This document shows positions 1 through 64,000 of a DNA stretch of 64,000 bases, piece by piece (the first letter of the stretch is position 1; every line of letters begins with the position of its first letter). The notes under the pieces were generated by a model. The model did not search any database and was not told the origin of the DNA. It was given only the letters and a program-made list of their open reading frames with translations. Position numbers and translations under genes: made by a program. The DNA comes from Chitinophagaceae bacterium (lineage in GTDB: Bacteria; Bacteroidota; Bacteroidia; Chitinophagales; Chitinophagaceae), in contig SAIX01000012.1 of NCBI GenBank assembly GCA_004028765.1, positions 1 through 64,000 on the forward strand, given 5' to 3'.

Positions 1-14
1 GTACTATATTTCTG

Positions 15-227
15 ATGACAAAGCAAGAAATTGGACATATCATTTTAAAAAGACGTCAAGATCTTCTCTTAAAACAAGAGGACTTGTCAGAATTAACCGG
101 GATCACTTCCAAAACCATTTACCTGATAGAAAATGGCAGCGGAAACCCATCACTGGAAACATTGGAGAAAATAGCTAGTGTATTGGGATTAGAAATCAAT
201 GTACAGATCAGAGACGTTGAATCATGA
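15..227 (+). CDS. hipB: XRE-family HTH antitoxin, HipB-like
   Basis: 70 aa; HTH 'LLLKQEDLSELTGITSKTIYLIENGSGNPSLETLEKIASVLGL'; overlaps the next ORF and precedes HipA-like genes. Confidence 0.8.
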   Translation: MTKQEIGHIILKRRQDLLLKQEDLSELTGITSKTIYLIENGSGNPSLETLEKIASVLGLEINVQIRDVES

Positions 228-550
228 AAGGAGCGGTATACAACAATGGATTACTGGCAGGCTACTTAGAAAAGACAGCCAATGGCTATTTGTTTACCTA
301 TACAGAGAGCTATTATCAGAATAAGGACAATGCACCGATTAGTCTGACATTACCCAAGACACAACAACAATATGCGTCTGACAACTTGTTTGCTTTTTTT
401 CAAGGGCTTTTGTCAGAAGGTGTCAATAAGGATATTCAATGTCGACTATTGAAAATTGATGAAAACGATGATTTTACGCGCCTCTTGCAAACTGCAGGAG
501 ACGATACCATTGGCGCTATTACGGTAAAACCAGTTGAGGATGATTTGTAA
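224..550 (+). CDS. HipA N-terminal subdomain protein (HipS-like)
   Basis: 108 aa separate ORF 'MKGAVYNNGLLAGYLEKTANGYLFTYTESYY...PISLTLPKTQQQYASDNLFAFFQGLLSEG' resembling HipA N-subdomain 1. Confidence 0.8.
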   Translation: MKGAVYNNGLLAGYLEKTANGYLFTYTESYYQNKDNAPISLTLPKTQQQYASDNLFAFFQGLLSEGVNKDIQCRLLKIDENDDFTRLLQTAGDDTIGAITVKPVEDDL

Positions 551-1520
551 AGGATGTTATAAAGAAGATACGGACGGGTATTGTTTATCCTGTCGCAAAA
601 AGCTGTTTGATCGCTTACGAATCCCAGCTGTATTGTCATTTGATGCACCCAAGGCGGATAATATTGCCTCCTTCCAGGAGCATTCTAAAAGACTATCTAT
701 TTCCGGGGTGCAACTCAAATATTCTTTACGCCTGGAAAACAAAGCATTGGTTTTTACTGAGCAATCGGGTGAGTATATCTTAAAACCCATTCCACCATCC
801 AATCTACTGGTGGCAGTGGAAGATGCTCCCGAAAATGAACACCTCACCATGCAAATGGCTGAACAATTGTTTGGTATCCAGACAGCCGCCAATGCGCTAA
901 TTTATTTTAAAGATGGAGCACCCGCCTATATCACCAAACGTTTTGATGTAAGATCCGATGGTAGTAAATACCAACAGGAAGATTTTGCGCAGATCACCAG
1001 TCGTACCAAAGCGAGCCACGGAGAAACCTTTAAATATAATGGTAGCTACCTGGAGATCGGAGAAGCGATTCGAAAATTCGTAGCAGCCGCTGTACCTGCA
1101 CTCGAGCGCTTTTTTCAACTGGTGGTATTCAATTATATCGTATCCAATGGTGACGCGCACTTGAAAAACTTTTCCCTTATTCGCTCCACCGAAGGTGAAT
1201 ACCAGTTAACGCCTGCATACGATATCATGTCAACCGTCATTCATACCCCACAGGAATCCGATACCGCTTTGGATTTATATCCCGGTGATATGGACTCGGC
1301 TTTCTACCAGACCTATGGCTATTATGGCAGGGACAATTTTTTAGAACTCGCGGCTAAATTAGGATTATTGGAAAACCGCGCGATAAGAATGATAGATGCT
1401 TTTTCGGCGAGAAGAGAGCAGATGGAACAAATGGTGCAACGATCTTTTTTGAATGACGCGACAAAAGCGAAATACTTAAGCAATCTAGCAGATAAGATTA
1501 CGCGCCTGGATCCTAAGTAA
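540..1520 (+). CDS. HipA-like Ser/Thr kinase toxin (HipT-like)
   Basis: ATG at 540 overlaps the upstream stop; 'SISGVQLKYSL' Gly-rich loop, 'YITKRFD', 'FNYIVSNGDAHLKNFSL' catalytic HxxN; N-terminal CxxC...CxxC. Confidence 0.85.
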   Translation: MICKGCYKEDTDGYCLSCRKKLFDRLRIPAVLSFDAPKADNIASFQEHSKRLSISGVQLKYSLRLENKALVFTEQSGEYILKPIPPSNLLVAVEDAPENEHLTMQMAEQLFGIQTAANALIYFKDGAPAYITKRFDVRSDGSKYQQEDFAQITSRTKASHGETFKYNGSYLEIGEAIRKFVAAAVPALERFFQLVVFNYIVSNGDAHLKNFSLIRSTEGEYQLTPAYDIMSTVIHTPQESDTALDLYPGDMDSAFYQTYGYYGRDNFLELAAKLGLLENRAIRMIDAFSARREQMEQMVQRSFLNDATKAKYLSNLADKITRLDPK

Positions 1521-1536
1521 ACTATCATCGCACGCT

Positions 1537-2991
1537 CTATCCCATGATGATCTGGCGCATCCTTTCGGTCAGAATTGTTTCGATATAGGCAACTGCTAGG
1601 TTATCCTTTTTCTTTTCTTCGAGTGCCTTGATAATATCCTGATCGGTAATGGGTATCATCAGACCACGATCATCTGTATAAGTATCACGGCACCGGTCAA
1701 TGATCAGGTTCAGATCACTGATCTTTCTGCAGGCCAGTATACCAAATTTGCCGCGGTTAGGCGAAAACCGGCTCGACAACTGATCCAATTCCGGGTTGGC
1801 AGGGTCAACGCTATAGTTTTTGCACTCAATCACGATATAAGAACTGGGCACTTTTTTAACCGTATGCAAGAGGTAGAAAAATCCATTCTTAGCTGCATTG
1901 TCAAATGTGATATCGATGCGCTTACGACCCTTGTGTATTTTAGTTTCTTTCTCCGGGCAAACCAGGTTCGGATAAAAAAGAAAATCCAGCAGACCGATCA
2001 TCAGGGTATGGTAATCATCAGCAGAAGCGGTTCCTGTAGGAATGGCTTTAAGCCGTTCGATCAGGTAATCGCAAAACTGTCCCATATCAAAATCCTCCAG
2101 ATCTTCATGCCCGATGGGGGTAATCTTCTTACCAATTTTCCTTTTAAAGTCTTCCAGAATAGCTGGGTGCTGCACAGAAAATTTCCGTAGGTAATCGCGT
2201 GTTAACGGCGCTACCTTTTCTTTCAGGCTTTTCTTCGTCACGTATTTCCGTATCGTTCCATCCTTTTTTTTCTTGGTTTGTACCAACGCCGTATTTAAAC
2301 GCAGGTGTTCGCTACGCAGGAAGTTCAAAATAAAATGCTGGTGATAGACCGCAGGTGTATAGCCAAACTTATACGCGACAATACTTTTGGGAACGAGCAG
2401 TACTCGCTTATGATCGATGATTAAGTATTGCGTAAGTTCAGACCTCCATTCAGCTTCCACCGGATCCCAGTAATAACCAGACGGTACATCTTCGGTCAAA
2501 GGAAAGCCCCAGAGATTGGCCTGACGAATAGTATACTCTAGCAAATGCTTGCGGATAATGTTGGTAGTCATGTCCGAAATCTTATCCGGTCCAATACGAT
2601 CCACGAAGATGGCGGTATCGGGCAGATCTTCGATAAGCCCGGATTCCACGGCCTTACTTTTTAAGATCCGATCAAAGATTCTTTCTGCATCACCATCACC
2701 CATTCCTTTTCCGTCCCTGCTACCATTTGAAAGCCCCAGACCGGTTTCACCAGGCTCCCCTAAGTATTCAAACATAAATCTCGCTTCCTCAATGCGTTTT
2801 TGTTTGATCAGATTCACCAGGTATTCAAAAAAGTTCAATACGGTTTTACTAGCTTGTTCTGACCAGCGATCGGTTCTGCGGGAAAGAAAAAAAGGATCGA
2901 TGAACAGCGGCGTATCATCGCTTAAATCAACATTGACAAAATCCAACTCACGTTGGGTCTGGGACATACCAAATCTTTTCGCTATGCGCAT
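1537..2991 (-). CDS. Uncharacterised protein with C-terminal PD-(D/E)XK-like motif
   Basis: 484 aa; 'KRIDITFDNA...SSYIVIECKNYS' fits D-(x)n-ExK; last gene of three-gene minus operon. Confidence 0.55.
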   Translation of the reverse strand: MRIAKRFGMSQTQRELDFVNVDLSDDTPLFIDPFFLSRRTDRWSEQASKTVLNFFEYLVNLIKQKRIEEARFMFEYLGEPGETGLGLSNGSRDGKGMGDGDAERIFDRILKSKAVESGLIEDLPDTAIFVDRIGPDKISDMTTNIIRKHLLEYTIRQANLWGFPLTEDVPSGYYWDPVEAEWRSELTQYLIIDHKRVLLVPKSIVAYKFGYTPAVYHQHFILNFLRSEHLRLNTALVQTKKKKDGTIRKYVTKKSLKEKVAPLTRDYLRKFSVQHPAILEDFKRKIGKKITPIGHEDLEDFDMGQFCDYLIERLKAIPTGTASADDYHTLMIGLLDFLFYPNLVCPEKETKIHKGRKRIDITFDNAAKNGFFYLLHTVKKVPSSYIVIECKNYSVDPANPELDQLSSRFSPNRGKFGILACRKISDLNLIIDRCRDTYTDDRGLMIPITDQDIIKALEEKKKDNLAVAYIETILTERMRQIIMG

Positions 2992-3067
2992 AGACAGTTA
3001 TTTGGGATAATACAAGGGGTAAGATATCGGACAGGGGGGAATAGTGTAAGTTACGGCAATTATAGAG

Positions 3068-4510
3068 TTATACAACCTCGGAGGAGCGCTGGCTATTCTC
3101 TACTAAGCTCACTACAGCGTATCCTTGCAACATCTCCTTCAATTCCACCGCCTTCCCCTCATCCACCATGGCTTCATCCAGTAGTCGGATGAATTTGTTT
3201 TTATCGAGCTGGCAGCTGATACAAACGACAATACTGAGGCGCAGGATCTCCAGCGCTTCTTTTAAAAAATCAATCGGGCTACCATAATGCTGGCTTATTT
3301 TTTCTTTGTGTTTTTGGTCAAGTAATCCGCCATGTGCAAAGGTGCTACGGATACCATAAGCTTCTTTAAGAATGCTGACTACAGTCAGCGGATCCTTACC
3401 GCATATTGCCGCCATCTTAGCCACGCGCTGACGAAGTTTATAGCCCACTTCCATATTCTCATTGGAAAAAATAGCTTCAAGTCCCATCATGGTACTGGCT
3501 ACTTGTTTTTCGATGATATCATGTTCCAGCAGTGCATCCGAATAGCGATCATAGGCGATGGTGAGAAAACTGGTCTTGCGATCATGGTAACAAAAATCTG
3601 CGGGCAGCAGTGCTGACATTTGTTCCATAAATCGGATCAGGGCAGCTTCTTCTACCTGGCGCAGATAATAGGTGATCTGTGGAAATTTGATATGCCCATT
3701 TGAAATCACTCCACCTCGCCGGTTGCTTTCTATCACGATATCAGATTGCAGGCTATATCGCATAGTCTTTACACTACCCACGGCGAATAATCTCAGTATC
3801 ACCACATAGCGTTTGATGATCGCCTGCAAATCGATATTACTATGTTTTCCCTGGTTAAATTCAGGCACTAGTTCAAAACTGCCTTCCAGTATGGCCATCG
3901 GATGGTGCATGGACTCGCCATAGGCATCTGCCACTCGTATTTCTCTAGGTGTTTCAATATCTACCTGTGTGGTTTGCCGCAGTACGGATTGATCCGGTAA
4001 ATTGATAGTTGTTGATTCGAGTGTAATCCCTTGCAATTCCATGCGAAGCGCAAATTTCATAGGACCAGCACAAAGGTCTCTGATCATCCGCCACAGCAAA
4101 TCTTTGGTTTGCTCATACAAAAGAGCATCGGTTTTACAGCTATAACAAGCTTTTAAGTATAGTTGTACCAATCCATCAATGTCTTGGTCAGGCTTAGTGC
4201 GATGCGGGCAATGTTGTTGCAATAAGCCAAGCAAATGGTTATAGGTATCCCACCCCTTAAGCTTTGGCCAAAAATATTTATAGGCATTAATGGGTGAGGG
4301 TTTGGTAATCGTCTGTCCACTCATCTCCGAGCAACGCACACCTTTAGGTGTGTACGTGAAATCCTTAGCGATCCACTGAAAATATTGATCGTGAAGATCG
4401 GGGATGGCAGCAGACTTAATTCCTTCCGTTAATTCCTTTCTGGTCTGCTGCAGCAATGCCCAGGCGGCTTCGGTGATATCTTGCGTAGCTTGTGTAATTT
4501 CTTCCATCAT
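3068..4510 (-). CDS. HEPN-domain protein (ApeA-like HEPN)
   Basis: 480 aa; 'YGIRSTFAHGG' gives R-x4-H within a helical C-terminal region; 77 bp from next gene. Confidence 0.6.
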   Translation of the reverse strand: MMEEITQATQDITEAAWALLQQTRKELTEGIKSAAIPDLHDQYFQWIAKDFTYTPKGVRCSEMSGQTITKPSPINAYKYFWPKLKGWDTYNHLLGLLQQHCPHRTKPDQDIDGLVQLYLKACYSCKTDALLYEQTKDLLWRMIRDLCAGPMKFALRMELQGITLESTTINLPDQSVLRQTTQVDIETPREIRVADAYGESMHHPMAILEGSFELVPEFNQGKHSNIDLQAIIKRYVVILRLFAVGSVKTMRYSLQSDIVIESNRRGGVISNGHIKFPQITYYLRQVEEAALIRFMEQMSALLPADFCYHDRKTSFLTIAYDRYSDALLEHDIIEKQVASTMMGLEAIFSNENMEVGYKLRQRVAKMAAICGKDPLTVVSILKEAYGIRSTFAHGGLLDQKHKEKISQHYGSPIDFLKEALEILRLSIVVCISCQLDKNKFIRLLDEAMVDEGKAVELKEMLQGYAVVSLVENSQRSSEVV

Positions 4511-4521
4511 AAGCTGCGGGA

Positions 4522-5991
4522 TCAGTTGCGGACAGCTTCATAGCATTCTAATATATAATGCAGAATATCCACTGAACGCTCATACACACTAACGGCCAGT
4601 TCATATTCAGGAATATCTTCCGTATAATCATGCACCCAGGTATTGCATGTTTTGATCAGGTCCATGAATTCATCCTCGGTTAAATGGCTTGGATTTTTTT
4701 CCGTGAAGAAAAGAAACGCAGCACGGCTGATCCTGTTCCTTACCCCAGTATTGTATTTAGCCGCTTTGAATTTCTCTTCATTCCTAGCAATATAATCCGT
4801 TATCGCACCTTTCGCGGGTAACTTATCAATCACAAAACTGAATGTGCGACGCAGGGAACAAGCCATATGCACTACATAGTCCGGTCCCTTGCTGTTGAGG
4901 ACGTGTACCGCGCCGAGATAACTCTCTTTAATCGAGGAGTGAATAATCCCAAGTTTATAAACCAGGATTTCATTGATCTCGATATCATCATCGCTTACCG
5001 TTGGTGGTTCATATGCCGGCGCTGGTGAGATAACGGTTTCATGAAAGGGGCGATAGACTAAATCTCCGCGATCATTCACTTTTAAATGGGTATAGAGATC
5101 CAAAGCGTTGGTATAATCACGCTTTGCCAGTGTCGAGATCACAGCCGAGCCAACCGGGTAAATCCATTGGTTACTCTCCCTGCCCAAGGGGTAAATAGAA
5201 AGCGGATCTTTGTAACTGGTATATACGCTCGGTGTGATCGGACTAATAGATCTCACCGGATTAATCGTAGCGTACGGATGGTGATAACTAGTCAGCACAG
5301 TATCTCCAAAGCTACCGGTGGAACCAATGGGTTGAATCGGTCCAACATCCACTGAAGTAAACATACGGTCATATCGCTTGTTGAGCGCACCAACTGTCGG
5401 AAAACCAATCGCGCTATAATAGGTTTCTGAAGATCCTGTGATGGCTTGATCAACCGCTGCAGCACCATATACATTCTGATAATTCAAAATGGAATTAACT
5501 ACAGGTTTTGTGCTCATCGCAATACGACCGTTAGCTAGAGCTGAAAATTGGGTGATAGCATCCCCCTTCGTCCCTGAACCATACACATTGGTATAGTCTA
5601 AAATCGAAGGGGTCTTTGGCTGAATAGCAGTCAGGGTATTAAAAGCTGTAAGTGCGGAAGTACCATATACATTTGTATAGTTGAAAATTGAATCAACTTT
5701 GGGTGTGGTGGTGGCAAGCGCAATATTATTCTGCATACCCACTACACCATGCGGAAATATCATCGTAGCAGTATTGACCGGTGAGTTCACGGCAAAATTT
5801 TTGTTATCCACCATCCCAATACCGGCAACATACGTTTTGTTTTTATATTCATCGAGATCTACCATACCCACACCGCTGATATAGGTTTTATTTTTATAGT
5901 CGTTCAGGTTGACCATACCGATCCCCGAAACATAAGTCTTGTTTTCCCATTTGATAGACCCATTTCCTGAGCCTGTGTAATCGTTAATCAT
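4522..5991 (-). CDS. Hypothetical protein with two families of short N-terminal repeats
   Basis: 489 aa; 3x 'NKTY(V/I)(S/A)G(I/V)GMV' and 4x '(S/F)I(L/F)(D/N)Y.NVYG'; first gene of the minus operon, 11 bp from next gene. Confidence 0.6.
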   Translation of the reverse strand: MINDYTGSGNGSIKWENKTYVSGIGMVNLNDYKNKTYISGVGMVDLDEYKNKTYVAGIGMVDNKNFAVNSPVNTATMIFPHGVVGMQNNIALATTTPKVDSIFNYTNVYGTSALTAFNTLTAIQPKTPSILDYTNVYGSGTKGDAITQFSALANGRIAMSTKPVVNSILNYQNVYGAAAVDQAITGSSETYYSAIGFPTVGALNKRYDRMFTSVDVGPIQPIGSTGSFGDTVLTSYHHPYATINPVRSISPITPSVYTSYKDPLSIYPLGRESNQWIYPVGSAVISTLAKRDYTNALDLYTHLKVNDRGDLVYRPFHETVISPAPAYEPPTVSDDDIEINEILVYKLGIIHSSIKESYLGAVHVLNSKGPDYVVHMACSLRRTFSFVIDKLPAKGAITDYIARNEEKFKAAKYNTGVRNRISRAAFLFFTEKNPSHLTEDEFMDLIKTCNTWVHDYTEDIPEYELAVSVYERSVDILHYILECYEAVRN

Positions 5992-6066
5992 GTTTTGTAT
6001 TATTAATAATCGTCAATTTATATAAATTTACTAAAAATTTTGGGATTTTCCAAGCGAACAAATGCG

Positions 6067-6086
6067 AATAACCAAATCTGGTTATT
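6067..6086. promoter_or_regulatory. Inverted repeat upstream of the minus-strand operon
   Basis: AATAACCA-AATC-TGGTTATT perfect 8-bp arms about 75 bp upstream of the 5991 start. Confidence 0.3.
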
Positions 6087-6529
6087 GTAAGCTCCCTAAC
6101 CGGAACGGATACACTTTATATACTCCCATAATAGACTCACACCAGTAGTTTTGCCAGCCCAGATAAAGGGCATTCAAACTTGCTTCATAATCAACGAATC
6201 AACAGTATAGTCCAATACCCGCTTCTGTATTATTAATTCATTATATCCCGGCTTGCTTTCCACCAGACAATTGCGTGATATTTTCTCTGACTTTATTTTT
6301 AGAATAACCCTGTATAAATAGTAGCTAAAATCCGTGCCGATGGCCCGATTCAGCTAATATTTGGGTAAAAACATGCTAAAAAATCATATCATCCTGATAA
6401 TCAATCAATTAACTCCTATAAAACTTTTAGATCAAAACTTTTTCTAAAAAAAGTCTATTTCCACCCAGTACCTCCATCTTAGTTATACTGTCTTTATAGG
6501 TGCAAACCGAGTCATTAAACGAGAGCGCC

Positions 6530-7705
6530 ATGTCAGCAAACCCGATCCGCTTACAAACCCTGTTTAGAAAATATCTCCGTGGCAACATCACGCCATCGGA
6601 ACAGCAAGAGTTTTGGGAGTTAATGGCAGACTATGATGACAAGGATCTGCTGGAAGTGGAACTAAAAGTACTTTGGGAGAAGGAACAACCAGTCATCCGC
6701 CCCTCAGATAGCGTTAACTGGAAGCGCGTGGAAAACCGCTTGGCAACGATGATAAAAAACAGTGAGATCAATTACGATCGATTCAAACCAAGGCGCCTGA
6801 TCCCTGCCTGGACCAAATATGCAGCTGCAGCCATCATCATCGGTGTCATGGTATTCGTTGGCAAGCAATGGATCAATAATCAGCCTGAGCAACAAGCGAT
6901 CACGGCCCAAACCGATATCCCCGCTCCTGATAAAAGCCGGGCGATGATCACGCTGGCGGACGGAAAGACGATTTTGTACCTGGATCAGATCAAAAATGGT
7001 AGCAGTGTTGTAGCACAAAACGGGCTTATTGTGCGTAAGGCAGCAGATGGCAGTGTGCAGTATGAAAGCAACGGTGCGGCAACAGATCAGGCTATCGCTT
7101 ACAACACGTTCAGTAATCCCAGGGGATCAAAAGCGCAGAAACTGGTGCTGGATGATGGAACAGCCATCTGGCTGAATGCAGGAAGTTCTTTTCGATATCC
7201 ACTTGCATTTGTGGAAGGGAAACCCAGGCATGCAGAGCTGTTAGAAGGTGAAGCGTTTCTCGAAGTGAAGCATGATGAGAAAAGTCCCTTCACATTGAAA
7301 GTGGGATCGGAGCTGATCGAGGATTTGGGGACCAGTTTTAATGTGAATGCATACACAAGTGGAAATATTAAAACTACCCTGGTTGATGGTGCATTGAGAG
7401 TAAATGCCAAAGCGATTCAGCCGGGTGAGCAGTATCAAAACGGTATTATCACAAAACCGGAAATGGAACAGGTCGTGGCCTGGAAAAATGGGCAGTTCAA
7501 TTTCAATGAATCAAGTGTAGATGAGATACTAAAGCAGGCGGCAGTATGGTACGATATTGAAATTCTAATGGAGGGAAAAGTGAATGAACGATTCTCGTTC
7601 AGTGTGGACAGGAGTAAACCGGTATCTGCCTTACTCAAAGCGATGGAATTATCCGGTGGGGTACATTTTGAGATCGAGGGAAGGAAAGTCTATGTGAGAC
7701 CGTAG
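6530..7705 (+). CDS. FecR-family anti-sigma factor
   Basis: Cytoplasmic helical N-terminus, one TM 'YAAAAIIIGVMVFV', FecR domain 'LDDGTAIWLNAGSSFRYP...EAFLEVKHDEKSPFTL', C-terminal STN-like; start set at MSANP. Confidence 0.85.
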   Translation: MSANPIRLQTLFRKYLRGNITPSEQQEFWELMADYDDKDLLEVELKVLWEKEQPVIRPSDSVNWKRVENRLATMIKNSEINYDRFKPRRLIPAWTKYAAAAIIIGVMVFVGKQWINNQPEQQAITAQTDIPAPDKSRAMITLADGKTILYLDQIKNGSSVVAQNGLIVRKAADGSVQYESNGAATDQAIAYNTFSNPRGSKAQKLVLDDGTAIWLNAGSSFRYPLAFVEGKPRHAELLEGEAFLEVKHDEKSPFTLKVGSELIEDLGTSFNVNAYTSGNIKTTLVDGALRVNAKAIQPGEQYQNGIITKPEMEQVVAWKNGQFNFNESSVDEILKQAAVWYDIEILMEGKVNERFSFSVDRSKPVSALLKAMELSGGVHFEIEGRKVYVRP

Positions 7706-7829
7706 CAACAGAACAAAAGAAATTTCAGGTGCGACTAACACCTGTGGTTACTATAATATCCTACGAAAGACTACAAGCGGCTTGACGGGCGCTGACCAAA
7801 ACTATTGTAAACGTTTAAACCCAAACCCC

Positions 7830-10800
7830 ATGCATCCACATGCATCCGGCTTCACCATTCCACGTACTTACCAAAAACTGCTTATGGTAGCCAAATTAAC
7901 CATGCTGATCCTTGTGCTTGCTTTGAGCCAGGCAAGCGCACGCATTGGCGCGCAGACGGTCAAACTCAATGTAAAGAACGAAAAACTCGGCAATGTACTG
8001 AGAGAAATCAAACGCCAGACCGGCTATGATTATGTGTATAATGCGAAATTCGCCTCCGAAGCCCGCAGCATCACCATTATCACGAACGGTGAGGATCTGC
8101 AAGCTGTCCTGCAAAAATGTTTCCAGGATCAGCCCTTCACCTACGAGATCACCGACAAGATCATCGTGATCAAGGAAAAATCTGCCCCAAAGCCAGAAAC
8201 AAAAAACGCCGCGGCGGCTCCCCTCGCATTACCGCCACCCCCAACTGATGTAACCATTGTTGTAACAGATGCAGACGGTCAACCACTCGAAGGCGCTTCT
8301 GTCACAGTCAAAGGAAACAACAAAGGCCTTATCACAGATGCCACCGGAAAAGTAAGTTTCAAAGCGGTCGATGATAATGCGATACTTGTTGTTTCATTTA
8401 CAGGCTACCAATCGCAAGAATTTAATATCAATAAGCGTAGAACGATAGGAATCAAATTACAAACGTCAACCAGCCAGCTGGACGAAACGGTCGTTATTGC
8501 TTACGGCAAAACCACGAAACGTTTTGCTACTGAAAGCATTGTGAAGGTTAAAGGAGAGGACATTGAAAAGCAGCCGGTTGGCAATGCGATATTGGCCCTT
8601 GAATCAAGAGTTCCGGGACTACAGATCTATCAGACCAGCGGTATTCCGGGCAGAGGGTTTACGATCTTATTGCGCGGCATCAGCAGTATCAACGCCTCGG
8701 GCAGATCACCTTTGTATTTAGTTGATGGTGTTCCATTAAGTACAGCATCTATGGATAACAATAATCTGGGAACTCCGGGAGGGGTATCATCCACCCCGCT
8801 CGCAAGTTTAAATCCTCAGGATATTGCCAGTATTGAAGTGTTGAAGGATGCAGATGCGACCGCCATATATGGATCCCGAGGAGCGAACGGCGTCATTCTT
8901 ATTACAACCAACAAAGGAAAGCCGGGGAGAGTGAAATTGAACATCAACTTACAAAACGGACAAACTAAGGCTACGCGGTTTATGGATTTATTAAATAGAG
9001 AACAATATTTACAACTCAGGCATGAGGCATTTACAAATGATGGAGTAACTGCTCTGCCTTCCAATACTTACGACCTGAACGGAAATTGGGACACCACCAG
9101 ATATACGGATTGGCAGAAACTTTTTATCGGTAACACGGGACATTTTTTCACCGGTCAAGCATCACTTACAGGCGGAAGCGAGAATACCAGCTTTCTTTTA
9201 GGAACAAATTATACTAAAGAAACTACAATTTACCCGGGCAATTTTTATGATGAACGTTATAGTGTTCATTTTTCCGCGGATCATTTTTCCACCGACCGTA
9301 AGTTCAAAGTTTCTATCAATAGTATCTACACCATTCAGTTAAACAAACTACCACCTACTGATTTTGTTTCATCCAGATACCTGACGCTCTCACCTGTGGC
9401 TCCGGCCTTGTATGATTCATCCGGTAAACTAAATTGGCAAAACAATACCTGGTTAAATCCGTTCAGTAATTTGTATAATATAATTAAAAACAATTCCGAG
9501 TATTTAAACGGAAATGTTGCGCTTAGTTATCGGTTTAATCGAAATTTTCAATTTGTTACGAATTTAGGCTACAGCACTCAGATGTATGATCAAGTTCAGG
9601 TGGCGCCCCAAACTTCATTTAATCCGGCAAGCGGAACTCTTTCCAGTTCAGGATTCGCGAATCAAAAAAGAGAAAGATGGATTTTGGAGCCGCAGCTCAA
9701 CTACCAATTCACGCTCGGTAAAGCCAAGCTTACAGCTAGTGTGGGTAATACAACGATTAACGAAAAATCCACAGGTATGTCACTGTCGGCTAAAGGATTT
9801 TCCAATGACGGACTTATAGAAAACCCTGCTGCAGCTACAACTATACAAGTAACCTCTGTTAACTACTCACTGTATAAGTATATAGGTTTTTTCGGGAAAA
9901 TGAACTTTAACGCAGGAGATAAGTACTTATTCAATCTGACTGCTCGCAGAGATGGCAGCAGCCGGTTCGGACCCGGCAATCAATTTGGCAATTTCGGTGC
10001 GGCCGGCATAGGTTGGGTATTCAGCAAGGAAAAATTTATATCTGAGAAGAGTCTAATCAGTTTCGGTAAAATTCGGGCTTCGTACGGCACTACCGGGAAC
10101 GATCAAATAGGCGACTATCAATTCTTAGATACTTATACACCTTATACGAATGCTTATCTCGGTGTGAGTCCCTTGTTACCGCAACGATTGCAAAATCCTG
10201 ATTATGCATGGGAAAAGGTTAATAAACTCGATCTGGGATTAGATATAGGATTATTAAAGGATAAAATACTGATTAGTGCGGATTATTATGATCACAGGTC
10301 ATCGAACCAATTATTGAGCTATCCTCTTCCCGGAATTACAGGTTTCACTTCGGTTCTTACAAATCTGCCGGCTAAGATTCAAAATAGGGGTTTTGAGTTG
10401 CAAGTTAGCTCAACCAATATGCGTTCAAAAAACTTCAGGTGGGAATCAATTTTTAATATCACAGTTCCGCAAACCATATTGTTAGCGTATCCGGGCATTG
10501 AAAGCTCAGCTTTTTCTTTGCTGACAGTAGGAGAGTCTTTTTTTAGTTCTCGAGTCCTTCATTATTTGGGTGTAGATCCGCAAACAGGCTTGTACACCTT
10601 CGAAGACTACGATAAAGACGGCAAAATTTCCTCACCTAATGATTATAAAAAAATCATCAACAACGGGCAACAGTTTTACGGAGGATTTGAGAATAAACTC
10701 ATGTATAGGGGTTGGAGTCTAGACGTCAATTTTCATTTTGTCAGACAAAAATACGCCACTTCTTATTATGCCTTAAATGGTTCGGTTCCAATTGTAGCAA

Positions 10801-11144
10801 CCAATTATCCTTCTTATATACTGGAAAGGTGGCAGAGCGTCGGACAGGCAGCAGCAGTTCAAAAATTATCGAACTCTAATACAGCGACGGCCACAGCTTA
10901 CAATTTATTTTTAAATAGCGACGGAGCTTACAGTGACGCATCTTTCATCCGTTTGAAAACGGTCAATATAGGATATCAACTTCCGACTTCTCAATTGAAA
11001 AAAATGAAGATTCAAGGCTTAAGGCTATATGTATCCGCTCAAAATCTATTAACGTTTACGTCCTATAAGGGACTTGATCCGGAAACAAAAGGTCTAACAC
11101 CAATAACCAAAGTTATTACTACCGGCATTCAAATCACACTTTAA
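7830..11144 (+). CDS. SusC/RagA-family TonB-dependent outer-membrane protein with STN domain
   Basis: Signal/TM, STN domain, carboxypeptidase-like 'LEGASVTVKGNNKGLITDATGKVSF', plug 'DADATAIYGSRGANGVILITT'; ATG at 7830 (MHPHASG). Confidence 0.95.
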   Translation: MHPHASGFTIPRTYQKLLMVAKLTMLILVLALSQASARIGAQTVKLNVKNEKLGNVLREIKRQTGYDYVYNAKFASEARSITIITNGEDLQAVLQKCFQDQPFTYEITDKIIVIKEKSAPKPETKNAAAAPLALPPPPTDVTIVVTDADGQPLEGASVTVKGNNKGLITDATGKVSFKAVDDNAILVVSFTGYQSQEFNINKRRTIGIKLQTSTSQLDETVVIAYGKTTKRFATESIVKVKGEDIEKQPVGNAILALESRVPGLQIYQTSGIPGRGFTILLRGISSINASGRSPLYLVDGVPLSTASMDNNNLGTPGGVSSTPLASLNPQDIASIEVLKDADATAIYGSRGANGVILITTNKGKPGRVKLNINLQNGQTKATRFMDLLNREQYLQLRHEAFTNDGVTALPSNTYDLNGNWDTTRYTDWQKLFIGNTGHFFTGQASLTGGSENTSFLLGTNYTKETTIYPGNFYDERYSVHFSADHFSTDRKFKVSINSIYTIQLNKLPPTDFVSSRYLTLSPVAPALYDSSGKLNWQNNTWLNPFSNLYNIIKNNSEYLNGNVALSYRFNRNFQFVTNLGYSTQMYDQVQVAPQTSFNPASGTLSSSGFANQKRERWILEPQLNYQFTLGKAKLTASVGNTTINEKSTGMSLSAKGFSNDGLIENPAAATTIQVTSVNYSLYKYIGFFGKMNFNAGDKYLFNLTARRDGSSRFGPGNQFGNFGAAGIGWVFSKEKFISEKSLISFGKIRASYGTTGNDQIGDYQFLDTYTPYTNAYLGVSPLLPQRLQNPDYAWEKVNKLDLGLDIGLLKDKILISADYYDHRSSNQLLSYPLPGITGFTSVLTNLPAKIQNRGFELQVSSTNMRSKNFRWESIFNITVPQTILLAYPGIESSAFSLLTVGESFFSSRVLHYLGVDPQTGLYTFEDYDKDGKISSPNDYKKIINNGQQFYGGFENKLMYRGWSLDVNFHFVRQKYATSYYALNGSVPIVATNYPSYILERWQSVGQAAAVQKLSNSNTATATAYNLFLNSDGAYSDASFIRLKTVNIGYQLPTSQLKKMKIQGLRLYVSAQNLLTFTSYKGLDPETKGLTPITKVITTGIQITL

Positions 11145-11148
11145 AAAT

Positions 11149-12543
11149 ATGTTTATGCGAAAGTTTATTATACAAGCAGTTATTTTGATAGCGTTGGTTT
11201 GTCCGCTGAGCAGTTGTAAAAAATTTGTTCGGGTCGATCCGCCAACCAATGTATTGCTCGGAACTGCAGTGTACTCCAATGACGGGGGTGCTATTGCCGC
11301 TCTATCAAGTGTCTACGCTAGAATGGCTACCTTCAATACCATGCAGTATTCAAGGGCAATGGGCTACTCATCCGATGAATTCAATAATTTCTCGACCAAT
11401 TCAAATGATATCCAATTTTTCACCAACGGGTTACTTACTAATAATGCTTATGTCAAGGGTTTTTGGAACGACGCCTATTTTTATATCTATCAGGCAAATG
11501 CACTTTTGGAAGGACTGCAAAAGTCTCCGGGTGTTAGTGCCAAAGTAAATACTCAATTACAAGGAGAAGCGAAATTCATCCGCGCATTTTATTACTATTA
11601 TTTGGTTAATCAATTCGGGGACGTACCACTTGTGACGAGTACAGATTATGCTACGAACGCGCTAATGCCGCGAACGCCTGCTTTAGACGTTGTCAAACAA
11701 ATCATTGCAGATCTCAAAGATGCGGAAGCGAATCTCAGTAATAATTATTTAGGAGGTGATGCGATAACCACAACAACAGAAAAGCTAAGACCTACCAAAG
11801 CGGCCGCTCGTTTTTTGCTTTCACGGACCTATCTATATCAAAAGGATTGGGCGAACGCTGAAGCTGCAGCAACAGCAGTTATTTCAACAGGGGTATATTC
11901 TTTAGTGACAGCAGATCTCACGAAGGTCATGCAAAAAAACAGCATCGAAGCGATTTGGCAAGTTTCTACGAATTCTACTTTTAATACCAATGAGGGCTAT
12001 TATTTCGTCGCGCTTTCGACGCCTGCGTATATTTCTTTGAGTACATCCCTTTTGAATGCTTTCGAACCGAATGATAAGCGACGAACAAATTGGGTAGGAT
12101 CAATTAATGTTGGCAGTACTACTTATTATTATCCATACAAGTACCGAATTCAAAACTCAACCACTGTTTCTGAATATGTCATGGTACTGCGATATGCTGA
12201 ATTGTTCCTGTTGAGAGCGGAGGCTTATGCGCAACAAAATAAATTAACTGAAGCTATCAGTGATCTTAATACCATTAGGACAAGAGCAGGTTTGCCTCTA
12301 TTGCCTTCTTCTCTAACCCAAACACAACTTTTAGCAGCTATTGAACAGGAGCATCGGATTGAAATGTTCAGCGAGTGGGGAGATCGTTGGCTATTCCTAA
12401 AACGTACCAGTAGGGTCGATGCGATAATGTCAGTCTACGCCCCGACTAAGGGTACTACATGGAATTCGAATTGGAGTCTATATCCGATACCAGTGAACGA
12501 GATCACTAATGATCCTAACATGAAACAAAACTCCGGGTATTAA
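11149..12543 (+). CDS. SusD/RagB-family nutrient-binding lipoprotein
   Basis: Lipobox 'LSSCKKF'; 'GEAKFIRAFYYYYLVNQFGDVPLV'; C-terminal 'EQEHRIEMFSEWGDRWLFLKRT'. Confidence 0.95.
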   Translation: MFMRKFIIQAVILIALVCPLSSCKKFVRVDPPTNVLLGTAVYSNDGGAIAALSSVYARMATFNTMQYSRAMGYSSDEFNNFSTNSNDIQFFTNGLLTNNAYVKGFWNDAYFYIYQANALLEGLQKSPGVSAKVNTQLQGEAKFIRAFYYYYLVNQFGDVPLVTSTDYATNALMPRTPALDVVKQIIADLKDAEANLSNNYLGGDAITTTTEKLRPTKAAARFLLSRTYLYQKDWANAEAAATAVISTGVYSLVTADLTKVMQKNSIEAIWQVSTNSTFNTNEGYYFVALSTPAYISLSTSLLNAFEPNDKRRTNWVGSINVGSTTYYYPYKYRIQNSTTVSEYVMVLRYAELFLLRAEAYAQQNKLTEAISDLNTIRTRAGLPLLPSSLTQTQLLAAIEQEHRIEMFSEWGDRWLFLKRTSRVDAIMSVYAPTKGTTWNSNWSLYPIPVNEITNDPNMKQNSGY

Positions 12544-12566
12544 TTTAAAAGTGACAAATTGAAAAT

Positions 12567-13901
12567 ATGAAGTATTGTTTTCTACTGTTTTTGAATAGTC
12601 TTATTGGATTATCATCCGTGCAAGCGCAAACTGAAGAAGAAAAAAATTTTTATCCAACTGTGGGCAGGAAGATGCCAGAGATAGAAATTAATCACATCAA
12701 ATATTTCAATAAAAGTTCCGTCAACAGCAATGATTTTAAAGGCAAGTGGGTTGTGTTTGATTTTTGGAACCGTACATGCGGAACATGTGTAGCCAGATTT
12801 CCTAAAGTTAACAGCCTTAATGAAAAGTATGGTGACAGGATGCAATTTCTTCTTGTTGGGTTACAGGATGATATTAATTTGATACAACCTATGTTTGATA
12901 AGTTTAAGGCTAGACTTAAGCTTACGATACCCTGCGCTTTTGATTCAGCTATTTTCAAACGGTTAGACATCGGACCTTGCCCGCATATTGTTATTGTTGA
13001 TCCAAATGGTATTGTACGCGGTGTTACAAGTAATATTAATGAGGATAATGTAAAAGATCTTTTAGCAGGAAGGTCAACCAATCTTGAGACGACCTATTTC
13101 CGCAGTTCCGAAGTTGGGGTTAATAAAAAAATAGATCTGGCAAAGCCCTTACTTGTGAATGGAAACGGAGGTACGGATTCGGGGTTCCTGTATCGTTCCT
13201 TAATATTTCCGTGGGATCCCTCATTTTCTTATCATTTAGACTTTGATCTAAAATGGGTCGTTAAGCAAAATCTTTTTCAGTTAACAGGGATTACTTTAAA
13301 CCGATTATATAACTACGGATTTATAGGGAAGTATGGCCTTTCACCAAATGATCCTGAATACTATGAGTTTCGCCGAGACCCGATAATCGAAATGAAAGAC
13401 TCAATTAAATTCCAAAAAGATCCAGATCCAGCTACCGGAAGAGGATTTTATTGCTTTAGTCTATCATTTAAGAAAGGAGAGATGAGTGTTGAAAGGCTAA
13501 AATCTCTGATAAAATCTAATGTCGATAATTTTTTCGGATTGGAGAGTAGTATTGAAAAAAGACAAAGCAGATACTGGAGCCTCATTTGTACTTCGGATTC
13601 TTCGCGGGAAAGACTGAAGGCAAGAAATTCAGACTCTTCTTACATAAGAGGGTTACCTCATGCTTCTTTCACGGCGAAGAATATACCTGTATTAAAGCTT
13701 ATTTATAAAATCTATAGTGGTGCCTACCCGGAGTACCCCATTTTTAATGACACTGGGATTAATGGGAATATTGACCTTACAATGGATTGTATTCTGACTT
13801 CCCTTGAAGATGTTAAGCGTGCTTTACGAGAGAATGGGTTAGACCTTGTATTAAAGGAACGCGAAATGAAAGCTATTGTTATTAGAGATGCAATACATTA
13901 A
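12567..13901 (+). CDS. TlpA-like thioredoxin-domain protein
   Basis: 'KWVVFDFWNRTCGTCVARFPKVNSL' with CGTC active site. Confidence 0.8.
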   Translation: MKYCFLLFLNSLIGLSSVQAQTEEEKNFYPTVGRKMPEIEINHIKYFNKSSVNSNDFKGKWVVFDFWNRTCGTCVARFPKVNSLNEKYGDRMQFLLVGLQDDINLIQPMFDKFKARLKLTIPCAFDSAIFKRLDIGPCPHIVIVDPNGIVRGVTSNINEDNVKDLLAGRSTNLETTYFRSSEVGVNKKIDLAKPLLVNGNGGTDSGFLYRSLIFPWDPSFSYHLDFDLKWVVKQNLFQLTGITLNRLYNYGFIGKYGLSPNDPEYYEFRRDPIIEMKDSIKFQKDPDPATGRGFYCFSLSFKKGEMSVERLKSLIKSNVDNFFGLESSIEKRQSRYWSLICTSDSSRERLKARNSDSSYIRGLPHASFTAKNIPVLKLIYKIYSGAYPEYPIFNDTGINGNIDLTMDCILTSLEDVKRALRENGLDLVLKEREMKAIVIRDAIH

Positions 13902-14152
13902 ACCATCCTTGAAAATACAAACACAAGGCGACAGCGACACTTTTGTAAGCCTTCTGTCGCGAAATAATATTGATCCGAATTACAAATTCATTAGGGCGTC
14001 AATTCATGGTGGCATTCACTTATTATTTTCAGCATAAAAAAATCTAAATACTCTAGGAATGAAGTATTACTGTTTTTAATAAAAAGGAAATACGAAAGAT
14101 CACGGCTCAAAATGATCTGTGTTCGTATTGAATATATTAAAATAAAGATATC

Positions 14153-14605
14153 ATGAAGAGAATTATTTTGCTATACGCAATTTTCATTGCCACTCGTGTG
14201 CAAGCCCAACGACCCGATCCCGTCCACTGGACCACCACCTACACTTCCACCAGCGACAAAACTGGTACACTCCATTTCACCGCCACTATCGACAAACCCT
14301 GGCATATTTATGCCCAGGTACAACCAAAAGAGGCGGTCGCGATTCCAACGAAGTTTGTGGTCAATACCAATCCTTTGATCACAGCCACCGGTAAACCCAA
14401 AGAGCTCGGCAAAAAAGAAACCTACAAAAACACTGAAGTCGGTATCACACAATATCAGTACGGAGATAAGGTAGAGTTTGTCCAGGAAATCAAACTGAAA
14501 GTAAAGGTCAAAACCAATCTCTCCGGCACCATCACTTACCAGGCGTGTAATGATGAATTGTGTTTACCGGTGAAGACGATACCCTTTAATGTTAAAATCG
14601 AATAA
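14153..14605 (+). CDS. DsbD N-terminal-like periplasmic protein
   Basis: Signal peptide; 'TIDKPWHIYAQVQP...ITYQACNDELCLPVKTIPF' typical of DsbD N-domain. Confidence 0.75.
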   Translation: MKRIILLYAIFIATRVQAQRPDPVHWTTTYTSTSDKTGTLHFTATIDKPWHIYAQVQPKEAVAIPTKFVVNTNPLITATGKPKELGKKETYKNTEVGITQYQYGDKVEFVQEIKLKVKVKTNLSGTITYQACNDELCLPVKTIPFNVKIE

Positions 14606-14606
14606 G

Positions 14607-14996
14607 ATGCCGATCCTCTATAAAATATTCCTGTTCCTGCTTATAAAAAGTGGTGCAGTTATGTTGGGGAAAGGTAATCAAGAGCCTTCGGCATACAGTA
14701 ACAGCACTTCGGTTCAAAACACAATGATGTCATTCAAACCGATATTATCCTTGCAGGGGGATATCCAATTTCTCGAAGAAGCCATAACCATCTGCCAAGA
14801 ATACCTGCCTGCAGGTATTGATCGCCACTACGACCAAGGTTTGCCGGAAGCATCCAGGGCTGTCATCCAGTTTCATCAAATGGCAGATGAATGCAGGACA
14901 AAGATCAGTCACCAGTTGATCATAAGACTGGCGGGAAAGATACTGGTGGAGTGGAAGAGCCCCGGTGGTGAAAATGGTTTTCTAGGTGGACAATAA
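14607..14996 (+). CDS. Hypothetical protein
   Basis: Small ORF between DsbD-like and AraC genes. Confidence 0.4.
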   Translation: MPILYKIFLFLLIKSGAVMLGKGNQEPSAYSNSTSVQNTMMSFKPILSLQGDIQFLEEAITICQEYLPAGIDRHYDQGLPEASRAVIQFHQMADECRTKISHQLIIRLAGKILVEWKSPGGENGFLGGQ

Positions 14997-15411
14997 TAAT
15001 AGTATGCCATCGACAAATTCAACCATATCATTAGCCCATTATCGCCTGGCGGCAGAAGTTGCAGAGTATATCCGCGAACATGCCTGTGAGCGGGAGTTAC
15101 TATCCATTCCCCGGTTGGCCCAAAGATTTGGTGTATGCCGTACTACACTAAAGACCTGTTTCAAATACCGACATGGGGTGAGTGTACATAAGTATGTGCT
15201 TTCGGCACGAGTCGAGAAAGCAAAAAACCTAATACTTGAGCGGCCCATGCCCATCAAAGAGATAGCCTGGGAGTTGGGGTATACAGATGTGGCTAATTTC
15301 GCCCGGGATTTTCGGAAGGTGGTGGGTATAAGTGCGGGTGAGTGGGTTAGAGGTAATAGAGTTGGGCGGATGGAGATGGAAGAAGTGGGTTGTGGCTTAC
15401 AAATATCTTAA
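14986..15411 (+). CDS. AraC-family HTH regulator
   Basis: 'VEKAKNLILERPMPIKEIAWELGYTDVANFARDFRKVVG' AraC HTH. Confidence 0.85.
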   Translation: MDNNNSMPSTNSTISLAHYRLAAEVAEYIREHACERELLSIPRLAQRFGVCRTTLKTCFKYRHGVSVHKYVLSARVEKAKNLILERPMPIKEIAWELGYTDVANFARDFRKVVGISAGEWVRGNRVGRMEMEEVGCGLQIS

Positions 15412-15455
15412 TTTACTTATTTTCAGTTAATTATAAATTAGTTAGTATTGCAAAT

Positions 15456-15479
15456 AATAATATTTTTACAAATATTATT
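15456..15479. repeat. AT-rich 10-bp perfect inverted repeat upstream of ncRNA/Abi locus
   Basis: AATAATATTT-TTAC-AAATATTATT; possible operator. Confidence 0.35.
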
Positions 15480-15503
15480 TACAAATTAATTTGAAAATAT
15501 AAT

Positions 15504-15511
15504 TACATTTG
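15504..15511 (+). promoter_or_regulatory. Bacteroidota -7 box for ncRNA/Abi locus
   Basis: TACATTTG matches TAnnTTTG; no convincing -33 box. Confidence 0.5.
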
Positions 15512-15514
15512 TGC

Positions 15515-15581
15515 TAACAACACCTGTCAAGCCTCTTGGTCCTTTACCGGGCTAAAGCGCAACTCTGACGGGTTTTTTTTT
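15515..15581 (+). ncRNA. Candidate structured RNA (putative antitoxin or regulator) with intrinsic terminator, upstream of AbiF-like HEPN protein
   Basis: Closing stem ACCTGTCA (15522-15529)/TGACGGGT (15566-15573) followed by 9 T; inner AGCC/GGCT and GGT/ACC helices; CTTT in the GGT/ACC loop complements downstream AAAG (H-type pseudoknot possible). Confidence 0.6.
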
Positions 15582-16593
15582 GCCCCCCACCGAAGGATTT
15601 TGGCAATATAAAACCATAACTGCTATCACTGATAAAATTCCATACAAACATCCGCCATTGCCTGTGCCCGATCAGATCGATCTATTACTAGGCAAAGGCT
15701 TGGTTATCGGTGACCGATCGCTGGCGGAAACGTTTCTTAACCACGTCAGTTATTTCCGGTTTAAAGAATATTCCTGGACTTTCAAAGATTATAAAGAAGC
15801 TGATGGCAATTACCATAAAGGGACTACGTTCGAGCAGGTAAGGGACCTGTATTACTTTGACAGGCGGTTGAAGCTACTCCTGTTTGAAGCAATAGAAAGT
15901 ATTGAGATCGCTGTAAAAACACAACTATCCAATATCATGTCGTTACGTCACGGGATACATTGGTACCTTGACGATGCGCACTTTTTTTCAGAGGCAGAGA
16001 AAAAGAAAATAAGAGAACGTGAAGGGGAAGATTTTAAATGGTTCGATCACAGCGCATTTTTGGCAGACCTGGAAGAAGAACTTGAAGATCCAGAGGAGAT
16101 TTCGCTAAAATATTATAAGAAATCCTACGAGCCAAAGCATCCACCGTCCTGGATGGTGATGGAAATGATCTCGTTTGGAACCTTGTCAAAAATGATTGCA
16201 AACCTGCAACCTTCGGATGAAAAAACTGCGATCTGTGAAAGCTTTCGTTTAACTAAACTGCAATTGGTTTCATGGTTACACTGTTTTGCATTTTTAAGGA
16301 ACCGCTGCGCACACCACGCCAGGCTAGTACATAATAATGTTCGATTTGCTCCGGCTATGCCTCGAAAAGCCAGCCGGATTTTTCTTACCGAACATGCCGA
16401 GGTGGAAGACAATAGTATATATGCCGCATGCGCTTGTATGCAGTTTATGCTACAAACCTGCAACCCACAGGCTTGCTTTGGGGCTAATTTAAAGGCATTA
16501 TTTGACCAGTTTCCTACTGTCAGGGCGTCAGATCTCGGGTTTACGGCGAATTGGCGAAAAGAGGCCCTGTGGAGAGGAAGTGAAGGCCTGTAA
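15580..16593 (+). CDS. Abi_2 (AbiD/AbiF)-family HEPN protein
   Basis: 'LPVPDQIDLLLGKGLVIGDRSLAETFLNHVSYFRFKEYSWTF' N-terminal Abi_2 pattern and 'FLRNRCAHHARLVHN' HEPN RxxxxH; only non-ATG starts (TTG at 15580), so 5' end uncertain. Confidence 0.85.
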   Translation: MPPTEGFWQYKTITAITDKIPYKHPPLPVPDQIDLLLGKGLVIGDRSLAETFLNHVSYFRFKEYSWTFKDYKEADGNYHKGTTFEQVRDLYYFDRRLKLLLFEAIESIEIAVKTQLSNIMSLRHGIHWYLDDAHFFSEAEKKKIREREGEDFKWFDHSAFLADLEEELEDPEEISLKYYKKSYEPKHPPSWMVMEMISFGTLSKMIANLQPSDEKTAICESFRLTKLQLVSWLHCFAFLRNRCAHHARLVHNNVRFAPAMPRKASRIFLTEHAEVEDNSIYAACACMQFMLQTCNPQACFGANLKALFDQFPTVRASDLGFTANWRKEALWRGSEGL

Positions 16594-16764
16594 GCGTTAC
16601 TATCCCGCTCAAAAAAAGAAATAATAAAGAAGCTGATACATAAAGTAAACGACTGGGGTGTTGATTACTCCAGTCCGATAATGAATGCCCCGATGTTTTA
16701 CTTTGATTTATTTATGTTAGCTCGATAATCCTTTCTTAAGGCTTTCAATACTACTAATCCCTCA

Positions 16765-17427
16765 TCATTGTAATCGTAAAACCAGACTATCTTTTTTTAC
16801 TCCAGTTGCTGAGATCGCGAAAGTTTTACGCCCTATTAATAACCGGTTATTAAATGCCATCTTCCCTATAAAGTATTGATTGGTCGCGGGTAGATTAAAA
16901 TAGCGAACCCGACCATCGTTATCTGTTTTTACTGAATCAATCACGCCACCAGCAAAACTGCTATCAAAGAAGATTTTGTTTACAAAGCGATAAATAGTTG
17001 CATTGTTTACCGGACTGGATAAGGAGTCATACACGGTTAAGATGAGCCCGTTCATAGCGCGTTCATCCGGATATAAACGAAAAATACTAGTACCTGCTGA
17101 GGAGGCGGACATACTACCATAATAAGGAATACTGGTCAGCGTATCTACTGCGACCAGTGTATAGGCTGCACTGCTTACATTGGTAAATTGAAATTTTCCA
17201 TTGTCATCGGTCAGCACCGAATAAATAAAGCTGCTATCTGTCAGACTCTTCTTCAAATAAATATTTCGATTTCTCAACGGTACTGTATCAATTTTTGCAT
17301 CAAAGGTTTTTACCAACACGGCTATTCCGTTGATGGTTTCTGTACCGCTCAGATCATCGAAGGTATCCTTCCGGCATGCAGCCATCAAAGTGGTGAGAGA
17401 TAATAGAAAAATCAGTTTAGATTTCAT
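16765..17427 (-). CDS. Lipoprotein with carboxypeptidase-regulatory-like beta domain
   Basis: Signal with lipobox-like 'LMAAC'; 'DDNGKFQFTNVSSAAYTLVAVDT'. Confidence 0.5.
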   Translation of the reverse strand: MKSKLIFLLSLTTLMAACRKDTFDDLSGTETINGIAVLVKTFDAKIDTVPLRNRNIYLKKSLTDSSFIYSVLTDDNGKFQFTNVSSAAYTLVAVDTLTSIPYYGSMSASSAGTSIFRLYPDERAMNGLILTVYDSLSSPVNNATIYRFVNKIFFDSSFAGGVIDSVKTDNDGRVRYFNLPATNQYFIGKMAFNNRLLIGRKTFAISATGVKKDSLVLRLQ

Positions 17428-17432
17428 GATAC

Positions 17433-20336
17433 TTATTTGAACAGTAATTTGAATAAGGATAGAACCATCGTTGGATCCATAGAGACTCCAAAATAACTGC
17501 CGGAGGTTTTGTATTTGGATGATTGATCAATAATCTGACCGTTCGCTACCTTATAGATATCGTATTTATAATAATGTGCGCCGTAATTAATACTTACGCC
17601 CGGTACTACATCATAGGCTAGTCCTGCGTATAGGTTGTCCAGAGGGTTTAATACTTCAAAGCCACCAAATAGACTGAGGCGCTTGAGTAAGAAGCGTGGA
17701 AGTAATCCGTCGTCAGCAGAGAAGGTTCTGGTAGGATGAATTTGGAAACCAAGGACGAATTTCGCCGCATCGTCTTTGTTGGTGATTTTGAAGGCTTGCC
17801 CCGCTGTATCCACGTATACTTGCCTTGCGGAATGCCTGTTGATGAAAATCCCTGTGCTCAGCGTTACGATCCGCTCTTTTCCAACAAAGTATTTCCTGGA
17901 AGGTGTTTTTTTGCTGGACTCGTCTGTAATGCGGTAGGTGTTGGTATAGGGAACAGTGGAGTCTTCTGCCGGTAGAACATAGGTGTTGTAGAGAAAATCT
18001 TCATCTTTCGGTTGGTATTCTGTTGGCAGATCAATTTTTTCTGGTGTGGGCAGTTTAAAATAATCATTCAACATCTTACGTAGCAGAAGGAATTGCCAGT
18101 ATTCATACCGAAGTTCAGATAATAAGGCCTCACAAGCTGCATTGCCAGCTGGACAGCGTTTGTCGACAGTTTTTTGTACTTCGGCTTTGTGGGCTTGGCT
18201 TAGTAATGCTGCCACTTCGTTTGCGGAGTTACGTAGTCTATCCAGATCGGTAATCAGGACTGGTGGCCTTGATCCGGACTCGCCCGTCCAAGACACCGTT
18301 TGTATATTTACCTGATCGAAGGTCTTAGGGTTTGGTTGAAAAGCAGATGGTGTGGTGCCAAAAAAATTCGAAAGTAAACTTGTAAGTCCGGCTGGCACCA
18401 GGCCAGTCGCTGCGTTTTGCAGTGCGCCTGTAGTGGCAATAAGCTGGCTTCGGAAAGTGCCGCTGTCGTTGAAGAAGCTGAATTTCTGGTCTATTGCAAT
18501 TTTATCATCCTTTTCTCCATTGACGATCCCAAATGATTCTTTAAACGATTCAGGCAAAATAGCCTTCTGGGTGATTGTCCTTCTATAAAAGTGATTACGA
18601 TCGTGAAAAAGAATAAAGTTTCTGGAATCAGGTTCAGAGAGCGGAAGTTGGATTCGATGAATGTATTGAGTAACTGTTGTGAATTGCTTGTAGTCTTTTA
18701 AAAGCTCTGCTTTCTTTTTCTTGCCAGGATCATTTAGGCCAAACTTGTCCGTGGCATTTTCCCTCTCCTTATTATAAAAATCAAACCTGGAGAACAGAGA
18801 GTCGTTTTTACGTAGAAACCAAAGATTCCAATTAATGAGCCTCATGTACTCCTTATATTGTTTTTCCTTGGTCAGATCCTGTGCCTCTTTTTTGGCAATC
18901 TCATCTACAAAAGTGGGAGAGGTAACATCAAAATAATTTAATTTGATATCACCGCCGCTATACCAGATCCATCTTTTCAGCCAGGTTCCAATAGATGAAG
19001 TGGGTGTGAAATAGCAGTCGTAGGCATGAAGCTTATCCAGCCATTTTTTTAGGGCTGGCAGATCCTTGCATTCCGGTTGTGCAGATTTGAATAATAATGG
19101 CTGGAGGTCTTTATCCATTGCATCCGGCTCTGCCGTGATCGCTTCCTTAATTTTTGATAATTCATCTCGATTTAACAAACCAATTGTTTGGTTGTGCCAA
19201 TCGATGATTTTTGTGAGATTGTCGTTATTTATTGTAATCTGAAGATCGAGTGATTCCTTGTCTGCATCATAAATGGACCTGATCCTATTCTTTTTAGAAG
19301 TGGGGGCTGCGGTAAATGAAGTTGTGGATAACATGGGCATGAATCGTCCTGAAAATTGACGCAATCCATCTGGTGCCTCATAAGCCGTTGAAGAAAGGTA
19401 AGCTGGTACATAGTATTTGCTTAGACTGGAATCACAACAGTATAGGTTTCTGACCAGTTTCTGTTTAAAGGAGACGTCCCGGAGTGATTGTTCAAAGCTG
19501 GAGACTTCCTGAAGCGCTGCTTCAACAGCTGAGCAGCGGCAGAGTTCAGAATTACATTCTGGGTTTATTCCAGTAGCGATATTATATGCATCCAGTTTTT
19601 CCTGCAACTCCCTCATTATATTTAATTGAGATTGCCAATCTGTTTTGAGCCTATCAACGGAATCCAATAGTTGCTTTGTGAATTGAGGGGTAGGTTTGTC
19701 CAAATTTTTTATGCGGTCGATGAGACCGAGTAATGATATTGAATCTGCTTCTCGTTTTTTCTGTACATCTTTTAGTGATTGCGTTATCGAGGATGCATCT
19801 CTTCTCTCTATCTCGGAGGACTTGAAATCGCTTAAGGCTAAAGTATATTCACTGCAGCTAATCAGGCTTAATATCCAGGGTGAAAACATGCTGGTATTAT
19901 CCTGGATATTCTTTTCGAGCAGTTTTGCTGCTTTGTAAATTTCCGATTCTTTGCTCGCAGAAGGGCATTGATCTATAAGTCGCTTGGCATTCAAGAGTAA
20001 ATGAAAATAGGAACGTATCAGTTTTGTTTTTTGGCTACTAGCGTCATCCACGAAGAGATTGTAAAAAACAGCTAATCGCTTATTAAGCGAGGCGGTGTAA
20101 TCTGCCTCTGGAGCTAGTCTAGCGTTTGGTGAAAATTGAATGGAGATGTGATCAATTTTGCGAAACTGAGGCGGTAAGGCATTTGTAATCCTGCCGTCAC
20201 CATCCAGTTTGACATAAATCCTGCGGGAAAAAATGTTTCCTACATCATAGGCAAATCCGGGAAAATGGGCCTTAACCTGGCCGAAACCAACATGCCCAGC
20301 CAGTAATAAAACCAGCAGCAAACAGAGCTGTTTCAT
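17433..20336 (-). CDS. Large secreted hypothetical protein
   Basis: 967 aa with signal peptide 'MKQLCLLLVLLLAGHVGFGQ'; 5 bp upstream of lipoprotein gene. Confidence 0.5.
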   Translation of the reverse strand: MKQLCLLLVLLLAGHVGFGQVKAHFPGFAYDVGNIFSRRIYVKLDGDGRITNALPPQFRKIDHISIQFSPNARLAPEADYTASLNKRLAVFYNLFVDDASSQKTKLIRSYFHLLLNAKRLIDQCPSASKESEIYKAAKLLEKNIQDNTSMFSPWILSLISCSEYTLALSDFKSSEIERRDASSITQSLKDVQKKREADSISLLGLIDRIKNLDKPTPQFTKQLLDSVDRLKTDWQSQLNIMRELQEKLDAYNIATGINPECNSELCRCSAVEAALQEVSSFEQSLRDVSFKQKLVRNLYCCDSSLSKYYVPAYLSSTAYEAPDGLRQFSGRFMPMLSTTSFTAAPTSKKNRIRSIYDADKESLDLQITINNDNLTKIIDWHNQTIGLLNRDELSKIKEAITAEPDAMDKDLQPLLFKSAQPECKDLPALKKWLDKLHAYDCYFTPTSSIGTWLKRWIWYSGGDIKLNYFDVTSPTFVDEIAKKEAQDLTKEKQYKEYMRLINWNLWFLRKNDSLFSRFDFYNKERENATDKFGLNDPGKKKKAELLKDYKQFTTVTQYIHRIQLPLSEPDSRNFILFHDRNHFYRRTITQKAILPESFKESFGIVNGEKDDKIAIDQKFSFFNDSGTFRSQLIATTGALQNAATGLVPAGLTSLLSNFFGTTPSAFQPNPKTFDQVNIQTVSWTGESGSRPPVLITDLDRLRNSANEVAALLSQAHKAEVQKTVDKRCPAGNAACEALLSELRYEYWQFLLLRKMLNDYFKLPTPEKIDLPTEYQPKDEDFLYNTYVLPAEDSTVPYTNTYRITDESSKKTPSRKYFVGKERIVTLSTGIFINRHSARQVYVDTAGQAFKITNKDDAAKFVLGFQIHPTRTFSADDGLLPRFLLKRLSLFGGFEVLNPLDNLYAGLAYDVVPGVSINYGAHYYKYDIYKVANGQIIDQSSKYKTSGSYFGVSMDPTMVLSLFKLLFK

Positions 20337-20713
20337 TTAGCAATTTTATAGTTTTGAAATAGCCTTAACAGGCACCTGTCATTAACAGAAGCCGGTATCG
20401 AAGCTCTTGGCCATTCTTTAAAACAATTACTGATAACGCATCGCTGTGAGGCGTCTGCATTAAACCGGTGGGGGGGATTATTGGGGGGTAAGCAAGTATA
20501 GAATAAATATTTCATTCTTGCAAGTGTGGCAGTAAAGAATCAATGGTTTTGATTGTCCCTGTTGACATGATTTTCGTTTGCATTCCATGGAAAATGGTGT
20601 ATATTGAAAACGCTGGCATCCCCTCCCTTCGGCCGGTTTGCAAAATCCTAGCCATTGCCTCTGAAAAACGGGCTATTCATACTGATAGCCTTTATGTTTA
20701 TTAAAACAATTGT

Positions 20714-21697
20714 ATGGCCAGCGAAAGCGAAGACTACTTAGCTTATGTCAAATACGAAGGTGCTTCCGTAGAAGAGGGATACCTGGATGCGCGCAAGTCT
20801 GCCGATGCACTCATCGGTATTGATGAGGTTATCCGCTATTTTCTCTACCAAAGTGACAACAGTTTTCAGCAAATCAGTTTTGAAATTCCTGTCAGGGTTC
20901 GTAAGGGCAGCTGGGAGACGCTTATTCCACATACACTGGCAGATTGGTTGCTGACGGCTATAGGTACGGCTGCCACAGCCTATGCTGGAACGGCTTTAAA
21001 GAAGATTGCTGAGAATGATTTTAAAGATGTATCTACTAAGGACATCGTCAAAAAGGCGATCAAATCCATCAAATGGGTTATACGAATTGCCAAACATGTA
21101 CACTCACTTGTTCAAAAACAGTTTATTGAAGTGGATTTTAAACAAGAAGGAGGGCAGGTTTTGGTCGGAATTAAGAACACAGAAGGGGAGGTTTTATATG
21201 TTCCACAAGAATATCTAGAGTTGTACAAAAATTGCCCTGATAAACTGTTTTCAAAACTTACCCGAAATGTGAATCCCGAAAGAAAACTGGAAATAGGATT
21301 TAACCCATCTGAGCCAGTGGATAAGGATGATACAAAGGAGCCCGTTGATATTACCATGGCCGATAAATTCATTTTTACAAAAGAAGACGAGGATGATGAA
21401 GTATTATTTCCAGAACTGGTGCATAACCAGTATGTTGAACTCGATGGACACGTGTCGCGCGGAAATGAAAAAACCAACACGATAGGTTTTGAATACAAGG
21501 GGCATATCCTGACCTGTATTCCCACACAGGGAAATATCAAAATGTATAAAACCCAAATCTTTACCAACTGTGTCTTGAAGGGGTATGTTGATCGAATGGA
21601 TGAGCATGGTCGGGCAATCGAAAAGCGACCCAGGATTAAGTTTATTGATCTTGTTTCAGTAACACCGCCAGGTGAACAGATAAATATGTTTTCGTAA
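20714..21697 (+). CDS. Hypothetical protein paired with downstream nuclease
   Basis: 327 aa coding ORF, 17 bp from next gene. Confidence 0.5.
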   Translation: MASESEDYLAYVKYEGASVEEGYLDARKSADALIGIDEVIRYFLYQSDNSFQQISFEIPVRVRKGSWETLIPHTLADWLLTAIGTAATAYAGTALKKIAENDFKDVSTKDIVKKAIKSIKWVIRIAKHVHSLVQKQFIEVDFKQEGGQVLVGIKNTEGEVLYVPQEYLELYKNCPDKLFSKLTRNVNPERKLEIGFNPSEPVDKDDTKEPVDITMADKFIFTKEDEDDEVLFPELVHNQYVELDGHVSRGNEKTNTIGFEYKGHILTCIPTQGNIKMYKTQIFTNCVLKGYVDRMDEHGRAIEKRPRIKFIDLVSVTPPGEQINMFS

Positions 21698-21714
21698 ATA
21701 TTTAAAGCGTTATT

Positions 21715-23202
21715 ATGACTATTACTTCTTCGCAGCTCTATAATTATTATCAATGCCCGCATAAAGTATGGATGGATGAGAACGGACCGAAAGATCAGGA
21801 GATTCAGGAGACCAATCCTTTCGTGCAACTGCTATGGGATAAAGGTGTGCAGCATGAAGCAAACATTATTAAGGGTATTGGAGCTTACCTGGACCTCAGC
21901 CAGGGATCTCGTGAGACAAGAGTTGATCAGACGAGAAAAGCATTGGATGCAAAAGTGCCCTTGTTATACCAACCTGTTTTGACCAATGGTCACCTGCTTG
22001 GAATACCGGACTTGTTGGAATTACAAGCAGATGGTCAGTATTTGCCGATCGATATTAAATCAGGACAGGGATTTGAAGGACAAGCTGAGGAAGGGGATCA
22101 AAAACAAAAAAAGCATTATGCACTTCAACTGTGCTTATATGTCGAGATACTTCAATCAATGGGGTATTGTAATACGAGGGTGGGTTTTATTATCGATGGA
22201 GATGGGAATAGGGTTGCCTATGATCTGAATCTTGCATTGGGTCTTAAAAACCCGCAAACCTATTGGGCGTATTACGAGCAAATGCTGCAGGAAGTGCGAA
22301 ATATTCTTTCCGGTAAGGAATCAAACGATCCTGCCTTGAGCGGGGTATGTAAACTATGCAGTTGGTACTATGTCTGTAAACAATGGTGTGCTGATAATGA
22401 TGATCCAACACAAGTGTTTTACCTGGGCAGGAGCGTTCGTGATAAACTAAAGGCGGAAGCAGGCATTCATACTGTTGCAGATGTTGCGGCATTGGATGTA
22501 CAAGCATTGCTGGCACAGAAAAAGAAAGACAAAACTTTTTTAAAGGGCTTGGCTGAAGGCTCGCTAACCAGCGCTAAGCGGAGAGCTGAGCTTTTCCGGT
22601 CGAAAGGGGCACCGGTGGCGTATGAAAAAATAAATCTTCCCAAAGTTCAATACGAATTGTTTTTTGATATTGAAGACGATCCGACACAGGATTTTGTTTA
22701 CCTGCATGGTATTTATGTTCGGGAGAACGGCAAAGAATACTTTAAGGATTTCACCGCTACACAGATCAGTACTGCAGCAGAAGAAAAAGCATGGGCGGAT
22801 TTCTGGCAATATATCTGGTCGTTACCGAAAGATGATTTTGCCGTGTATTATTATTCATCTCATGAAAAAGCAACCTATGGACGGTTGCAAAAAAAATATC
22901 CCGTTGTTATCAGTGAAGAACAGCTTGCTGCTTTTTTTGATCATCCCTATGTCATTGACCTTTATACCAATATTGTTTTAAAACTGACGGACTGGCCACT
23001 TAGCAGTTATTCGATTAAAGAGCTGGCCACGTACCTGGGTTTTAAATGGCGTGATGCAACGCCATCGGGTGCTTTATCCATTCAATGGTTTAATGATTAT
23101 ATACAAAAGAATGATCCCGCCATATTAAAACGTATCCTGGAATACAATGAGGATGATTGTATTGCAACCATGGTGGTGAAGGATAAATTGGCCAGCATGT
23201 GA
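21715..23202 (+). CDS. TM0106-type RecB/Cas4-like nuclease with RNase H-like C-terminal domain
   Basis: 'ITSSQLYNYYQCPHKVWMD', 'LLGIPDLLELQADGQYLPIDIKSGQ', 'CKLCSWYYVCKQWC' and 'YELFFDIEDDPTQDFVYLHGIYV'. Confidence 0.75.
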   Translation: MTITSSQLYNYYQCPHKVWMDENGPKDQEIQETNPFVQLLWDKGVQHEANIIKGIGAYLDLSQGSRETRVDQTRKALDAKVPLLYQPVLTNGHLLGIPDLLELQADGQYLPIDIKSGQGFEGQAEEGDQKQKKHYALQLCLYVEILQSMGYCNTRVGFIIDGDGNRVAYDLNLALGLKNPQTYWAYYEQMLQEVRNILSGKESNDPALSGVCKLCSWYYVCKQWCADNDDPTQVFYLGRSVRDKLKAEAGIHTVADVAALDVQALLAQKKKDKTFLKGLAEGSLTSAKRRAELFRSKGAPVAYEKINLPKVQYELFFDIEDDPTQDFVYLHGIYVRENGKEYFKDFTATQISTAAEEKAWADFWQYIWSLPKDDFAVYYYSSHEKATYGRLQKKYPVVISEEQLAAFFDHPYVIDLYTNIVLKLTDWPLSSYSIKELATYLGFKWRDATPSGALSIQWFNDYIQKNDPAILKRILEYNEDDCIATMVVKDKLASM

Positions 23203-23225
23203 ATGGATCAGTTGTTGATCCATTC
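23201..23225 (+). terminator. Hairpin at the end of the nuclease gene
   Basis: GAATGGATCA-GTTGT-TGATCCATTC perfect 10-bp stem overlapping the TGA stop; no U-tract. Confidence 0.4.
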
Positions 23226-23295
23226 GGATGGCTTCAGTATATTTATATTCCCCCCGTTTAAGGATCATTCTTTACTGAACTAAGCTGCTTATTAC

Positions 23296-24189
23296 ATGGA
23301 ATATTATTCAACGTCACATTTTGCCAAACTGTTTGGTGTACCCGCCGCACAACTTTTTAGTGATCTGCAGCAATGGGGATGGATTGAACGATCGGGTGAT
23401 AAATGGGTGTTAACCCAACTCGGGAGACAGAAAGGCGGTGAAGCCCGATCTAATTCAAACTATGGAGAATACATTGTATGGCCGGAAGATATTTTTTTCG
23501 AGGAGGATCTTGACCGATCACAGTTCCTTAATTCCACTTCGATTGGAGATCATTTTAAGATTTCTTCCCGCCGGATGAACCTGATCCTGTCGGAGCTGGG
23601 CTGGATCGAAAAGGCGATTGCTGGTTGGGTAATCACGAAGCTGGGCAGGGAGCTTGGTGGGAGACAGCTGGAGCATGATATTTCCGGCGGGACCTATGTG
23701 CTTTGGCCGAAGGAGATTGTGAATAACCCGAACCTTCGCAATATTTTTTTCGAAACCGTACTTGAAGCAAAGGATGCAGCCCCTGTAGCAATAAAAACTG
23801 AAGCAACACCTATTGAAGCACCACTAACAGATAGTTTTCGCAATAAATTCCCGGCAACCTTCCGAACAAAAGATGGTCATATGGTTCGTTCACGCGCTGA
23901 AGTGATCATTGATAATGCACTGTACGATTACAAACTGGTTCATGCTTACGAAAGAAAAGTGCCGATCGAAGAAGATTTGTATTCAGATTTCTTCCTTCCG
24001 GCCGAAGGCGTCTACATTGAATATTGGGGTATGGAACACGATGAGAAATACCGCGAACGAAAGAAAGTGAAACTAGATCTGTATAAGAAAAATGAATTAA
24101 AGCTGATCGAACTGACTGATGAGGATCTAGCAAACTTGGACGATCATTTGCCAAGAAAACTCCTGAAGCATAATATCAAGGTGTACTAG
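23296..24189 (+). CDS. Protein with two tandem DNA-binding-like modules and C-terminal PD-(D/E)XK-like nuclease domain
   Basis: 'GWIERSGDKWVLTQLGRQKGGE...EYIVWPEDI' repeated as 'GWIEKAIAGWVITKLGRELGGR...TYVLWPKEI'; 'VRSRAEVIIDNALYDY...DFFLPAEGVYIEYWG'. Confidence 0.6.
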   Translation: MEYYSTSHFAKLFGVPAAQLFSDLQQWGWIERSGDKWVLTQLGRQKGGEARSNSNYGEYIVWPEDIFFEEDLDRSQFLNSTSIGDHFKISSRRMNLILSELGWIEKAIAGWVITKLGRELGGRQLEHDISGGTYVLWPKEIVNNPNLRNIFFETVLEAKDAAPVAIKTEATPIEAPLTDSFRNKFPATFRTKDGHMVRSRAEVIIDNALYDYKLVHAYERKVPIEEDLYSDFFLPAEGVYIEYWGMEHDEKYRERKKVKLDLYKKNELKLIELTDEDLANLDDHLPRKLLKHNIKVY

Positions 24190-25207
24190 AAGATTGTGCA
24201 TATTGGGTAAAAGCTTTTTTGTGTCGCCCTGCTACTAATTCAGCCAGTCGTTTGGGTGTGACAACCTTCACAGTTTCACCATAGGAAAGAATCAATCTTT
24301 CAAGTTCGTAGTTGGGTATTACCTGCAGCTGGACTTCCAGCATGTTTGCATTGATCCATTTTGCTTTCTGAGAACCGTGGAGAGGTTTGGAGGCAATGTA
24401 TTTGCCGGTAATACCAAAAAACTGTAGTACAATGGATTCAGTTTTTTTGTCCATCGGTTTTGTAACCCCTATAATGTCCTCAAAATATTCCTTCCAATCA
24501 ATCTTTGTATTCTTCTTGTAGGGTTTACGTATCGGCGTGATCTGTTGTATCCGATCCAGTGGAAGATTCCAGGTATAGATTTCTTTGTCTGGGTTATAAC
24601 CAAAGAGAAACCAGCGATTATTATATTGTTTGAGGTAATAAGGATGAATAATCAGTTCGAACGGCTGTGTACTTTCAAATGGCTGGTAGCGGATCTGCAA
24701 GACTTGCTTTTGGTAAATTGCACTGTATAAAACTTCCAGGTGTTCGATCCCCACCAGGTATTCGTTGCCGTCAAAATCAATGACCGGCTGATCCTGTTTT
24801 TTGTCGGCAATGCCCTGCTGTAATTTGGGCAGCAGTTCATGCATCCATTCAAATTGTGGCATCCCTTTAAACTGGGATAAAATATCAATGGTGCTTCGAA
24901 GCTGTTCTATTTCTAGCTGGTTCAGCGGCATACTATTGATAGAGAACGAAGGATCGGCATACCGGTAATAGACTTTCTTGCCATCCCGCAATTTTTCCAG
25001 CTCTATATGCCATCCTTCCTTGCTTTCCATAAAGGAGATGTCCTCGAAGATCTGACGCCGGCTGATTCCATTGGAATCCGGGTCGAGGTCCAGCAATACT
25101 TTCTCGCAGGCCTCGATCAAGTCATCAATAAAATACATTCGCCCATGATTGCGGAAGCAATTGTCCAGCACACGGTAGCGAATAAGGGCGTTTTTATTGG
25201 TAGGCAT
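24176..25207 (-). CDS. WYL-domain transcriptional regulator
   Basis: N-terminal wHTH, 'LEVLYSAIYQKQVLQIRYQPFES...ELIIHPYYLKQYNNRWFLFGYNPDKEIYTWNLPLDRI'; ATG at 25207. Confidence 0.85.
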   Translation of the reverse strand: MPTNKNALIRYRVLDNCFRNHGRMYFIDDLIEACEKVLLDLDPDSNGISRRQIFEDISFMESKEGWHIELEKLRDGKKVYYRYADPSFSINSMPLNQLEIEQLRSTIDILSQFKGMPQFEWMHELLPKLQQGIADKKQDQPVIDFDGNEYLVGIEHLEVLYSAIYQKQVLQIRYQPFESTQPFELIIHPYYLKQYNNRWFLFGYNPDKEIYTWNLPLDRIQQITPIRKPYKKNTKIDWKEYFEDIIGVTKPMDKKTESIVLQFFGITGKYIASKPLHGSQKAKWINANMLEVQLQVIPNYELERLILSYGETVKVVTPKRLAELVAGRHKKAFTQYAQSSSTP

Positions 25208-25226
25208 ACCCAAAATTATGTATTAT

Positions 25227-25245
25227 TGTGCAGTTACACTGCACA
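25227..25245. promoter_or_regulatory. Candidate WYL-regulator operator
   Basis: TGTGCAG-TTACA-CTGCACA perfect 7-bp inverted repeat, 20 bp upstream of the WYL ATG and just before the retron RNA. Confidence 0.5.
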
Positions 25246-25268
25246 GAAAGCAGCGTAGTTTGCTTTAG

Positions 25269-25470
25269 ATCTTTGAAAACCTGCCGCACAGATATTGAAT
25301 CGGCCAGTTGGGATGGAACATCGTTCTGTTCAAATCGACTGGTTTCTTGCCATCCGGTAAGATGAAGGGTTAGACGTTATTTATATATTTTTATATGACG
25401 ATAACGTATTTCGCTTTTCTATACTTTTCTTTCATATACAAAGAATACAGCGGCAGGTTTTTCAAAGGTT
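25269..25470 (+). ncRNA. Retron msr-msd region bounded by a1/a2 repeats
   Basis: CTTTGAAAACCTGCCGC (25271-25287) complements GCGGCAGGTTTTTCAAAG (25450-25467) with one bulge; internal hairpins CCAGTTG/CGACTGG and ACGTTAT/ATAACGT; ends 10 nt before the RT ATG. Confidence 0.8.
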
Positions 25471-25479
25471 TTATAACAC

Positions 25480-27534
25480 ATGCCGCCAGAGGACAAACAT
25501 ATCAAGTATATCCGCCAATCGTTTGCGAAGCTGCAAACCAAGGAGGATTTGCTGGATCTGCTTAATTATGCGAAGGATATAGTATATAAGGGTAAATCGA
25601 TCCCTTTTAGTCTGAGCCAACTTACCTGGTTTTCTAATCCGACGATCAACAAACGCAGGTATATCCGCTTTGAAGTATCGAAGAAAAGAAAAGGAGAAGT
25701 GCGTGTTATCCATGCACCTCGAAAAGGGCTAAAAGCTATCCAGAAATCTCTGGCCTATATACTGCAATCTGTGTTTGAGCCCGGTAAAGCAGCCACCGGT
25801 TTTGTATGGAATAAATCTGTAGTGGATAATGCGAGGGTACATGCTGGTAATTGGTATGTCTACAATCTCGATCTAAGAGATTTTTTTTCGAGCGTTGATC
25901 AGGCCAGGGTATGGAAATGTTTGCAGCTTCCACCTTTTAACATGCCCATCCAGGTGGCCAATATTGTGGCAGCACTATGTTGTACAAAAATGCAGGTAGA
26001 ACGAATGGATGATAAGGGAGAGTGGCAGAATGAGAAACGTAATGTATTACCACAAGGCGCGCCTACTTCGCCGGTTCTTTCCAATGTCGTGTGTCAGAAG
26101 TTGGATTACCTGCTCGCAGCAGTAGCTAAAAAGTATGGTGCTAAATACAGCCGATACGCTGATGATATCACATTCAGTTCCCTGCATAGTATTTACCAGC
26201 CGGATGGTGATTTTTTAAAAGAAGTTGCAAGAATCATTACGCAACAGCGCTTTCAAATCAAGGAAAGCAAAACGCGTCTCCAGAAGCAAGGATATCGACA
26301 GGAAGTAACCGGCCTTGTTGTCAATGAAAAACCGAACGTTTCCAAACGTTTTATTAAGGGGCTTCGCATGTGGTTGTATTACTGGGAATGTTATGGTTAT
26401 GCAAAGACACTCGAATATTTTAAGGAATATTATTCTGCAGACCGACCTCAAAACAAGATTCCTAACATGATTGACGTTATCCACGGCCGACTCGATTTTT
26501 TATCGATGGTGCGTGGTAAAGCAGATCCGTTATATCTGAAGTTAAAAAAGAGGTTCGATACGTTACTCCCTCCGACCGCAATTCAGAATCGTGAGATAGA
26601 AAAAGTCGGTTATCCTGAAATGGCCAATATCCGGCCACGGGAAACGATGGAGTTTCTGAAGCATTTTAAGTATGATGATGATTATCCGTTCAAACACCTA
26701 GTACATCAACCGATCGATCCAGAAAAATTCGATTTTTATGAGTTGTTGAAAGACGCTAAAAAAGAATTTATAAGAATATCGCGCACCTATGACAACAGGC
26801 TCGAACTTCCTAAAACTTTATACGAAGCGGTCAATGAGTTATTTCAGGTGCTAGAAACCAAGGGGCTTAAATACTTTAATGATAAGAAACTCCACCCGAT
26901 TCATGAACGGGAAACGGGTCGTATCATACAAAAATTCAAAAGGAACTACCGCTTTGGTAACGAGAAAAGTGAAACGACATCTTTAACCACTGTACTGGTA
27001 AGCGCCGCTGAAAACAGGAGATTTGTAGCTCATGAAGAGGGTGTCACATATAGTTTTAGTGTAGTGGATACTTCCGGGATCTTTCGTAAAGAACAATTAG
27101 TGTTTTTGCCGGATGAAAAACGCTTTAAAATAAAAGCGAATTTTTTTACCTGGGTGCCTAATGTAATCATTGCCTTCGGTGTTATGTTTGAAAATATCCT
27201 TAAGCATAGCAATGTGAACGGTGAGCGGCCCTTTGATCCCGCAAAAAAACAGATCCTGATCGATCTGAACAGACAGAAGCAAAAGGATTGTACTTCGATC
27301 ACCCTTTCTTTACTTGACAAAGAATCTCTGTGTAGCGCAAATGTTGATAGCATGTTGCGGAATCTGCGCCGCGAATTCCTGTCCGTATTAAAAGGGGTAT
27401 GTGATTTCAAGGTACAGTTTACAGATGAGGCAGGCCAGAGCTATGAAACCAGGGTCCTGCCATATGCTGAGGCTACTGAGAAAATTGATACAAATCCTGG
27501 TGGATTTAAATATGTATTTACATTTTACGATTAA
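25480..27534 (+). CDS. Retron reverse transcriptase with long C-terminal extension
   Basis: RT motifs incl. 'LPQGAPTSPVLSN', 'YSRYADDITFS'; retron signatures 'NARVH' (NAxxH) and 'VTGLVVN'; about 340-aa extension. Confidence 0.9.
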   Translation: MPPEDKHIKYIRQSFAKLQTKEDLLDLLNYAKDIVYKGKSIPFSLSQLTWFSNPTINKRRYIRFEVSKKRKGEVRVIHAPRKGLKAIQKSLAYILQSVFEPGKAATGFVWNKSVVDNARVHAGNWYVYNLDLRDFFSSVDQARVWKCLQLPPFNMPIQVANIVAALCCTKMQVERMDDKGEWQNEKRNVLPQGAPTSPVLSNVVCQKLDYLLAAVAKKYGAKYSRYADDITFSSLHSIYQPDGDFLKEVARIITQQRFQIKESKTRLQKQGYRQEVTGLVVNEKPNVSKRFIKGLRMWLYYWECYGYAKTLEYFKEYYSADRPQNKIPNMIDVIHGRLDFLSMVRGKADPLYLKLKKRFDTLLPPTAIQNREIEKVGYPEMANIRPRETMEFLKHFKYDDDYPFKHLVHQPIDPEKFDFYELLKDAKKEFIRISRTYDNRLELPKTLYEAVNELFQVLETKGLKYFNDKKLHPIHERETGRIIQKFKRNYRFGNEKSETTSLTTVLVSAAENRRFVAHEEGVTYSFSVVDTSGIFRKEQLVFLPDEKRFKIKANFFTWVPNVIIAFGVMFENILKHSNVNGERPFDPAKKQILIDLNRQKQKDCTSITLSLLDKESLCSANVDSMLRNLRREFLSVLKGVCDFKVQFTDEAGQSYETRVLPYAEATEKIDTNPGGFKYVFTFYD

Positions 27535-27536
27535 AT

Positions 27537-28130
27537 ATGAATAAGCTATTAGTAATCGATAATAGATTAGCGGAATGGGTGCATGACAAATACGATAAGG
27601 TAGAATTTGCTCGGTTTCCTGATGATTATTTTGATTGGGATGAGGAAGGCAACTACTGCCGTCCGCGTTTCGAAAAAAAGGAATTCGATTTTGTAATGAT
27701 GCACCATAGCCAGCTCAGCCCTAAACCGCTGCCTTCGAATTTTACCGAGCTGCTTTCTCTTGAGTTAGAAAACAAATTGATTTTTTTTAGCGGCGGAATC
27801 ACTAAAGAAGAACTGACGCTTGAGAATCCTGAGCTTCCATATAGTATTGCACTCAGAGATTCCATTGAACGTGGGTTTAGAAATTTTGCGCGTAAATCGA
27901 TTCGCGCCAACCAGTGGCTGATCGGCCTTTTTTTTGAGTCCTATATCCCATCGCTAATCCGATCCATTCAGGAAATGATGGATCGAGGAATAGATGTGTC
28001 GGTGGTCAAACAATCATCCCCTTTAAATGAACTACTACTCTTAAAGAATGTATTTGCTGGAACAGATCTATATGAAAAAATTATGCGGTTGAATGATCGC
28101 AATCTGATGGAAGAGCTCAAAAAACTTTAA
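27537..28130 (+). CDS. Hypothetical protein, possibly degenerate receiver-like
   Basis: 197 aa, 3 nt after RT stop; 'KLLVIDNRLAEWV...KEFDFVMMHHSQL...KLIFFSGG' mimics receiver strands without phospho-Asp. Confidence 0.5.
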   Translation: MNKLLVIDNRLAEWVHDKYDKVEFARFPDDYFDWDEEGNYCRPRFEKKEFDFVMMHHSQLSPKPLPSNFTELLSLELENKLIFFSGGITKEELTLENPELPYSIALRDSIERGFRNFARKSIRANQWLIGLFFESYIPSLIRSIQEMMDRGIDVSVVKQSSPLNELLLLKNVFAGTDLYEKIMRLNDRNLMEELKKL

Positions 28131-28131
28131 C

Positions 28132-30039
28132 ATGCAGAGGATTATATTAACGGAACAGCCAGAAAAATATACTGTTGGATTTGACAATGTTGACATTGTT
28201 GATGTGGCGCCGTTGGTAGGAGAAGTTCCGGCCAATTGGAAGCTCTATGGACAGGAGTTTGGACCCTATATTATTTGCGAAAGCCTGCAGAGGGTCGATT
28301 CATTTGTAGCTATTGATTTTGGCATTACCTGCGTCAATCAATACTTACTGGCGCACCATGTGCTTTCGACGTTAAAAGATCCTGTCGTTGTTTTAGTAGC
28401 AGATGAAAATATTCCTAATCTTCAGTTAGCGAAAGATTTTGGGTTGTTGCGTAACGAAGGAATTGCGGTTATTCGGATTGAACAACTAAGCGAACTTTTC
28501 ACGGCACAGGAATTGCTGGAAAAATATGTTGAGCAATTTCACGATACATTTGATCCGAATCGGTATTTCAAAGAATCACCAGCTTTTTTCAAAATGGATC
28601 GTCACCAAATGATCAATGAGTGGGGAGCCATCAAATTGTTACTCAACCATGGACTTACGCTGCAGCAAATAGAAGCAGCTTATCCATTGCCCAAAACTGT
28701 TTTTTTTAAACAGAAATTGGCAAGTTTGAATATCGGAGAAACGTCGGTACTTTCTTTGAGCAGTTATCCGGAACTAAGTAAGCTGCAACAAGCAAAGGGT
28801 AATTTTTTATCAGCAGCAGCAGCGGTTCGTAAAATTTTGCTTATCGATGACAATGCGGATAAGGGGTGGCAATTTGCGTTACAACAGTTGTTCTCTTCTG
28901 CGCAAATAGACGTTTGCGCTTGCTACCAGGATGCTTGTGCTATTACGAATTTCGCGCAGTATGATCTTATTTTCCTTGATCTGCGATTGCCGGATGTTTT
29001 TGGCGGATCTTATCCTGATATTGAAAATGGTAAAAGTTTAATACGGGACATAAAAGCTAAACCCAATGCACGTTATATTCCTCTTATTGTGTTTACTGCG
29101 TCTCAGCAGGCAAGGACTATGCATGAAGTTCTTAATGGTGGTGCCGATGCTATGTATGTCAAAGAAGCACCCGATTGGGATTCGCAGCAATCTGTTCAGA
29201 ATTATCATGAATTCCTGGACATGCTTCAGTTGCAGATAAAAAAAGGAGCCGAATTAAAAATCTATTGGCAGGCAATCGTGCAAATTAAAAGCAACTTTTT
29301 ATCCCAGATCGCTAATCAACCTGGATTTGCATTTGAAGATCGGATTGAAGAAAGGTTAGAGATGTTTTACGGCTTGCTTAAAAAGAAATATGAGGAACTG
29401 GAGTATAACAAAACTATGTTTCATTTTTCTGCAGATATACTTGCATTTATCACGCTATGGAGTATCCTGAACGATATTCAGGAGGCGTATTTTGAAAAAG
29501 GACTTGGGGAGTCTTTTACGAAAGTGAAAAATTTTTCTACTACTCCTCCAAGCTATACCCCGGTACCTTTGGATAATTGGCGTATCAAGGGGCAAACGCC
29601 AGACAAATATTTCGTAGTCGAAAAGCCTATCATTGAGGAGAACATTACTGTGACTGGCAGCCGTTCAAGACCTGGCCTAGATTATATCAGGAGAGATATT
29701 TATTCGGATTTCCAAATCAACAGGACTTCTCCTTACTTCGGATTTGATCCTGCCGGATTTCAATTTCGAAAAGTAGATTACCGCACGAAATTGTTCGTGC
29801 AAATTGGGTTTCTTTTGATGGCCAAAAATGAGCTCATAGGCACCACTAAACAGGCAGGATATTTGCAGACACTACGCGATGCCAATGAGCAACGAAATAA
29901 GCTATACCTGACGCATGGGGAAGATGGTAGTAATTTTTACGCGGTAAAAGAAAAGGATAAGCATTTTTCGTCTGCAATCACGCTTGATTTGTTCAAGTTG
30001 GTAGCTTTTCTGCTAACCGGAAACGATACTATTATATGA
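28132..30039 (+). CDS. Response-regulator receiver-domain protein in the retron operon
   Basis: Receiver 'VRKILLIDDNADKG...YDLIFLDLRLPD...PLIVFTAS...DAMYVKEA' with D, T and K residues; unknown flanking domains; one nt after previous stop. Confidence 0.75.
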   Translation: MQRIILTEQPEKYTVGFDNVDIVDVAPLVGEVPANWKLYGQEFGPYIICESLQRVDSFVAIDFGITCVNQYLLAHHVLSTLKDPVVVLVADENIPNLQLAKDFGLLRNEGIAVIRIEQLSELFTAQELLEKYVEQFHDTFDPNRYFKESPAFFKMDRHQMINEWGAIKLLLNHGLTLQQIEAAYPLPKTVFFKQKLASLNIGETSVLSLSSYPELSKLQQAKGNFLSAAAAVRKILLIDDNADKGWQFALQQLFSSAQIDVCACYQDACAITNFAQYDLIFLDLRLPDVFGGSYPDIENGKSLIRDIKAKPNARYIPLIVFTASQQARTMHEVLNGGADAMYVKEAPDWDSQQSVQNYHEFLDMLQLQIKKGAELKIYWQAIVQIKSNFLSQIANQPGFAFEDRIEERLEMFYGLLKKKYEELEYNKTMFHFSADILAFITLWSILNDIQEAYFEKGLGESFTKVKNFSTTPPSYTPVPLDNWRIKGQTPDKYFVVEKPIIEENITVTGSRSRPGLDYIRRDIYSDFQINRTSPYFGFDPAGFQFRKVDYRTKLFVQIGFLLMAKNELIGTTKQAGYLQTLRDANEQRNKLYLTHGEDGSNFYAVKEKDKHFSSAITLDLFKLVAFLLTGNDTII

Positions 30040-30271
30040 TGCAATGTCCGATTTGACCAAAAGAGTGTCCAAACTGATAATTTTTCAGTAGGCGTTTATT
30101 CGCAATTTTAGCCGATTAAAACGACTGTTTTGCGACCCGATTACGATCATAAGCTTTTCCTGGACCAGCGGCTGCGTTACACCTTCCTGGTAGTGGCCAT
30201 GCTAACACTTCGACAGCGGTAGTTATTACGACTATTATCCACCTGTCTGTTTATTCGCTTATTCCCCTTTC

Positions 30272-30964
30272 ATGAATTGCCTGATTATTGATGATAATCC
30301 TAAGACCTCAGTGGTTCTTTCGGATCAATTACGCGGACTCCAAATAGTTGCACGGGTACATATCGCCGTGCAACCTTACCTGATCCGTTCGCTAATGGCG
30401 GTAGAGACAATTGATGTGGTTTTAATCCGCGTCCGACTTTGGAATTATGCAGTTTTTGAAAGATTGGAGTACATGCCACTAATCATTTTTCTATGTGGGG
30501 GAAAAGATAAACTGACGGACAAATCGGGTACATCAGTACCCTACCGTTTGCGGGAGCCATATTACCCTGCCGATATACAGTTACTATTTCGTCGCATAGC
30601 GTCTGAAAGGCTCATTGAATCACCATCCTATTTCTTTGTACGCAGTGAAGGCAGGTTTCATAGGGTGTTTTTTGAACATCTTGAGATGATAGAGCGCATG
30701 CAGATGGGTTATGTGAAGATATGGACGCGGTTTACGTTTTTCCTGGTGAGCACTACACTGAACCAACTTCTCCGGCAGGTGCCTGAAGGCCGTTTCATCC
30801 GAGTTAGTGATACGCTCATTCTTCCACTTTCAGAAGCGCGAACTATAGAAGGAGACAGTTATACGTATCGTGGACGCGAGATACTGTTGACTTTTCGTTT
30901 TGCTGCTGCTGCCAGAAAAGAAATGCAGCAGGCTGCTAACTGGTCGAGTTGGCCATCCAATTAG
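30272..30964 (+). CDS. LytTR-type response regulator with degenerate receiver
   Basis: 'MNCLIIDDNPKTSVVL' then 'VVLIRVRLW' lacking phospho-Asp; LytTR-like C-terminus 'VFFEHLEMIERMQMGYVKIWTR...FIRVSDTLILPL'. Confidence 0.65.
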   Translation: MNCLIIDDNPKTSVVLSDQLRGLQIVARVHIAVQPYLIRSLMAVETIDVVLIRVRLWNYAVFERLEYMPLIIFLCGGKDKLTDKSGTSVPYRLREPYYPADIQLLFRRIASERLIESPSYFFVRSEGRFHRVFFEHLEMIERMQMGYVKIWTRFTFFLVSTTLNQLLRQVPEGRFIRVSDTLILPLSEARTIEGDSYTYRGREILLTFRFAAAARKEMQQAANWSSWPSN

Positions 30965-30992
30965 TTTTTTCTCATGTGCGTTTATATAACAG

Positions 30993-31014
30993 CCGGTGCG
31001 ATTCTTCGCACCGG
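30993..31014 (+). terminator. Intrinsic terminator-like hairpin before panD
   Basis: CCGGTGCGA-TTCT-TCGCACCGG then AATTTT. Confidence 0.5.
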
Positions 31015-31043
31015 AATTTTAAAAAGATGACCAAGGAATTGAT

Positions 31044-31421
31044 ATGATGATACAAGTATTAAGGGCCAAGATCCATCACGCCACCATCACAGAGGCTAAT
31101 CTGCAGTATGTAGGTAGCCTGACATTAGATGAAGACCTGATGGATGCGGCAGGCATGTTCGAATTTGAAAAGATACAGGTCGTGAACGTGAACAATGGCG
31201 AGCGGATTGAGACCTACCTGATCAAAGGAAAGAGAGGCAGCCAGGTCTGTTGCCTGAATGGGCCCGCAGCAAGAAAAGGTATGAAGGGAGATATGGTCAT
31301 CATTTTGAGTTATGGACTCGTGGAAATCGGTAAGGCTAAAACATGGTACCCGATCATCGTGCATCCGTTAGCAGGTAATCTATTACCTGCCGAACGTTCA
31401 GTAAAGACAGTTGATTCATAA
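31044..31421 (+). CDS. panD: Aspartate 1-decarboxylase
   Basis: '[33 protein letters not shown]' with GS self-cleavage site, '[20 protein letters not shown]'. Confidence 0.92.
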
Positions 31422-31549
31422 CAGGTATAGTTTTAGTTACAAGCAAGGACCAGGACTGCGGCGGTTTCAGCCCCGCCTGCAGTTCTTCCTTCAACAAGGC
31501 AATTTTCTCATGTTCGATGTTAGTTTTTGATAGACATTATTCGAGCAAC

Positions 31550-31578
31550 GGCCGGGATTTCTATCCTGGCCCCTTTTT
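31550..31578 (+). terminator. Terminator-like hairpin downstream of panD
   Basis: GGCCGGGAT-TTCT-ATCCTGGCC then CCTTTTT. Confidence 0.55.
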
Positions 31579-31610
31579 AAGATATTCCGAAAGGATTCGG
31601 CTACCAATAC

Positions 31611-31703
31611 ATGCAAGTCGCGCGATTTGCATCACCGGCGCCTCGCGAGTGCCGGGCTGGCATTAGCCGACGGCGGGCGGATAAAACCGCCTGCCCATTT
31701 TTA
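31611..31703 (+). ncRNA. Candidate structured RNA: consecutive hairpins ending in terminator
   Basis: ATGCAAGTCG/CGATTTGCAT; CCGGCGC/GTGCCGG; GGCGGGCGG-ATAAAA-CCGCCTGCC then CATTTTT. Confidence 0.35.
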
Positions 31704-31827
31704 AGATCCTTTGTTCTTCCGGAAGATACCCATCTTCAGCAGGAACGGGAAGGTATTGCCCTGCCCCGGAACTCAATATGCATGTACGCCGGTGACGCTT
31801 CAGGTAGTCACCAAAACGTAAGCATAT

Positions 31828-33093
31828 ATGAAAAAAATGGTTTTACTACTGGGTGTCGTATTGGTACTCAGCTCTTGCAGGAAAATGATATCCAACAATC
31901 CTGCAGATCATGTCCGCACTATTCTTTCCGCACAACTCAGTGAGCCTGATCTCTTGTCGGTAAACTGGCAGAGTCTCCAATCTGCACCGTTAAGCAACCA
32001 TCACCGACTGTATCTTCTGCAGATGGGTAAAGAAAATATCGTACTTGAAACCAATGAGCAAGATGATTTTGTCAAAGGCGCTATTTACCAGACAGCAGGT
32101 AAAGTCAGTAAGGTAAATGGTAAGGGTGTTTTCAATGGAAGTTTTCAGTGGTCAGACCTGCAAAGAAATAATCACTTGCAGTATAGTATCGAAGACGGTG
32201 TGGTAAGCCAATTGCATACTTTCAAAGAAGTAGGTGCAAACGGGATCGGACAGCGGATCACGATGAAGGAATGTACTGACTGCACGCTCCCGGAGGTAAT
32301 CGTAGGTGCATCTTATCCGAGTGGTGGCGGCATTTCCTACGGCGCATGGTTGAGCCTGCTTTCGATGTTCAATATGGGCGGCCCTGCGGATTATATACTT
32401 ATCGACTGGTCAAGCGGTGGCGGCGGTGGTGGTGTTAACTCGGCTCCGGTAATCACCATCGATTTGGAGGCGCCGGAAAACAAAACTAAAATAGAGCCTA
32501 AGAAATATACAGACTGCTTTGGTTCTATTCCCGATAACAGCACTACGCTCTATACAGTAACTATTTCTACCGATCTGCCCAGCGATGGACATCCTGAAAT
32601 CTTTTATAACTGGCATGATATGTCTCCCGGTCATGCTTTTGTTGAACTGAACAAATCCACTCCTTATGGAGGTGTGGCGCAAAGCTTTGGATTTTATCCT
32701 ACCAGCAGTTACAAACTCCTTCCGCTCGATAATAGTACCAGCTTAGCTGCAAAAGTTGTCGACGACGGGGGGCATGAATACCAGGCACGTTATACCATTT
32801 CGGTAACGGCTTCACAATTCCAGGCCGCGGTCTACGCAGTTAATAATGCACGTGACTTATACAATGTGGGTCTGTATAACTGTACAGATTTTGCACTCGA
32901 TGTGTTTAATGCAGCAGGTGGCAATCTCACTATCCCAAAACATGCGATCCCCGGATTTGAAGTAGATGGCGGCAGTAATACACCGCAGGGATTATATGAG
33001 AAGATTCAGTCCCTGAAAAATAGCGGCACCACCGGTACGACTACTACCAACAGCAAAGAATATGGCGGTAGCAGTAAAGGACCTTGTAATTAA
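31828..33093 (+). CDS. Secreted lipoprotein, unknown
   Basis: Lipobox 'VLVLSSCRKM'; Gly-rich linker; 'HAFVELNKS...YNCTDFALDVFNAAGG'. Confidence 0.6.
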   Translation: MKKMVLLLGVVLVLSSCRKMISNNPADHVRTILSAQLSEPDLLSVNWQSLQSAPLSNHHRLYLLQMGKENIVLETNEQDDFVKGAIYQTAGKVSKVNGKGVFNGSFQWSDLQRNNHLQYSIEDGVVSQLHTFKEVGANGIGQRITMKECTDCTLPEVIVGASYPSGGGISYGAWLSLLSMFNMGGPADYILIDWSSGGGGGGVNSAPVITIDLEAPENKTKIEPKKYTDCFGSIPDNSTTLYTVTISTDLPSDGHPEIFYNWHDMSPGHAFVELNKSTPYGGVAQSFGFYPTSSYKLLPLDNSTSLAAKVVDDGGHEYQARYTISVTASQFQAAVYAVNNARDLYNVGLYNCTDFALDVFNAAGGNLTIPKHAIPGFEVDGGSNTPQGLYEKIQSLKNSGTTGTTTTNSKEYGGSSKGPCN

Positions 33094-33108
33094 TCTAAAA
33101 TCAACACC

Positions 33109-33492
33109 ATGAAACAATCCACGGTCACTACTATCATGACTCATCCATTTCTGCAATGCTTAAGTTTTTGTATCATCCTGATCAACGGCCAGGTATTTGC
33201 TGCACCGTATGGCTGGTATATCCGTTATGCGATGCCGGATGGTGAGTGGTTCGCCTATATTGGCGCTGCAGGAATTCTTGTTACTGCTATCAGCATTTTC
33301 GGGTTAAGAAAAATTTTGCAGGGTACGGGTCTATTACTCATGTGGCTGTCGCTGATCCTCTTTATTGCGCAGACCACCCATGCAATGCGCTCGCAGCTGG
33401 TTGATGGACCGTTTGCACCTATCACGTACCTACTCTTTGTGGTAGTGACCGTGTTGATTGTTACAAACTATATAAAATGGAAGAGCTATTGA
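33109..33492 (+). CDS. Small membrane protein
   Basis: 127 aa with several hydrophobic segments. Confidence 0.5.
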   Translation: MKQSTVTTIMTHPFLQCLSFCIILINGQVFAAPYGWYIRYAMPDGEWFAYIGAAGILVTAISIFGLRKILQGTGLLLMWLSLILFIAQTTHAMRSQLVDGPFAPITYLLFVVVTVLIVTNYIKWKSY

Positions 33493-34049
33493 AGCTGCTG
33501 CAAGGATTTCATCCTGTTGCAGATGAGTTACAAATATTTTTATTGCACCACTTACCCAAAGAAACCCATCGTGCGAATAAGATCATCTTACACGAGGGGG
33601 AAGTATGTGATTGGGTGGCATTCGTGGAACGCGGTCTCATTAAAATCTATTATGAGTGCGATGATATGAGCGAACGTATTGTGTGGTTTCACAAAGAAGG
33701 CGATGTAATCGGTTCGATGAAGAGCTATTACTCTGGACTTCCATCGAAGCTTACTATACGGGCGATGGAGGAAACGCATATCCGGAAGATACGGCGTGCA
33801 GAGTTAGATGCGCTGATGGCTAAGTTCCCGGAATTTAATATCAATGCGCGGAAGATCACCGAACTGTATTATGCCATGAGCGAGGATCATGTAATCCTGC
33901 TGGCGATGCCGCCAAAAGAACGGTATAAAAAACTGCAGGAGGAGTATCCGTGGATACTGGAAGATAAACGGATCAAGGATTATATGGTGGCGGCGTATCT
34001 GGGGATTAATAAAGCTACCTTAAGCCTCTATCGGAACGGAGGAGCTTAA
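33477..34049 (+). CDS. Crp/Fnr-family regulator
   Basis: cNMP-binding-like 'LHEGEVCDWVAFVERGLIKIYYE...EGDVIGSMKSYYSG' and C-terminal HTH 'DYMVAAYLGINKATLSLYR'. Confidence 0.85.
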   Translation: MEELLKLLQGFHPVADELQIFLLHHLPKETHRANKIILHEGEVCDWVAFVERGLIKIYYECDDMSERIVWFHKEGDVIGSMKSYYSGLPSKLTIRAMEETHIRKIRRAELDALMAKFPEFNINARKITELYYAMSEDHVILLAMPPKERYKKLQEEYPWILEDKRIKDYMVAAYLGINKATLSLYRNGGA

Positions 34050-34075
34050 ATGAGCTAAATGTTATCACAGTAATT

Positions 34076-34104
34076 GCATAATAACAAGTAAATTGTTATT
34101 ATGC
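34076..34104. promoter_or_regulatory. Operator/terminator-like perfect inverted repeat
   Basis: GCATAATAACAA-GTAAA-TTGTTATTATGC, 12-bp arms, contains ATAACA-N7-TGTTAT; followed by TTTTT. Confidence 0.6.
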
Positions 34105-34163
34105 TTTTTAGTTTAAATTATTGATATATATTAAGTTGTGAATAAATTAACATATTTTGCATT

Positions 34164-34182
34164 ATAACAAATATTGTGTTAT
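34164..34182. promoter_or_regulatory. Second ATAACA-N7-TGTTAT operator
   Basis: ATAACA-AATATTG-TGTTAT overlapping the -33 element. Confidence 0.55.
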
Positions 34183-34204
34183 TTTAATAATTATGTTATA
34201 TTTG
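34174..34204 (+). promoter_or_regulatory. Bacteroidota promoter for AbiE-like operon
   Basis: TTG-N20-TATATTTG; predicted start site falls about at the GTG start (34209). Confidence 0.65.
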
Positions 34205-34208
34205 AATA

Positions 34209-35192
34209 GTGAATACAGTCGCACGACATATTAAAGATGATTTTGGGATTTCGATCCAGATACAACCCCTAGATAGATCGGAACTTGCGCGCCTACCCCT
34301 TTTTGTGCGGAGCGGCGTTGAACTTTATGAAGGTAAACTTAGTGGTGTACCGGTTTTGTGGGCTGAAAAAAAAGACCTGGAAGAAATAACCCCGACCAAA
34401 CTCAGAAAACAGGTTGAGCAACTGGAAAAGTATTTTCAGAAAATAGTTGTGTTCATATTGCCTAAGTTGGAGAGTTGGATTCGTAGTCGGCTGATCGAAA
34501 ACCAGGTTGCTTTCGTCGAACCCGGGCGGCAGCTGTATATTCCGCAGCTCTTTTTACAATTGAGTGAAATCCCGGCCAGAGGGGGGCGGAAGCTAATAGT
34601 GGACAAGCTTAGTTTTCCTGCGCAAAGTTTTATAATCGATCATTTAAACCAAGGACAATCAATGAGTGGGAGTTTCCAGGAACTCGCACGTCGCATTGAC
34701 TGTTCGGCTATGACGATATCGCGTATCGCGCGGGAATTGGAATCCTTAGAGATTGTAACCATCGAAGGGGGGAGACCAAAGCAAATGGTATTTACCCGGG
34801 AGGGAAAAGCGCTTTGGGAAAAGGCCCATCCCTTCCTCAGCTCACCTGTCAAGGAAATATGGTTCACCAATGAGCAACTTTCGGTCAATCATTTTGTGAA
34901 GGCGGGTAACAGTGCGCTCTCGGCTTATACTGATATAAATGATATATACCCGCAGACCTTTGCTATAGGAAAAGAGTCTTTTAAAGACATGCGCGACAGT
35001 GGCATGGTTACTGATCTCAATAAATACGAGGGCAGGTTTCTTATAGAAGTCTGGCATTATGATCCGCTAATCATTCGCCATGAAGGTGGACTGGTGGATC
35101 GCTTATCGTTGTATCTAACCATGGAGGGCGTATCGCGGGACGACCGTGTAAAAGCTGCATTGGAAGAACTTTTAAAAGAGCATACATGGTAA
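34209..35192 (+). CDS. AbiEi-like antitoxin (winged-helix)
   Basis: HTH 'GSFQELARRIDCSAMTISRIARELESLEIVTIEGGRPKQMVFTREGKALWEKA'; overlaps nucleotidyltransferase gene. Confidence 0.7.
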   Translation: MNTVARHIKDDFGISIQIQPLDRSELARLPLFVRSGVELYEGKLSGVPVLWAEKKDLEEITPTKLRKQVEQLEKYFQKIVVFILPKLESWIRSRLIENQVAFVEPGRQLYIPQLFLQLSEIPARGGRKLIVDKLSFPAQSFIIDHLNQGQSMSGSFQELARRIDCSAMTISRIARELESLEIVTIEGGRPKQMVFTREGKALWEKAHPFLSSPVKEIWFTNEQLSVNHFVKAGNSALSAYTDINDIYPQTFAIGKESFKDMRDSGMVTDLNKYEGRFLIEVWHYDPLIIRHEGGLVDRLSLYLTMEGVSRDDRVKAALEELLKEHTW

Positions 35193-35953
35193 TCGGACTC
35201 GATCTGTTCACGGAACACTTCAGTGATTATACAGATCATTATATACTGATAGGTGGATCTGCCTGTGATGTCCAGATGGCAGCGAGAAATGAAGAGTTTA
35301 GGGCCACAAAGGATCTTGATATTATTCTTGTTGTAGAGGCCCTAAGCCCTGACTTTGTGAACCATTTCTGGGATTTTATCAAAGGGGGTGAATATGCAAT
35401 TGCTGAGGTAGGCAATAAAAAAAGATTTTATCGGTTTGTCAAACCCCATGTCGACGGTTATCCTGTCAGGATAGAGCTTTTCTCTCGTCATCCGGAGACC
35501 TTGCCTGATCCGCCAGCAGATATGTATATCACAGATATTCCGACAGAGGAAGAGGCCTCGAGCCTATCTGCTATATTGCTTGATGATGCGTATTACGGAT
35601 TTGCCATCGATAACTGTGATATTATCGAGGGATTACGGTTGGCAAATGATCGATGCCTTGTCTGTCTTAAAACGCGCGCATTTTTGAATAATAGGGAAAG
35701 AAAGGCAAATGGTGCTGATATCCATGATGTAGATATTTACAAACATAGACGCGATGTATTACAATTGATGGGGGTTATCGATCCAGCTATCGTAGTCTCG
35801 GTGCCCGAAACCATACAAAATGATCTTAAAAACTTCATTGCTTATGTTAATGAAGAACCAGATACGATCCAGCAGATATTAAAGGACATAGAGCTTGACA
35901 CCAGTCCCGATGAGGTAGTTAAACTGATGCGGAATATTTTTTCACTTACCTAA
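35186..35953 (+). CDS. AbiEii-like nucleotidyltransferase
   Basis: 'YILIGGSACDVQM...FRATKDLDIILV' NTase GS...DxD motif. Confidence 0.75.
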   Translation: MVIGLDLFTEHFSDYTDHYILIGGSACDVQMAARNEEFRATKDLDIILVVEALSPDFVNHFWDFIKGGEYAIAEVGNKKRFYRFVKPHVDGYPVRIELFSRHPETLPDPPADMYITDIPTEEEASSLSAILLDDAYYGFAIDNCDIIEGLRLANDRCLVCLKTRAFLNNRERKANGADIHDVDIYKHRRDVLQLMGVIDPAIVVSVPETIQNDLKNFIAYVNEEPDTIQQILKDIELDTSPDEVVKLMRNIFSLT

Positions 35954-35961
35954 ATACCGCT

Positions 35962-36744
35962 ATGCCAAACAATATCGATAGCTGGCTTCAGTTAACACCA
36001 TCTGACTGGCTGGTAAGGGATCGTTACGAGGTGTTAAGTGAGAATGAAAAGCGCACTCGTTTTGAGTTAGTCGATAAACTCATGCTACCACTTCCTAAAA
36101 GAGTGCCCCATGATTTCAAAGACTTAAGAGGATTACTGCAGTACGAATGGCGAATGATAATCGATGCATACCGGGTTAATTTTGAAGATAAGTATTGCTA
36201 TGAATCCGTCGAAGAGGCTTTTGATGATTGGGATCTTTGGAGCGAGGACGACGAAGAGATTAAAAGCCTTCATATCAATACCGATGTTTGGATTGCTCAA
36301 GCTAGGTCGGTTTTTGGGGAGAAGATCAAGCATTTCTACAGTGCGCTTGCTACGGAACAAGATTATAATAAACATTTTTCGAACCCAAACTGGCCGGATC
36401 AAAGAATTATTGCGGAATCCTATAAAAGAGCCTTGCTGTTGCCACTTGTCGATACAAACTACCTCGATCAGATGTTCGTTCAAATGGCGGAATATTTTTC
36501 AGATGCTATTTATTACAACCACTGCTTTAAATTCATTGTCGAAACGGACCAACTTTGTGGTTACTCCCAAGGAATACCTTGTACGCATTTGCTATTCAAG
36601 CTTGATCCGGTTCAGATTATTTACCATGTCTACCCGATACCTGATAAGGAGATCGCGCCTAATAAGGCTGAGTGGATGGAACTGGAAGATGGCGAAGAGA
36701 TTGTCTGTGACAATTTAATGGATGCGGATGCATTGAATGCATAG
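35962..36744 (+). CDS. Hypothetical protein linked to AbiE-like pair
   Basis: 260 aa, 8 bp downstream of the NTase, same strand. Confidence 0.5.
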   Translation: MPNNIDSWLQLTPSDWLVRDRYEVLSENEKRTRFELVDKLMLPLPKRVPHDFKDLRGLLQYEWRMIIDAYRVNFEDKYCYESVEEAFDDWDLWSEDDEEIKSLHINTDVWIAQARSVFGEKIKHFYSALATEQDYNKHFSNPNWPDQRIIAESYKRALLLPLVDTNYLDQMFVQMAEYFSDAIYYNHCFKFIVETDQLCGYSQGIPCTHLLFKLDPVQIIYHVYPIPDKEIAPNKAEWMELEDGEEIVCDNLMDADALNA

Positions 36745-36764
36745 AGAATCAACGCAAAAAACAG

Positions 36765-39700
36765 ATGCCAAGATTCGATACAATAGCTTTTTTCAAACGG
36801 TTTGATAAAGCGCAGATGCTTGTATTGCTACAAGCGATCAGTTGTCATCCATCGAATCAAAAATACACGCATCGTTTTGAACATCTTATCGCACTGTTGC
36901 TTGGAATACCAGAAGCAGGGTTTGCGAGTCGGGTTGTGCAACGGTCGGATCTCGTTTTTCTTTTTGAAAAAATAAGCGCACAATATGAAAACGATTTTGG
37001 CTCAGTAGAAGATTTTCAAGGCTTCTCGCAGCTGGCGCTTATCCCTTTGTTTTATGGGCAAAGAAAATATCACATCTTTTATAGTTGTTTTGAAAGACCG
37101 GTTGAAAACTGGCAGCAATTAGTTGATATCATCGAGACAACAAAAAATAGCGAGAAGACGCTTTCTTCTTTTAAGGAGGCAATGATGCATTCATTACAGA
37201 TGCAAACTGATTTGCTAAAATGTATCCTAAAACAGGATGGTATCGACCAGGAGTACCATCATCCATACGTTCCCGATGAGTGTTTTTTGCAATCGGTGGC
37301 GCCTTATTTCAATGCTTACAGTGATCAGATAAGGATGTTTTTCGATCCTGAATCTATCGCGCATTTAAAAGAAGAGGATTTGCTGGAACTTACACCAAAT
37401 GTTGGTGATCTTTTTCAGGGTTTATACGTCAGCATCCACGGAAAACTTTATTGGTTGATGCCGCAGGTGCATTATAGTGTGTTGGTTCAATACCTTTTTA
37501 ATATTTTGGATTCAGATAATGACACGAGGACGGAATCCTGGAATGGCTTGTATAATAGGTGCCAGCGGCAGCTACTTAGTACATTCCACAAGAGTAGCCG
37601 AATTGTGGCTATCACGACACAAGAGCAGCGCCATATTCTTCGTGCGCCGGAGCTCCTATTCCTGTTTGACCTAAACAAGATATTTTTTTTCCAGATCATT
37701 CCCCATAGTCATGGGAAAAGTCTTATGCATACACTTGAAAAATGCAATGCCGCTACGGAGAAAATCATGCACAATATTAATAACCAGGAGGCGGTGGTTG
37801 TTTTTCCATCAGAACAGAGTGTTGGAATGGGTATTGCTCCTGCGAATCTTGAATTCCATGTGGTATATGTTATGGAAAACCTCCAAAACAGTTATTCGTA
37901 TAAGAGGATGCTAGGCGGAAGCAATTGGTCTAATTGGTATTTCGAGTTTGCGGATCTGGCCCAGGTATTAAAAATGCTCGAAACGCCTTTGGAGTTTTAT
38001 AAATTTCTGGGTGAAGATGAATGGTTACTGGAGAATTGTCAAATGCCATTGGGTAGTGAGTTTATGGACCGATTTATTTGTTTCTATCGAAATGGACGTA
38101 CCTATTCAAGAATGGCGGAACTGCCAGAAATGGTATATTTCAAGCATCACCAATGGAGCCGTTACTATTTTGAGAAAACCTTCGAGCGATATAAGGCTAA
38201 TCCAAAGCTTTTTGAAGCAATGGGTTTACAGTTTTGCAAGTATGATGATATAACTCATTATAGGAACAATGTCTACAGGCTTGCGAACACATCCCGTTAC
38301 GATCAGATGTATCTGGTCCAATTGCCTGACAGGTTTATCACCATTTACCTTGCGGATGATCCGCTGGCTTTAAGTTTTGAAGAATACAGGTTTGGGTATG
38401 AAGTGCTGGCGGCTATGTTTGGCGATTTTCTGGACCGTGCAGGTACTGTCGTTTCATCGGCGTTGGTTAGATATGGTATCGAGGATCTCTGCATTTACAT
38501 TTTTCCGCAGAATTATATTTCGTTAAAAGAGTTGTCGTTTTTGGAGGACAGTGCAAAAGAAATAACAAGGGATAATCCATTTGCTTTAACAGCATCTTTT
38601 AATGGAGGTAAAAAAACAGTGTATTGCCTCTACGACCACAAGAACATCCATCCATATTTTGCAGCAGAAGATAATTCTGCAGAGAGAAGGCTTTATCGGG
38701 AGTTACTTACCCAGATTTTTTCTACAGGTGATGAAGAAAGCAGTGGTTTGATAGTATCATTGATAGAGCTGTCAGTGCCGTTGGGAAGAAAGGGTTACTC
38801 TATGGACGAGGTGGAGATTGAAAACATTGATATTAGACATTATCAAAAGCCGCCTCAGTCCACCCAAACGGATCGCGGTAAGGTCAGACGTTTAATCGCC
38901 GGTTACCTTAAGGAAAATAATTATGAACCGCGAGTATACGATGGATCGCAAGCAATGGATCTTGCTTATCAGCTATACCTCTTTTTACATTCCCAACTTA
39001 AAGAGGAAATCAAAAATTCCGACCCTGAAATTATTATTTACGCCTATCGTCAGCTGGAATATAATGAAGGGCTAGCAGAGAGACAGAAGCTGCAATTGGG
39101 CATGCAGGCAGATAGGGTCACCGATTATAAAGTAGCGGACAAATTAAAGGAATCGGTTGCAGATGCCATCGCCACAGCCTCGACGATCCGCTATATCATA
39201 CATGCCTGTTTGCAAACCAGGCCAGATGGAAATAATTATATCACCGAGTCCTCCTGGACCTATCTGATGGCAATGGCCGAACAGATTATACAGACAGCCA
39301 TGCTGTACGATTATATCAAATACGGACTGGTGAATCATACCATTCTGATTAACGAGTATCATGAGTTCCAGGAAGTAATAACAGGTGGCAAATTTGAAAT
39401 GAATAGCTACCTGGATCAAGAGGCGGCCAGTAAGGTAAGTTTGGTCAGAAATGCTTTCAAAAATGCTAAAACGGATCGTAAAAAAAATGAAGTGTCTGAA
39501 GAATTTGAAGAATGGGAGGGTGAGTTCTCAAAGGTATTCTCGCAGCAATTCGGGGTTTCATACGACAATATCATTGTGGTTCTTTATGTGATTTCAAAAG
39601 CCGATTATGACACAGTTCAGAACTTCCCTGTAAGTTTTGCTAGCAAAGTGCAGTTGACAGACATCATACTATCCAATATGACAATAGACCTTACCCGCGA

Positions 39701-40433
39701 GGAAATAGAAAAGACAATTGAATTTCTAACTTTAAAGCCTGGTGTATTTGGTCCTGCACAACCCCTGTATCATGGGGTGCTTTTGCGTAAACGACAACGC
39801 TTGACGCTGTGTCCTTTTGTTGAAATAAAAGAGGGCGAGCTGATGTTTGGGCGTGAGGTATTGGATGGTGCATTGAACATTTGGAGTGAAGTAGTGAAGG
39901 GAAGCCTGCCGTTTAAAGTAGAAGAAAATTCCGAAGTTTATAAATTTCTAAATCAGGTACGAATCGAAAAAGGAGCTGGATTTGAGAAAAAGATAGAACG
40001 TATTGCTGAAGACACACTTGGAAGAGATTGTGTGGAGATGAGAATTGACAATTTTAAAAGACTTTCGGACCATTTTAATACTAGGGAAGATTGTGGTGAG
40101 ATAGATCTGCTTTGCGTTAATGCTGTATCCAAGACCCTGTTTGTGATGGACTGTAAAAATCTCCTAAAGAAGTTGGGGCTATACCAGATTAGCAGGGAAA
40201 TAGAATCATTCTTTATTAAACGCGATTCACACTATCACCAGTTGGTTCAAAAAAAGGAATTTGTTGAAGAGCATTTAGCTGAAGTATTGCTTCACTTTGG
40301 AGTCAATGATGTGACGGGTTGGACAATAAAGCATGGTTTTGTGGTTTCCAATGTGCAGTTTGCTGCATTCTATAATAACCAGTCTGCTGATTTTATTTTA
40401 GCTGAGGAACTTGCGGCATATCTCACAGCTTGA
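36765..40433 (+). CDS. Large uncharacterised protein with C-terminal PD-(D/E)XK-like motif
   Basis: 1222 aa; C-terminal 'DCGEIDLLCVNAVSKTLFVMDCKNLLKK'. Confidence 0.55.
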   Translation: MPRFDTIAFFKRFDKAQMLVLLQAISCHPSNQKYTHRFEHLIALLLGIPEAGFASRVVQRSDLVFLFEKISAQYENDFGSVEDFQGFSQLALIPLFYGQRKYHIFYSCFERPVENWQQLVDIIETTKNSEKTLSSFKEAMMHSLQMQTDLLKCILKQDGIDQEYHHPYVPDECFLQSVAPYFNAYSDQIRMFFDPESIAHLKEEDLLELTPNVGDLFQGLYVSIHGKLYWLMPQVHYSVLVQYLFNILDSDNDTRTESWNGLYNRCQRQLLSTFHKSSRIVAITTQEQRHILRAPELLFLFDLNKIFFFQIIPHSHGKSLMHTLEKCNAATEKIMHNINNQEAVVVFPSEQSVGMGIAPANLEFHVVYVMENLQNSYSYKRMLGGSNWSNWYFEFADLAQVLKMLETPLEFYKFLGEDEWLLENCQMPLGSEFMDRFICFYRNGRTYSRMAELPEMVYFKHHQWSRYYFEKTFERYKANPKLFEAMGLQFCKYDDITHYRNNVYRLANTSRYDQMYLVQLPDRFITIYLADDPLALSFEEYRFGYEVLAAMFGDFLDRAGTVVSSALVRYGIEDLCIYIFPQNYISLKELSFLEDSAKEITRDNPFALTASFNGGKKTVYCLYDHKNIHPYFAAEDNSAERRLYRELLTQIFSTGDEESSGLIVSLIELSVPLGRKGYSMDEVEIENIDIRHYQKPPQSTQTDRGKVRRLIAGYLKENNYEPRVYDGSQAMDLAYQLYLFLHSQLKEEIKNSDPEIIIYAYRQLEYNEGLAERQKLQLGMQADRVTDYKVADKLKESVADAIATASTIRYIIHACLQTRPDGNNYITESSWTYLMAMAEQIIQTAMLYDYIKYGLVNHTILINEYHEFQEVITGGKFEMNSYLDQEAASKVSLVRNAFKNAKTDRKKNEVSEEFEEWEGEFSKVFSQQFGVSYDNIIVVLYVISKADYDTVQNFPVSFASKVQLTDIILSNMTIDLTREEIEKTIEFLTLKPGVFGPAQPLYHGVLLRKRQRLTLCPFVEIKEGELMFGREVLDGALNIWSEVVKGSLPFKVEENSEVYKFLNQVRIEKGAGFEKKIERIAEDTLGRDCVEMRIDNFKRLSDHFNTREDCGEIDLLCVNAVSKTLFVMDCKNLLKKLGLYQISREIESFFIKRDSHYHQLVQKKEFVEEHLAEVLLHFGVNDVTGWTIKHGFVVSNVQFAAFYNNQSADFILAEELAAYLTA

Positions 40434-40480
40434 CGTATGTTAGGTGAAACTAGATGTAAATAGTATGTTGTTCATAAAAC

Positions 40481-40503
40481 AAACAGCTATTTCTTAGCTG
40501 TTT
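40481..40503 (+). terminator. Hairpin downstream of the 1222-aa gene
   Basis: AAACAGCTA-TTTCT-TAGCTGTTT. Confidence 0.4.
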
Positions 40504-40566
40504 GGGAATTAAACAAAATTGTCTGCTGTCGTTTTAATTCCAAATCCATCCCACAAAACGCCGCTA

Positions 40567-40574
40567 TAATTTTG
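40567..40574 (+). promoter_or_regulatory. -7 box upstream of conjugation operon
   Basis: TAATTTTG matches TAnnTTTG, about 33 bp before ATG 40607. Confidence 0.4.
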
Positions 40575-40606
40575 GTGTATCAAATCGATATCCAAAATCT
40601 ATTGTT

Positions 40607-41113
40607 ATGAAAACATTTGTGGTGGTGATGTTAGCGGTGATTAGTGTGGGTACAAATGCGCAATCCGTTTCCCTTCGATATGCCGGTGTGCTTACTCCAG
40701 CCGACCATCTTTCTCTTCGTTACGAGCACGGGACCAATGGTGCTATCAATCTTTCCCTGGGTGGTTTTTATGAGCGCTCCCGTGATTATTTCTTAAACTA
40801 TTCCTGCTATGGCTCTGATCTGCTGGCTGAATATTCAGCTAACCGAAATGCAGATGCCTTGCCTTTGTTCGGTTTGCGATTTGGCCTGGGCGCGACATGG
40901 CAGGTTGTGAGCGAACCGTGGCTGTATAAAGGATTGTCCTTTTCAGAGCGTATGAATTACGGATTGCTTGGAGAAGCAAACCTGGACTGTCACCTAAGTG
41001 ATGCATTTCGACTAAATCTTTTCGGGCAACATAAATATCTGCTACGATCCTTGTCCGGCGGCACACGGTTCTGCTTTGGCCTGGGACTCGCTTATCATCT
41101 AAGTTCCTACTAA
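40607..41113 (+). CDS. TraO-like conjugal transfer protein (tentative)
   Basis: 168 aa, signal peptide, beta-barrel-like small protein at start of the transfer region. Confidence 0.45.
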   Translation: MKTFVVVMLAVISVGTNAQSVSLRYAGVLTPADHLSLRYEHGTNGAINLSLGGFYERSRDYFLNYSCYGSDLLAEYSANRNADALPLFGLRFGLGATWQVVSEPWLYKGLSFSERMNYGLLGEANLDCHLSDAFRLNLFGQHKYLLRSLSGGTRFCFGLGLAYHLSSY

Positions 41114-41136
41114 CGCTTATTTAAAATCCAATATCC

Positions 41137-44100
41137 ATGAAGCTGTTTACGCAACTCCCGCGATGGGGGATGGGGCTTGCCTTTGCCCTGGTGACCCTCC
41201 TTTTTGTTCCCACTGTTTCCAAAGCGCAGGTGAATGAAGGACACTATATCATTATCGAGTTACTGGAACAAACCTATGATTGCAGCACAGGACAGGCGTA
41301 TGTGAAGTTCCATATCACTAACTATGATCAGTATGGTGGTACGGGTTCTTATCATACGGTCTATACTATTGATCTGGGGGCCAGCCGTATTGTAGGCAGG
41401 AGCTTGCCTGGTGGCGATGCTGATGTCTGGTTCACGGGCGCATATCATCCGGGCGATGATATTGTCTGCACTGCGCAAGGGATTAGTGATAACGATGCGC
41501 CACAGACTGATTTCCGTTTTGTTGGTAGTGGCGGAACCGTTCCACCCAAACCGTCCATCAGTTCATCTGCCTCGATGCCTTTGTGCAACGGTGCATCAAC
41601 AGTCTTATCTGTCAGTGACGTTTCCTATAGTTACGTTTGGTCGAATGGCGCAACAGGCAGTTCTATTAATGTGTCGGCGGCAGGTACCTATACTGTTCAT
41701 ACGGTGGGTCAATGTGGTAATTCGCCTGAAAGTGATCCCATAGTTGTTACTACCGCAACTGCACCACCTGCGCCTGTTATCGGAAGCAGCAATGGCACAT
41801 TACTCTGCAACGGACAATCAACGACATTCAATGCCACTTCTACTGGTGGTACAGTCAACTGGAGTAATGGTGCTACAGGTGCGAATATGGTGACGGCCGC
41901 GGCCGGAACCTATTACGCATCTGAGACAAATGGATGCGGAACAAGTGGCAACAGTAATGTAATTGTCATTTCAACAAATCATACACCTCAAGCCCCTTCG
42001 GTCAGCAGCAGTAATGGTGTATCACTTTGTAATGGCGCGACCACGGTGTTATCTGCTGCGCCGACAGCGGGCGGATCTATTAACTGGAACACCGGTGCGA
42101 CAGGTGGATCGATCACAGTCAGTAGTCCGGGAAGTTATTACGTGTATGAAACCAATAGCTGCGGAACCAGTGCCAATAGCAACGTAATAGAGATCACAAC
42201 AGGGTCAACACCTTCTGCACCTTCCATTTCTTCTTCCAATGGAACACTATTGTGTAACGGTGCATCTACTGTTTTATCAGCTTCAGGTTCAGGAACGATC
42301 AATTGGAATACAGGTTCGGTTACTGGCTTCATTGGTGTTACGAGTGCAGGAAGTTATTATGCGGTTGCTTCCAACAATTGCGGTACCAGTGGTGCAAGTA
42401 ATACCATAGTGATCAATACTTCATTAACACCGGGAGCACTTACTGTTTCAGTATCGGGCGGGCCATTGCTTTGTAATGGCGCATCAGCTACGCTTAGTGC
42501 GTCACCATCATATGGCGGCTCCATTCATTGGAATACGGGTGCAAGTGGTAATAGTTTATCTGTCAGCAGCGCTGGTAATTATTATGCGTATGAATCCAAT
42601 GGCTGCGGTAGTGGCTCGCAAAGTAATACGGTAACGATCTTAACAGGTTCCACACCGGCTGCACCCACTGTTACCCCATCCGGTAATCAACTACTGTGCA
42701 ATGGTGCATCGGTTACGCTTTCATCAAGTGGGTCGAACGTGTTATGGTCGAATGGTGCAACAGGTAATACGATCAGTACTTCAACTGCGGGTAATTATTA
42801 TACGATCGACCGTAACGCCTGCGGTAATAGTTCCGCTTCCAATACAGTAAACGTTTCAACTGTGGTATGCCCGACACCAGTACCGGGCGGTTCCTTCCTG
42901 GTTTGTCCTGGTGCGCTCAAAACACTGGATGCAGGCGGCGGATATGATACCTATCAATGGTCGAATGGCGCTACGACACGAACCGTTGCAGTTGGTCCAG
43001 GTACATACACAGTGACGGTAAGTAAACAGGGATGTTTTGCGACCTCAGCTGCTGTAACAGTTGGTTACTATACGGTAGTAACGCCGAGTGTATCGGCCTC
43101 GGGTGCGACGACATTTTGTGCAGGTGGTAGTGTGAGCCTGTCTGCGAGTTATGGTAATGCGTTTTCGTGGAGCAATGGTGGGACTTCTTCTTCCATCAAT
43201 GTCAACAGTAGCGGGGCTTATTATGTAACGGTTACGGATGGCAATGGATGCCAGGCGACTTCTGCAGCCGTACAGGTTACGGTGAACGCAGCACCGACAG
43301 CAAGTATTAGCGGCAATGCAAGCGTATGTCAAAATAATTCGTCGCCTGTGGTGGTGTTTAGCGGTAGCGGCGGTGTTGCTCCTTATACTTTTTCATACCG
43401 CATTAATGGCGGTTCTGTGCAAAACGTCACCACTACCAGTGGCAACAGCGTAAGTGTTTCTGTTCCGACTTCATCCGCAGGAAGTTTTATTTATAGTCTG
43501 GTGGATGTCAAGGAAAGCAGCTCGACGGCATGTAATAATGCGGCGAGTGGATCTGCGACTGTTATAGTGAACGCGCTACCTACTGCAACAATTTCTGGGA
43601 CTACCGCAGTTTGTAAAAACAGCGTGGCACCAGTGGTTACATTTTCTGCCAGCGGTGGTAGTGGCCCATACACGTTTATCTATAAAATCAATGGTGGTGC
43701 GAGCCAGGTAGTCAGCACATCTTCCGGCAGCAGCGTTTCGATTGCAGTGCCTACTTCTTCGGCTGGAACTTTTGTGTACTCGCTGGTGAGTGTGCAGGAG
43801 TCTGGTTCTTGTCTTAATAGTGCGAGTGGAACGGCGACTGTTACGGTGAATGCATTACCTACTGCAACGATTGCAGGCAGTGCGACAGTTTGTAAGGGTT
43901 CCCTTTCACCGTTGATCACTTTCACAGGAACTGGTGGTGTCAGCCCTTATACGTTCAGCTACCGGATCAATGGTGGGACGGCACAAACGATCTCTACTGT
44001 TTCAGGCAACAGTATTACCCTTGCTGTACCTACTTCCAGTGCAGGTGACTTTACTTATGATTTACTAAGTGTGCAGGAAAGTAGTGGAACAGCCTGCACG

Positions 44101-45741
44101 AACGCGGCAAGTGGATCGGTGACGGTGCGCGTGAACGCACTGCCAGCGGCTACAATCGGAAGCGATGTAACTGTGTGCAGGAATGCTGCGTCGCCTGCTA
44201 TTACATTTACCGGTAGCGGCGGCACAGCGCCTTATACATTCTCGTATAAGATTAATGGCGGCGCACTACAGACCATTACCACCACATCAGGTAATAGTGT
44301 CTCTGTAATTGTTCCTACAGCAGCGCCTGGAAGTTTTGTGTATTCGCTGGTCAGTGTGCAGGAAGCAAGTTCGACAGCATGTTCAGCATCGGTATCGGGA
44401 GGCGCAACAGTGGTGGTTAATCCGTTGCCAACGGCTACCATTAGTGGAAGCGCAACGGTTTGTCAGAACGGTAGTTCTCCCGTGGTAACATTTACCGGTA
44501 CGAACGGCACTGCCCCTTATTCGTTCGTTTATCGCATTAACAGTGGTCCCGATCAAACGATTACCAGCTCCGGAAATACTGCGTCGATCAACGCGCCAAC
44601 CAGCGTCAGCGGAACATTTACTTATACACTGATCTCGGTAACGGATGCGAGCACGACTACTTGCAGCAATACAGCTACAGGTAATGCCGTAATCGTCGTA
44701 AATGCGCAACCTGCCAGAGCAATCATTACAACCGGCAACGCACATCTCTGTAATGGTGAAACAGGTGTGCTCAAAATCACCAATTATGTTTCCGGTAATA
44801 ATTACAGCTGGTATAGAGACGGCGTACTGATCCGTAGTTCAATAAAAGATACGCTGCAGGTAAGCGTTGCGGGAACTTATACCGTGTTGCCTGTTTCTGC
44901 ACAAGGATGTGAGGCGGCTAAGGTTTCAGATGCAGTGATCATTACTACTGGATCTGTTAGCACACCCGTGATCACAGGATCGCTAAAAGTTTGCCCACAG
45001 GGAAAGACAATACTTACTGCAAAGACAATCGAAGGAAATGGTTACAACCGGTGGCGATGGTCTTCGCCACCGGGTTCTAAAATACTATCGGAGGATAGCA
45101 GTTTTTTCGTAGGCGCCGGGCAGTATCGTGTTTGGGTTAGTGCACAGGGCTGTGCTGACAGTGTAAGTATAGCTGTAACAGCGGACGATACTGAGTTCCC
45201 GGCGGGAAAATTATCAAGCGATAAAATAATCCTCAAATACGGTGAAACGGTAACACTAAAGGCCGAGGTAATAGGAGCTGAAACGTACAGGTGGAACCTG
45301 GGGAATGGAAGAACTTTTCAAACAACAAGCAACACCATCCGGGAAAGTTATTTCGTTGGCGGCGACTCAATACCGGTGAGAGTATGGGCTACAAGTTCCA
45401 GAAACTGCACTACGCTTTTTACAACGGCTATTAAAGTAAATGCAATGCCGCGCGATACACTACCGGATCGCTCGTTTACCGGCAGCGTAAAAGATTGGAA
45501 CGTGTTTCCGATTCCATTCCACGAGCAGTTAAAAATCACAACAGTACTCAAAAGGAGTGAAACGGTACGAATCGACCTTTTCTCTGGCGATGGCAAATTG
45601 ATTAAGACCTGGTCGCTGCCTGGAAAGAAAGGAGAGAATCTCTTCACGCTAGACGCAGGTGATCTCACACCTGGTGTACTGTATTTCATCACCAGTTATT
45701 ATAATGGTGAAAAACATTTTGAGAAAGTCTACAAATACTAA
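41137..45741 (+). CDS. Giant repetitive T9SS-secreted surface adhesin
   Basis: 1534 aa; signal peptide; LCNGxS Ig-like repeats, 'SPVVTFTGSGGxAPYTFSYRINGG' repeats, C-terminal T9SS type A-like domain 'NVFPIPFHEQLKIT...LYFITSYYNGEKHFEKVYKY'. Confidence 0.8.
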   Translation: MKLFTQLPRWGMGLAFALVTLLFVPTVSKAQVNEGHYIIIELLEQTYDCSTGQAYVKFHITNYDQYGGTGSYHTVYTIDLGASRIVGRSLPGGDADVWFTGAYHPGDDIVCTAQGISDNDAPQTDFRFVGSGGTVPPKPSISSSASMPLCNGASTVLSVSDVSYSYVWSNGATGSSINVSAAGTYTVHTVGQCGNSPESDPIVVTTATAPPAPVIGSSNGTLLCNGQSTTFNATSTGGTVNWSNGATGANMVTAAAGTYYASETNGCGTSGNSNVIVISTNHTPQAPSVSSSNGVSLCNGATTVLSAAPTAGGSINWNTGATGGSITVSSPGSYYVYETNSCGTSANSNVIEITTGSTPSAPSISSSNGTLLCNGASTVLSASGSGTINWNTGSVTGFIGVTSAGSYYAVASNNCGTSGASNTIVINTSLTPGALTVSVSGGPLLCNGASATLSASPSYGGSIHWNTGASGNSLSVSSAGNYYAYESNGCGSGSQSNTVTILTGSTPAAPTVTPSGNQLLCNGASVTLSSSGSNVLWSNGATGNTISTSTAGNYYTIDRNACGNSSASNTVNVSTVVCPTPVPGGSFLVCPGALKTLDAGGGYDTYQWSNGATTRTVAVGPGTYTVTVSKQGCFATSAAVTVGYYTVVTPSVSASGATTFCAGGSVSLSASYGNAFSWSNGGTSSSINVNSSGAYYVTVTDGNGCQATSAAVQVTVNAAPTASISGNASVCQNNSSPVVVFSGSGGVAPYTFSYRINGGSVQNVTTTSGNSVSVSVPTSSAGSFIYSLVDVKESSSTACNNAASGSATVIVNALPTATISGTTAVCKNSVAPVVTFSASGGSGPYTFIYKINGGASQVVSTSSGSSVSIAVPTSSAGTFVYSLVSVQESGSCLNSASGTATVTVNALPTATIAGSATVCKGSLSPLITFTGTGGVSPYTFSYRINGGTAQTISTVSGNSITLAVPTSSAGDFTYDLLSVQESSGTACTNAASGSVTVRVNALPAATIGSDVTVCRNAASPAITFTGSGGTAPYTFSYKINGGALQTITTTSGNSVSVIVPTAAPGSFVYSLVSVQEASSTACSASVSGGATVVVNPLPTATISGSATVCQNGSSPVVTFTGTNGTAPYSFVYRINSGPDQTITSSGNTASINAPTSVSGTFTYTLISVTDASTTTCSNTATGNAVIVVNAQPARAIITTGNAHLCNGETGVLKITNYVSGNNYSWYRDGVLIRSSIKDTLQVSVAGTYTVLPVSAQGCEAAKVSDAVIITTGSVSTPVITGSLKVCPQGKTILTAKTIEGNGYNRWRWSSPPGSKILSEDSSFFVGAGQYRVWVSAQGCADSVSIAVTADDTEFPAGKLSSDKIILKYGETVTLKAEVIGAETYRWNLGNGRTFQTTSNTIRESYFVGGDSIPVRVWATSSRNCTTLFTTAIKVNAMPRDTLPDRSFTGSVKDWNVFPIPFHEQLKITTVLKRSETVRIDLFSGDGKLIKTWSLPGKKGENLFTLDAGDLTPGVLYFITSYYNGEKHFEKVYKY
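41560..42870 (+). repeat. Coding repeat array 1 of adhesin
   Basis: At least six approx. 70-aa units around '(L/P)LCNG(A/Q)(S/T)...NTGATG...GSYY...NxCG'. Confidence 0.75.
43300..44710 (+). repeat. Coding repeat array 2 of adhesin
   Basis: Five approx. 93-aa units 'ATISGSATVCQNxSSPVVTFTGSGGxAPYTFSYRINGG...VNALPT'. Confidence 0.85.
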
Positions 45742-45746
45742 ATCTT

Positions 45747-46427
45747 ATGAAAAACCTATTCTTCATTTCTTTACTGGTGTTGCTTGCCGGGTGCAGTGAC
45801 AAATACGATTCCCTTGTTCAGAGTGCGCCTCCCCCCGTTCTTTCCTTCGGAAGCGATACGCTTTGTATCCGCGAAAAAGATCCCACCAATGTGAACGGCA
45901 CAGGCAAGGGTGTATTGACTATTTACTGTTCCCCGGCAGGCCACCAGTTTAATCTGTCCTTCAGCGATACCAGCGGCAAACTGCATTTTGTCTATCGCGG
46001 CGTGGCACTAGCAGATTCGAAACCCTTCCTGGTTGCAGATAACGCGAACCGCTTGTATTGTTATGCAGATGCGCCGGGACTATATGCAGTTGATTTTACC
46101 CTAACTGATCAATTAGGTAAAACATGCACCCGAACACTAATCGTACAGTGTAGCGCAGGCATAAAACCAACAGCCGCACTTTCCTGGGAACAAATCGGGT
46201 TGGATGGTGGCAATTGGCAATATTATTTCAACGCTTCGGGAAGCAGCCAACCCTTCGGGGCTATCATGTCCTATCACTACATGATCGACGGCGATAAGAT
46301 CACAGTAAACCATCCCATGATGAAATATTTCTTTCATACGCCGGGAATGCATGCGGTGTCTTTTTATGTGATAGATGACTTAAGTCTTTCTTCTGATACA
46401 CTCAACTATTCAATCCTCACGAAATGA
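45747..46427 (+). CDS. Lipoprotein with PKD-like features
   Basis: Lipobox 'LLAGCSDK'; overlaps next gene. Confidence 0.5.
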   Translation: MKNLFFISLLVLLAGCSDKYDSLVQSAPPPVLSFGSDTLCIREKDPTNVNGTGKGVLTIYCSPAGHQFNLSFSDTSGKLHFVYRGVALADSKPFLVADNANRLYCYADAPGLYAVDFTLTDQLGKTCTRTLIVQCSAGIKPTAALSWEQIGLDGGNWQYYFNASGSSQPFGAIMSYHYMIDGDKITVNHPMMKYFFHTPGMHAVSFYVIDDLSLSSDTLNYSILTK

Positions 46428-47398
46428 GAACGATTTTCTTCTTGCTATTGCTGCCGTTTTGTTCCATGTCGCAAACCGCGCCAGCACCGGTGGTTAATAG
46501 TTTTCCATCGCTTTCTATCTCAGCGCACAGTCGCGGTTGGGCCATGGGCAATACAGGTATCGCCGCCGCAGAAGGCAATCAAGCGCTGGAATCCAATATC
46601 GCCAAGATCGCCTCCGTTCAAAATTTCCATCAAGCTAGTATTAGTTACCTGCCGTGGATGCGGGCTGTTTCTAACGACAGTCGTTTTATGCATGCTGATT
46701 ATATCGCTTCAGTTGGTGATGCCTCCGCGCTTGGGGTTGCTATCAATTACCTGGATTTAGGAAACGTAGCAATACGTGACGATAACGGCGCAACACTGGG
46801 ACTGTATAAGTCAAGTGAGTTTAATATCGGTGGTTCTTATGCTTTACAATTGGGTGCAAACGCATCGCTGGGCGCTACTATGCGCTTTATCGGATCACGG
46901 TATTTCAGCACGGCTACCGAAAATAAATATAGCCTGTGTGGTGATCTTGGTTTTTGCCAGTTTGTGAATATGGGTGATGGTGTGCGACTGCAATGGGGTG
47001 CAACGGTATCCAACCTGGGTGCGGCCATCAACCTGCCGGCAACGGCCGGCGTGGGTCTTGCTTACATCAAGCATGATGAGGCCAACAATCGGTGGACAAT
47101 ATCCTTAGATGCTTCCCGGCTTTTACAAGACGACTGGAAAGGACTACGCGTTAGTACAGGTGTGGAGTATGGATTTGACGAGCAATTTTTCTTAAGGGGC
47201 GGGGTAAACCTCGAGAATAAAGCAAAAGGCGACCGAAAATATTTTTCATTGGGTGCAGGCTATAAAGGATTCATAAGCGATCAAAGCTGGGCCTTGGATA
47301 TCCATTATCTGATTCCTTTTGCAATCGTTAGTGGCGTGTCGCCCTTTCAAAATGCATTTGGGCTTACTCTTTCTATTAACATCGGAAATTTTCAATAG
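46424..47398 (+). CDS. PorV/PorQ-family T9SS outer-membrane protein
   Basis: 'SISAHSRGWAMGNTGIAAAEGNQALESNIAKIA...ASISYLPWMR' beta-barrel pattern of PorV/PorQ family. Confidence 0.65.
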   Translation: MRTIFFLLLLPFCSMSQTAPAPVVNSFPSLSISAHSRGWAMGNTGIAAAEGNQALESNIAKIASVQNFHQASISYLPWMRAVSNDSRFMHADYIASVGDASALGVAINYLDLGNVAIRDDNGATLGLYKSSEFNIGGSYALQLGANASLGATMRFIGSRYFSTATENKYSLCGDLGFCQFVNMGDGVRLQWGATVSNLGAAINLPATAGVGLAYIKHDEANNRWTISLDASRLLQDDWKGLRVSTGVEYGFDEQFFLRGGVNLENKAKGDRKYFSLGAGYKGFISDQSWALDIHYLIPFAIVSGVSPFQNAFGLTLSINIGNFQ

Positions 47399-47403
47399 CG
47401 CTT

Positions 47404-47535
47404 ATGTTTAAAGGTCTTGACTGGGTGCAGTACATCAAAACCATTGCCGTGGTAGTGTTCGGTTATTATGTCGTAATCGGTTGGATATACAGAAAAGAAT
47501 GGTTGCAGTGGTGGCGCGATAGAATAAAAAAGTGA
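47404..47535 (+). CDS. Small membrane protein upstream of TraE
   Basis: 43 aa 'MFKGLDWVQYIKTIAVVVFGYYVVIGWIYRKEWLQWWRDRIKK', below ORF-track cutoff. Confidence 0.55.
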   Translation: MFKGLDWVQYIKTIAVVVFGYYVVIGWIYRKEWLQWWRDRIKK

Positions 47536-47636
47536 GTAAAGACAAGAAGCGCTGCAACGACATGCCCTGCTGCCCGTGCAGGAGAACCAAGTGCGTCAAG
47601 AGAAGTGGTGGCGGGCATGTTTTTACAATCAAATAA
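47532..47636 (+). CDS. Possible Cys-rich microprotein
   Basis: GTG overlaps previous stop; '(M)SKDKKRCNDMPCCPCRRTKCVKRSGGGHVFTIK'. Confidence 0.3.
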   Translation: MSKDKKRCNDMPCCPCRRTKCVKRSGGGHVFTIK

Positions 47637-47643
47637 TGTGTGT

Positions 47644-47949
47644 ATGAAAAAGTGGGAAAAGAAAATACAAATACTTGTAACACTATTGCTGGTTACGATT
47701 GCAGGCCATAGTCAGGACGGTAATGCTGGTATACTCGATGCAAACCAGAAAGTCAGAAGTTATTTCCAATCGGGAACGCAACTTATGTATGCAGTGGGTG
47801 CAATCGTTGGGCTTATTGGCGCGGTTAAAGTTTTTAATAAATGGAATGCAGGAGATCATGACACGGGCAAGGTCGCCGCGGCTTGGTTTGGAAGCTGCGT
47901 ATTTCTGGTGGTAGTGACAACGGTTATCCGGGCGTTTTTCGGAATCTAA
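47644..47949 (+). CDS. traE: TraE-like (DUF4134) conjugation protein
   Basis: 'MYAVGAIVGLIGAVKVFNKWNAGDHDTGKVAAAWFGSCVFLVVVTTVIRAFFG'. Confidence 0.85.
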   Translation: MKKWEKKIQILVTLLLVTIAGHSQDGNAGILDANQKVRSYFQSGTQLMYAVGAIVGLIGAVKVFNKWNAGDHDTGKVAAAWFGSCVFLVVVTTVIRAFFGI

Positions 47950-47997
47950 GCCGAAGTATCGTAAAAGTTTTTAGTGGCGAGGGATTAAAGTGGTGCT

Positions 47998-48300
47998 ATG
48001 AATAGCGTATATACAATCAATAAGGGTGTGGGAAGACCTGTTGTGTTCAAAGGGTTAAAAGCACAGTGGATTTGGTATCTCGGCGGTGGGATACTCGGCT
48101 TGCTATTACTGTTTACACTGCTGTACATCATGGGGCTCCCTGTTGTGTTCTGTATTACACTAATTATATTTCTGGGCTGCATGCTCTTTTATCTCGTGTA
48201 CCGTTTCAATGCAAGGTTTGGAGAATATGGACTCATGAAAAAAATGGCGGCAAAGGCGGTGCCGCCAGTAATATACTGTGATCAAATGTTTCGTGCGTGA
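47998..48300 (+). CDS. traF: TraF-like (DUF4133) conjugation protein
   Basis: 'VYTINKGVGRPVVFKGLKAQWIWYLGGG' and two TM segments. Confidence 0.85.
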   Translation: MNSVYTINKGVGRPVVFKGLKAQWIWYLGGGILGLLLLFTLLYIMGLPVVFCITLIIFLGCMLFYLVYRFNARFGEYGLMKKMAAKAVPPVIYCDQMFRA

Positions 48301-50711
48301 AAAAGTTATCAGAGAAAATTCCTTTATACAGTGTGGAAAATGATATGCTGCTCTCCAAAATAGGCGACATCACGGTGGCGTACACGATAACACTTCCTGA
48401 AATATTCTCTCTCTCCAATGCTGAATATGAGGCCCTGCATCAAAGCTGGATCAAGGCCATCAAAATATTGCCAGCGGGATATATACTTCACAAACAGGAT
48501 TGGTTTACCCAGGAAAGATTTCAAGGTGATTTTGAGCGAGAACATACGTTTCTATCGCATGCAAGTGAAAGGTTCTTTCATGAGCGACCCTATCTGTCAC
48601 ACCGTTGTTATTTGATGCTGACGATGCCTGCGCAGGAGAGGGTAGCCGTCAATTCTTATTCATCAACGCTCCTGCGCAAGCATTTGGTTCCCAAAGAAAC
48701 GCTTGACCCCGGGTTTGCAAAAACTTCTGAAAATGTTTGTTCTCAGTTCGTGCGCATTTTATCAGATGGCGGTCTGATAGCATGCGAACGATTACATAAC
48801 GACGCTTTGGTGAAGTTGGTCAATGAATACCTTTTGCTGGATACAGATAATCTGCGACGTGACCTTGATTTTTCAGATGGGGTGCGAGTCGGTGAGAAAT
48901 ACTGTACCATGTTTTCGTTTGCGCAAGCGGATGATCTTCCGGGGTTTTGCGGTCCCCGTATCGCTTACGAAAAATATTCGACCGCGACTACAAAGTTCCC
49001 CATTGGTTTTGTTTCGCCACTCTGCCAGCTCTTACCAGTGGATCATTTGTACCAGCAGTTTATCCGTATTGAAGACGGGCCTGCTGTCATGAAACGGTTA
49101 GAGAAGAAAAGATTGCGACTACAGTCTTTATCGGCCTATTCGCGGGACAACGCTTACGCGTGTGATGCGGTGAACCGATACCTGGAAGAGGCTATTGGGG
49201 AGCAAAGACAGCCGGTATCTGCGCATTTTCACTTGTTGGCGTGGACAGATGACGGCACCCGTATTCAAGAGGTGCGAAATGCTTGTAGCGCTGCCATAGC
49301 TTCCATCGACGCAAACCCAAGAGTTGAAACTGTAGGTGCGCCACAGCTTTATTGGGCAGGCATTCCGGGCAACGCGGCGGATCTACCCTTGAATGAAACC
49401 TTCTTGACATTCTCCCAACAGGCAAGTTGTTTTATCAATACGGAGACAGGGTATCGTTCTACGGGTGTGGATTTTGGGGTACGCTTAGGGGATCGCGAGT
49501 CCGGAAGACCGCTCCTGGTTGATATTTCGGATGAGCCGATGAAAAGGGGCATCATCACTAACCGCAATAAATTTATCCTAAGTCCCTCTGGTGGTGGTAA
49601 GTCTTTTACGGTAAACCATCTAAAGCGCTCTTATTATGAGTTAAACGCGCATATCCTGATTGTGGACATAGGACATTCCTATCGCAGTCTCTGTCGGATG
49701 TTAGCCGGCTATTATTTTACCTATTCCGATGAGAAGCCCATGCGGTTTAATCCTTTTATTACTTCAGACGGAAAAGCACCAGACCAGGAGAAACAGGAAA
49801 GTATAAAGACGCTACTTGTTACGCTTTGGAAAAAAGACGATGAAAAATTTACGCGTAGCGAATATGTTGCTCTTTCAAATGCCATAACTCTTTATTACAA
49901 TAAGCCCATTGGCGATAGATCTTTTGATAGTTTTTACGAGTTCCTGCAAACGGAATACGCAGAGATTGTCAGATCCGAGAATTTGAAGGATCGCGATTTT
50001 GACCTGACGAATTTCCTATATGTCCTGCGTCTGTATTACAGGGACGGACAGTATGGATTTCTCCTTAATGCAAAAGAAAATCTCGATTTACTGAATGAAC
50101 GCTTTATTGTTTTCGAGCTAGATACTATCAAAGACCATCCGATTTTACTACCCGTAGTTACGATCATCATCATGGAGGCGTTCATCGCCAAGATGCGTAA
50201 ACTAAAGGGCATCCGGAAAATTATACTGATAGAGGAAGCATGGAAGGCTATCATGCAGGATACGATGGCGGAGTACATCAAATACCTGTATAAGACGGTA
50301 AGAAAACATTTTGGTGAGGCCTATATCGTTACCCAGGATATCGATGACATTCTTTCTTCGTCGATCGTAAAACAAACCATCATCAATAACAGCGACTGTA
50401 AGATACTTCTGGACCAGTCAAAATTCGAAAACCGGTTCGAGGAGGTCCACCGACTGCTAGGATTGACGGAAAAAGAAAAGGGATTGGTGCTTTCAATGAA
50501 CAGGGCAAACGATCCGACGAAGAGATACAAAGAGGTTTTTATTTCCTTAGGCGGGCGCGTTTCAAAAGTGTACCGGGTGGAAGTGTCACCGGAAGAATAC
50601 TATACCTACACGACAGAAGAAAGAGAAAGGGTCAAAGTGGATGAGGCGATAAAAGTGTTCGGCGGAATAGAGGCTGCGATACAGTCGATCGTGGTAGAGA
50701 GTGGAAAATGA
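48297..50711 (+). CDS. traG: TraG-family conjugation ATPase
   Basis: Walker A 'SPSGGGKSFTVNHL', Walker B 'KIILIEEAWKAI'; 804 aa. Confidence 0.92.
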   Translation: MKKLSEKIPLYSVENDMLLSKIGDITVAYTITLPEIFSLSNAEYEALHQSWIKAIKILPAGYILHKQDWFTQERFQGDFEREHTFLSHASERFFHERPYLSHRCYLMLTMPAQERVAVNSYSSTLLRKHLVPKETLDPGFAKTSENVCSQFVRILSDGGLIACERLHNDALVKLVNEYLLLDTDNLRRDLDFSDGVRVGEKYCTMFSFAQADDLPGFCGPRIAYEKYSTATTKFPIGFVSPLCQLLPVDHLYQQFIRIEDGPAVMKRLEKKRLRLQSLSAYSRDNAYACDAVNRYLEEAIGEQRQPVSAHFHLLAWTDDGTRIQEVRNACSAAIASIDANPRVETVGAPQLYWAGIPGNAADLPLNETFLTFSQQASCFINTETGYRSTGVDFGVRLGDRESGRPLLVDISDEPMKRGIITNRNKFILSPSGGGKSFTVNHLKRSYYELNAHILIVDIGHSYRSLCRMLAGYYFTYSDEKPMRFNPFITSDGKAPDQEKQESIKTLLVTLWKKDDEKFTRSEYVALSNAITLYYNKPIGDRSFDSFYEFLQTEYAEIVRSENLKDRDFDLTNFLYVLRLYYRDGQYGFLLNAKENLDLLNERFIVFELDTIKDHPILLPVVTIIIMEAFIAKMRKLKGIRKIILIEEAWKAIMQDTMAEYIKYLYKTVRKHFGEAYIVTQDIDDILSSSIVKQTIINNSDCKILLDQSKFENRFEEVHRLLGLTEKEKGLVLSMNRANDPTKRYKEVFISLGGRVSKVYRVEVSPEEYYTYTTEERERVKVDEAIKVFGGIEAAIQSIVVESGK

Positions 50712-50735
50712 TTAATTAATAAAAAAATGTGAGTC

Positions 50736-51533
50736 ATGAATAAGTGGGTGTGGAATAAAAGTGTTTTATGGCAGGGGGACTGTCTTGAATTATTGCCGAA
50801 AGTACAGGATCGATCGGTAGATATGGTGCTCTGTGATCTGCCGTATGGAACAACTTCTTGCAAATGGGATAAGAAAATCGACATTGTTCGGTTATGGGAA
50901 CAGTACCTGAGGGTGATTAAACCCAATGGTGCAATTATCCTTACAGCCAGTCAGCCGTTTACTACCGAGCTGATCAATAGCAACCCTAAGCTTTTTAAGT
51001 ATGAGTGGATATGGGTCAAGAATACCTGTACGGGTTTTCAGATGTCCAAGACCCAGCCTTTAAAAAAGCATGAGAATGTTCTCGTGTTCTCAGAGGGAAA
51101 AATGAGTAGTTCAAAGGCCGGATTCTCTAAGAGAATGTTGTACTACCCTCAAGGGCTGGTGCGGATCGATAAAAAAGTTTCTAAACGCGCGAGTAAAGAA
51201 GATTGCATTATACATATCAAGCGATCCAGTAGCCATATACAGGAGTTCACCAACTATCCCATGTCGGTGCTTCATTTTAAAAAAGAGAATGGATTACACC
51301 CGACACAAAAACCGGTTCCGCTCTTCGAGTACTTAATACAAACCTACTCGACCCCGGGTGGGGTGGTGCTTGACAATTGTTCAGGAAGCGGCACCACCGG
51401 TATTGCCTGCCTGAATACCAACCGTCGTTTTATCCTGATGGAGCAGGATAGTGCCTATGTGGAACGAACCGTTAAACGTATCCGCGAACATTTGAAAAGT
51501 ATGAAGAAGAAGCAAGTAACAACATGCAAGTAA
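50736..51533 (+). CDS. DNA (N6-adenine/N4-cytosine) methyltransferase, orphan
   Basis: 'DMVLCDLPYGTTSCKWDK', 'HPTQKPVPLFEYLIQTYSTPGGVVLDNCSGSGTTGIACLN'. Confidence 0.9.
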   Translation: MNKWVWNKSVLWQGDCLELLPKVQDRSVDMVLCDLPYGTTSCKWDKKIDIVRLWEQYLRVIKPNGAIILTASQPFTTELINSNPKLFKYEWIWVKNTCTGFQMSKTQPLKKHENVLVFSEGKMSSSKAGFSKRMLYYPQGLVRIDKKVSKRASKEDCIIHIKRSSSHIQEFTNYPMSVLHFKKENGLHPTQKPVPLFEYLIQTYSTPGGVVLDNCSGSGTTGIACLNTNRRFILMEQDSAYVERTVKRIREHLKSMKKKQVTTCK

Positions 51534-52135
51534 AAATACTGTTTGTGCTCTTGGTCTGCTGCACGTCAAAAGTTTGTGCGCAGTCTATCGATCCGGTATC
51601 GCTGTTAATAGGTAAGATAGTAAAAGCCCTTGATCTGCAGGTGCAGAAGCTACAGAACCAAACCCTTTCCTTACAGCAATTACAATTGGTGGCGGAGCAT
51701 GAACTCTCAAAAACAAAGCTCGCGGAAATCGCCGATTGGCAACAAAGGCAGCAGGCTTTGTATGATGGTTATTTTAAAGAATTGCAAACAGTAAAGAACG
51801 CTGTCAAATCCCTTACTCAGATTCGACAAATTGTATCGATGCAGGCTGACGTGATTCGAGCGTACAAGAAAATTTCAGGCAGTTCAACCAACAAAGACCG
51901 CTTGCTCAGTCTAAGCCACGATATCCTTCAATCCTTGGAAGCCGTTACGAACAATGGACAAATGGCCATGAATGACGCAGCGCGTATAAAGGCAATTCTT
52001 AGAAAAAGAGATGCAATGGAAGAATGTCTTGCGCAAATGCTAGCGATCAACAAGGTACAACAACATGCGGCTATCGATTCCTTACAAAGACTGTCAGACT
52101 TTCAGTTACTAAAACGCTTAAACAACAAAAGATGA
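51524..52135 (+). CDS. Secreted coiled-coil protein in transfer operon
   Basis: Signal peptide, helical; ATGA overlap with next gene. Confidence 0.5.
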   Translation: MQVKILFVLLVCCTSKVCAQSIDPVSLLIGKIVKALDLQVQKLQNQTLSLQQLQLVAEHELSKTKLAEIADWQQRQQALYDGYFKELQTVKNAVKSLTQIRQIVSMQADVIRAYKKISGSSTNKDRLLSLSHDILQSLEAVTNNGQMAMNDAARIKAILRKRDAMEECLAQMLAINKVQQHAAIDSLQRLSDFQLLKRLNNKR

Positions 52136-52752
52136 AAATTGGGCTGGTGTGGATCATGATATGCACCGCATATGTGCGAACCCATGCGCAAACGCAAGAG
52201 ATGGAACAGTTAAGGCTGGATCTGGAAAAACTAGCGCAGTTTAAGTTGATGCTCACCGAAATGAAGTCAGGGTATCAAACGATGCTCAGCGGATATAGTG
52301 CTTTGCGCGATATCGGTAAGACCAATTTTAACTTACATAAAGGGTTCCTGGATGGTTTACTGGCGGTAAATCCTTCAGTCGCTCGTCAGCCTGCAGTACA
52401 AAGAATTTACGCGCATCAGAATAGAATAATAAGCGACAGTAAATCATGGATCACACGCTTAAGAAATACGCAGGTCTTTAAAGCGTCAGAGATAGCTGAA
52501 GTGGTAGCAGATTATTCAAACCTCATTTTGCTGCTGGAAGCAGATCGGGATCTTTTAGAAAAAGTACTCACCCCGGGAACCTACAGGATGAGTGACGCAG
52601 AACGATCGGAGATTATTTCAACTATCGAGGTCTCGGTACAAAAGCATACTCAGAAGTTCAGCGAGTTGCAGGAACAATATAATCGACAGTTATCGCTTCG
52701 GTTACAATCAAAAAAAGATGCGCAGGATATCAGACGCCTGGGTAAACAATAA
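52132..52752 (+). CDS. TraI-like conjugation protein
   Basis: Helical secreted protein 'KLAQFKLMLTEMKSGYQTMLSGYSALRDIGKTNFNLHKGFLDGLL' upstream of TraJ. Confidence 0.65.
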   Translation: MKIGLVWIMICTAYVRTHAQTQEMEQLRLDLEKLAQFKLMLTEMKSGYQTMLSGYSALRDIGKTNFNLHKGFLDGLLAVNPSVARQPAVQRIYAHQNRIISDSKSWITRLRNTQVFKASEIAEVVADYSNLILLLEADRDLLEKVLTPGTYRMSDAERSEIISTIEVSVQKHTQKFSELQEQYNRQLSLRLQSKKDAQDIRRLGKQ

Positions 52753-52764
52753 ACAGCAGCTATA

Positions 52765-53763
52765 ATGAAAAGAATGTATGTGTTGATTTTATTCTTACCG
52801 ATTGGAGTGCATGCGCAAACCCTTTCCAATGGAACGTACATGCAATCGGTACTGGACCAGTTGTATAACGCGATGATGCCTATGTGCGGCCAGCTGATCG
52901 GTTCTGCCAGACTGATTGCAGGACTGGCTACGCTGTGCTATATCGGTATGCGGGTTTGGAAAAGTATTGCAGCAGCAGAACCATTGGATCTCTTCGGTTT
53001 GCTTCGCCCTTTTGTTATCGGGTTCTGTATTCTCATTTTCCCCTCCTTTATTACGCTGTTGAATGGGATACTGCAGCCCACCGTAGCAGCTACTTCCTAC
53101 ATGGTAAGGAACAGCAATACTGTGATGGAAAAATACCTGGCTGCCCAACAGGCATCAAATGGTGGGCTGGGCATGTTAAATCCGGCCAGTTGGATCAGGG
53201 CCGGAATAAAAGAAATTCTGGAAGTCGTCTTTCAAACGGCGGCGCTGATCATCGATGTAATCAGAACCTTCTATTTAATAGTACTAGCGATCATCGGTCC
53301 TATTGTTTTTGCACTTTCCATTTTCGATGGCTTCCAGCATTTGCTTACTGTTTGGCTGGCGCGGTACATCAATGTATTTCTCTGGCTGCCGGTGGCCAAT
53401 ATTTTTGGCGCCATCATTGCCAAAGTCCAGGAGACCATGATTGCAAACGCGCCTGTGGACGATGCGCTACCGTATTCCACCACCAACTGGGCTTATATCG
53501 CATTTCTTTTGATTGGTGTCATTGGATATTTCACCGTTCCATCCGTGGCTAATTATATAGTGAATGCAGGTGGTGGCAATGCACTCTTGCATAAAGTAAC
53601 CTCCATGACCGTAGGTGCTGCAAAACAAACAGCTAGTGCGGTTACGACTGCCAGCACAGGAATGTCTGCCGATGCCTTTGGAAAAGGGGCAAATAAAATG
53701 ACCCAGGGCATGAGCGAGTCTGGTGCATCGAACAATTACTTCAAAGAAAAAATAAAAGGGTAA
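52765..53763 (+). CDS. traJ: TraJ-like conjugation membrane protein
   Basis: Multi-TM protein 'ARLIAGLATLCYIGMRVWKSIAAAEPLDLFGLLRPFVIGF'. Confidence 0.85.
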   Translation: MKRMYVLILFLPIGVHAQTLSNGTYMQSVLDQLYNAMMPMCGQLIGSARLIAGLATLCYIGMRVWKSIAAAEPLDLFGLLRPFVIGFCILIFPSFITLLNGILQPTVAATSYMVRNSNTVMEKYLAAQQASNGGLGMLNPASWIRAGIKEILEVVFQTAALIIDVIRTFYLIVLAIIGPIVFALSIFDGFQHLLTVWLARYINVFLWLPVANIFGAIIAKVQETMIANAPVDDALPYSTTNWAYIAFLLIGVIGYFTVPSVANYIVNAGGGNALLHKVTSMTVGAAKQTASAVTTASTGMSADAFGKGANKMTQGMSESGASNNYFKEKIKG

Positions 53764-53766
53764 AGC

Positions 53767-54384
53767 ATGTTCGAGCCTACTAGAAATATAGACACTGCTT
53801 TTCGCTCGATGCGTATGGTCATGCTTACGGTGATCATCGCATGTCTGCTCATAAGTGCTTACGCGGTGTATAAAAATGGCAAGATCGCAGAGCGCATGCA
53901 GGACAGGGTGTATGTCCTGAACTCTGGAGTTGCCATGGAAGCGGTTGCGGGTACCAGGCGCGATAACTTGAGCGTAGAAGCAAAGGATCATGTGCGCCGG
54001 TTTCATGAACTGTTCTTTTCACTCGATCCTGATGAAAAAGCGATTTCTAGTAATATCCGCCGCGCACTATACCTGGCAGATGCAACGGCTAAAAAACAGT
54101 ACGATGATTTGGTGGAAACTGGATATGTCTCGGGCATTATTTCAGGCAATATTAGTCAGCATATATCAGTAGATAGTGTTGCTGTGTCACTTAGCAGTGA
54201 GCCTTATGCGTTTACATGTTATGCGACACTAAAGATCATACGCTCTTCGAGCATCGTCAGTCGAAGCCTGATTACGGCGGGCGTACTGCGAGTCGTATCT
54301 AGATCGGAGCATAATCCGCACGGGTTCCTGATTGAAAAATGGGAAGTGATAGAAAATAAGGATATCAAAATCGAGAACAGATGA
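53767..54384 (+). CDS. traK: TraK-like conjugation protein (VirB8-like)
   Basis: One TM, 'HVRRFHELFFSLDPDEKAI', position between TraJ and TraM. Confidence 0.85.
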   Translation: MFEPTRNIDTAFRSMRMVMLTVIIACLLISAYAVYKNGKIAERMQDRVYVLNSGVAMEAVAGTRRDNLSVEAKDHVRRFHELFFSLDPDEKAISSNIRRALYLADATAKKQYDDLVETGYVSGIISGNISQHISVDSVAVSLSSEPYAFTCYATLKIIRSSSIVSRSLITAGVLRVVSRSEHNPHGFLIEKWEVIENKDIKIENR

Positions 54385-55475
54385 ATGAAAGGAATAAAAG
54401 ACAGCTAAGGTTTTTATTGTTGCTACCGGTCATAGTCGTTCCATTTACTACTACACTGTTCTGGCTTCTGGGGGGCGGATCTAAGGAAGTATCTACCAAA
54501 TCACAACAAAGTGGTTTAAATACCAAATTACCGGGAGCAAACATTTCAAAAGATAGTGCCAAGGATAAGCTTTCTTTTTATGAGCAGGCTATTGCAGATT
54601 CCTTGCATAAAGAGTCAGTTGCCAGGAACGATCCCTTTTATCGCGAAAGCGAATCAAAGAGTCCGGAATCAAAAACAGAGGCAGATGAAAGAATAAAGGA
54701 GATATATAAAAGGAACCATGTCTATCAAAGCTACAACGAGCAGAAACCCCAATACGAGCCCGTCAGAGGGAGCCCAACTAGCACAGTTACTCAAATAGTA
54801 AGTGCCCAAGAAAAAGACCCAGAGATAGAGGCCATCAATCAGACGCTTGAGCAATTAAAAAGTCTACAGTCAACGCCGCAGCCTAAGGTCAACAAAACAA
54901 GCATAGCAACCAATACAGTCCAGGCAAAACAGGTGGACAGTGATGATGATAGTTTCTTCGGAAAAAAAGATTCAGGAAGGCTCAATAGATTTATAGACGA
55001 CCGCAAAGAACCCTCAACAGGATTTTCTGCCATCATAGCCTATACACAAATTGTACAGTCGGGAATGCCGGTTAAGATGCAGTTGGAAAGAGCTATGAAA
55101 TGTGGTACTACAATTATCCCGGTTGGGTATGAACTCACAGGTATCGCTGCGCTGGAAGGGGATCGTATGATGATTACAGTCTCCACGGTCCAGGTACAGG
55201 GTGAGATTATCCCCGTGTCACTTGTAGTACATGATCTGGATGGACTCGAAGGAATATACGTGCCTGGCTCATTAAAGAGTGAAGTATTAAAGTCAACCGC
55301 AGAACAAAGTCTTCAATCGGTCAACATACTAAGTCTTGACCCCACCGTGCAATCCCAATTGGCGGCAGCGGGCATAAGTGCCGCCAAAGGGTTACTCAGC
55401 AAAAAAGTAAAGGCTGTAAGAACCATCATCACCGCGGGATACAAGATCATCTTAAGAAACAAAAAAAACGAGTGA
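54381..55475 (+). CDS. traM: TraM-like conjugation protein (VirB10-like)
   Basis: One TM, charged linker, 'AIIAYTQIVQSGMPVKMQLERAMKCGTTIIPVGYELTGIA'. Confidence 0.85.
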   Translation: MNERNKRQLRFLLLLPVIVVPFTTTLFWLLGGGSKEVSTKSQQSGLNTKLPGANISKDSAKDKLSFYEQAIADSLHKESVARNDPFYRESESKSPESKTEADERIKEIYKRNHVYQSYNEQKPQYEPVRGSPTSTVTQIVSAQEKDPEIEAINQTLEQLKSLQSTPQPKVNKTSIATNTVQAKQVDSDDDSFFGKKDSGRLNRFIDDRKEPSTGFSAIIAYTQIVQSGMPVKMQLERAMKCGTTIIPVGYELTGIAALEGDRMMITVSTVQVQGEIIPVSLVVHDLDGLEGIYVPGSLKSEVLKSTAEQSLQSVNILSLDPTVQSQLAAAGISAAKGLLSKKVKAVRTIITAGYKIILRNKKNE

Positions 55476-55476
55476 G

Positions 55477-56247
55477 ATGAGAGTTGTTGTAGTAATTATA
55501 ATACTCTTTGCATGTGAGTGTGTATCCGCACAGGTGGAAATGCCAAGGGTATTTGCGGTCGGCGTTAACCGAACCACTAGTATCATTTTTCCCGCGAGCA
55601 TCGTCTCGGTGGATCGGGGAAGTGAAAAAATAATCATTCAAAAGGCTACCAATTATATCCTTAAAGTAAAAGCGGAAAGCAATTTCTCCGACACCACCAG
55701 TTTAACAGTCGTTACTTCTGACGGAAAGCTCTATCCGTTTCTGGTTCATTTTAATCTCTCGGCAGCAGCTCTCACTATTCAATTAGGTAGAGATGATGCA
55801 ATCAACCGTGATACAAGTTTAGATGTGCTGGATAGAGAGGTAAGAAGGTTTAACCAAAATCTTTTCGGCGTGTCATTCACCGAAGGAAAAGTGCGCCTTT
55901 CTTTAACGGGTGTTTACTCAACCGGAGAACTCGTGCTGTGCAGGTTCAGGTTGGAAAATCATTCTTCTCTCTCATACGCAGTGGGTGGACTGCAGGTGGT
56001 GTCAAAGGAATCAAGTATTGCCCGACGGGCGTCCGCACAGGAGAGAAAAATCACTCCGGTGTTTTTCTTGCAACAGGAAATGGTAGTGCGCGAAAAGTCT
56101 GTCCAGGTATTTGTCATTTTTCTACCTAAGCCCACCCTTAATCTTTCCCGCAGTCTTGAATTCCGTCTGTCCGAAAAAGACGGCGAAAGAAACCTGGTAC
56201 TGCAGGTCAGAAATAAGTTTTTGATCAAGGCAGTGTTGATACGATAA
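55477..56247 (+). CDS. traN: TraN-like conjugation protein (VirB9-like)
   Basis: Signal peptide, 'FAVGVNRTTSIIFPASIVSVDRGSEKIIIQKA'. Confidence 0.85.
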   Translation: MRVVVVIIILFACECVSAQVEMPRVFAVGVNRTTSIIFPASIVSVDRGSEKIIIQKATNYILKVKAESNFSDTTSLTVVTSDGKLYPFLVHFNLSAAALTIQLGRDDAINRDTSLDVLDREVRRFNQNLFGVSFTEGKVRLSLTGVYSTGELVLCRFRLENHSSLSYAVGGLQVVSKESSIARRASAQERKITPVFFLQQEMVVREKSVQVFVIFLPKPTLNLSRSLEFRLSEKDGERNLVLQVRNKFLIKAVLIR

Positions 56248-56260
56248 AAATTTTGGAGAC

Positions 56261-57829
56261 ATGTATATACAGATAAGCGAACTGGCAGCCGTTGTCAGAG
56301 AAATGGAAGACCAGCTTCAGGACTTGAAGGTCTTTGTGTCGGTTGATAAAAGCTTGCAGATGATCTCGGTGCGCGATCTATATTTTTTTGAAACGGAAGA
56401 TAAGGTTAATGCTTTCGAGGAATTCAACGAAAGCCGAGGCAAAGAGGTAATCACGCTTCTTCTTTTACACGCCTACGGATATATCGAAGCAAAGGCTTTT
56501 GAGGCTTTTTCTGGTGGGATAAGAAATGCCATATATGTCGACCTAAAAAGTCTAGCTGCTCAGAATGAAATTGAGGAAAGACTCGATATCCGTACAGAAC
56601 TAGAGAGTGAAATGGAGGCCATGAAATGGAGCGATATAAAATATGAATACCGCAGAGTAGATGATAAAAAATTGCCTTTTGACGAGTTGATAAGTTTCAA
56701 TCGGTTAGAATTTTTAATGGAGACACTTTCCGCGCATGCGCAGCTAAGTATTGAAAACAGGCAATGGGTAGAGGATATCACCAGACGATATTGGACTGGG
56801 TATCCTATGGAAAAAGAAATCCAACCGATCCTGGATGGCAGGTATGCCCAGATCAATCAACCAATTATTAGTAACCATAAAAATGAGAGTATGAATGTAG
56901 AGACTTTTGAGTACTTAAAAGAAAGAGTACGCTACACGGGCTTTGGGGAGGGTTTAAATAACCAACTGGAAAGAGGTTTAAAGGAAGGATTACCGGAGTT
57001 TACCGTCTACGGAAGTCATGAATTCGGTAAAGACAGGGTCGATATGGCCTTGCATTTTTCGCGTTCCAGTCGAGAGGGTAGCGAAAAATATTTTTTCAAT
57101 CGCTATGAAATCGCCTTAAAGGCCGAGGGAAGTGAATCCCGGCAAATGTTCTTTATCAACAACAAGGGTCAGAGTATAACGCTGCGGGAAGCCTATAATC
57201 TGATGAAGGGAAGAAGCGTTTTCAAAGAACTTACCCCAAAAGAAGGCGCGCGTTACAATGCATGGCTTAAGCTGGATTTTCAGAAAAGAGATGAGCATGG
57301 TAACGCGAAACTCCAAACCTTCAATGAGAATTATGGATTCGATTTAAAAGAAGCAGTTGGTCGTCTCCCGTTAAAAGAATTGAAGGAACCGGATAAGCTG
57401 GCAAAACTCTTTGAACAGCTCCAGAAAGGCGATCTGGTTGAAGCTACACTGCTTCGCAAAGAAAATGGAGAAACCACTGAGCGAGAAGTTACTGTATTGA
57501 TCACAGCCGATCCTAAATACAAGTCGATGCAAATGTTCGACATGGAAGGCAGAAAACTGCATGTGCCAGGCCCGAAACATGACACAAGGTATGGACAGGC
57601 GCCAGTAGATGAAAAGCGTATAGAGAATGGTACAGCAGTGCGGGTGGGGGAAGTGGCAAAACAGGTGGCGGATAACTTGCAAACATCTTCTGTTAAACCT
57701 GGTGAAGCGGAAGGGGGATCGAAACCTATCCATAAAAACCAGAATCTGTTACCGAAGCGTGTAAATAATCAAAGCAATCTGCTCCAGAAGAAAAAACAGA
57801 AAAACAAAAAAGGCAGATCGATCTCATAA
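56261..57829 (+). CDS. DUF3945/DUF4099-like element protein
   Basis: 522 aa; 'ARYNAWLKLDFQKRDEHGNAKLQTFNENYGFDLKEAVGRLPLKEL' and Lys-rich tail. Confidence 0.6.
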   Translation: MYIQISELAAVVREMEDQLQDLKVFVSVDKSLQMISVRDLYFFETEDKVNAFEEFNESRGKEVITLLLLHAYGYIEAKAFEAFSGGIRNAIYVDLKSLAAQNEIEERLDIRTELESEMEAMKWSDIKYEYRRVDDKKLPFDELISFNRLEFLMETLSAHAQLSIENRQWVEDITRRYWTGYPMEKEIQPILDGRYAQINQPIISNHKNESMNVETFEYLKERVRYTGFGEGLNNQLERGLKEGLPEFTVYGSHEFGKDRVDMALHFSRSSREGSEKYFFNRYEIALKAEGSESRQMFFINNKGQSITLREAYNLMKGRSVFKELTPKEGARYNAWLKLDFQKRDEHGNAKLQTFNENYGFDLKEAVGRLPLKELKEPDKLAKLFEQLQKGDLVEATLLRKENGETTEREVTVLITADPKYKSMQMFDMEGRKLHVPGPKHDTRYGQAPVDEKRIENGTAVRVGEVAKQVADNLQTSSVKPGEAEGGSKPIHKNQNLLPKRVNNQSNLLQKKKQKNKKGRSIS

Positions 57830-57839
57830 ACCACAAAGT

Positions 57840-58532
57840 ATGAACAAGAGGAATTTGGAAATGCTGGCAGCGCGGCTGCAAAAACTGGGTTTTGATGCTG
57901 ATATACAATACCGGCTTTCCGCTCATTGCTGTTTTGCGCCTTCAGAGTTTACAATCTCACATACAATGAAAGCAGGTGGTGATGAGTGCGAGTTTTTCGT
58001 TCAATGTATGCGTGGAGAGCAGGGGATGTATGATGCGATGTCATTTACTGCCGTGTTACGAAAGCTTCCGGAAATACCTGTAGAGTTATCTGCGCTGAAT
58101 GAAGCAATGAGCACCATCGACTGGACAGCCTTGTATGCATGCCGTAACACAATGCAGGTAGTAACTGTGGAGCAGGATACATTTACTGCGGCGGCACTAT
58201 TGGAAGATGTTGCAAAAGTGGATACCGAAGGGCTCTTACGTTTTCGATACTGGGGTGGTACACCACTGGAAGCACTCGTTCCAGGCTTACATGCTTTAAA
58301 GACAACGCATGAGATTTCACAAAGGTTCTATCTTATCACAGAAGACCCCATCTCTTTTATGGACGCTTTCCGGTTCCTGCAGAGTAACTGGATGGCAAGA
58401 AAGGTGAATATGGATAAGAGATCCCTTTTGCAAAAGCGGGATCGCAATGCAGACAAAGCCGGTAGTGCAGCGGGTAAACTACTTGCTAAGAGAGTCCGGC
58501 CCAACAAAAAACCGGGTGGATATAAAGAGTAG
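57840..58532 (+). CDS. Hypothetical conjugative-element protein
   Basis: 230 aa, tightly spaced in same operon. Confidence 0.5.
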   Translation: MNKRNLEMLAARLQKLGFDADIQYRLSAHCCFAPSEFTISHTMKAGGDECEFFVQCMRGEQGMYDAMSFTAVLRKLPEIPVELSALNEAMSTIDWTALYACRNTMQVVTVEQDTFTAAALLEDVAKVDTEGLLRFRYWGGTPLEALVPGLHALKTTHEISQRFYLITEDPISFMDAFRFLQSNWMARKVNMDKRSLLQKRDRNADKAGSAAGKLLAKRVRPNKKPGGYKE

Positions 58533-58535
58533 GTT

Positions 58536-58811
58536 ATGTTCATCTGCGATTTTTTCTCGGTAGTGGCAGACGATGTGCGGATCACAGCTTCGCACATCAG
58601 CCTCTACCTGGCTATTTATGCGCAATGGGTGGAACAGGGGTCACCCGGCGAAATATGCGTTGATCGGCCAAAGCTTATGAATCTATCCAAAATAGGTGGT
58701 CGATCGACCTACGATAAATGCCTGCACGATCTGCACGATTTCCGGTATGTGGCCTATTATCCGGCGCGAGCAAAGGGGAAAAGCCGGGTAGTTTTACGGA
58801 AACTGGTTTAA
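58536..58811 (+). CDS. Small winged-helix-like protein
   Basis: 91 aa 'ASHISLYLAIYAQWVEQGSPGEICVDRPKLMNLSKIGGRSTYDKCLHDLHDFRYVAY'. Confidence 0.5.
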   Translation: MFICDFFSVVADDVRITASHISLYLAIYAQWVEQGSPGEICVDRPKLMNLSKIGGRSTYDKCLHDLHDFRYVAYYPARAKGKSRVVLRKLV

Positions 58812-58831
58812 AGCCTCTGAAAAGCGTTGGA

Positions 58832-58857
58832 AACCGGTGAAATTCACCGGTTTTTTT
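58832..58857 (+). terminator. Intrinsic terminator of transfer operon
   Basis: AACCGGTGA-AAT-TCACCGGTT with T7. Confidence 0.85.
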
Positions 58858-58880
58858 GTGGGTGATTGAAAGTGTGAAGT

Positions 58881-59054
58881 ATGGAAAACGAAGTAAAGAT
58901 TACACCAGAAAAGGTGGTGAACCTATTAGCAAAGAGCGGTACTTTTGTAACGTTACCCGAGGCGGAGATAATATTATCATTCCTCACCAATTTGGCCTCA
59001 ATTTCCTTAACCCAAATCCAGGAAAATGAAGGCAGATTTATATATCCGCGTTAG
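58881..59054 (+). CDS. Small protein overlapping recombinase start
   Basis: 57 aa 'MENEVKITPEKVVNLLAKSGTFVTLPEAEIILSFLTNLASISLTQIQENEGRFIYPR'; 29-bp overlap with recombinase. Confidence 0.6.
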   Translation: MENEVKITPEKVVNLLAKSGTFVTLPEAEIILSFLTNLASISLTQIQENEGRFIYPR

Positions 59055-60699
59055 TACGGATGAACAGGCCGAAAAGGGCTATTCCCAAAGAGACCAGGAA
59101 GATCGTTTGCGTAAGTATTGCGATTTCAAAAAAATTGAAATACGCGGGGTTATTTACGAAGACTATTCTGCAAAGACATTCCGCAGACCCGCCTGGCAAA
59201 AACTCTTAAGCACGCTGAGACTTCGCAAAAGACAAACCAATCTTATCCTGTTTACTAAGTGGGATCGTTTTAGTAGAAACGCGGCTGACGCGTTTCAAAT
59301 GATCAAGACATTGCGCAATCTGGGAGTAGAACCCTGTGCAATTGAGCAACCACTGGATCTCGATATTCCGGAAAATAAAATCATGCTTGGCATCTATCTC
59401 ACGGCGCCCGAAGTTGAGAACGATCGTAGATCACTCAACGTGCGATATGGGATGCGACGCGCGGTAAAAGAGGGTAGATGGATGAATGGAGCGCCCATCG
59501 GATACATCAACCGGACAGCACCCGATGGAAAGAAATTCATAGAAATAGAGCAGCCGTACGCTGACATCATGAAATGGGCTTTTGAAACGATCATTCAAAG
59601 ACAGCTTCATATCGTAGAAGTCTATCGACTCGCAAAAGAGAAAGGGTTACCGGTTTGTAAACAAACGTTCTGGAATAGCATCCACAACCCGGTGTATTGC
59701 GGTAAAATATTTCTGCGTGGATACAAGGAAGAACCGGATTCCATCATCAAAGGAAACCATGAGCCGATCATTTCTGAAAAATTATTTTTAGAAGTACAAG
59801 ATGTGTTGACTGGTAAAAAACGGGTTCGAAAAATTTATACCGAAACGCCAACACTCTACGTTCTCAGAGGGTATCTAGTTTGCCAGCGTTGTGGCAGAAC
59901 ACTAACGGCAAGCGCATCGAAGGGGCGTTCGATGTATTACCATTACTACCATTGCGTCCTTCCCTGCAAAGAGAGGTGGAAAGCAGAAGAAGTAAACGAC
60001 GCATTTGCAGCAGAGTTAGCCAAACTGATTCCACGTCCCGGCATGTCAGATGTCTACGCGCAGATCATCAACGATATGTATAAAAAGCACGTGGCTACCA
60101 ATAGTTTTGAAGTCAAAAAACTATCCGAAAGGGTGTCGGAATTACAGTCAAATATCAATAAGGCGAGAATGAAGTTCATGGCCGATGATATCGACAAAAA
60201 CGACTATCATTCCTACCGTAAAGAATGCGAAGATGAGATAACGCGGCTCGAGGCGACACTGGTCGACCTGACAAAAAACAAGATGGATATTACCAGCCTT
60301 GTCCGCCGAGCGATTGAAAATCTCAGTCGCTTAAATGAGATGTTTTTGACCGGGAAGACGGAGGAAAGACGTCGTATTATAAGTGCAATTTTCCCTGAAA
60401 AGCTCGTTTTCGATGGGAACTGGTTTCGAACCGCTCGAATGAATGAGGCAGTATACCTGATATTCAATGTGGGTGCGGGTTTCAGCGGAAATGATGGTCA
60501 AAATTTGAGCAACGAATCGCTCCAAAAAACTGCAAGCGGTTCGAAAAAGCCCGAAAAAGGCACTTTTCAGAATGTAAAACTTCGAACCGCTTTTTCTAAA
60601 ATGGGTGATCCGCTGAAACGCCCTATTGACGCGGGTTTTGAGAATAAAAAAAGTGGACTTCTCTTTGAAATTTTTGAGAAGTCCACTTCCGTTGCCTGA
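59026..60699 (+). CDS. Large serine recombinase (integrase)
   Basis: 'ADLYIRVSTDEQAEKGYSQRDQEDRLRKYC', 'KWDRFSRNAADAF', recombinase domain, zinc ribbon 'LVCQRCGRTL'. Confidence 0.93.
   Translation: MKADLYIRVSTDEQAEKGYSQRDQEDRLRKYCDFKKIEIRGVIYEDYSAKTFRRPAWQKLLSTLRLRKRQTNLILFTKWDRFSRNAADAFQMIKTLRNLGVEPCAIEQPLDLDIPENKIMLGIYLTAPEVENDRRSLNVRYGMRRAVKEGRWMNGAPIGYINRTAPDGKKFIEIEQPYADIMKWAFETIIQRQLHIVEVYRLAKEKGLPVCKQTFWNSIHNPVYCGKIFLRGYKEEPDSIIKGNHEPIISEKLFLEVQDVLTGKKRVRKIYTETPTLYVLRGYLVCQRCGRTLTASASKGRSMYYHYYHCVLPCKERWKAEEVNDAFAAELAKLIPRPGMSDVYAQIINDMYKKHVATNSFEVKKLSERVSELQSNINKARMKFMADDIDKNDYHSYRKECEDEITRLEATLVDLTKNKMDITSLVRRAIENLSRLNEMFLTGKTEERRRIISAIFPEKLVFDGNWFRTARMNEAVYLIFNVGAGFSGNDGQNLSNESLQKTASGSKKPEKGTFQNVKLRTAFSKMGDPLKRPIDAGFENKKSGLLFEIFEKSTSVA
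60534..60592. repeat. Perfect 12-bp inverted repeat in recombinase 3' end
   Basis: AAGCGGTTCGAA (60534-60545)/TTCGAACCGCTT (60581-60592); third copy TTCGAACCGCT at 60425-60435. Confidence 0.7.
60645..60688 (-). terminator. Intrinsic terminator of tRNA-Gln (minus)
   Basis: AAGTGGACTTCTC (60651-60663)/GAGAAGTCCACTT (60676-60688), T-run on minus strand. Confidence 0.75.
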
Positions 60700-60762
60700 C
60701 CTGGATTCGAACCAAGACAAACTGAACCAAAATCAGTTGTACTACCCTTATACTATCAGGCA
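60692..60762 (-). tRNA. tRNA-Gln (anticodon TTG)
   Basis: Minus strand TGCCTGA...ACTGA-TTTTGGT-TCAGT...GGTTCGAATCC...TCAGGCA+A; cloverleaf arms and TTG anticodon. Confidence 0.93.
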
Positions 60763-60788
60763 AAACCAACATTCTTTCGAATGGGGTG

Positions 60789-60820
60789 CAAAAATAAGGT
60801 TGGGCAGGTATTGTTCCAAA
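60789..60820 (-). promoter_or_regulatory. Promoter of tRNA-Gln
   Basis: Minus strand TTTTG-N20-TATTTTTG, about 27 nt upstream of mature tRNA. Confidence 0.6.
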
Positions 60821-60958
60821 ATTTTTTCAGCCCGTCAGATTGTCAAGCTCTTCCCGAAAACCTTTTCGCAACTCGGGGAGCTGCATCTGCAGGAATGCTG
60901 TAAATTAACATCTTAAAGGGATGATTGTCCCGAAATCATTTCACCAAACGATTGCATC

Positions 60959-61636
60959 ATGACCGGCAAACTGATCCTACTCGGCGTATTTGTTACCTGT
61001 ATGTTTTTAATGGCTTATAAATCGGATAAAAAGAAAAAAGTTGTTTTCTTCGGTGACTCCATCACACAGGCTGGCGCCAACCCGGGCGGCTATATCCGCC
61101 TGATGGATTCGATCATACAGTCTGAAGGCAATACACAATATGAGCTGATCGGCGCAGGTATCGGCGGGGATAAAATTTATGATCTCTACCTGCGGATGGA
61201 ACAGGATGTGATGAAACATTCTCCCGATATCGTAGTGATCTACGTAGGCGTAAATGATGTTTGGCACAAAGCATCCAGTGGCACAGGTACAGACTATGTG
61301 AAATTTGGCCGCTTTTATGAAGCCGTTGTGAAAAAACTGCAGGCTGCCGGAAGCAAAGTCATTATATGCACCCCTGCCGTCATCGGCGAAAAAACGGATC
61401 ATTCCAACCAGCAGGACGGCGACCTGAATCAGTACAGCAACTGGATCCGCGGTTACGCTGCAAAAAATGAATTGCCGCTTGTTGACCTGCGCAACCATTT
61501 TATGAATTACAATATGCAGCACAATCCGCAAAACAAGGAAGCAGGTATCCTCACCACCGATCGTGTACACCTTACGCACGACGGTAACCTGCTCGTGGCT
61601 GAAGAAATGTGGAAAGTGATCAAAACCGTCAAATAA
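60959..61636 (+). CDS. SGNH/GDSL-family hydrolase
   Basis: 'VVFFGDSITQAGANPGGYIRLMD', 'YVGVNDVWH', 'TDRVHLTHDGN'. Confidence 0.9.
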   Translation: MTGKLILLGVFVTCMFLMAYKSDKKKKVVFFGDSITQAGANPGGYIRLMDSIIQSEGNTQYELIGAGIGGDKIYDLYLRMEQDVMKHSPDIVVIYVGVNDVWHKASSGTGTDYVKFGRFYEAVVKKLQAAGSKVIICTPAVIGEKTDHSNQQDGDLNQYSNWIRGYAAKNELPLVDLRNHFMNYNMQHNPQNKEAGILTTDRVHLTHDGNLLVAEEMWKVIKTVK

Positions 61637-61648
61637 GCCGGTACGATC

Positions 61649-62425
61649 ATGAAACGCATGTTATGGATGGCCGCTGTACTGATCGCGTCTGCTTTTACAA
61701 CGGATTTGACAAAACAGGGCAACCGTAAAATTCATATCTATATTCTCGCCGGGCAGTCGAATATGGCTGGCCGCGGCACTGTGGAAGCCATTGATACGAC
61801 CCTGAACCCGCATATTTTTATGTTCAATAAAGAGGAGCAATGGGTTCCTGCCAGGGAACCGCTGGCATTTGATAAACCAAAAGTGGTGGGAGTAGGGCCG
61901 GGATTTGCTTTTGCAAATGCCATGGTAAAAGCCGATCCTTCCGCGGATATTTACCTGGTTCCCTGTGCCGTGGGTGGTACACGTATCGATCTCTGGCAAC
62001 CCGGCGCGTATGATTCGGCCACCAAAACACATCCATATGATGATGCGTTGCGAAGGATACAAAAAGCAATCCCTTCGGGAGAAGTAAAAGGCATCCTCTG
62101 GCACCAGGGAGAAAGTGATTGCAACCCGGGACTAAGCGGTTCTTATGAACAAAAATTAAGGGTATTGATCAATCGTTTCAGAACTGCACTGGATAAACCC
62201 GATCTGCCTTTTGTAGTAGGAGAGATTGCACATTTCCGCACGATTCCCAATCCTGATAAAGATATCGTGAACAAAGCCATTAAAAATGTTGCTTCCACCA
62301 CACTGAATTGCGGTTATGTGGAAACGCAGGGGCTGCAGCACAGGGGCGATACGCTTCATTTCGACAGCCCTTCTGCGAGAGAAGTCGGGAAAAGATATGC
62401 TTTCGCAATGCAGCAATTCCTTTAA
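61649..62425 (+). CDS. Sialate O-acetylesterase-like esterase
   Basis: 'YILAGQSNMAGRG', 'ILWHQGESDCN', 'DTLHFDSPSAREVGKRYA'. Confidence 0.9.
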   Translation: MKRMLWMAAVLIASAFTTDLTKQGNRKIHIYILAGQSNMAGRGTVEAIDTTLNPHIFMFNKEEQWVPAREPLAFDKPKVVGVGPGFAFANAMVKADPSADIYLVPCAVGGTRIDLWQPGAYDSATKTHPYDDALRRIQKAIPSGEVKGILWHQGESDCNPGLSGSYEQKLRVLINRFRTALDKPDLPFVVGEIAHFRTIPNPDKDIVNKAIKNVASTTLNCGYVETQGLQHRGDTLHFDSPSAREVGKRYAFAMQQFL

Positions 62426-62464
62426 ATAAGGTACAGCAATACGCCTTATTTAAAGGAATTGCTG
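62411..62464. terminator. Perfect 21-bp inverted repeat between convergent genes
   Basis: CAGCAATTCCTTTAAATAAGG-N12-CCTTATTTAAAGGAATTGCTG; left arm includes the last codons of the esterase. Confidence 0.6.
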
Positions 62465-62471
62465 AACCGTA

Positions 62472-63755
62472 TTACACCGCTTTTACAAGGAAATAATTCT
62501 TTTTTCCCTTTTGCACCAGCAGGTAGCGGTTATTCAGCAGATCAGCAGAAACAATCTGTGTTTTTTCAACACCCACTTTGTTTTTATTGATCCCCAATCC
62601 GCCGCCCTGCCACATTTTACGCGCTTCACCTTTGCTGGGAAAAATGTTTGTATCGGCCAGAAAACTGATCATATCATAACCTTCTTCCAGAAGCGCACGG
62701 TTTACTTCGATCATCGGCACACCTTCCATTACCTGCAGCAATTGTTCTTCCGTCAGGCTTTGCAAAATATCCGTAGTGGCATTGCCGAATAAAATATCAG
62801 ATGCTTTTACCGCAAACGCATAATCGGCACGGCTATGCACAAAACAGGTGATCTCTTCTGCCAGTTTTTTCTGCAGTGCCCGTTCATGGGGAGCGGATGC
62901 ATGTTGGGATAACAATGCCTCAATTTCCTGCTGGGGAAGCAGGGTGAATATTTTGATCCATTTGGTGGCATCCTCATCACTGGCATTCAGCCAGAACTGG
63001 TAAAACTGGTAAGGAGATGTTTTTTTGGGATCGAGCCACACATTGCCTTTTTCCGTTTTGCCGAATTTCCCCCCATCGGCTTTGGTGATCAGCGGACAGG
63101 TAAACGCAAATGCTTCGCCTCCTGCTTTACGGCGGATGAGTTCCGTTCCCGTAACGATATTGCCCCACTGGTCGCTGCCGCCCATCTGCAGTTTGCAATT
63201 TTTATTTTGGTAGAGCCAGTAAAAATCATAGCCCTGCACCAGCTGGTAGGTAAATTCGGTAAAACTCATGCCCGCTTCGCTGTCAAGTCTTTTCTTCACG
63301 CTGTCTTTCGACATCATATAATTCACCGTGATGTATTTCCCCACATCGCGTATAAAATGCAGGAAACTGAAATCTTTGAACCAGTCGTAATTGTTCACCA
63401 TTTCAGCCGCATTCGGTTTGTCGGAACTGAAATCGAGAAATTTTTCCAGTTGTGCTTTCACACCGGCCTGGTTGAATTGCAAAGTTTCTTCGCTCAGCAG
63501 GTTCCTTTCCTGGCTTTTGCCGGATGGGTCGCCCACCATACCCGTGGCACCGCCCACGAGTGCATAAGGTTTATGCCCTGCACGCTGCATATGCACCAGT
63601 AATAAGATCGGAACAAGGCTGCCGATATGTAAACTGTCGGAAGTGGGATCAAAACCAATATACCCGGAAACCGTTTCTTTATTCAGTAACTCTTCTGTTC
63701 CGGGCATAATATCCTGTATCATCCCTCTCCAGCGCAATTCTTCGATCAGATTCAT
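62472..63755 (-). CDS. tyrS: Tyrosyl-tRNA synthetase
   Basis: '[19 protein letters not shown]', '[15 protein letters not shown]', '[12 protein letters not shown]'; start reassigned to MNLIEEL. Confidence 0.96.
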
Positions 63756-63921
63756 GGTCATCGATTCAATTTGCGCAAAAATAAGGAATGGGGACAAGCA
63801 GGCAAGGCGGCAGGTAAAATCGTGCAGGGTAAATCCGGAACCCGAAATGAAATAATGAGACAGGTTTTCTCCACGATATGCACGATTCACGATTTGTGAT
63901 TCTCGGTCTCTCCCCACACCC

Positions 63922-63929
63922 TAACTTTG
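63922..63929 (+). promoter_or_regulatory. -7 box just upstream of terminal ORF
   Basis: TAACTTTG, 4 bp before the ATG at 63934. Confidence 0.4.
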
Positions 63930-63933
63930 CCCT

Positions 63934-64000
63934 ATGAAAACTGTTGGCGAAGGAACGCGCATCCTGAATTTTCTCGTGGATACATCCCTTGTTTTTTTGG
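63934..64000 (+). CDS. N-terminus of RDD-like membrane protein (truncated by window)
   Basis: 'MKTVGEGTRILNFLVDTSLVFL...'. Confidence 0.45.
   Translation, partial: MKTVGEGTRILNFLVDTSLVFL

Follow-up and report, generated by a model that had tools for sequence, protein, structure and literature searches.

Three adjacent minus-strand genes in a 64,000-nucleotide stretch of a Chitinophagaceae genome (contig SAIX01000012.1, positions 1 to 64,000; hereafter, the window) bring together known kinds of domains in a combination that has not been recorded. They encode a repeat-bearing protein with a probable pP_pnuc_1 domain (P0003), a predicted HEPN protein (P0002), and a predicted PD-(D/E)XK nuclease (P0001). 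The best explanation, held tentatively and at somewhat less than even confidence, is a same-strand, probably co-transcribed anti-phage (anti-mobile-element) cluster, in which P0003 and P0002 would form a unit and P0001 would be separable. A defence role is supported by the predicted domains and by the neighbourhoods of the relatives of these genes.

Locus layout and flanking genes

The window sequence contains three minus-strand open reading frames of 489, 480, and 484 amino acids, with gaps of 11 bp between P0003 and P0002 (4511-4521) and 76 bp between P0002 and P0001 (2992-3067). These coordinates agree with the original prediction, which described three similar-sized genes with such gaps beside a toxin-antitoxin module. 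That flank was also recovered: the trio is convergent with plus-strand HipB-like, HipA-N and HipA-C toxin-antitoxin genes (15-1520). The genes are as follows:

15-227, plus strand: HipB-like HTH gene
224-550, plus strand: HipA N-domain gene
534-1520, plus strand: HipA C-domain gene
1537-2991, minus strand: P0001, last gene of the trio, 484 aa, predicted PDC-M36A-type N-domain and PD-(D/E)XK nuclease
3068-4510, minus strand: P0002, middle gene, 480 aa, N-terminal part with no family assignment and predicted C-terminal HEPN domain
4522-5991, minus strand: P0003, first gene, 489 aa, N-terminal repeat-bearing part and C-terminal pP_pnuc_1-like domain

HipA is split in this module, the HipB-like HTH, the HipA N-domain and the HipA C-domain being encoded by three genes in an arrangement that resembles hipBST. 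As the window starts at the contig end, genes further left are unreadable. Among the promoter and terminator patterns that would define the transcript of the trio, none exceeded chance. The right flank (6500-11144) holds ORFs that are FecR-like and SusC/TonB-like by sequence. In 81 same-genus genomes this flank gave short matches only and no long counterpart, so that an empty site for a mobile insert is not readable.

P0001 and the PDC-M36 candidate system

P0001 is, as far as its sequence tells, a PDC-M36A-type domain followed by a PD-(D/E)XK domain in which the D360/E389-x-K391 site is intact:

2092-2991, minus strand: N-terminal domain, approximately residues 1-300, also occurring as a free-standing plasmid gene of about 290-315 aa
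1597-2064, minus strand: predicted PD-(D/E)XK domain, approximately residues 310-465, with catalytic D360, E389, and K391

The last protein had been called PD-(D/E)XK-like from its IDITFDNA...YIVIECKNY segment. This assignment is supported by the relatives and by the catalytic residues: a five-sequence alignment shows no variation at D360, E389, or K391, which make up a conserved D...(D/E)xK site. One relative (L009) passes the Pfam model Mrr_cat; the score of P0001 itself against HSDR_N_2 does not reach the cut-off. In the AlphaFold model of P0001 (mean pLDDT 61) the C-terminal order of strands and helices fits PD-(D/E)XK. A Foldseek search with this model gave weak hits, none at E <= 0.001, FokI being the best (E 9.8e-3) and MspJI and Cap4 among the best.

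Matches to P0001 were found in 9 of 392 class genomes, the window's own included, and three of the others (G322, G384, and G373) encode full-length relatives with 31-35% identity. Partial matches occur in 99 plasmid records, where the N-terminal part is the most frequent among the matches listed; the matching gene in each of the three records inspected encodes 288-315 aa. A Paenibacillus protein has a P0001-like nuclease joined to a different N-terminus. The model phrog_27295 matches residues 1-461 (E 2.8e-84). Despite this match, a phage origin was rejected, as tblastn found neither P0001 nor P0002 in phage records; a Foldseek search against viral structures yielded nothing at E <= 0.001. Sequence searches of the PDB gave no informative match.

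P0001 is related to PDC-M36, a PADLOC phage-defence candidate made up of one A protein and two small B proteins. It qualifies as the A protein (E 2.6e-39); the strongest alignment spans residues 2-257, and a second model covers the C-terminal nuclease at 324-455. Two small genes matching PDC-M36B come after the A gene in the PDC-M36 loci of Leptolyngbya and Methylobacterium; none is present in the window. Gene order and ORF sequence, inspected by eye, point to the A-B-B layout in G632 as well, and in G1106, which is from the window's own family. P0001 is placed in a slightly longer branch, with members that occur on their own. PDC-M36 as a whole system was therefore rejected for this locus: the B genes are absent, and the neighbours of P0001 are P0002 before it and a convergent hipT-like gene after it. 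The literature searched does not name PDC-M36. The original prediction could not match the operon to a named system; this has to be corrected for P0001, which matches PDC-M36A, and is still right in so far as the B partners are absent.

PDC-M36A genes lie near translesion-polymerase genes in L019 (4142-7356), L020 (4913-7353), and L028 (8115-17748). The Leptolyngbya gene is near annotated UmuD/UmuC, the Methylobacterium gene near a DUF4113 protein, and the G632 gene near DnaE-like and ImuB-like ORFs, as judged by sequence; in G1106 translesion-polymerase genes were not seen, and groEL-like genes adjoin. In Falsihalocynthiibacter (L082, 2527-5345), a stretch resembling the PDC-M36A N-terminus directly follows a PaeR7I-type restriction-modification pair. 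A P0001-related gene in L086 (6989-11466) adjoins ORFs that are relaxase-like and integrase-like by sequence.

The plasmid distribution bears on a reading in which the cluster has no part in defence and is a toxin-antitoxin-like or selfish stabilisation cluster on a mobile element. The adjoining hipBST-like module, the many plasmids with genes for the P0001 N-domain, and the P0001 relative beside relaxase-like and integrase-like ORFs would agree with it; however, the ORFs next to the trio include none recognisable as an integrase, relaxase or transposase, though the contig end bounds the left side, and we regard this reading as very improbable.

P0002 and P0003

P0002 is predicted to have a C-terminal HEPN domain whose Rx4H site is intact:

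3221-3523, minus strand: putative HEPN region, approximately residues 330-430, with the invariant E345
3332-3349, minus strand: Rx4H motif, R388-S-T-F-A-H393 (motif definition, PMC3710099)

The HEPN assignment had been proposed from RSTFAHG, which is present at residues 388-394, and finds support in the relatives and in the conserved catalytic residues. P0002 itself passed no Pfam or NCBIfam model, HEPN models included. Only four plasmid records match it at E <= 1, all of them at the C-terminal R388-x4-H393 region, and two of these matches are annotated as HEPN. Leaving aside the window's own genome, a profile of the C-terminal region retrieved five more proteins from 245 class genomes. E345, Y385, R388, and H393 are invariant over the nine sequences of the C-terminal set, some of which match HEPN models of Pfam, three in all (E 0.0011, 0.0031, and 0.05). 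HEPN domains are described as having Rx4-6H, in which R is followed by a polar residue; in many families there is also an upstream acidic residue, typically in Ex3[KR] (PMC3710099). P0002 shares with the HEPN RNases of defence and toxin-antitoxin systems the C-terminal Rx4H, with S after R388, and the upstream invariant glutamate; however, E345 is followed by AIFS, so that the acidic residue lacks the typical [KR]. The single-sequence structure model (pLDDT 36) is too poor for judging a helical HEPN fold.

The neighbourhood of one HEPN relative includes genes for a restriction-enzyme-like ATPase and a DNA methyltransferase. Full-length relatives were absent from the 398-genome phylum sample and the 61-genome genus sample, and a search of a large collection of genome contigs gave no relative of P0002. 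ApeA-type proteins (PF18739) likewise have a C-terminal HEPN domain and a length of about 450-480 aa. Identity with ApeA was rejected: PF18739 matches neither P0002 nor the window's own genome, and hhalign with shallow profiles linked the P0002 set neither to ApeA nor to HepT.

The features of P0003 are the following:

5806-5943, minus strand: three NKTYVSGIGMV-type repeats, residues 17-62 (units at 17, 34, and 51)
5407-5691, minus strand: three SI-x-[ND]-Y-x-NVYG repeats, residues 101-195 (units at 101, 129, and 167)
4675-4932, minus strand: match to PF18165 (pP_pnuc_1) below cut-off, residues 354-439

P0003 had been described as a repeat-bearing sensor. The repeats are real, the best 17-residue self-alignment scoring 76, whereas none of 60 shuffles scored above 37, and two DNA copies of the SI-x-[ND]-Y-x-NVYG repeat are 74% identical. 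The sensor label goes beyond what the sequence shows, and the C-terminal pP_pnuc_1-like domain had been missed. PF18165 matches P0003 at E 0.016 for the whole protein and 0.0018 for the C-terminal part alone, which at 18.3 bits does not pass the cut-off of 26.3; the score of a relative (L054) is 101 bits. This L054 protein, from genome G096, was found with a profile built from P0003 and the G194 relative (E 3.0e-6) and itself passes PF18165 (4.8e-29) and PADLOC Aga_Nuclease (3.4e-10); P0003 therefore probably carries a pP_pnuc_1 domain at low identity. G096 and G194 both belong to the window's genus. The G096 protein adjoins the reverse transcriptase and NDT genes of a type II-A retron, and the G194 relative is near SLFN_AlbA_2 and AbiJ_NTD4 genes.

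The likeness to pP_pnuc_1 proteins (PF18165; PADLOC Aga_Nuclease) is in the C-terminal part of P0003, and a same-genus relative is far above the cut-off; unlike these proteins, P0003 has no recognised pAgo, pPIWI or reverse-transcriptase gene among its neighbours. In L054 (6826-10262), a type II-A retron of the same genus with NDT and RT genes, the third gene bears the pP_pnuc_1 domain. For P0003, a retron was rejected: no reverse transcriptase is recognised among the neighbouring ORFs, and positions 1-7800 have no Rfam match.

Co-conservation and proposed mode of action

The genome samples were drawn subsets that overlap, some genomes being in both the phylum (398) and genus (61) samples, and neighbours in the relatives' loci were identified from ORF sequence unless a family match is cited. 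No sampled genome besides the window's own has two of the genes P0001, P0002, and P0003 side by side. G322 encodes a HEPN relative in addition to its P0001 relative; the two genes lie on separate contigs. The full-length P0001 relatives of G322, G384, and G373 have no P0002 or P0003 relatives adjoining, a close contig end making one side short in G384; they are flanked by genes that look like housekeeping genes (dnaK and folD, by ORF sequence), not by obvious defence islands. Both relatives of P0003 have neighbours other than P0001 or P0002 relatives. Co-conservation, whose absence the original prediction had named as a refutation, is lacking in every genome sampled; the other elements of its RNase and DNase defence operon, namely HEPN, PD-(D/E)XK, and the defence context, are retained.

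Three ways of grouping the genes have to be weighed. First, they could be three independent single-gene defence modules stacked beside the hipBST-like module, as happens in ordinary defence islands, their adjacency being accretion and not a joint mechanism. Each gene has relatives that are not adjoined by relatives of the other two, and P0001-type genes are single in three genomes; however, the gap between P0003 and P0002 is only 11 bp, all three genes are on the same strand, and the genome samples are limited. We consider such stacking a serious possibility, nearly as likely as the preferred explanation. Second, they could be one undescribed three-component system, in which the repeat-scaffolded P0003 senses or controls, and infection releases the HEPN RNase and the PDC-M36A-type PD-(D/E)XK DNase together. 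Here the compact same-strand arrangement and the occurrence of relatives of all three domain types in defence-type loci are set against the absence of co-conservation in every sampled genome, and the single system appears unlikely. Third, P0003 and P0002 could be a unit with P0001 separable, which is slightly favoured: the 11-bp gap argues for the unit, and P0001 looks separable since its full-length relatives stand alone as single genes.

In this preferred, two-part arrangement, P0003 and P0002 would act together, P0003, scaffolded via its repeats, being the partner of P0002. The HEPN RNase of P0002 would be held inactive until infection; once freed, it could cut tRNA or mRNA and stop growth (abortive infection). 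P0001 would be a separable DNA nuclease, whose N-terminal domain may choose the target, and would add direct cleavage of invading DNA. As no second sampled genome has two of the genes side by side, such a joint mechanism is something that we infer.

The trio links three domains that have been little studied with defence. The candidate protein PDC-M36A can also occur on its own, as a nuclease lacking the B partners, and within a single genus the pP_pnuc_1-like proteins with repeats or low-complexity sequence have differing partners. Should all three genes act together, RNA and DNA cleavage would be paired in one response.

Follow-up and report, generated by a model that had tools for sequence, protein, structure and literature searches.

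The window, a 64,000-nt stretch of a Chitinophagaceae bacterium contig (SAIX01000012.1), contains a retron operon at 25270-30039. It consists of a structured RNA bounded by a1/a2 arms, a reverse transcriptase (RT) fused to a GHKL-type domain, a pseudo-receiver (p2) and a receiver protein (p3) (Table 1). A retron is a likely anti-virus element making a small DNA-RNA sensor, and it is the target controlled by RT-msDNA that sets one retron type apart from another. In this operon, that sensor is coupled to a kinase fold, a pseudo-receiver and a phosphorylatable receiver, not directly to a toxin. Receivers had earlier been stated to be absent from characterised retron effectors. The combination of a retron with degenerate two-component parts and a receiver-HEPN protein occurred in none of the retron types that could be checked. 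The window retron type probably lies outside the tested retron models. We consider it reasonably probable that the operon is an anti-phage retron in which RT-msDNA restrains a receiver-gated HEPN RNase via a pseudo-kinase and pseudo-receiver scaffold, resulting in abortive infection.

Table 1. Features of the retron operon and its divergent neighbour (positions in the window).
Feature	Position	Strand	Evidence or remark
WYL/WCX transcription regulator	24176..25213	-	Pfam WYL E 2e-11; divergent from retron
msr-msd ncRNA of the retron, lying between the RT and WYL genes	25270..25468	+	Fold z -7.7; covariation, 13 loci
a1 arm CTTTGAAAACCTGCCGC	25271-25287	+	Partner of a2; homologues show compensatory changes
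First stem-loop of msr, with arms at 25303-25311 and 25335-25343	25303..25343	+	Pairing conserved in 13 loci
a2 arm GCGGCAGGTTTTTCAAAG, end 12 nt before RT start	25450-25467	+	Pairs with a1, one bulge
RT fusion protein of 684 aa (RT in residues 1-355) with a histidine-kinase-like domain	25480..27534	+	RVT_1 E 1e-21
HisKin-conflict (PF22561) domain, residues 371-684	26590..27531	+	GHKL fold, catalytic boxes degenerate
p2, pseudo-receiver	27537..28130	+	Alignment of 9 homologues
p3: N-terminal pseudo-receiver, receiver, C-terminal HEPN-like probable effector	28132..30039	+	Pfam, alignment, AlphaFold model
p3 receiver domain, residues 233-374	28828..29253	+	Response_reg E 2e-9
p3 HEPN-like helical domain with R588-N589-x5-H595	29332..30036	+	Motif in homologues; helical bundle in model

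Gene coordinates agreed with the first-pass annotation in placing p2 2 nt after the RT gene and p3 1 nt after p2. That annotation had overlooked both the upstream divergent WYL regulator and the HEPN-like C-terminus of p3. A divergent WYL gene was present, by sequence, at the equivalent place in most related loci (L055, L058-L065 and also the RT loci with HEPN-only partners). Genes around the operon matched PADLOC defence candidates.

The 199-nt RNA strand was predicted to fold at -71.4 kcal/mol compared to -39.2 ± 4.2 kcal/mol for shuffled sequences (z = -7.7), and none of the 200 shuffles folded as well. Across 13 loci, 94.7% of pairs in the a1/a2 helix and first msr stem were kept, against 28-49% paired in slid controls, with compensatory changes at 11 of 19 pairs (0 of 500 shuffles). 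In the first msr stem, 98.3% of cells were paired and both sides had changed at 5 of 9 pairs. Pairing, folding energy and covariation bore out the previously noticed inverted repeat, with its single bulge, bounding hairpins before the RT; a chance repeat was ruled out by the covariation. The upstream msr-msd RNA bounded by a1/a2 repeats that characterises retrons is therefore present, and msDNA would be synthesised from it. An Rfam scan of 20-36 kb with E values up to 5 gave no retron family match.

The RT carries the motifs NARVH (residues 117-121), YADD (226-229) and VTG (276-278), all kept in relatives. Retron RTs were the best PADLOC models, RT-Protease_XI being top at 328 bits, and the closest solved relatives of the RT part were the retron RTs Ec67 and Ec86. 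These matches establish it as a retron-group RT with NAxxH and VTG motifs, as the motifs had initially suggested. In the tree, the RTs placed formed one clade (support 99/96).

The RT extension matched PF22561 (HisKin-conflict; residues 384-683, E = 3e-23, 83 bits at a cut-off of 27), which Pfam describes as seen in conflict contexts, so the domain had been noticed before. The PF22561 and PF22563 families reportedly originate from Burroughs and Aravind, 2020 (J Bacteriol). The first-pass annotation had called for a structural check of this extension, part of which it had loosely likened to a GHKL ATPase N-box; the AlphaFold model matched PDK and histidine kinases, with HK853, DesK and PDK in the top Foldseek rows and a VIA Z of 9.2 to PDK2 (3.8 Å over 208 residues). 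The GHKL/kinase fold was confirmed, but the N-box argument failed, as the closest homologues already lack the Asn of FENILKHSN (FKGILQHSN, VQGIRDHSN and FDSILKHSN). The G1 (DxGxG) and G2 glycines were missing from all 12 aligned kinase-like sequences, and the N-box Asn and H-box that an active histidine kinase would also have were absent across these homologues. Invariant residues were P386, H409, D413, S616 and D642, with His409 falling in none of the model's long helices. Given the loss of the N-box Asn and of both glycine boxes, phosphotransfer or an ordinary kinase relay from the RT extension seems doubtful. The profile of the domain matched no solved sequences, tblastn of this part found nothing in plasmids and phages, and hhalign of the domain, and of p2, against the kinase of RT-free operons was not significant.

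Alignment of 9 homologues showed that p2 has an invariant His56 instead of the receiver phospho-acceptor Asp, in accordance with its earlier description as a degenerate receiver. It also contains an FSGG motif, and F84 is invariant.

In p3, the Pfam receiver match spans residues 235-346, and the phosphorylation site is complete (D239, D240, D283, T322 and K344). D239, D240, D283 and K344 were invariant in 13 homologues, with T or S at position 322, and these canonical positions were kept despite an overall identity of 16-43%. The model matched receiver structures (Z 12.9), and 8 of 14 homologues matched iREC (PF22563). The intact receiver first recognised from the DD/D/T/K residues was thereby verified. 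At the C-terminus, an R-N/K-x(3-6)-H motif was found in every p3 homologue that reaches its C-terminus. Motifs of this type are a signature of HEPN ribonucleases, and R588-N-x5-H595 and its equivalents conform to the HEPN pattern of R-x(4-6)-H closing a helix. The C-terminal part was modelled with moderate confidence as a helical bundle with a disordered insert. The HEPN part of the window protein had no Pfam match, its profile had none among solved structures, and hhalign against the HEPN-only effectors of L034, L035 and L088 was not significant. HEPN folds were not among the listed p3 structure matches, where one domain, the receiver, fills the list. Plasmids contained only receiver-type matches to p3, a p3 profile scan of viral contigs gave no match, and neither did single-protein scans of genome contigs and viral contigs with the RT and p3. 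Signalling to a receiver effector, as originally proposed, was correct regarding the receiver partners but incomplete: the HEPN-like domain behind the receiver, not the receiver itself, is the probable effector, with putative RNase activity. The receiver alone as effector was rejected in view of the HEPN motif.

The operon type was found in at least 15 Bacteroidota genomes. Conservation of receiver partners with the retron RT held across genomes, with 14 further loci combining an RT (with or without HisKin), HisKin, a pseudo-receiver and receiver-HEPN, fused or split. All 13 other above-cutoff PF22561 matches in sampled Bacteroidota were fused to or adjoined a homologous retron RT with partners of the same kinds, and one named Bacteroidales contig held a further PF22561 locus with a homologous retron RT and similar partners. 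A p3 homologue adjoined every HisKin-linked RT examined, supplying the effector gene of a retron. The distribution was patchy: within the order, 11 of 396 genomes exceeded the cut-off, and a phylum-wide sample of 296 genomes yielded 1. Homologues without the two downstream genes, which would have weakened the proposed association, were limited to L034, L035 and L088. These belong to the same RT clade, also lack the kinase-like domain and are followed by a different HEPN-like protein of 241-263 aa, with a conserved R-N/D-x(2-4)-H motif and no match in PADLOC. Since kinase-less RTs also have such a partner, it is apparently an RNA-cutting effector that stays the same across this clade while the signalling parts vary. 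The L032 and L033 operons are RT-free and contain a p3 homologue with a pseudo-receiver, a complete receiver and an RN-x3-H C-terminus (weak DUF4145/HEPN matches in L033); their kinases visibly keep the H-box (MSHNIGSH) and N-box Asn.

We infer a defence role, complex formation, a phage trigger and a role for receiver phosphorylation as follows. WYL-controlled transcription would yield the msr-msd RNA, the RT and its partners, and the RT would make msDNA and remain bound to it. The kinase-like domain, a GHKL fold devoid of catalytic residues, and p2 would hold p3 in an inactive complex. A phage may then alter the msDNA or RT complex, and the change would be relayed through the kinase-like domain to the p3 receiver, whose phosphorylation site is intact. 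The HEPN domains would either open up or form dimers and cleave RNA of the cell (probably tRNA), so that growth is arrested ahead of phage multiplication. Two observations speak against this reading: a complete receiver site is kept beside a dead kinase, for which it offers no explanation, and the HEPN fold has no independent match.

The receiver and kinase-like parts could conceivably act as adaptors only, without phosphorylation, their residues being kept for Mg2+ or folding; the operon would then amount to a regular HEPN retron whose scaffolding is elaborate. The degenerate kinase, the p2 pseudo-receiver with the N-terminal iREC of p3, and the plain HEPN-like partner adjoining related retron RTs agree with this somewhat unlikely alternative, whereas retention of the canonical receiver positions at 16-43% identity argues for chemistry. 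It is rather unlikely that phage attack is reported by two-component phosphorylation, with the RT-msDNA state setting the receiver that gates the HEPN RNase and the His-for-Asp pseudo-receiver as a relay or brake. We also regard as unlikely a true phosphorelay, in which the kinase-like domain autophosphorylates (perhaps at His409), p2 His56 takes part and the phosphoryl group reaches p3 Asp283, switching HEPN. Such a relay would fit the receiver site complete in all p3 homologues, His409 and Asp413 invariant in 12 kinase-like domains, the invariant His56, and the pairing of a similar receiver-HEPN protein in L032/L033 with kinases keeping the H-box and N-box Asn. However, the catalytic Asn and glycines are missing in 12 sequences, and the position of His409 outside the long helices is also unfavourable.

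A role other than defence, with msDNA or RT status regulating host gene expression or RNA turnover via p3, seems very improbable. Two-component parts usually regulate and a WYL regulator is attached, but the patchy distribution, the defence-candidate neighbours, the helicase PDC-M16A partner in L055 and the HEPN-like effector all point the other way.

An anti-phage retron of this kind would give a function to PF22561, a domain that was retron-linked in all above-cutoff Bacteroidota cases seen. With the sensor coupled to signalling parts, and the receiver-HEPN protein also standing beside canonical-looking kinases in RT-free operons, the two arrangements form a natural experiment in which a two-component system is rewired to a nucleic-acid sensor. 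The RT-free operons share the receiver-HEPN protein but differ in having no RT, several genes, large kinases and a further receiver protein. In Detocs and other two-component-like defence systems, a toxic effector is controlled by kinase-like and receiver proteins; these systems, likened here by description, are without a reverse transcriptase. In the accessible literature, with some subscription papers outside it, no paper joined retron, histidine kinase and receiver as one system.

Among known retrons, type XI (RT-protease) and type XII (RT-TIR) have a similar RT domain (PADLOC 328 and 305 bits, residues 45-373) and, like the window RT, a C-terminal fusion, which in these types is the effector. 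A protease or TIR fusion was rejected for the window: the match stops at the RT end, near residue 370 (profile 25-325 of 506), and the C-terminus is the kinase-like PF22561 domain. The window also differs in its separate pseudo-receiver and receiver-HEPN genes downstream. In the type IX retron-Kva2, a HEPN RNase, reported to be without the canonical motif, is guarded by RT-msDNA, together with a winged helix (preprint PMC13405049). Assignment to type IX was rejected, as no winged-helix gene was recognised in the window operon, the HEPN-like domain is fused to receivers and RT_IX scored only 163 bits. The likeness to Kva2 lies in RT-msDNA control of a HEPN RNase (PMC13405049), which is proposed for the window; in contrast to Kva2, which is without receivers and a kinase-like domain, the window retron has both, and its HEPN motif reads R-N-x5-H.

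All features named in the first-pass annotation of the retron operon were found in the window. The inverted repeat noted before the reverse transcriptase (RT) is complementary with one bulge, and the 199-nt strand that its a1 and a2 arms bound has a fold far more stable than those of shuffled sequence (z −7.7). The RT carries the retron motifs NARVH, YADD and VTG, and the two genes behind it, p2 and p3, follow at gaps of 2 and 1 nt. The gene 232 nt 3′ of p3 encodes a receiver-like protein that weakly matches LytTR, and it lies outside the conserved operon.

Coordinates of the retron operon, its neighbours and related loci (L-numbers, in other genomes or contigs)
Feature	Location	Coordinates	Remark
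a1 arm	window	25271-25287	pairs with a2
a2 arm	window	25450-25467	pairs with a1
RT	window	start 25480	
p2	window	27537-28130	
p3	window	28132-30039	
WYL regulator	window	24176-25213	Pfam; divergent from retron RNA
Receiver-like gene	window	30272-30964	
Cas4/RNase H-like gene and PADLOC candidate PDC-S69	window	21715-24189	E 6e-105 (PDC-S69); adjoin retron
HipA-like C-terminal protein and candidate defence gene PDC-M36A	window	534-2991	
AbiE-like pair (by eye)	window	34209-36744	
TraG-type conjugation gene	window	48297-50711	
Large serine recombinase	window	59026-60699	
HEPN-only effector	L034	7073-7858	adjoins RT of window RT's clade and RNA type
HEPN-only effector	L035	6216-7007	as L034
HEPN-only effector	L088	7317-8042	as L034
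HEPN-only effector	L089	7484-8413	as L034
RT-free operon	L032	6392-14926	
RT-free operon	L033	3279-11567	

The RT extension, part of which had been suggested to resemble loosely a GHKL ATPase N-box, matched the HisKin-conflict family in Pfam (PF22561, residues 384-683, E 3e-23). Its AlphaFold model, built from 12 homologues (pLDDT 78, pTM 0.80), resembles histidine kinases and pyruvate dehydrogenase kinases (PDK2: Z 9.2, 3.8 Å, 208 residues), and the predicted fold is therefore kinase-like. However, the N-box Asn of the window sequence is gone from its nearest homologues and thus not conserved, and none of the aligned homologues has the G1 DxGxG pattern. Invariant residues are P386, H409, D413, S616 and D642. 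The extension is read as a putative pseudo-kinase, although H409 might still serve as a phospho-acceptor of an unorthodox kind.

In p3, Pfam placed a receiver at 235-346, as had been described; D239, D240, D283 and K344 are invariant across 13 homologues, position 322 is T or S, and the modelled domain matched solved receivers with Z 12.9. The p3 N-terminus is PF22563 (iREC) in 8 of 14 homologues. Every complete homologue has a C-terminal R-N-x(3-6)-H motif (R588, N589 and H595 in the window; variant R-K-x3-H in L057), positioned in the model at a helix end within a helical bundle. This motif is the HEPN ribonuclease signature, and the domain is a putative HEPN; the related protein in L033 weakly matched DUF4145 and a HEPN family. 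The call of p2 as a degenerate receiver held: a receiver-like pattern recurs in nine homologues, which also have an FSGG-type strand end and, in place of the phospho-acceptor Asp, the invariant H56.

PF22561 was searched in three partly overlapping samples of 396 (order), 295 (class) and 296 (phylum) genomes. Matches above the cut-off came from 10 other genomes of the order and 3 further ones of the class, the window's own being the sole match in the phylum sample. In all 13 other genomes the domain is joined to a homologous RT or lies directly 3′ of one (HisKin-linked RTs). The two are fused in the window, L055, L057, L063 and L065, the last a named Bacteroidales contig (CAIYES010000280.1) that also has p2 and p3, and form separate genes elsewhere. 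Next downstream come genes for a pseudo-receiver and for a receiver-HEPN protein; in L058, L061, L062, L142 and L143 these are joined or divided differently. A RecD-like helicase is often found 3′ of the effector (L055, L057, L058, L060, L061, L063, L064, L065, L143, L035), being PADLOC PDC-M16A in L055, and in most cases a TPR-like protein whose C-terminus is cold-shock-like comes after it; both are absent from the window.

Among related RTs other than L142-L144, the a1/a2 form TTTGAAA..CCTGCC ... GGCAGG..TTTCAAA precedes most HisKin-linked RTs and their HEPN-only relatives, which lack PF22561; L059 has a different pair by eye, and no pair was definable upstream of the L056 RT. In an alignment of 13 loci (10 HisKin-linked, L034, L035 and the contig-end RT L036), 94.7% of pairs in two tested helices were kept, with 44 compensatory cells versus a shuffled mean of 15.5 (0/500 shuffles as high) and 28–49% pairing in slid controls.

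PADLOC's top models for the window RT, RT-Protease_XI and RT-TIR_XII, matched the RT part only, and Ec67 and Ec86 lead its solved relatives. In a 30-row tree, a single supported clade (99/96) unites the HisKin-linked RTs with three HEPN-only RTs. The HEPN-only rows nest within it, and fused forms are intermixed with split ones; operon parts have therefore been swapped or lost on more than one occasion. The four putative HEPN-only effectors (241-309 aa) share a conserved R-N/D-x(2-4)-H motif, had no convincing match in Pfam or PADLOC, and probably represent plain HEPN retrons.

The TraG-type gene and serine recombinase, about 20–30 kb downstream of the retron, suggest a conjugative element, and the neighbourhood is compatible with a mobile defence island. 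By eye, two adjacent genes look AbiE-like, with an HTH regulator beside a nucleotidyltransferase; they had no convincing family match.

Pfam family names show that both domains, the kinase-like one and the inactive receiver, had been noticed before. These families reportedly stem from Burroughs and Aravind 2020. No account of this retron system was found in the literature searched, and no PADLOC retron model covers it; we therefore claim a new variant, not a new kind, of retron.

Scaffold control of p3 would be the first choice, because the kinase-like domain looks dead while the p3 receiver is complete. The main novel alternative is a phosphorelay running through the RT-fused kinase-like domain. 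In the RT-free cousins L032 and L033, the receiver-HEPN protein stands beside kinases keeping H- and N-boxes, which shows that, judged by motifs, this module occurs under apparently active kinases. The kinases there are large (H-box MSHNIGSH, N-box Asn), another receiver protein is encoded with them, and the whole is a putative two-component-like HEPN system, which neither PADLOC nor Pfam models name as a system. Alongside scaffold control, the p3 receiver could be phosphorylated from elsewhere, or its phosphorylation could serve as a checkpoint.

In the simplest reading, the window retron would guard a putative HEPN RNase, with signalling-derived parts interposed. In type IX retron-Kva2, a HEPN RNase is sequestered by the RT-msDNA complex and freed by a phage trigger (preprint PMC13405049); the HEPN-only relatives L034, L035, L088 and L089 likewise have their R-N/D-x(2-4)-H protein beside the RT. 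We propose that here, too, RT-msDNA guards a HEPN RNase.
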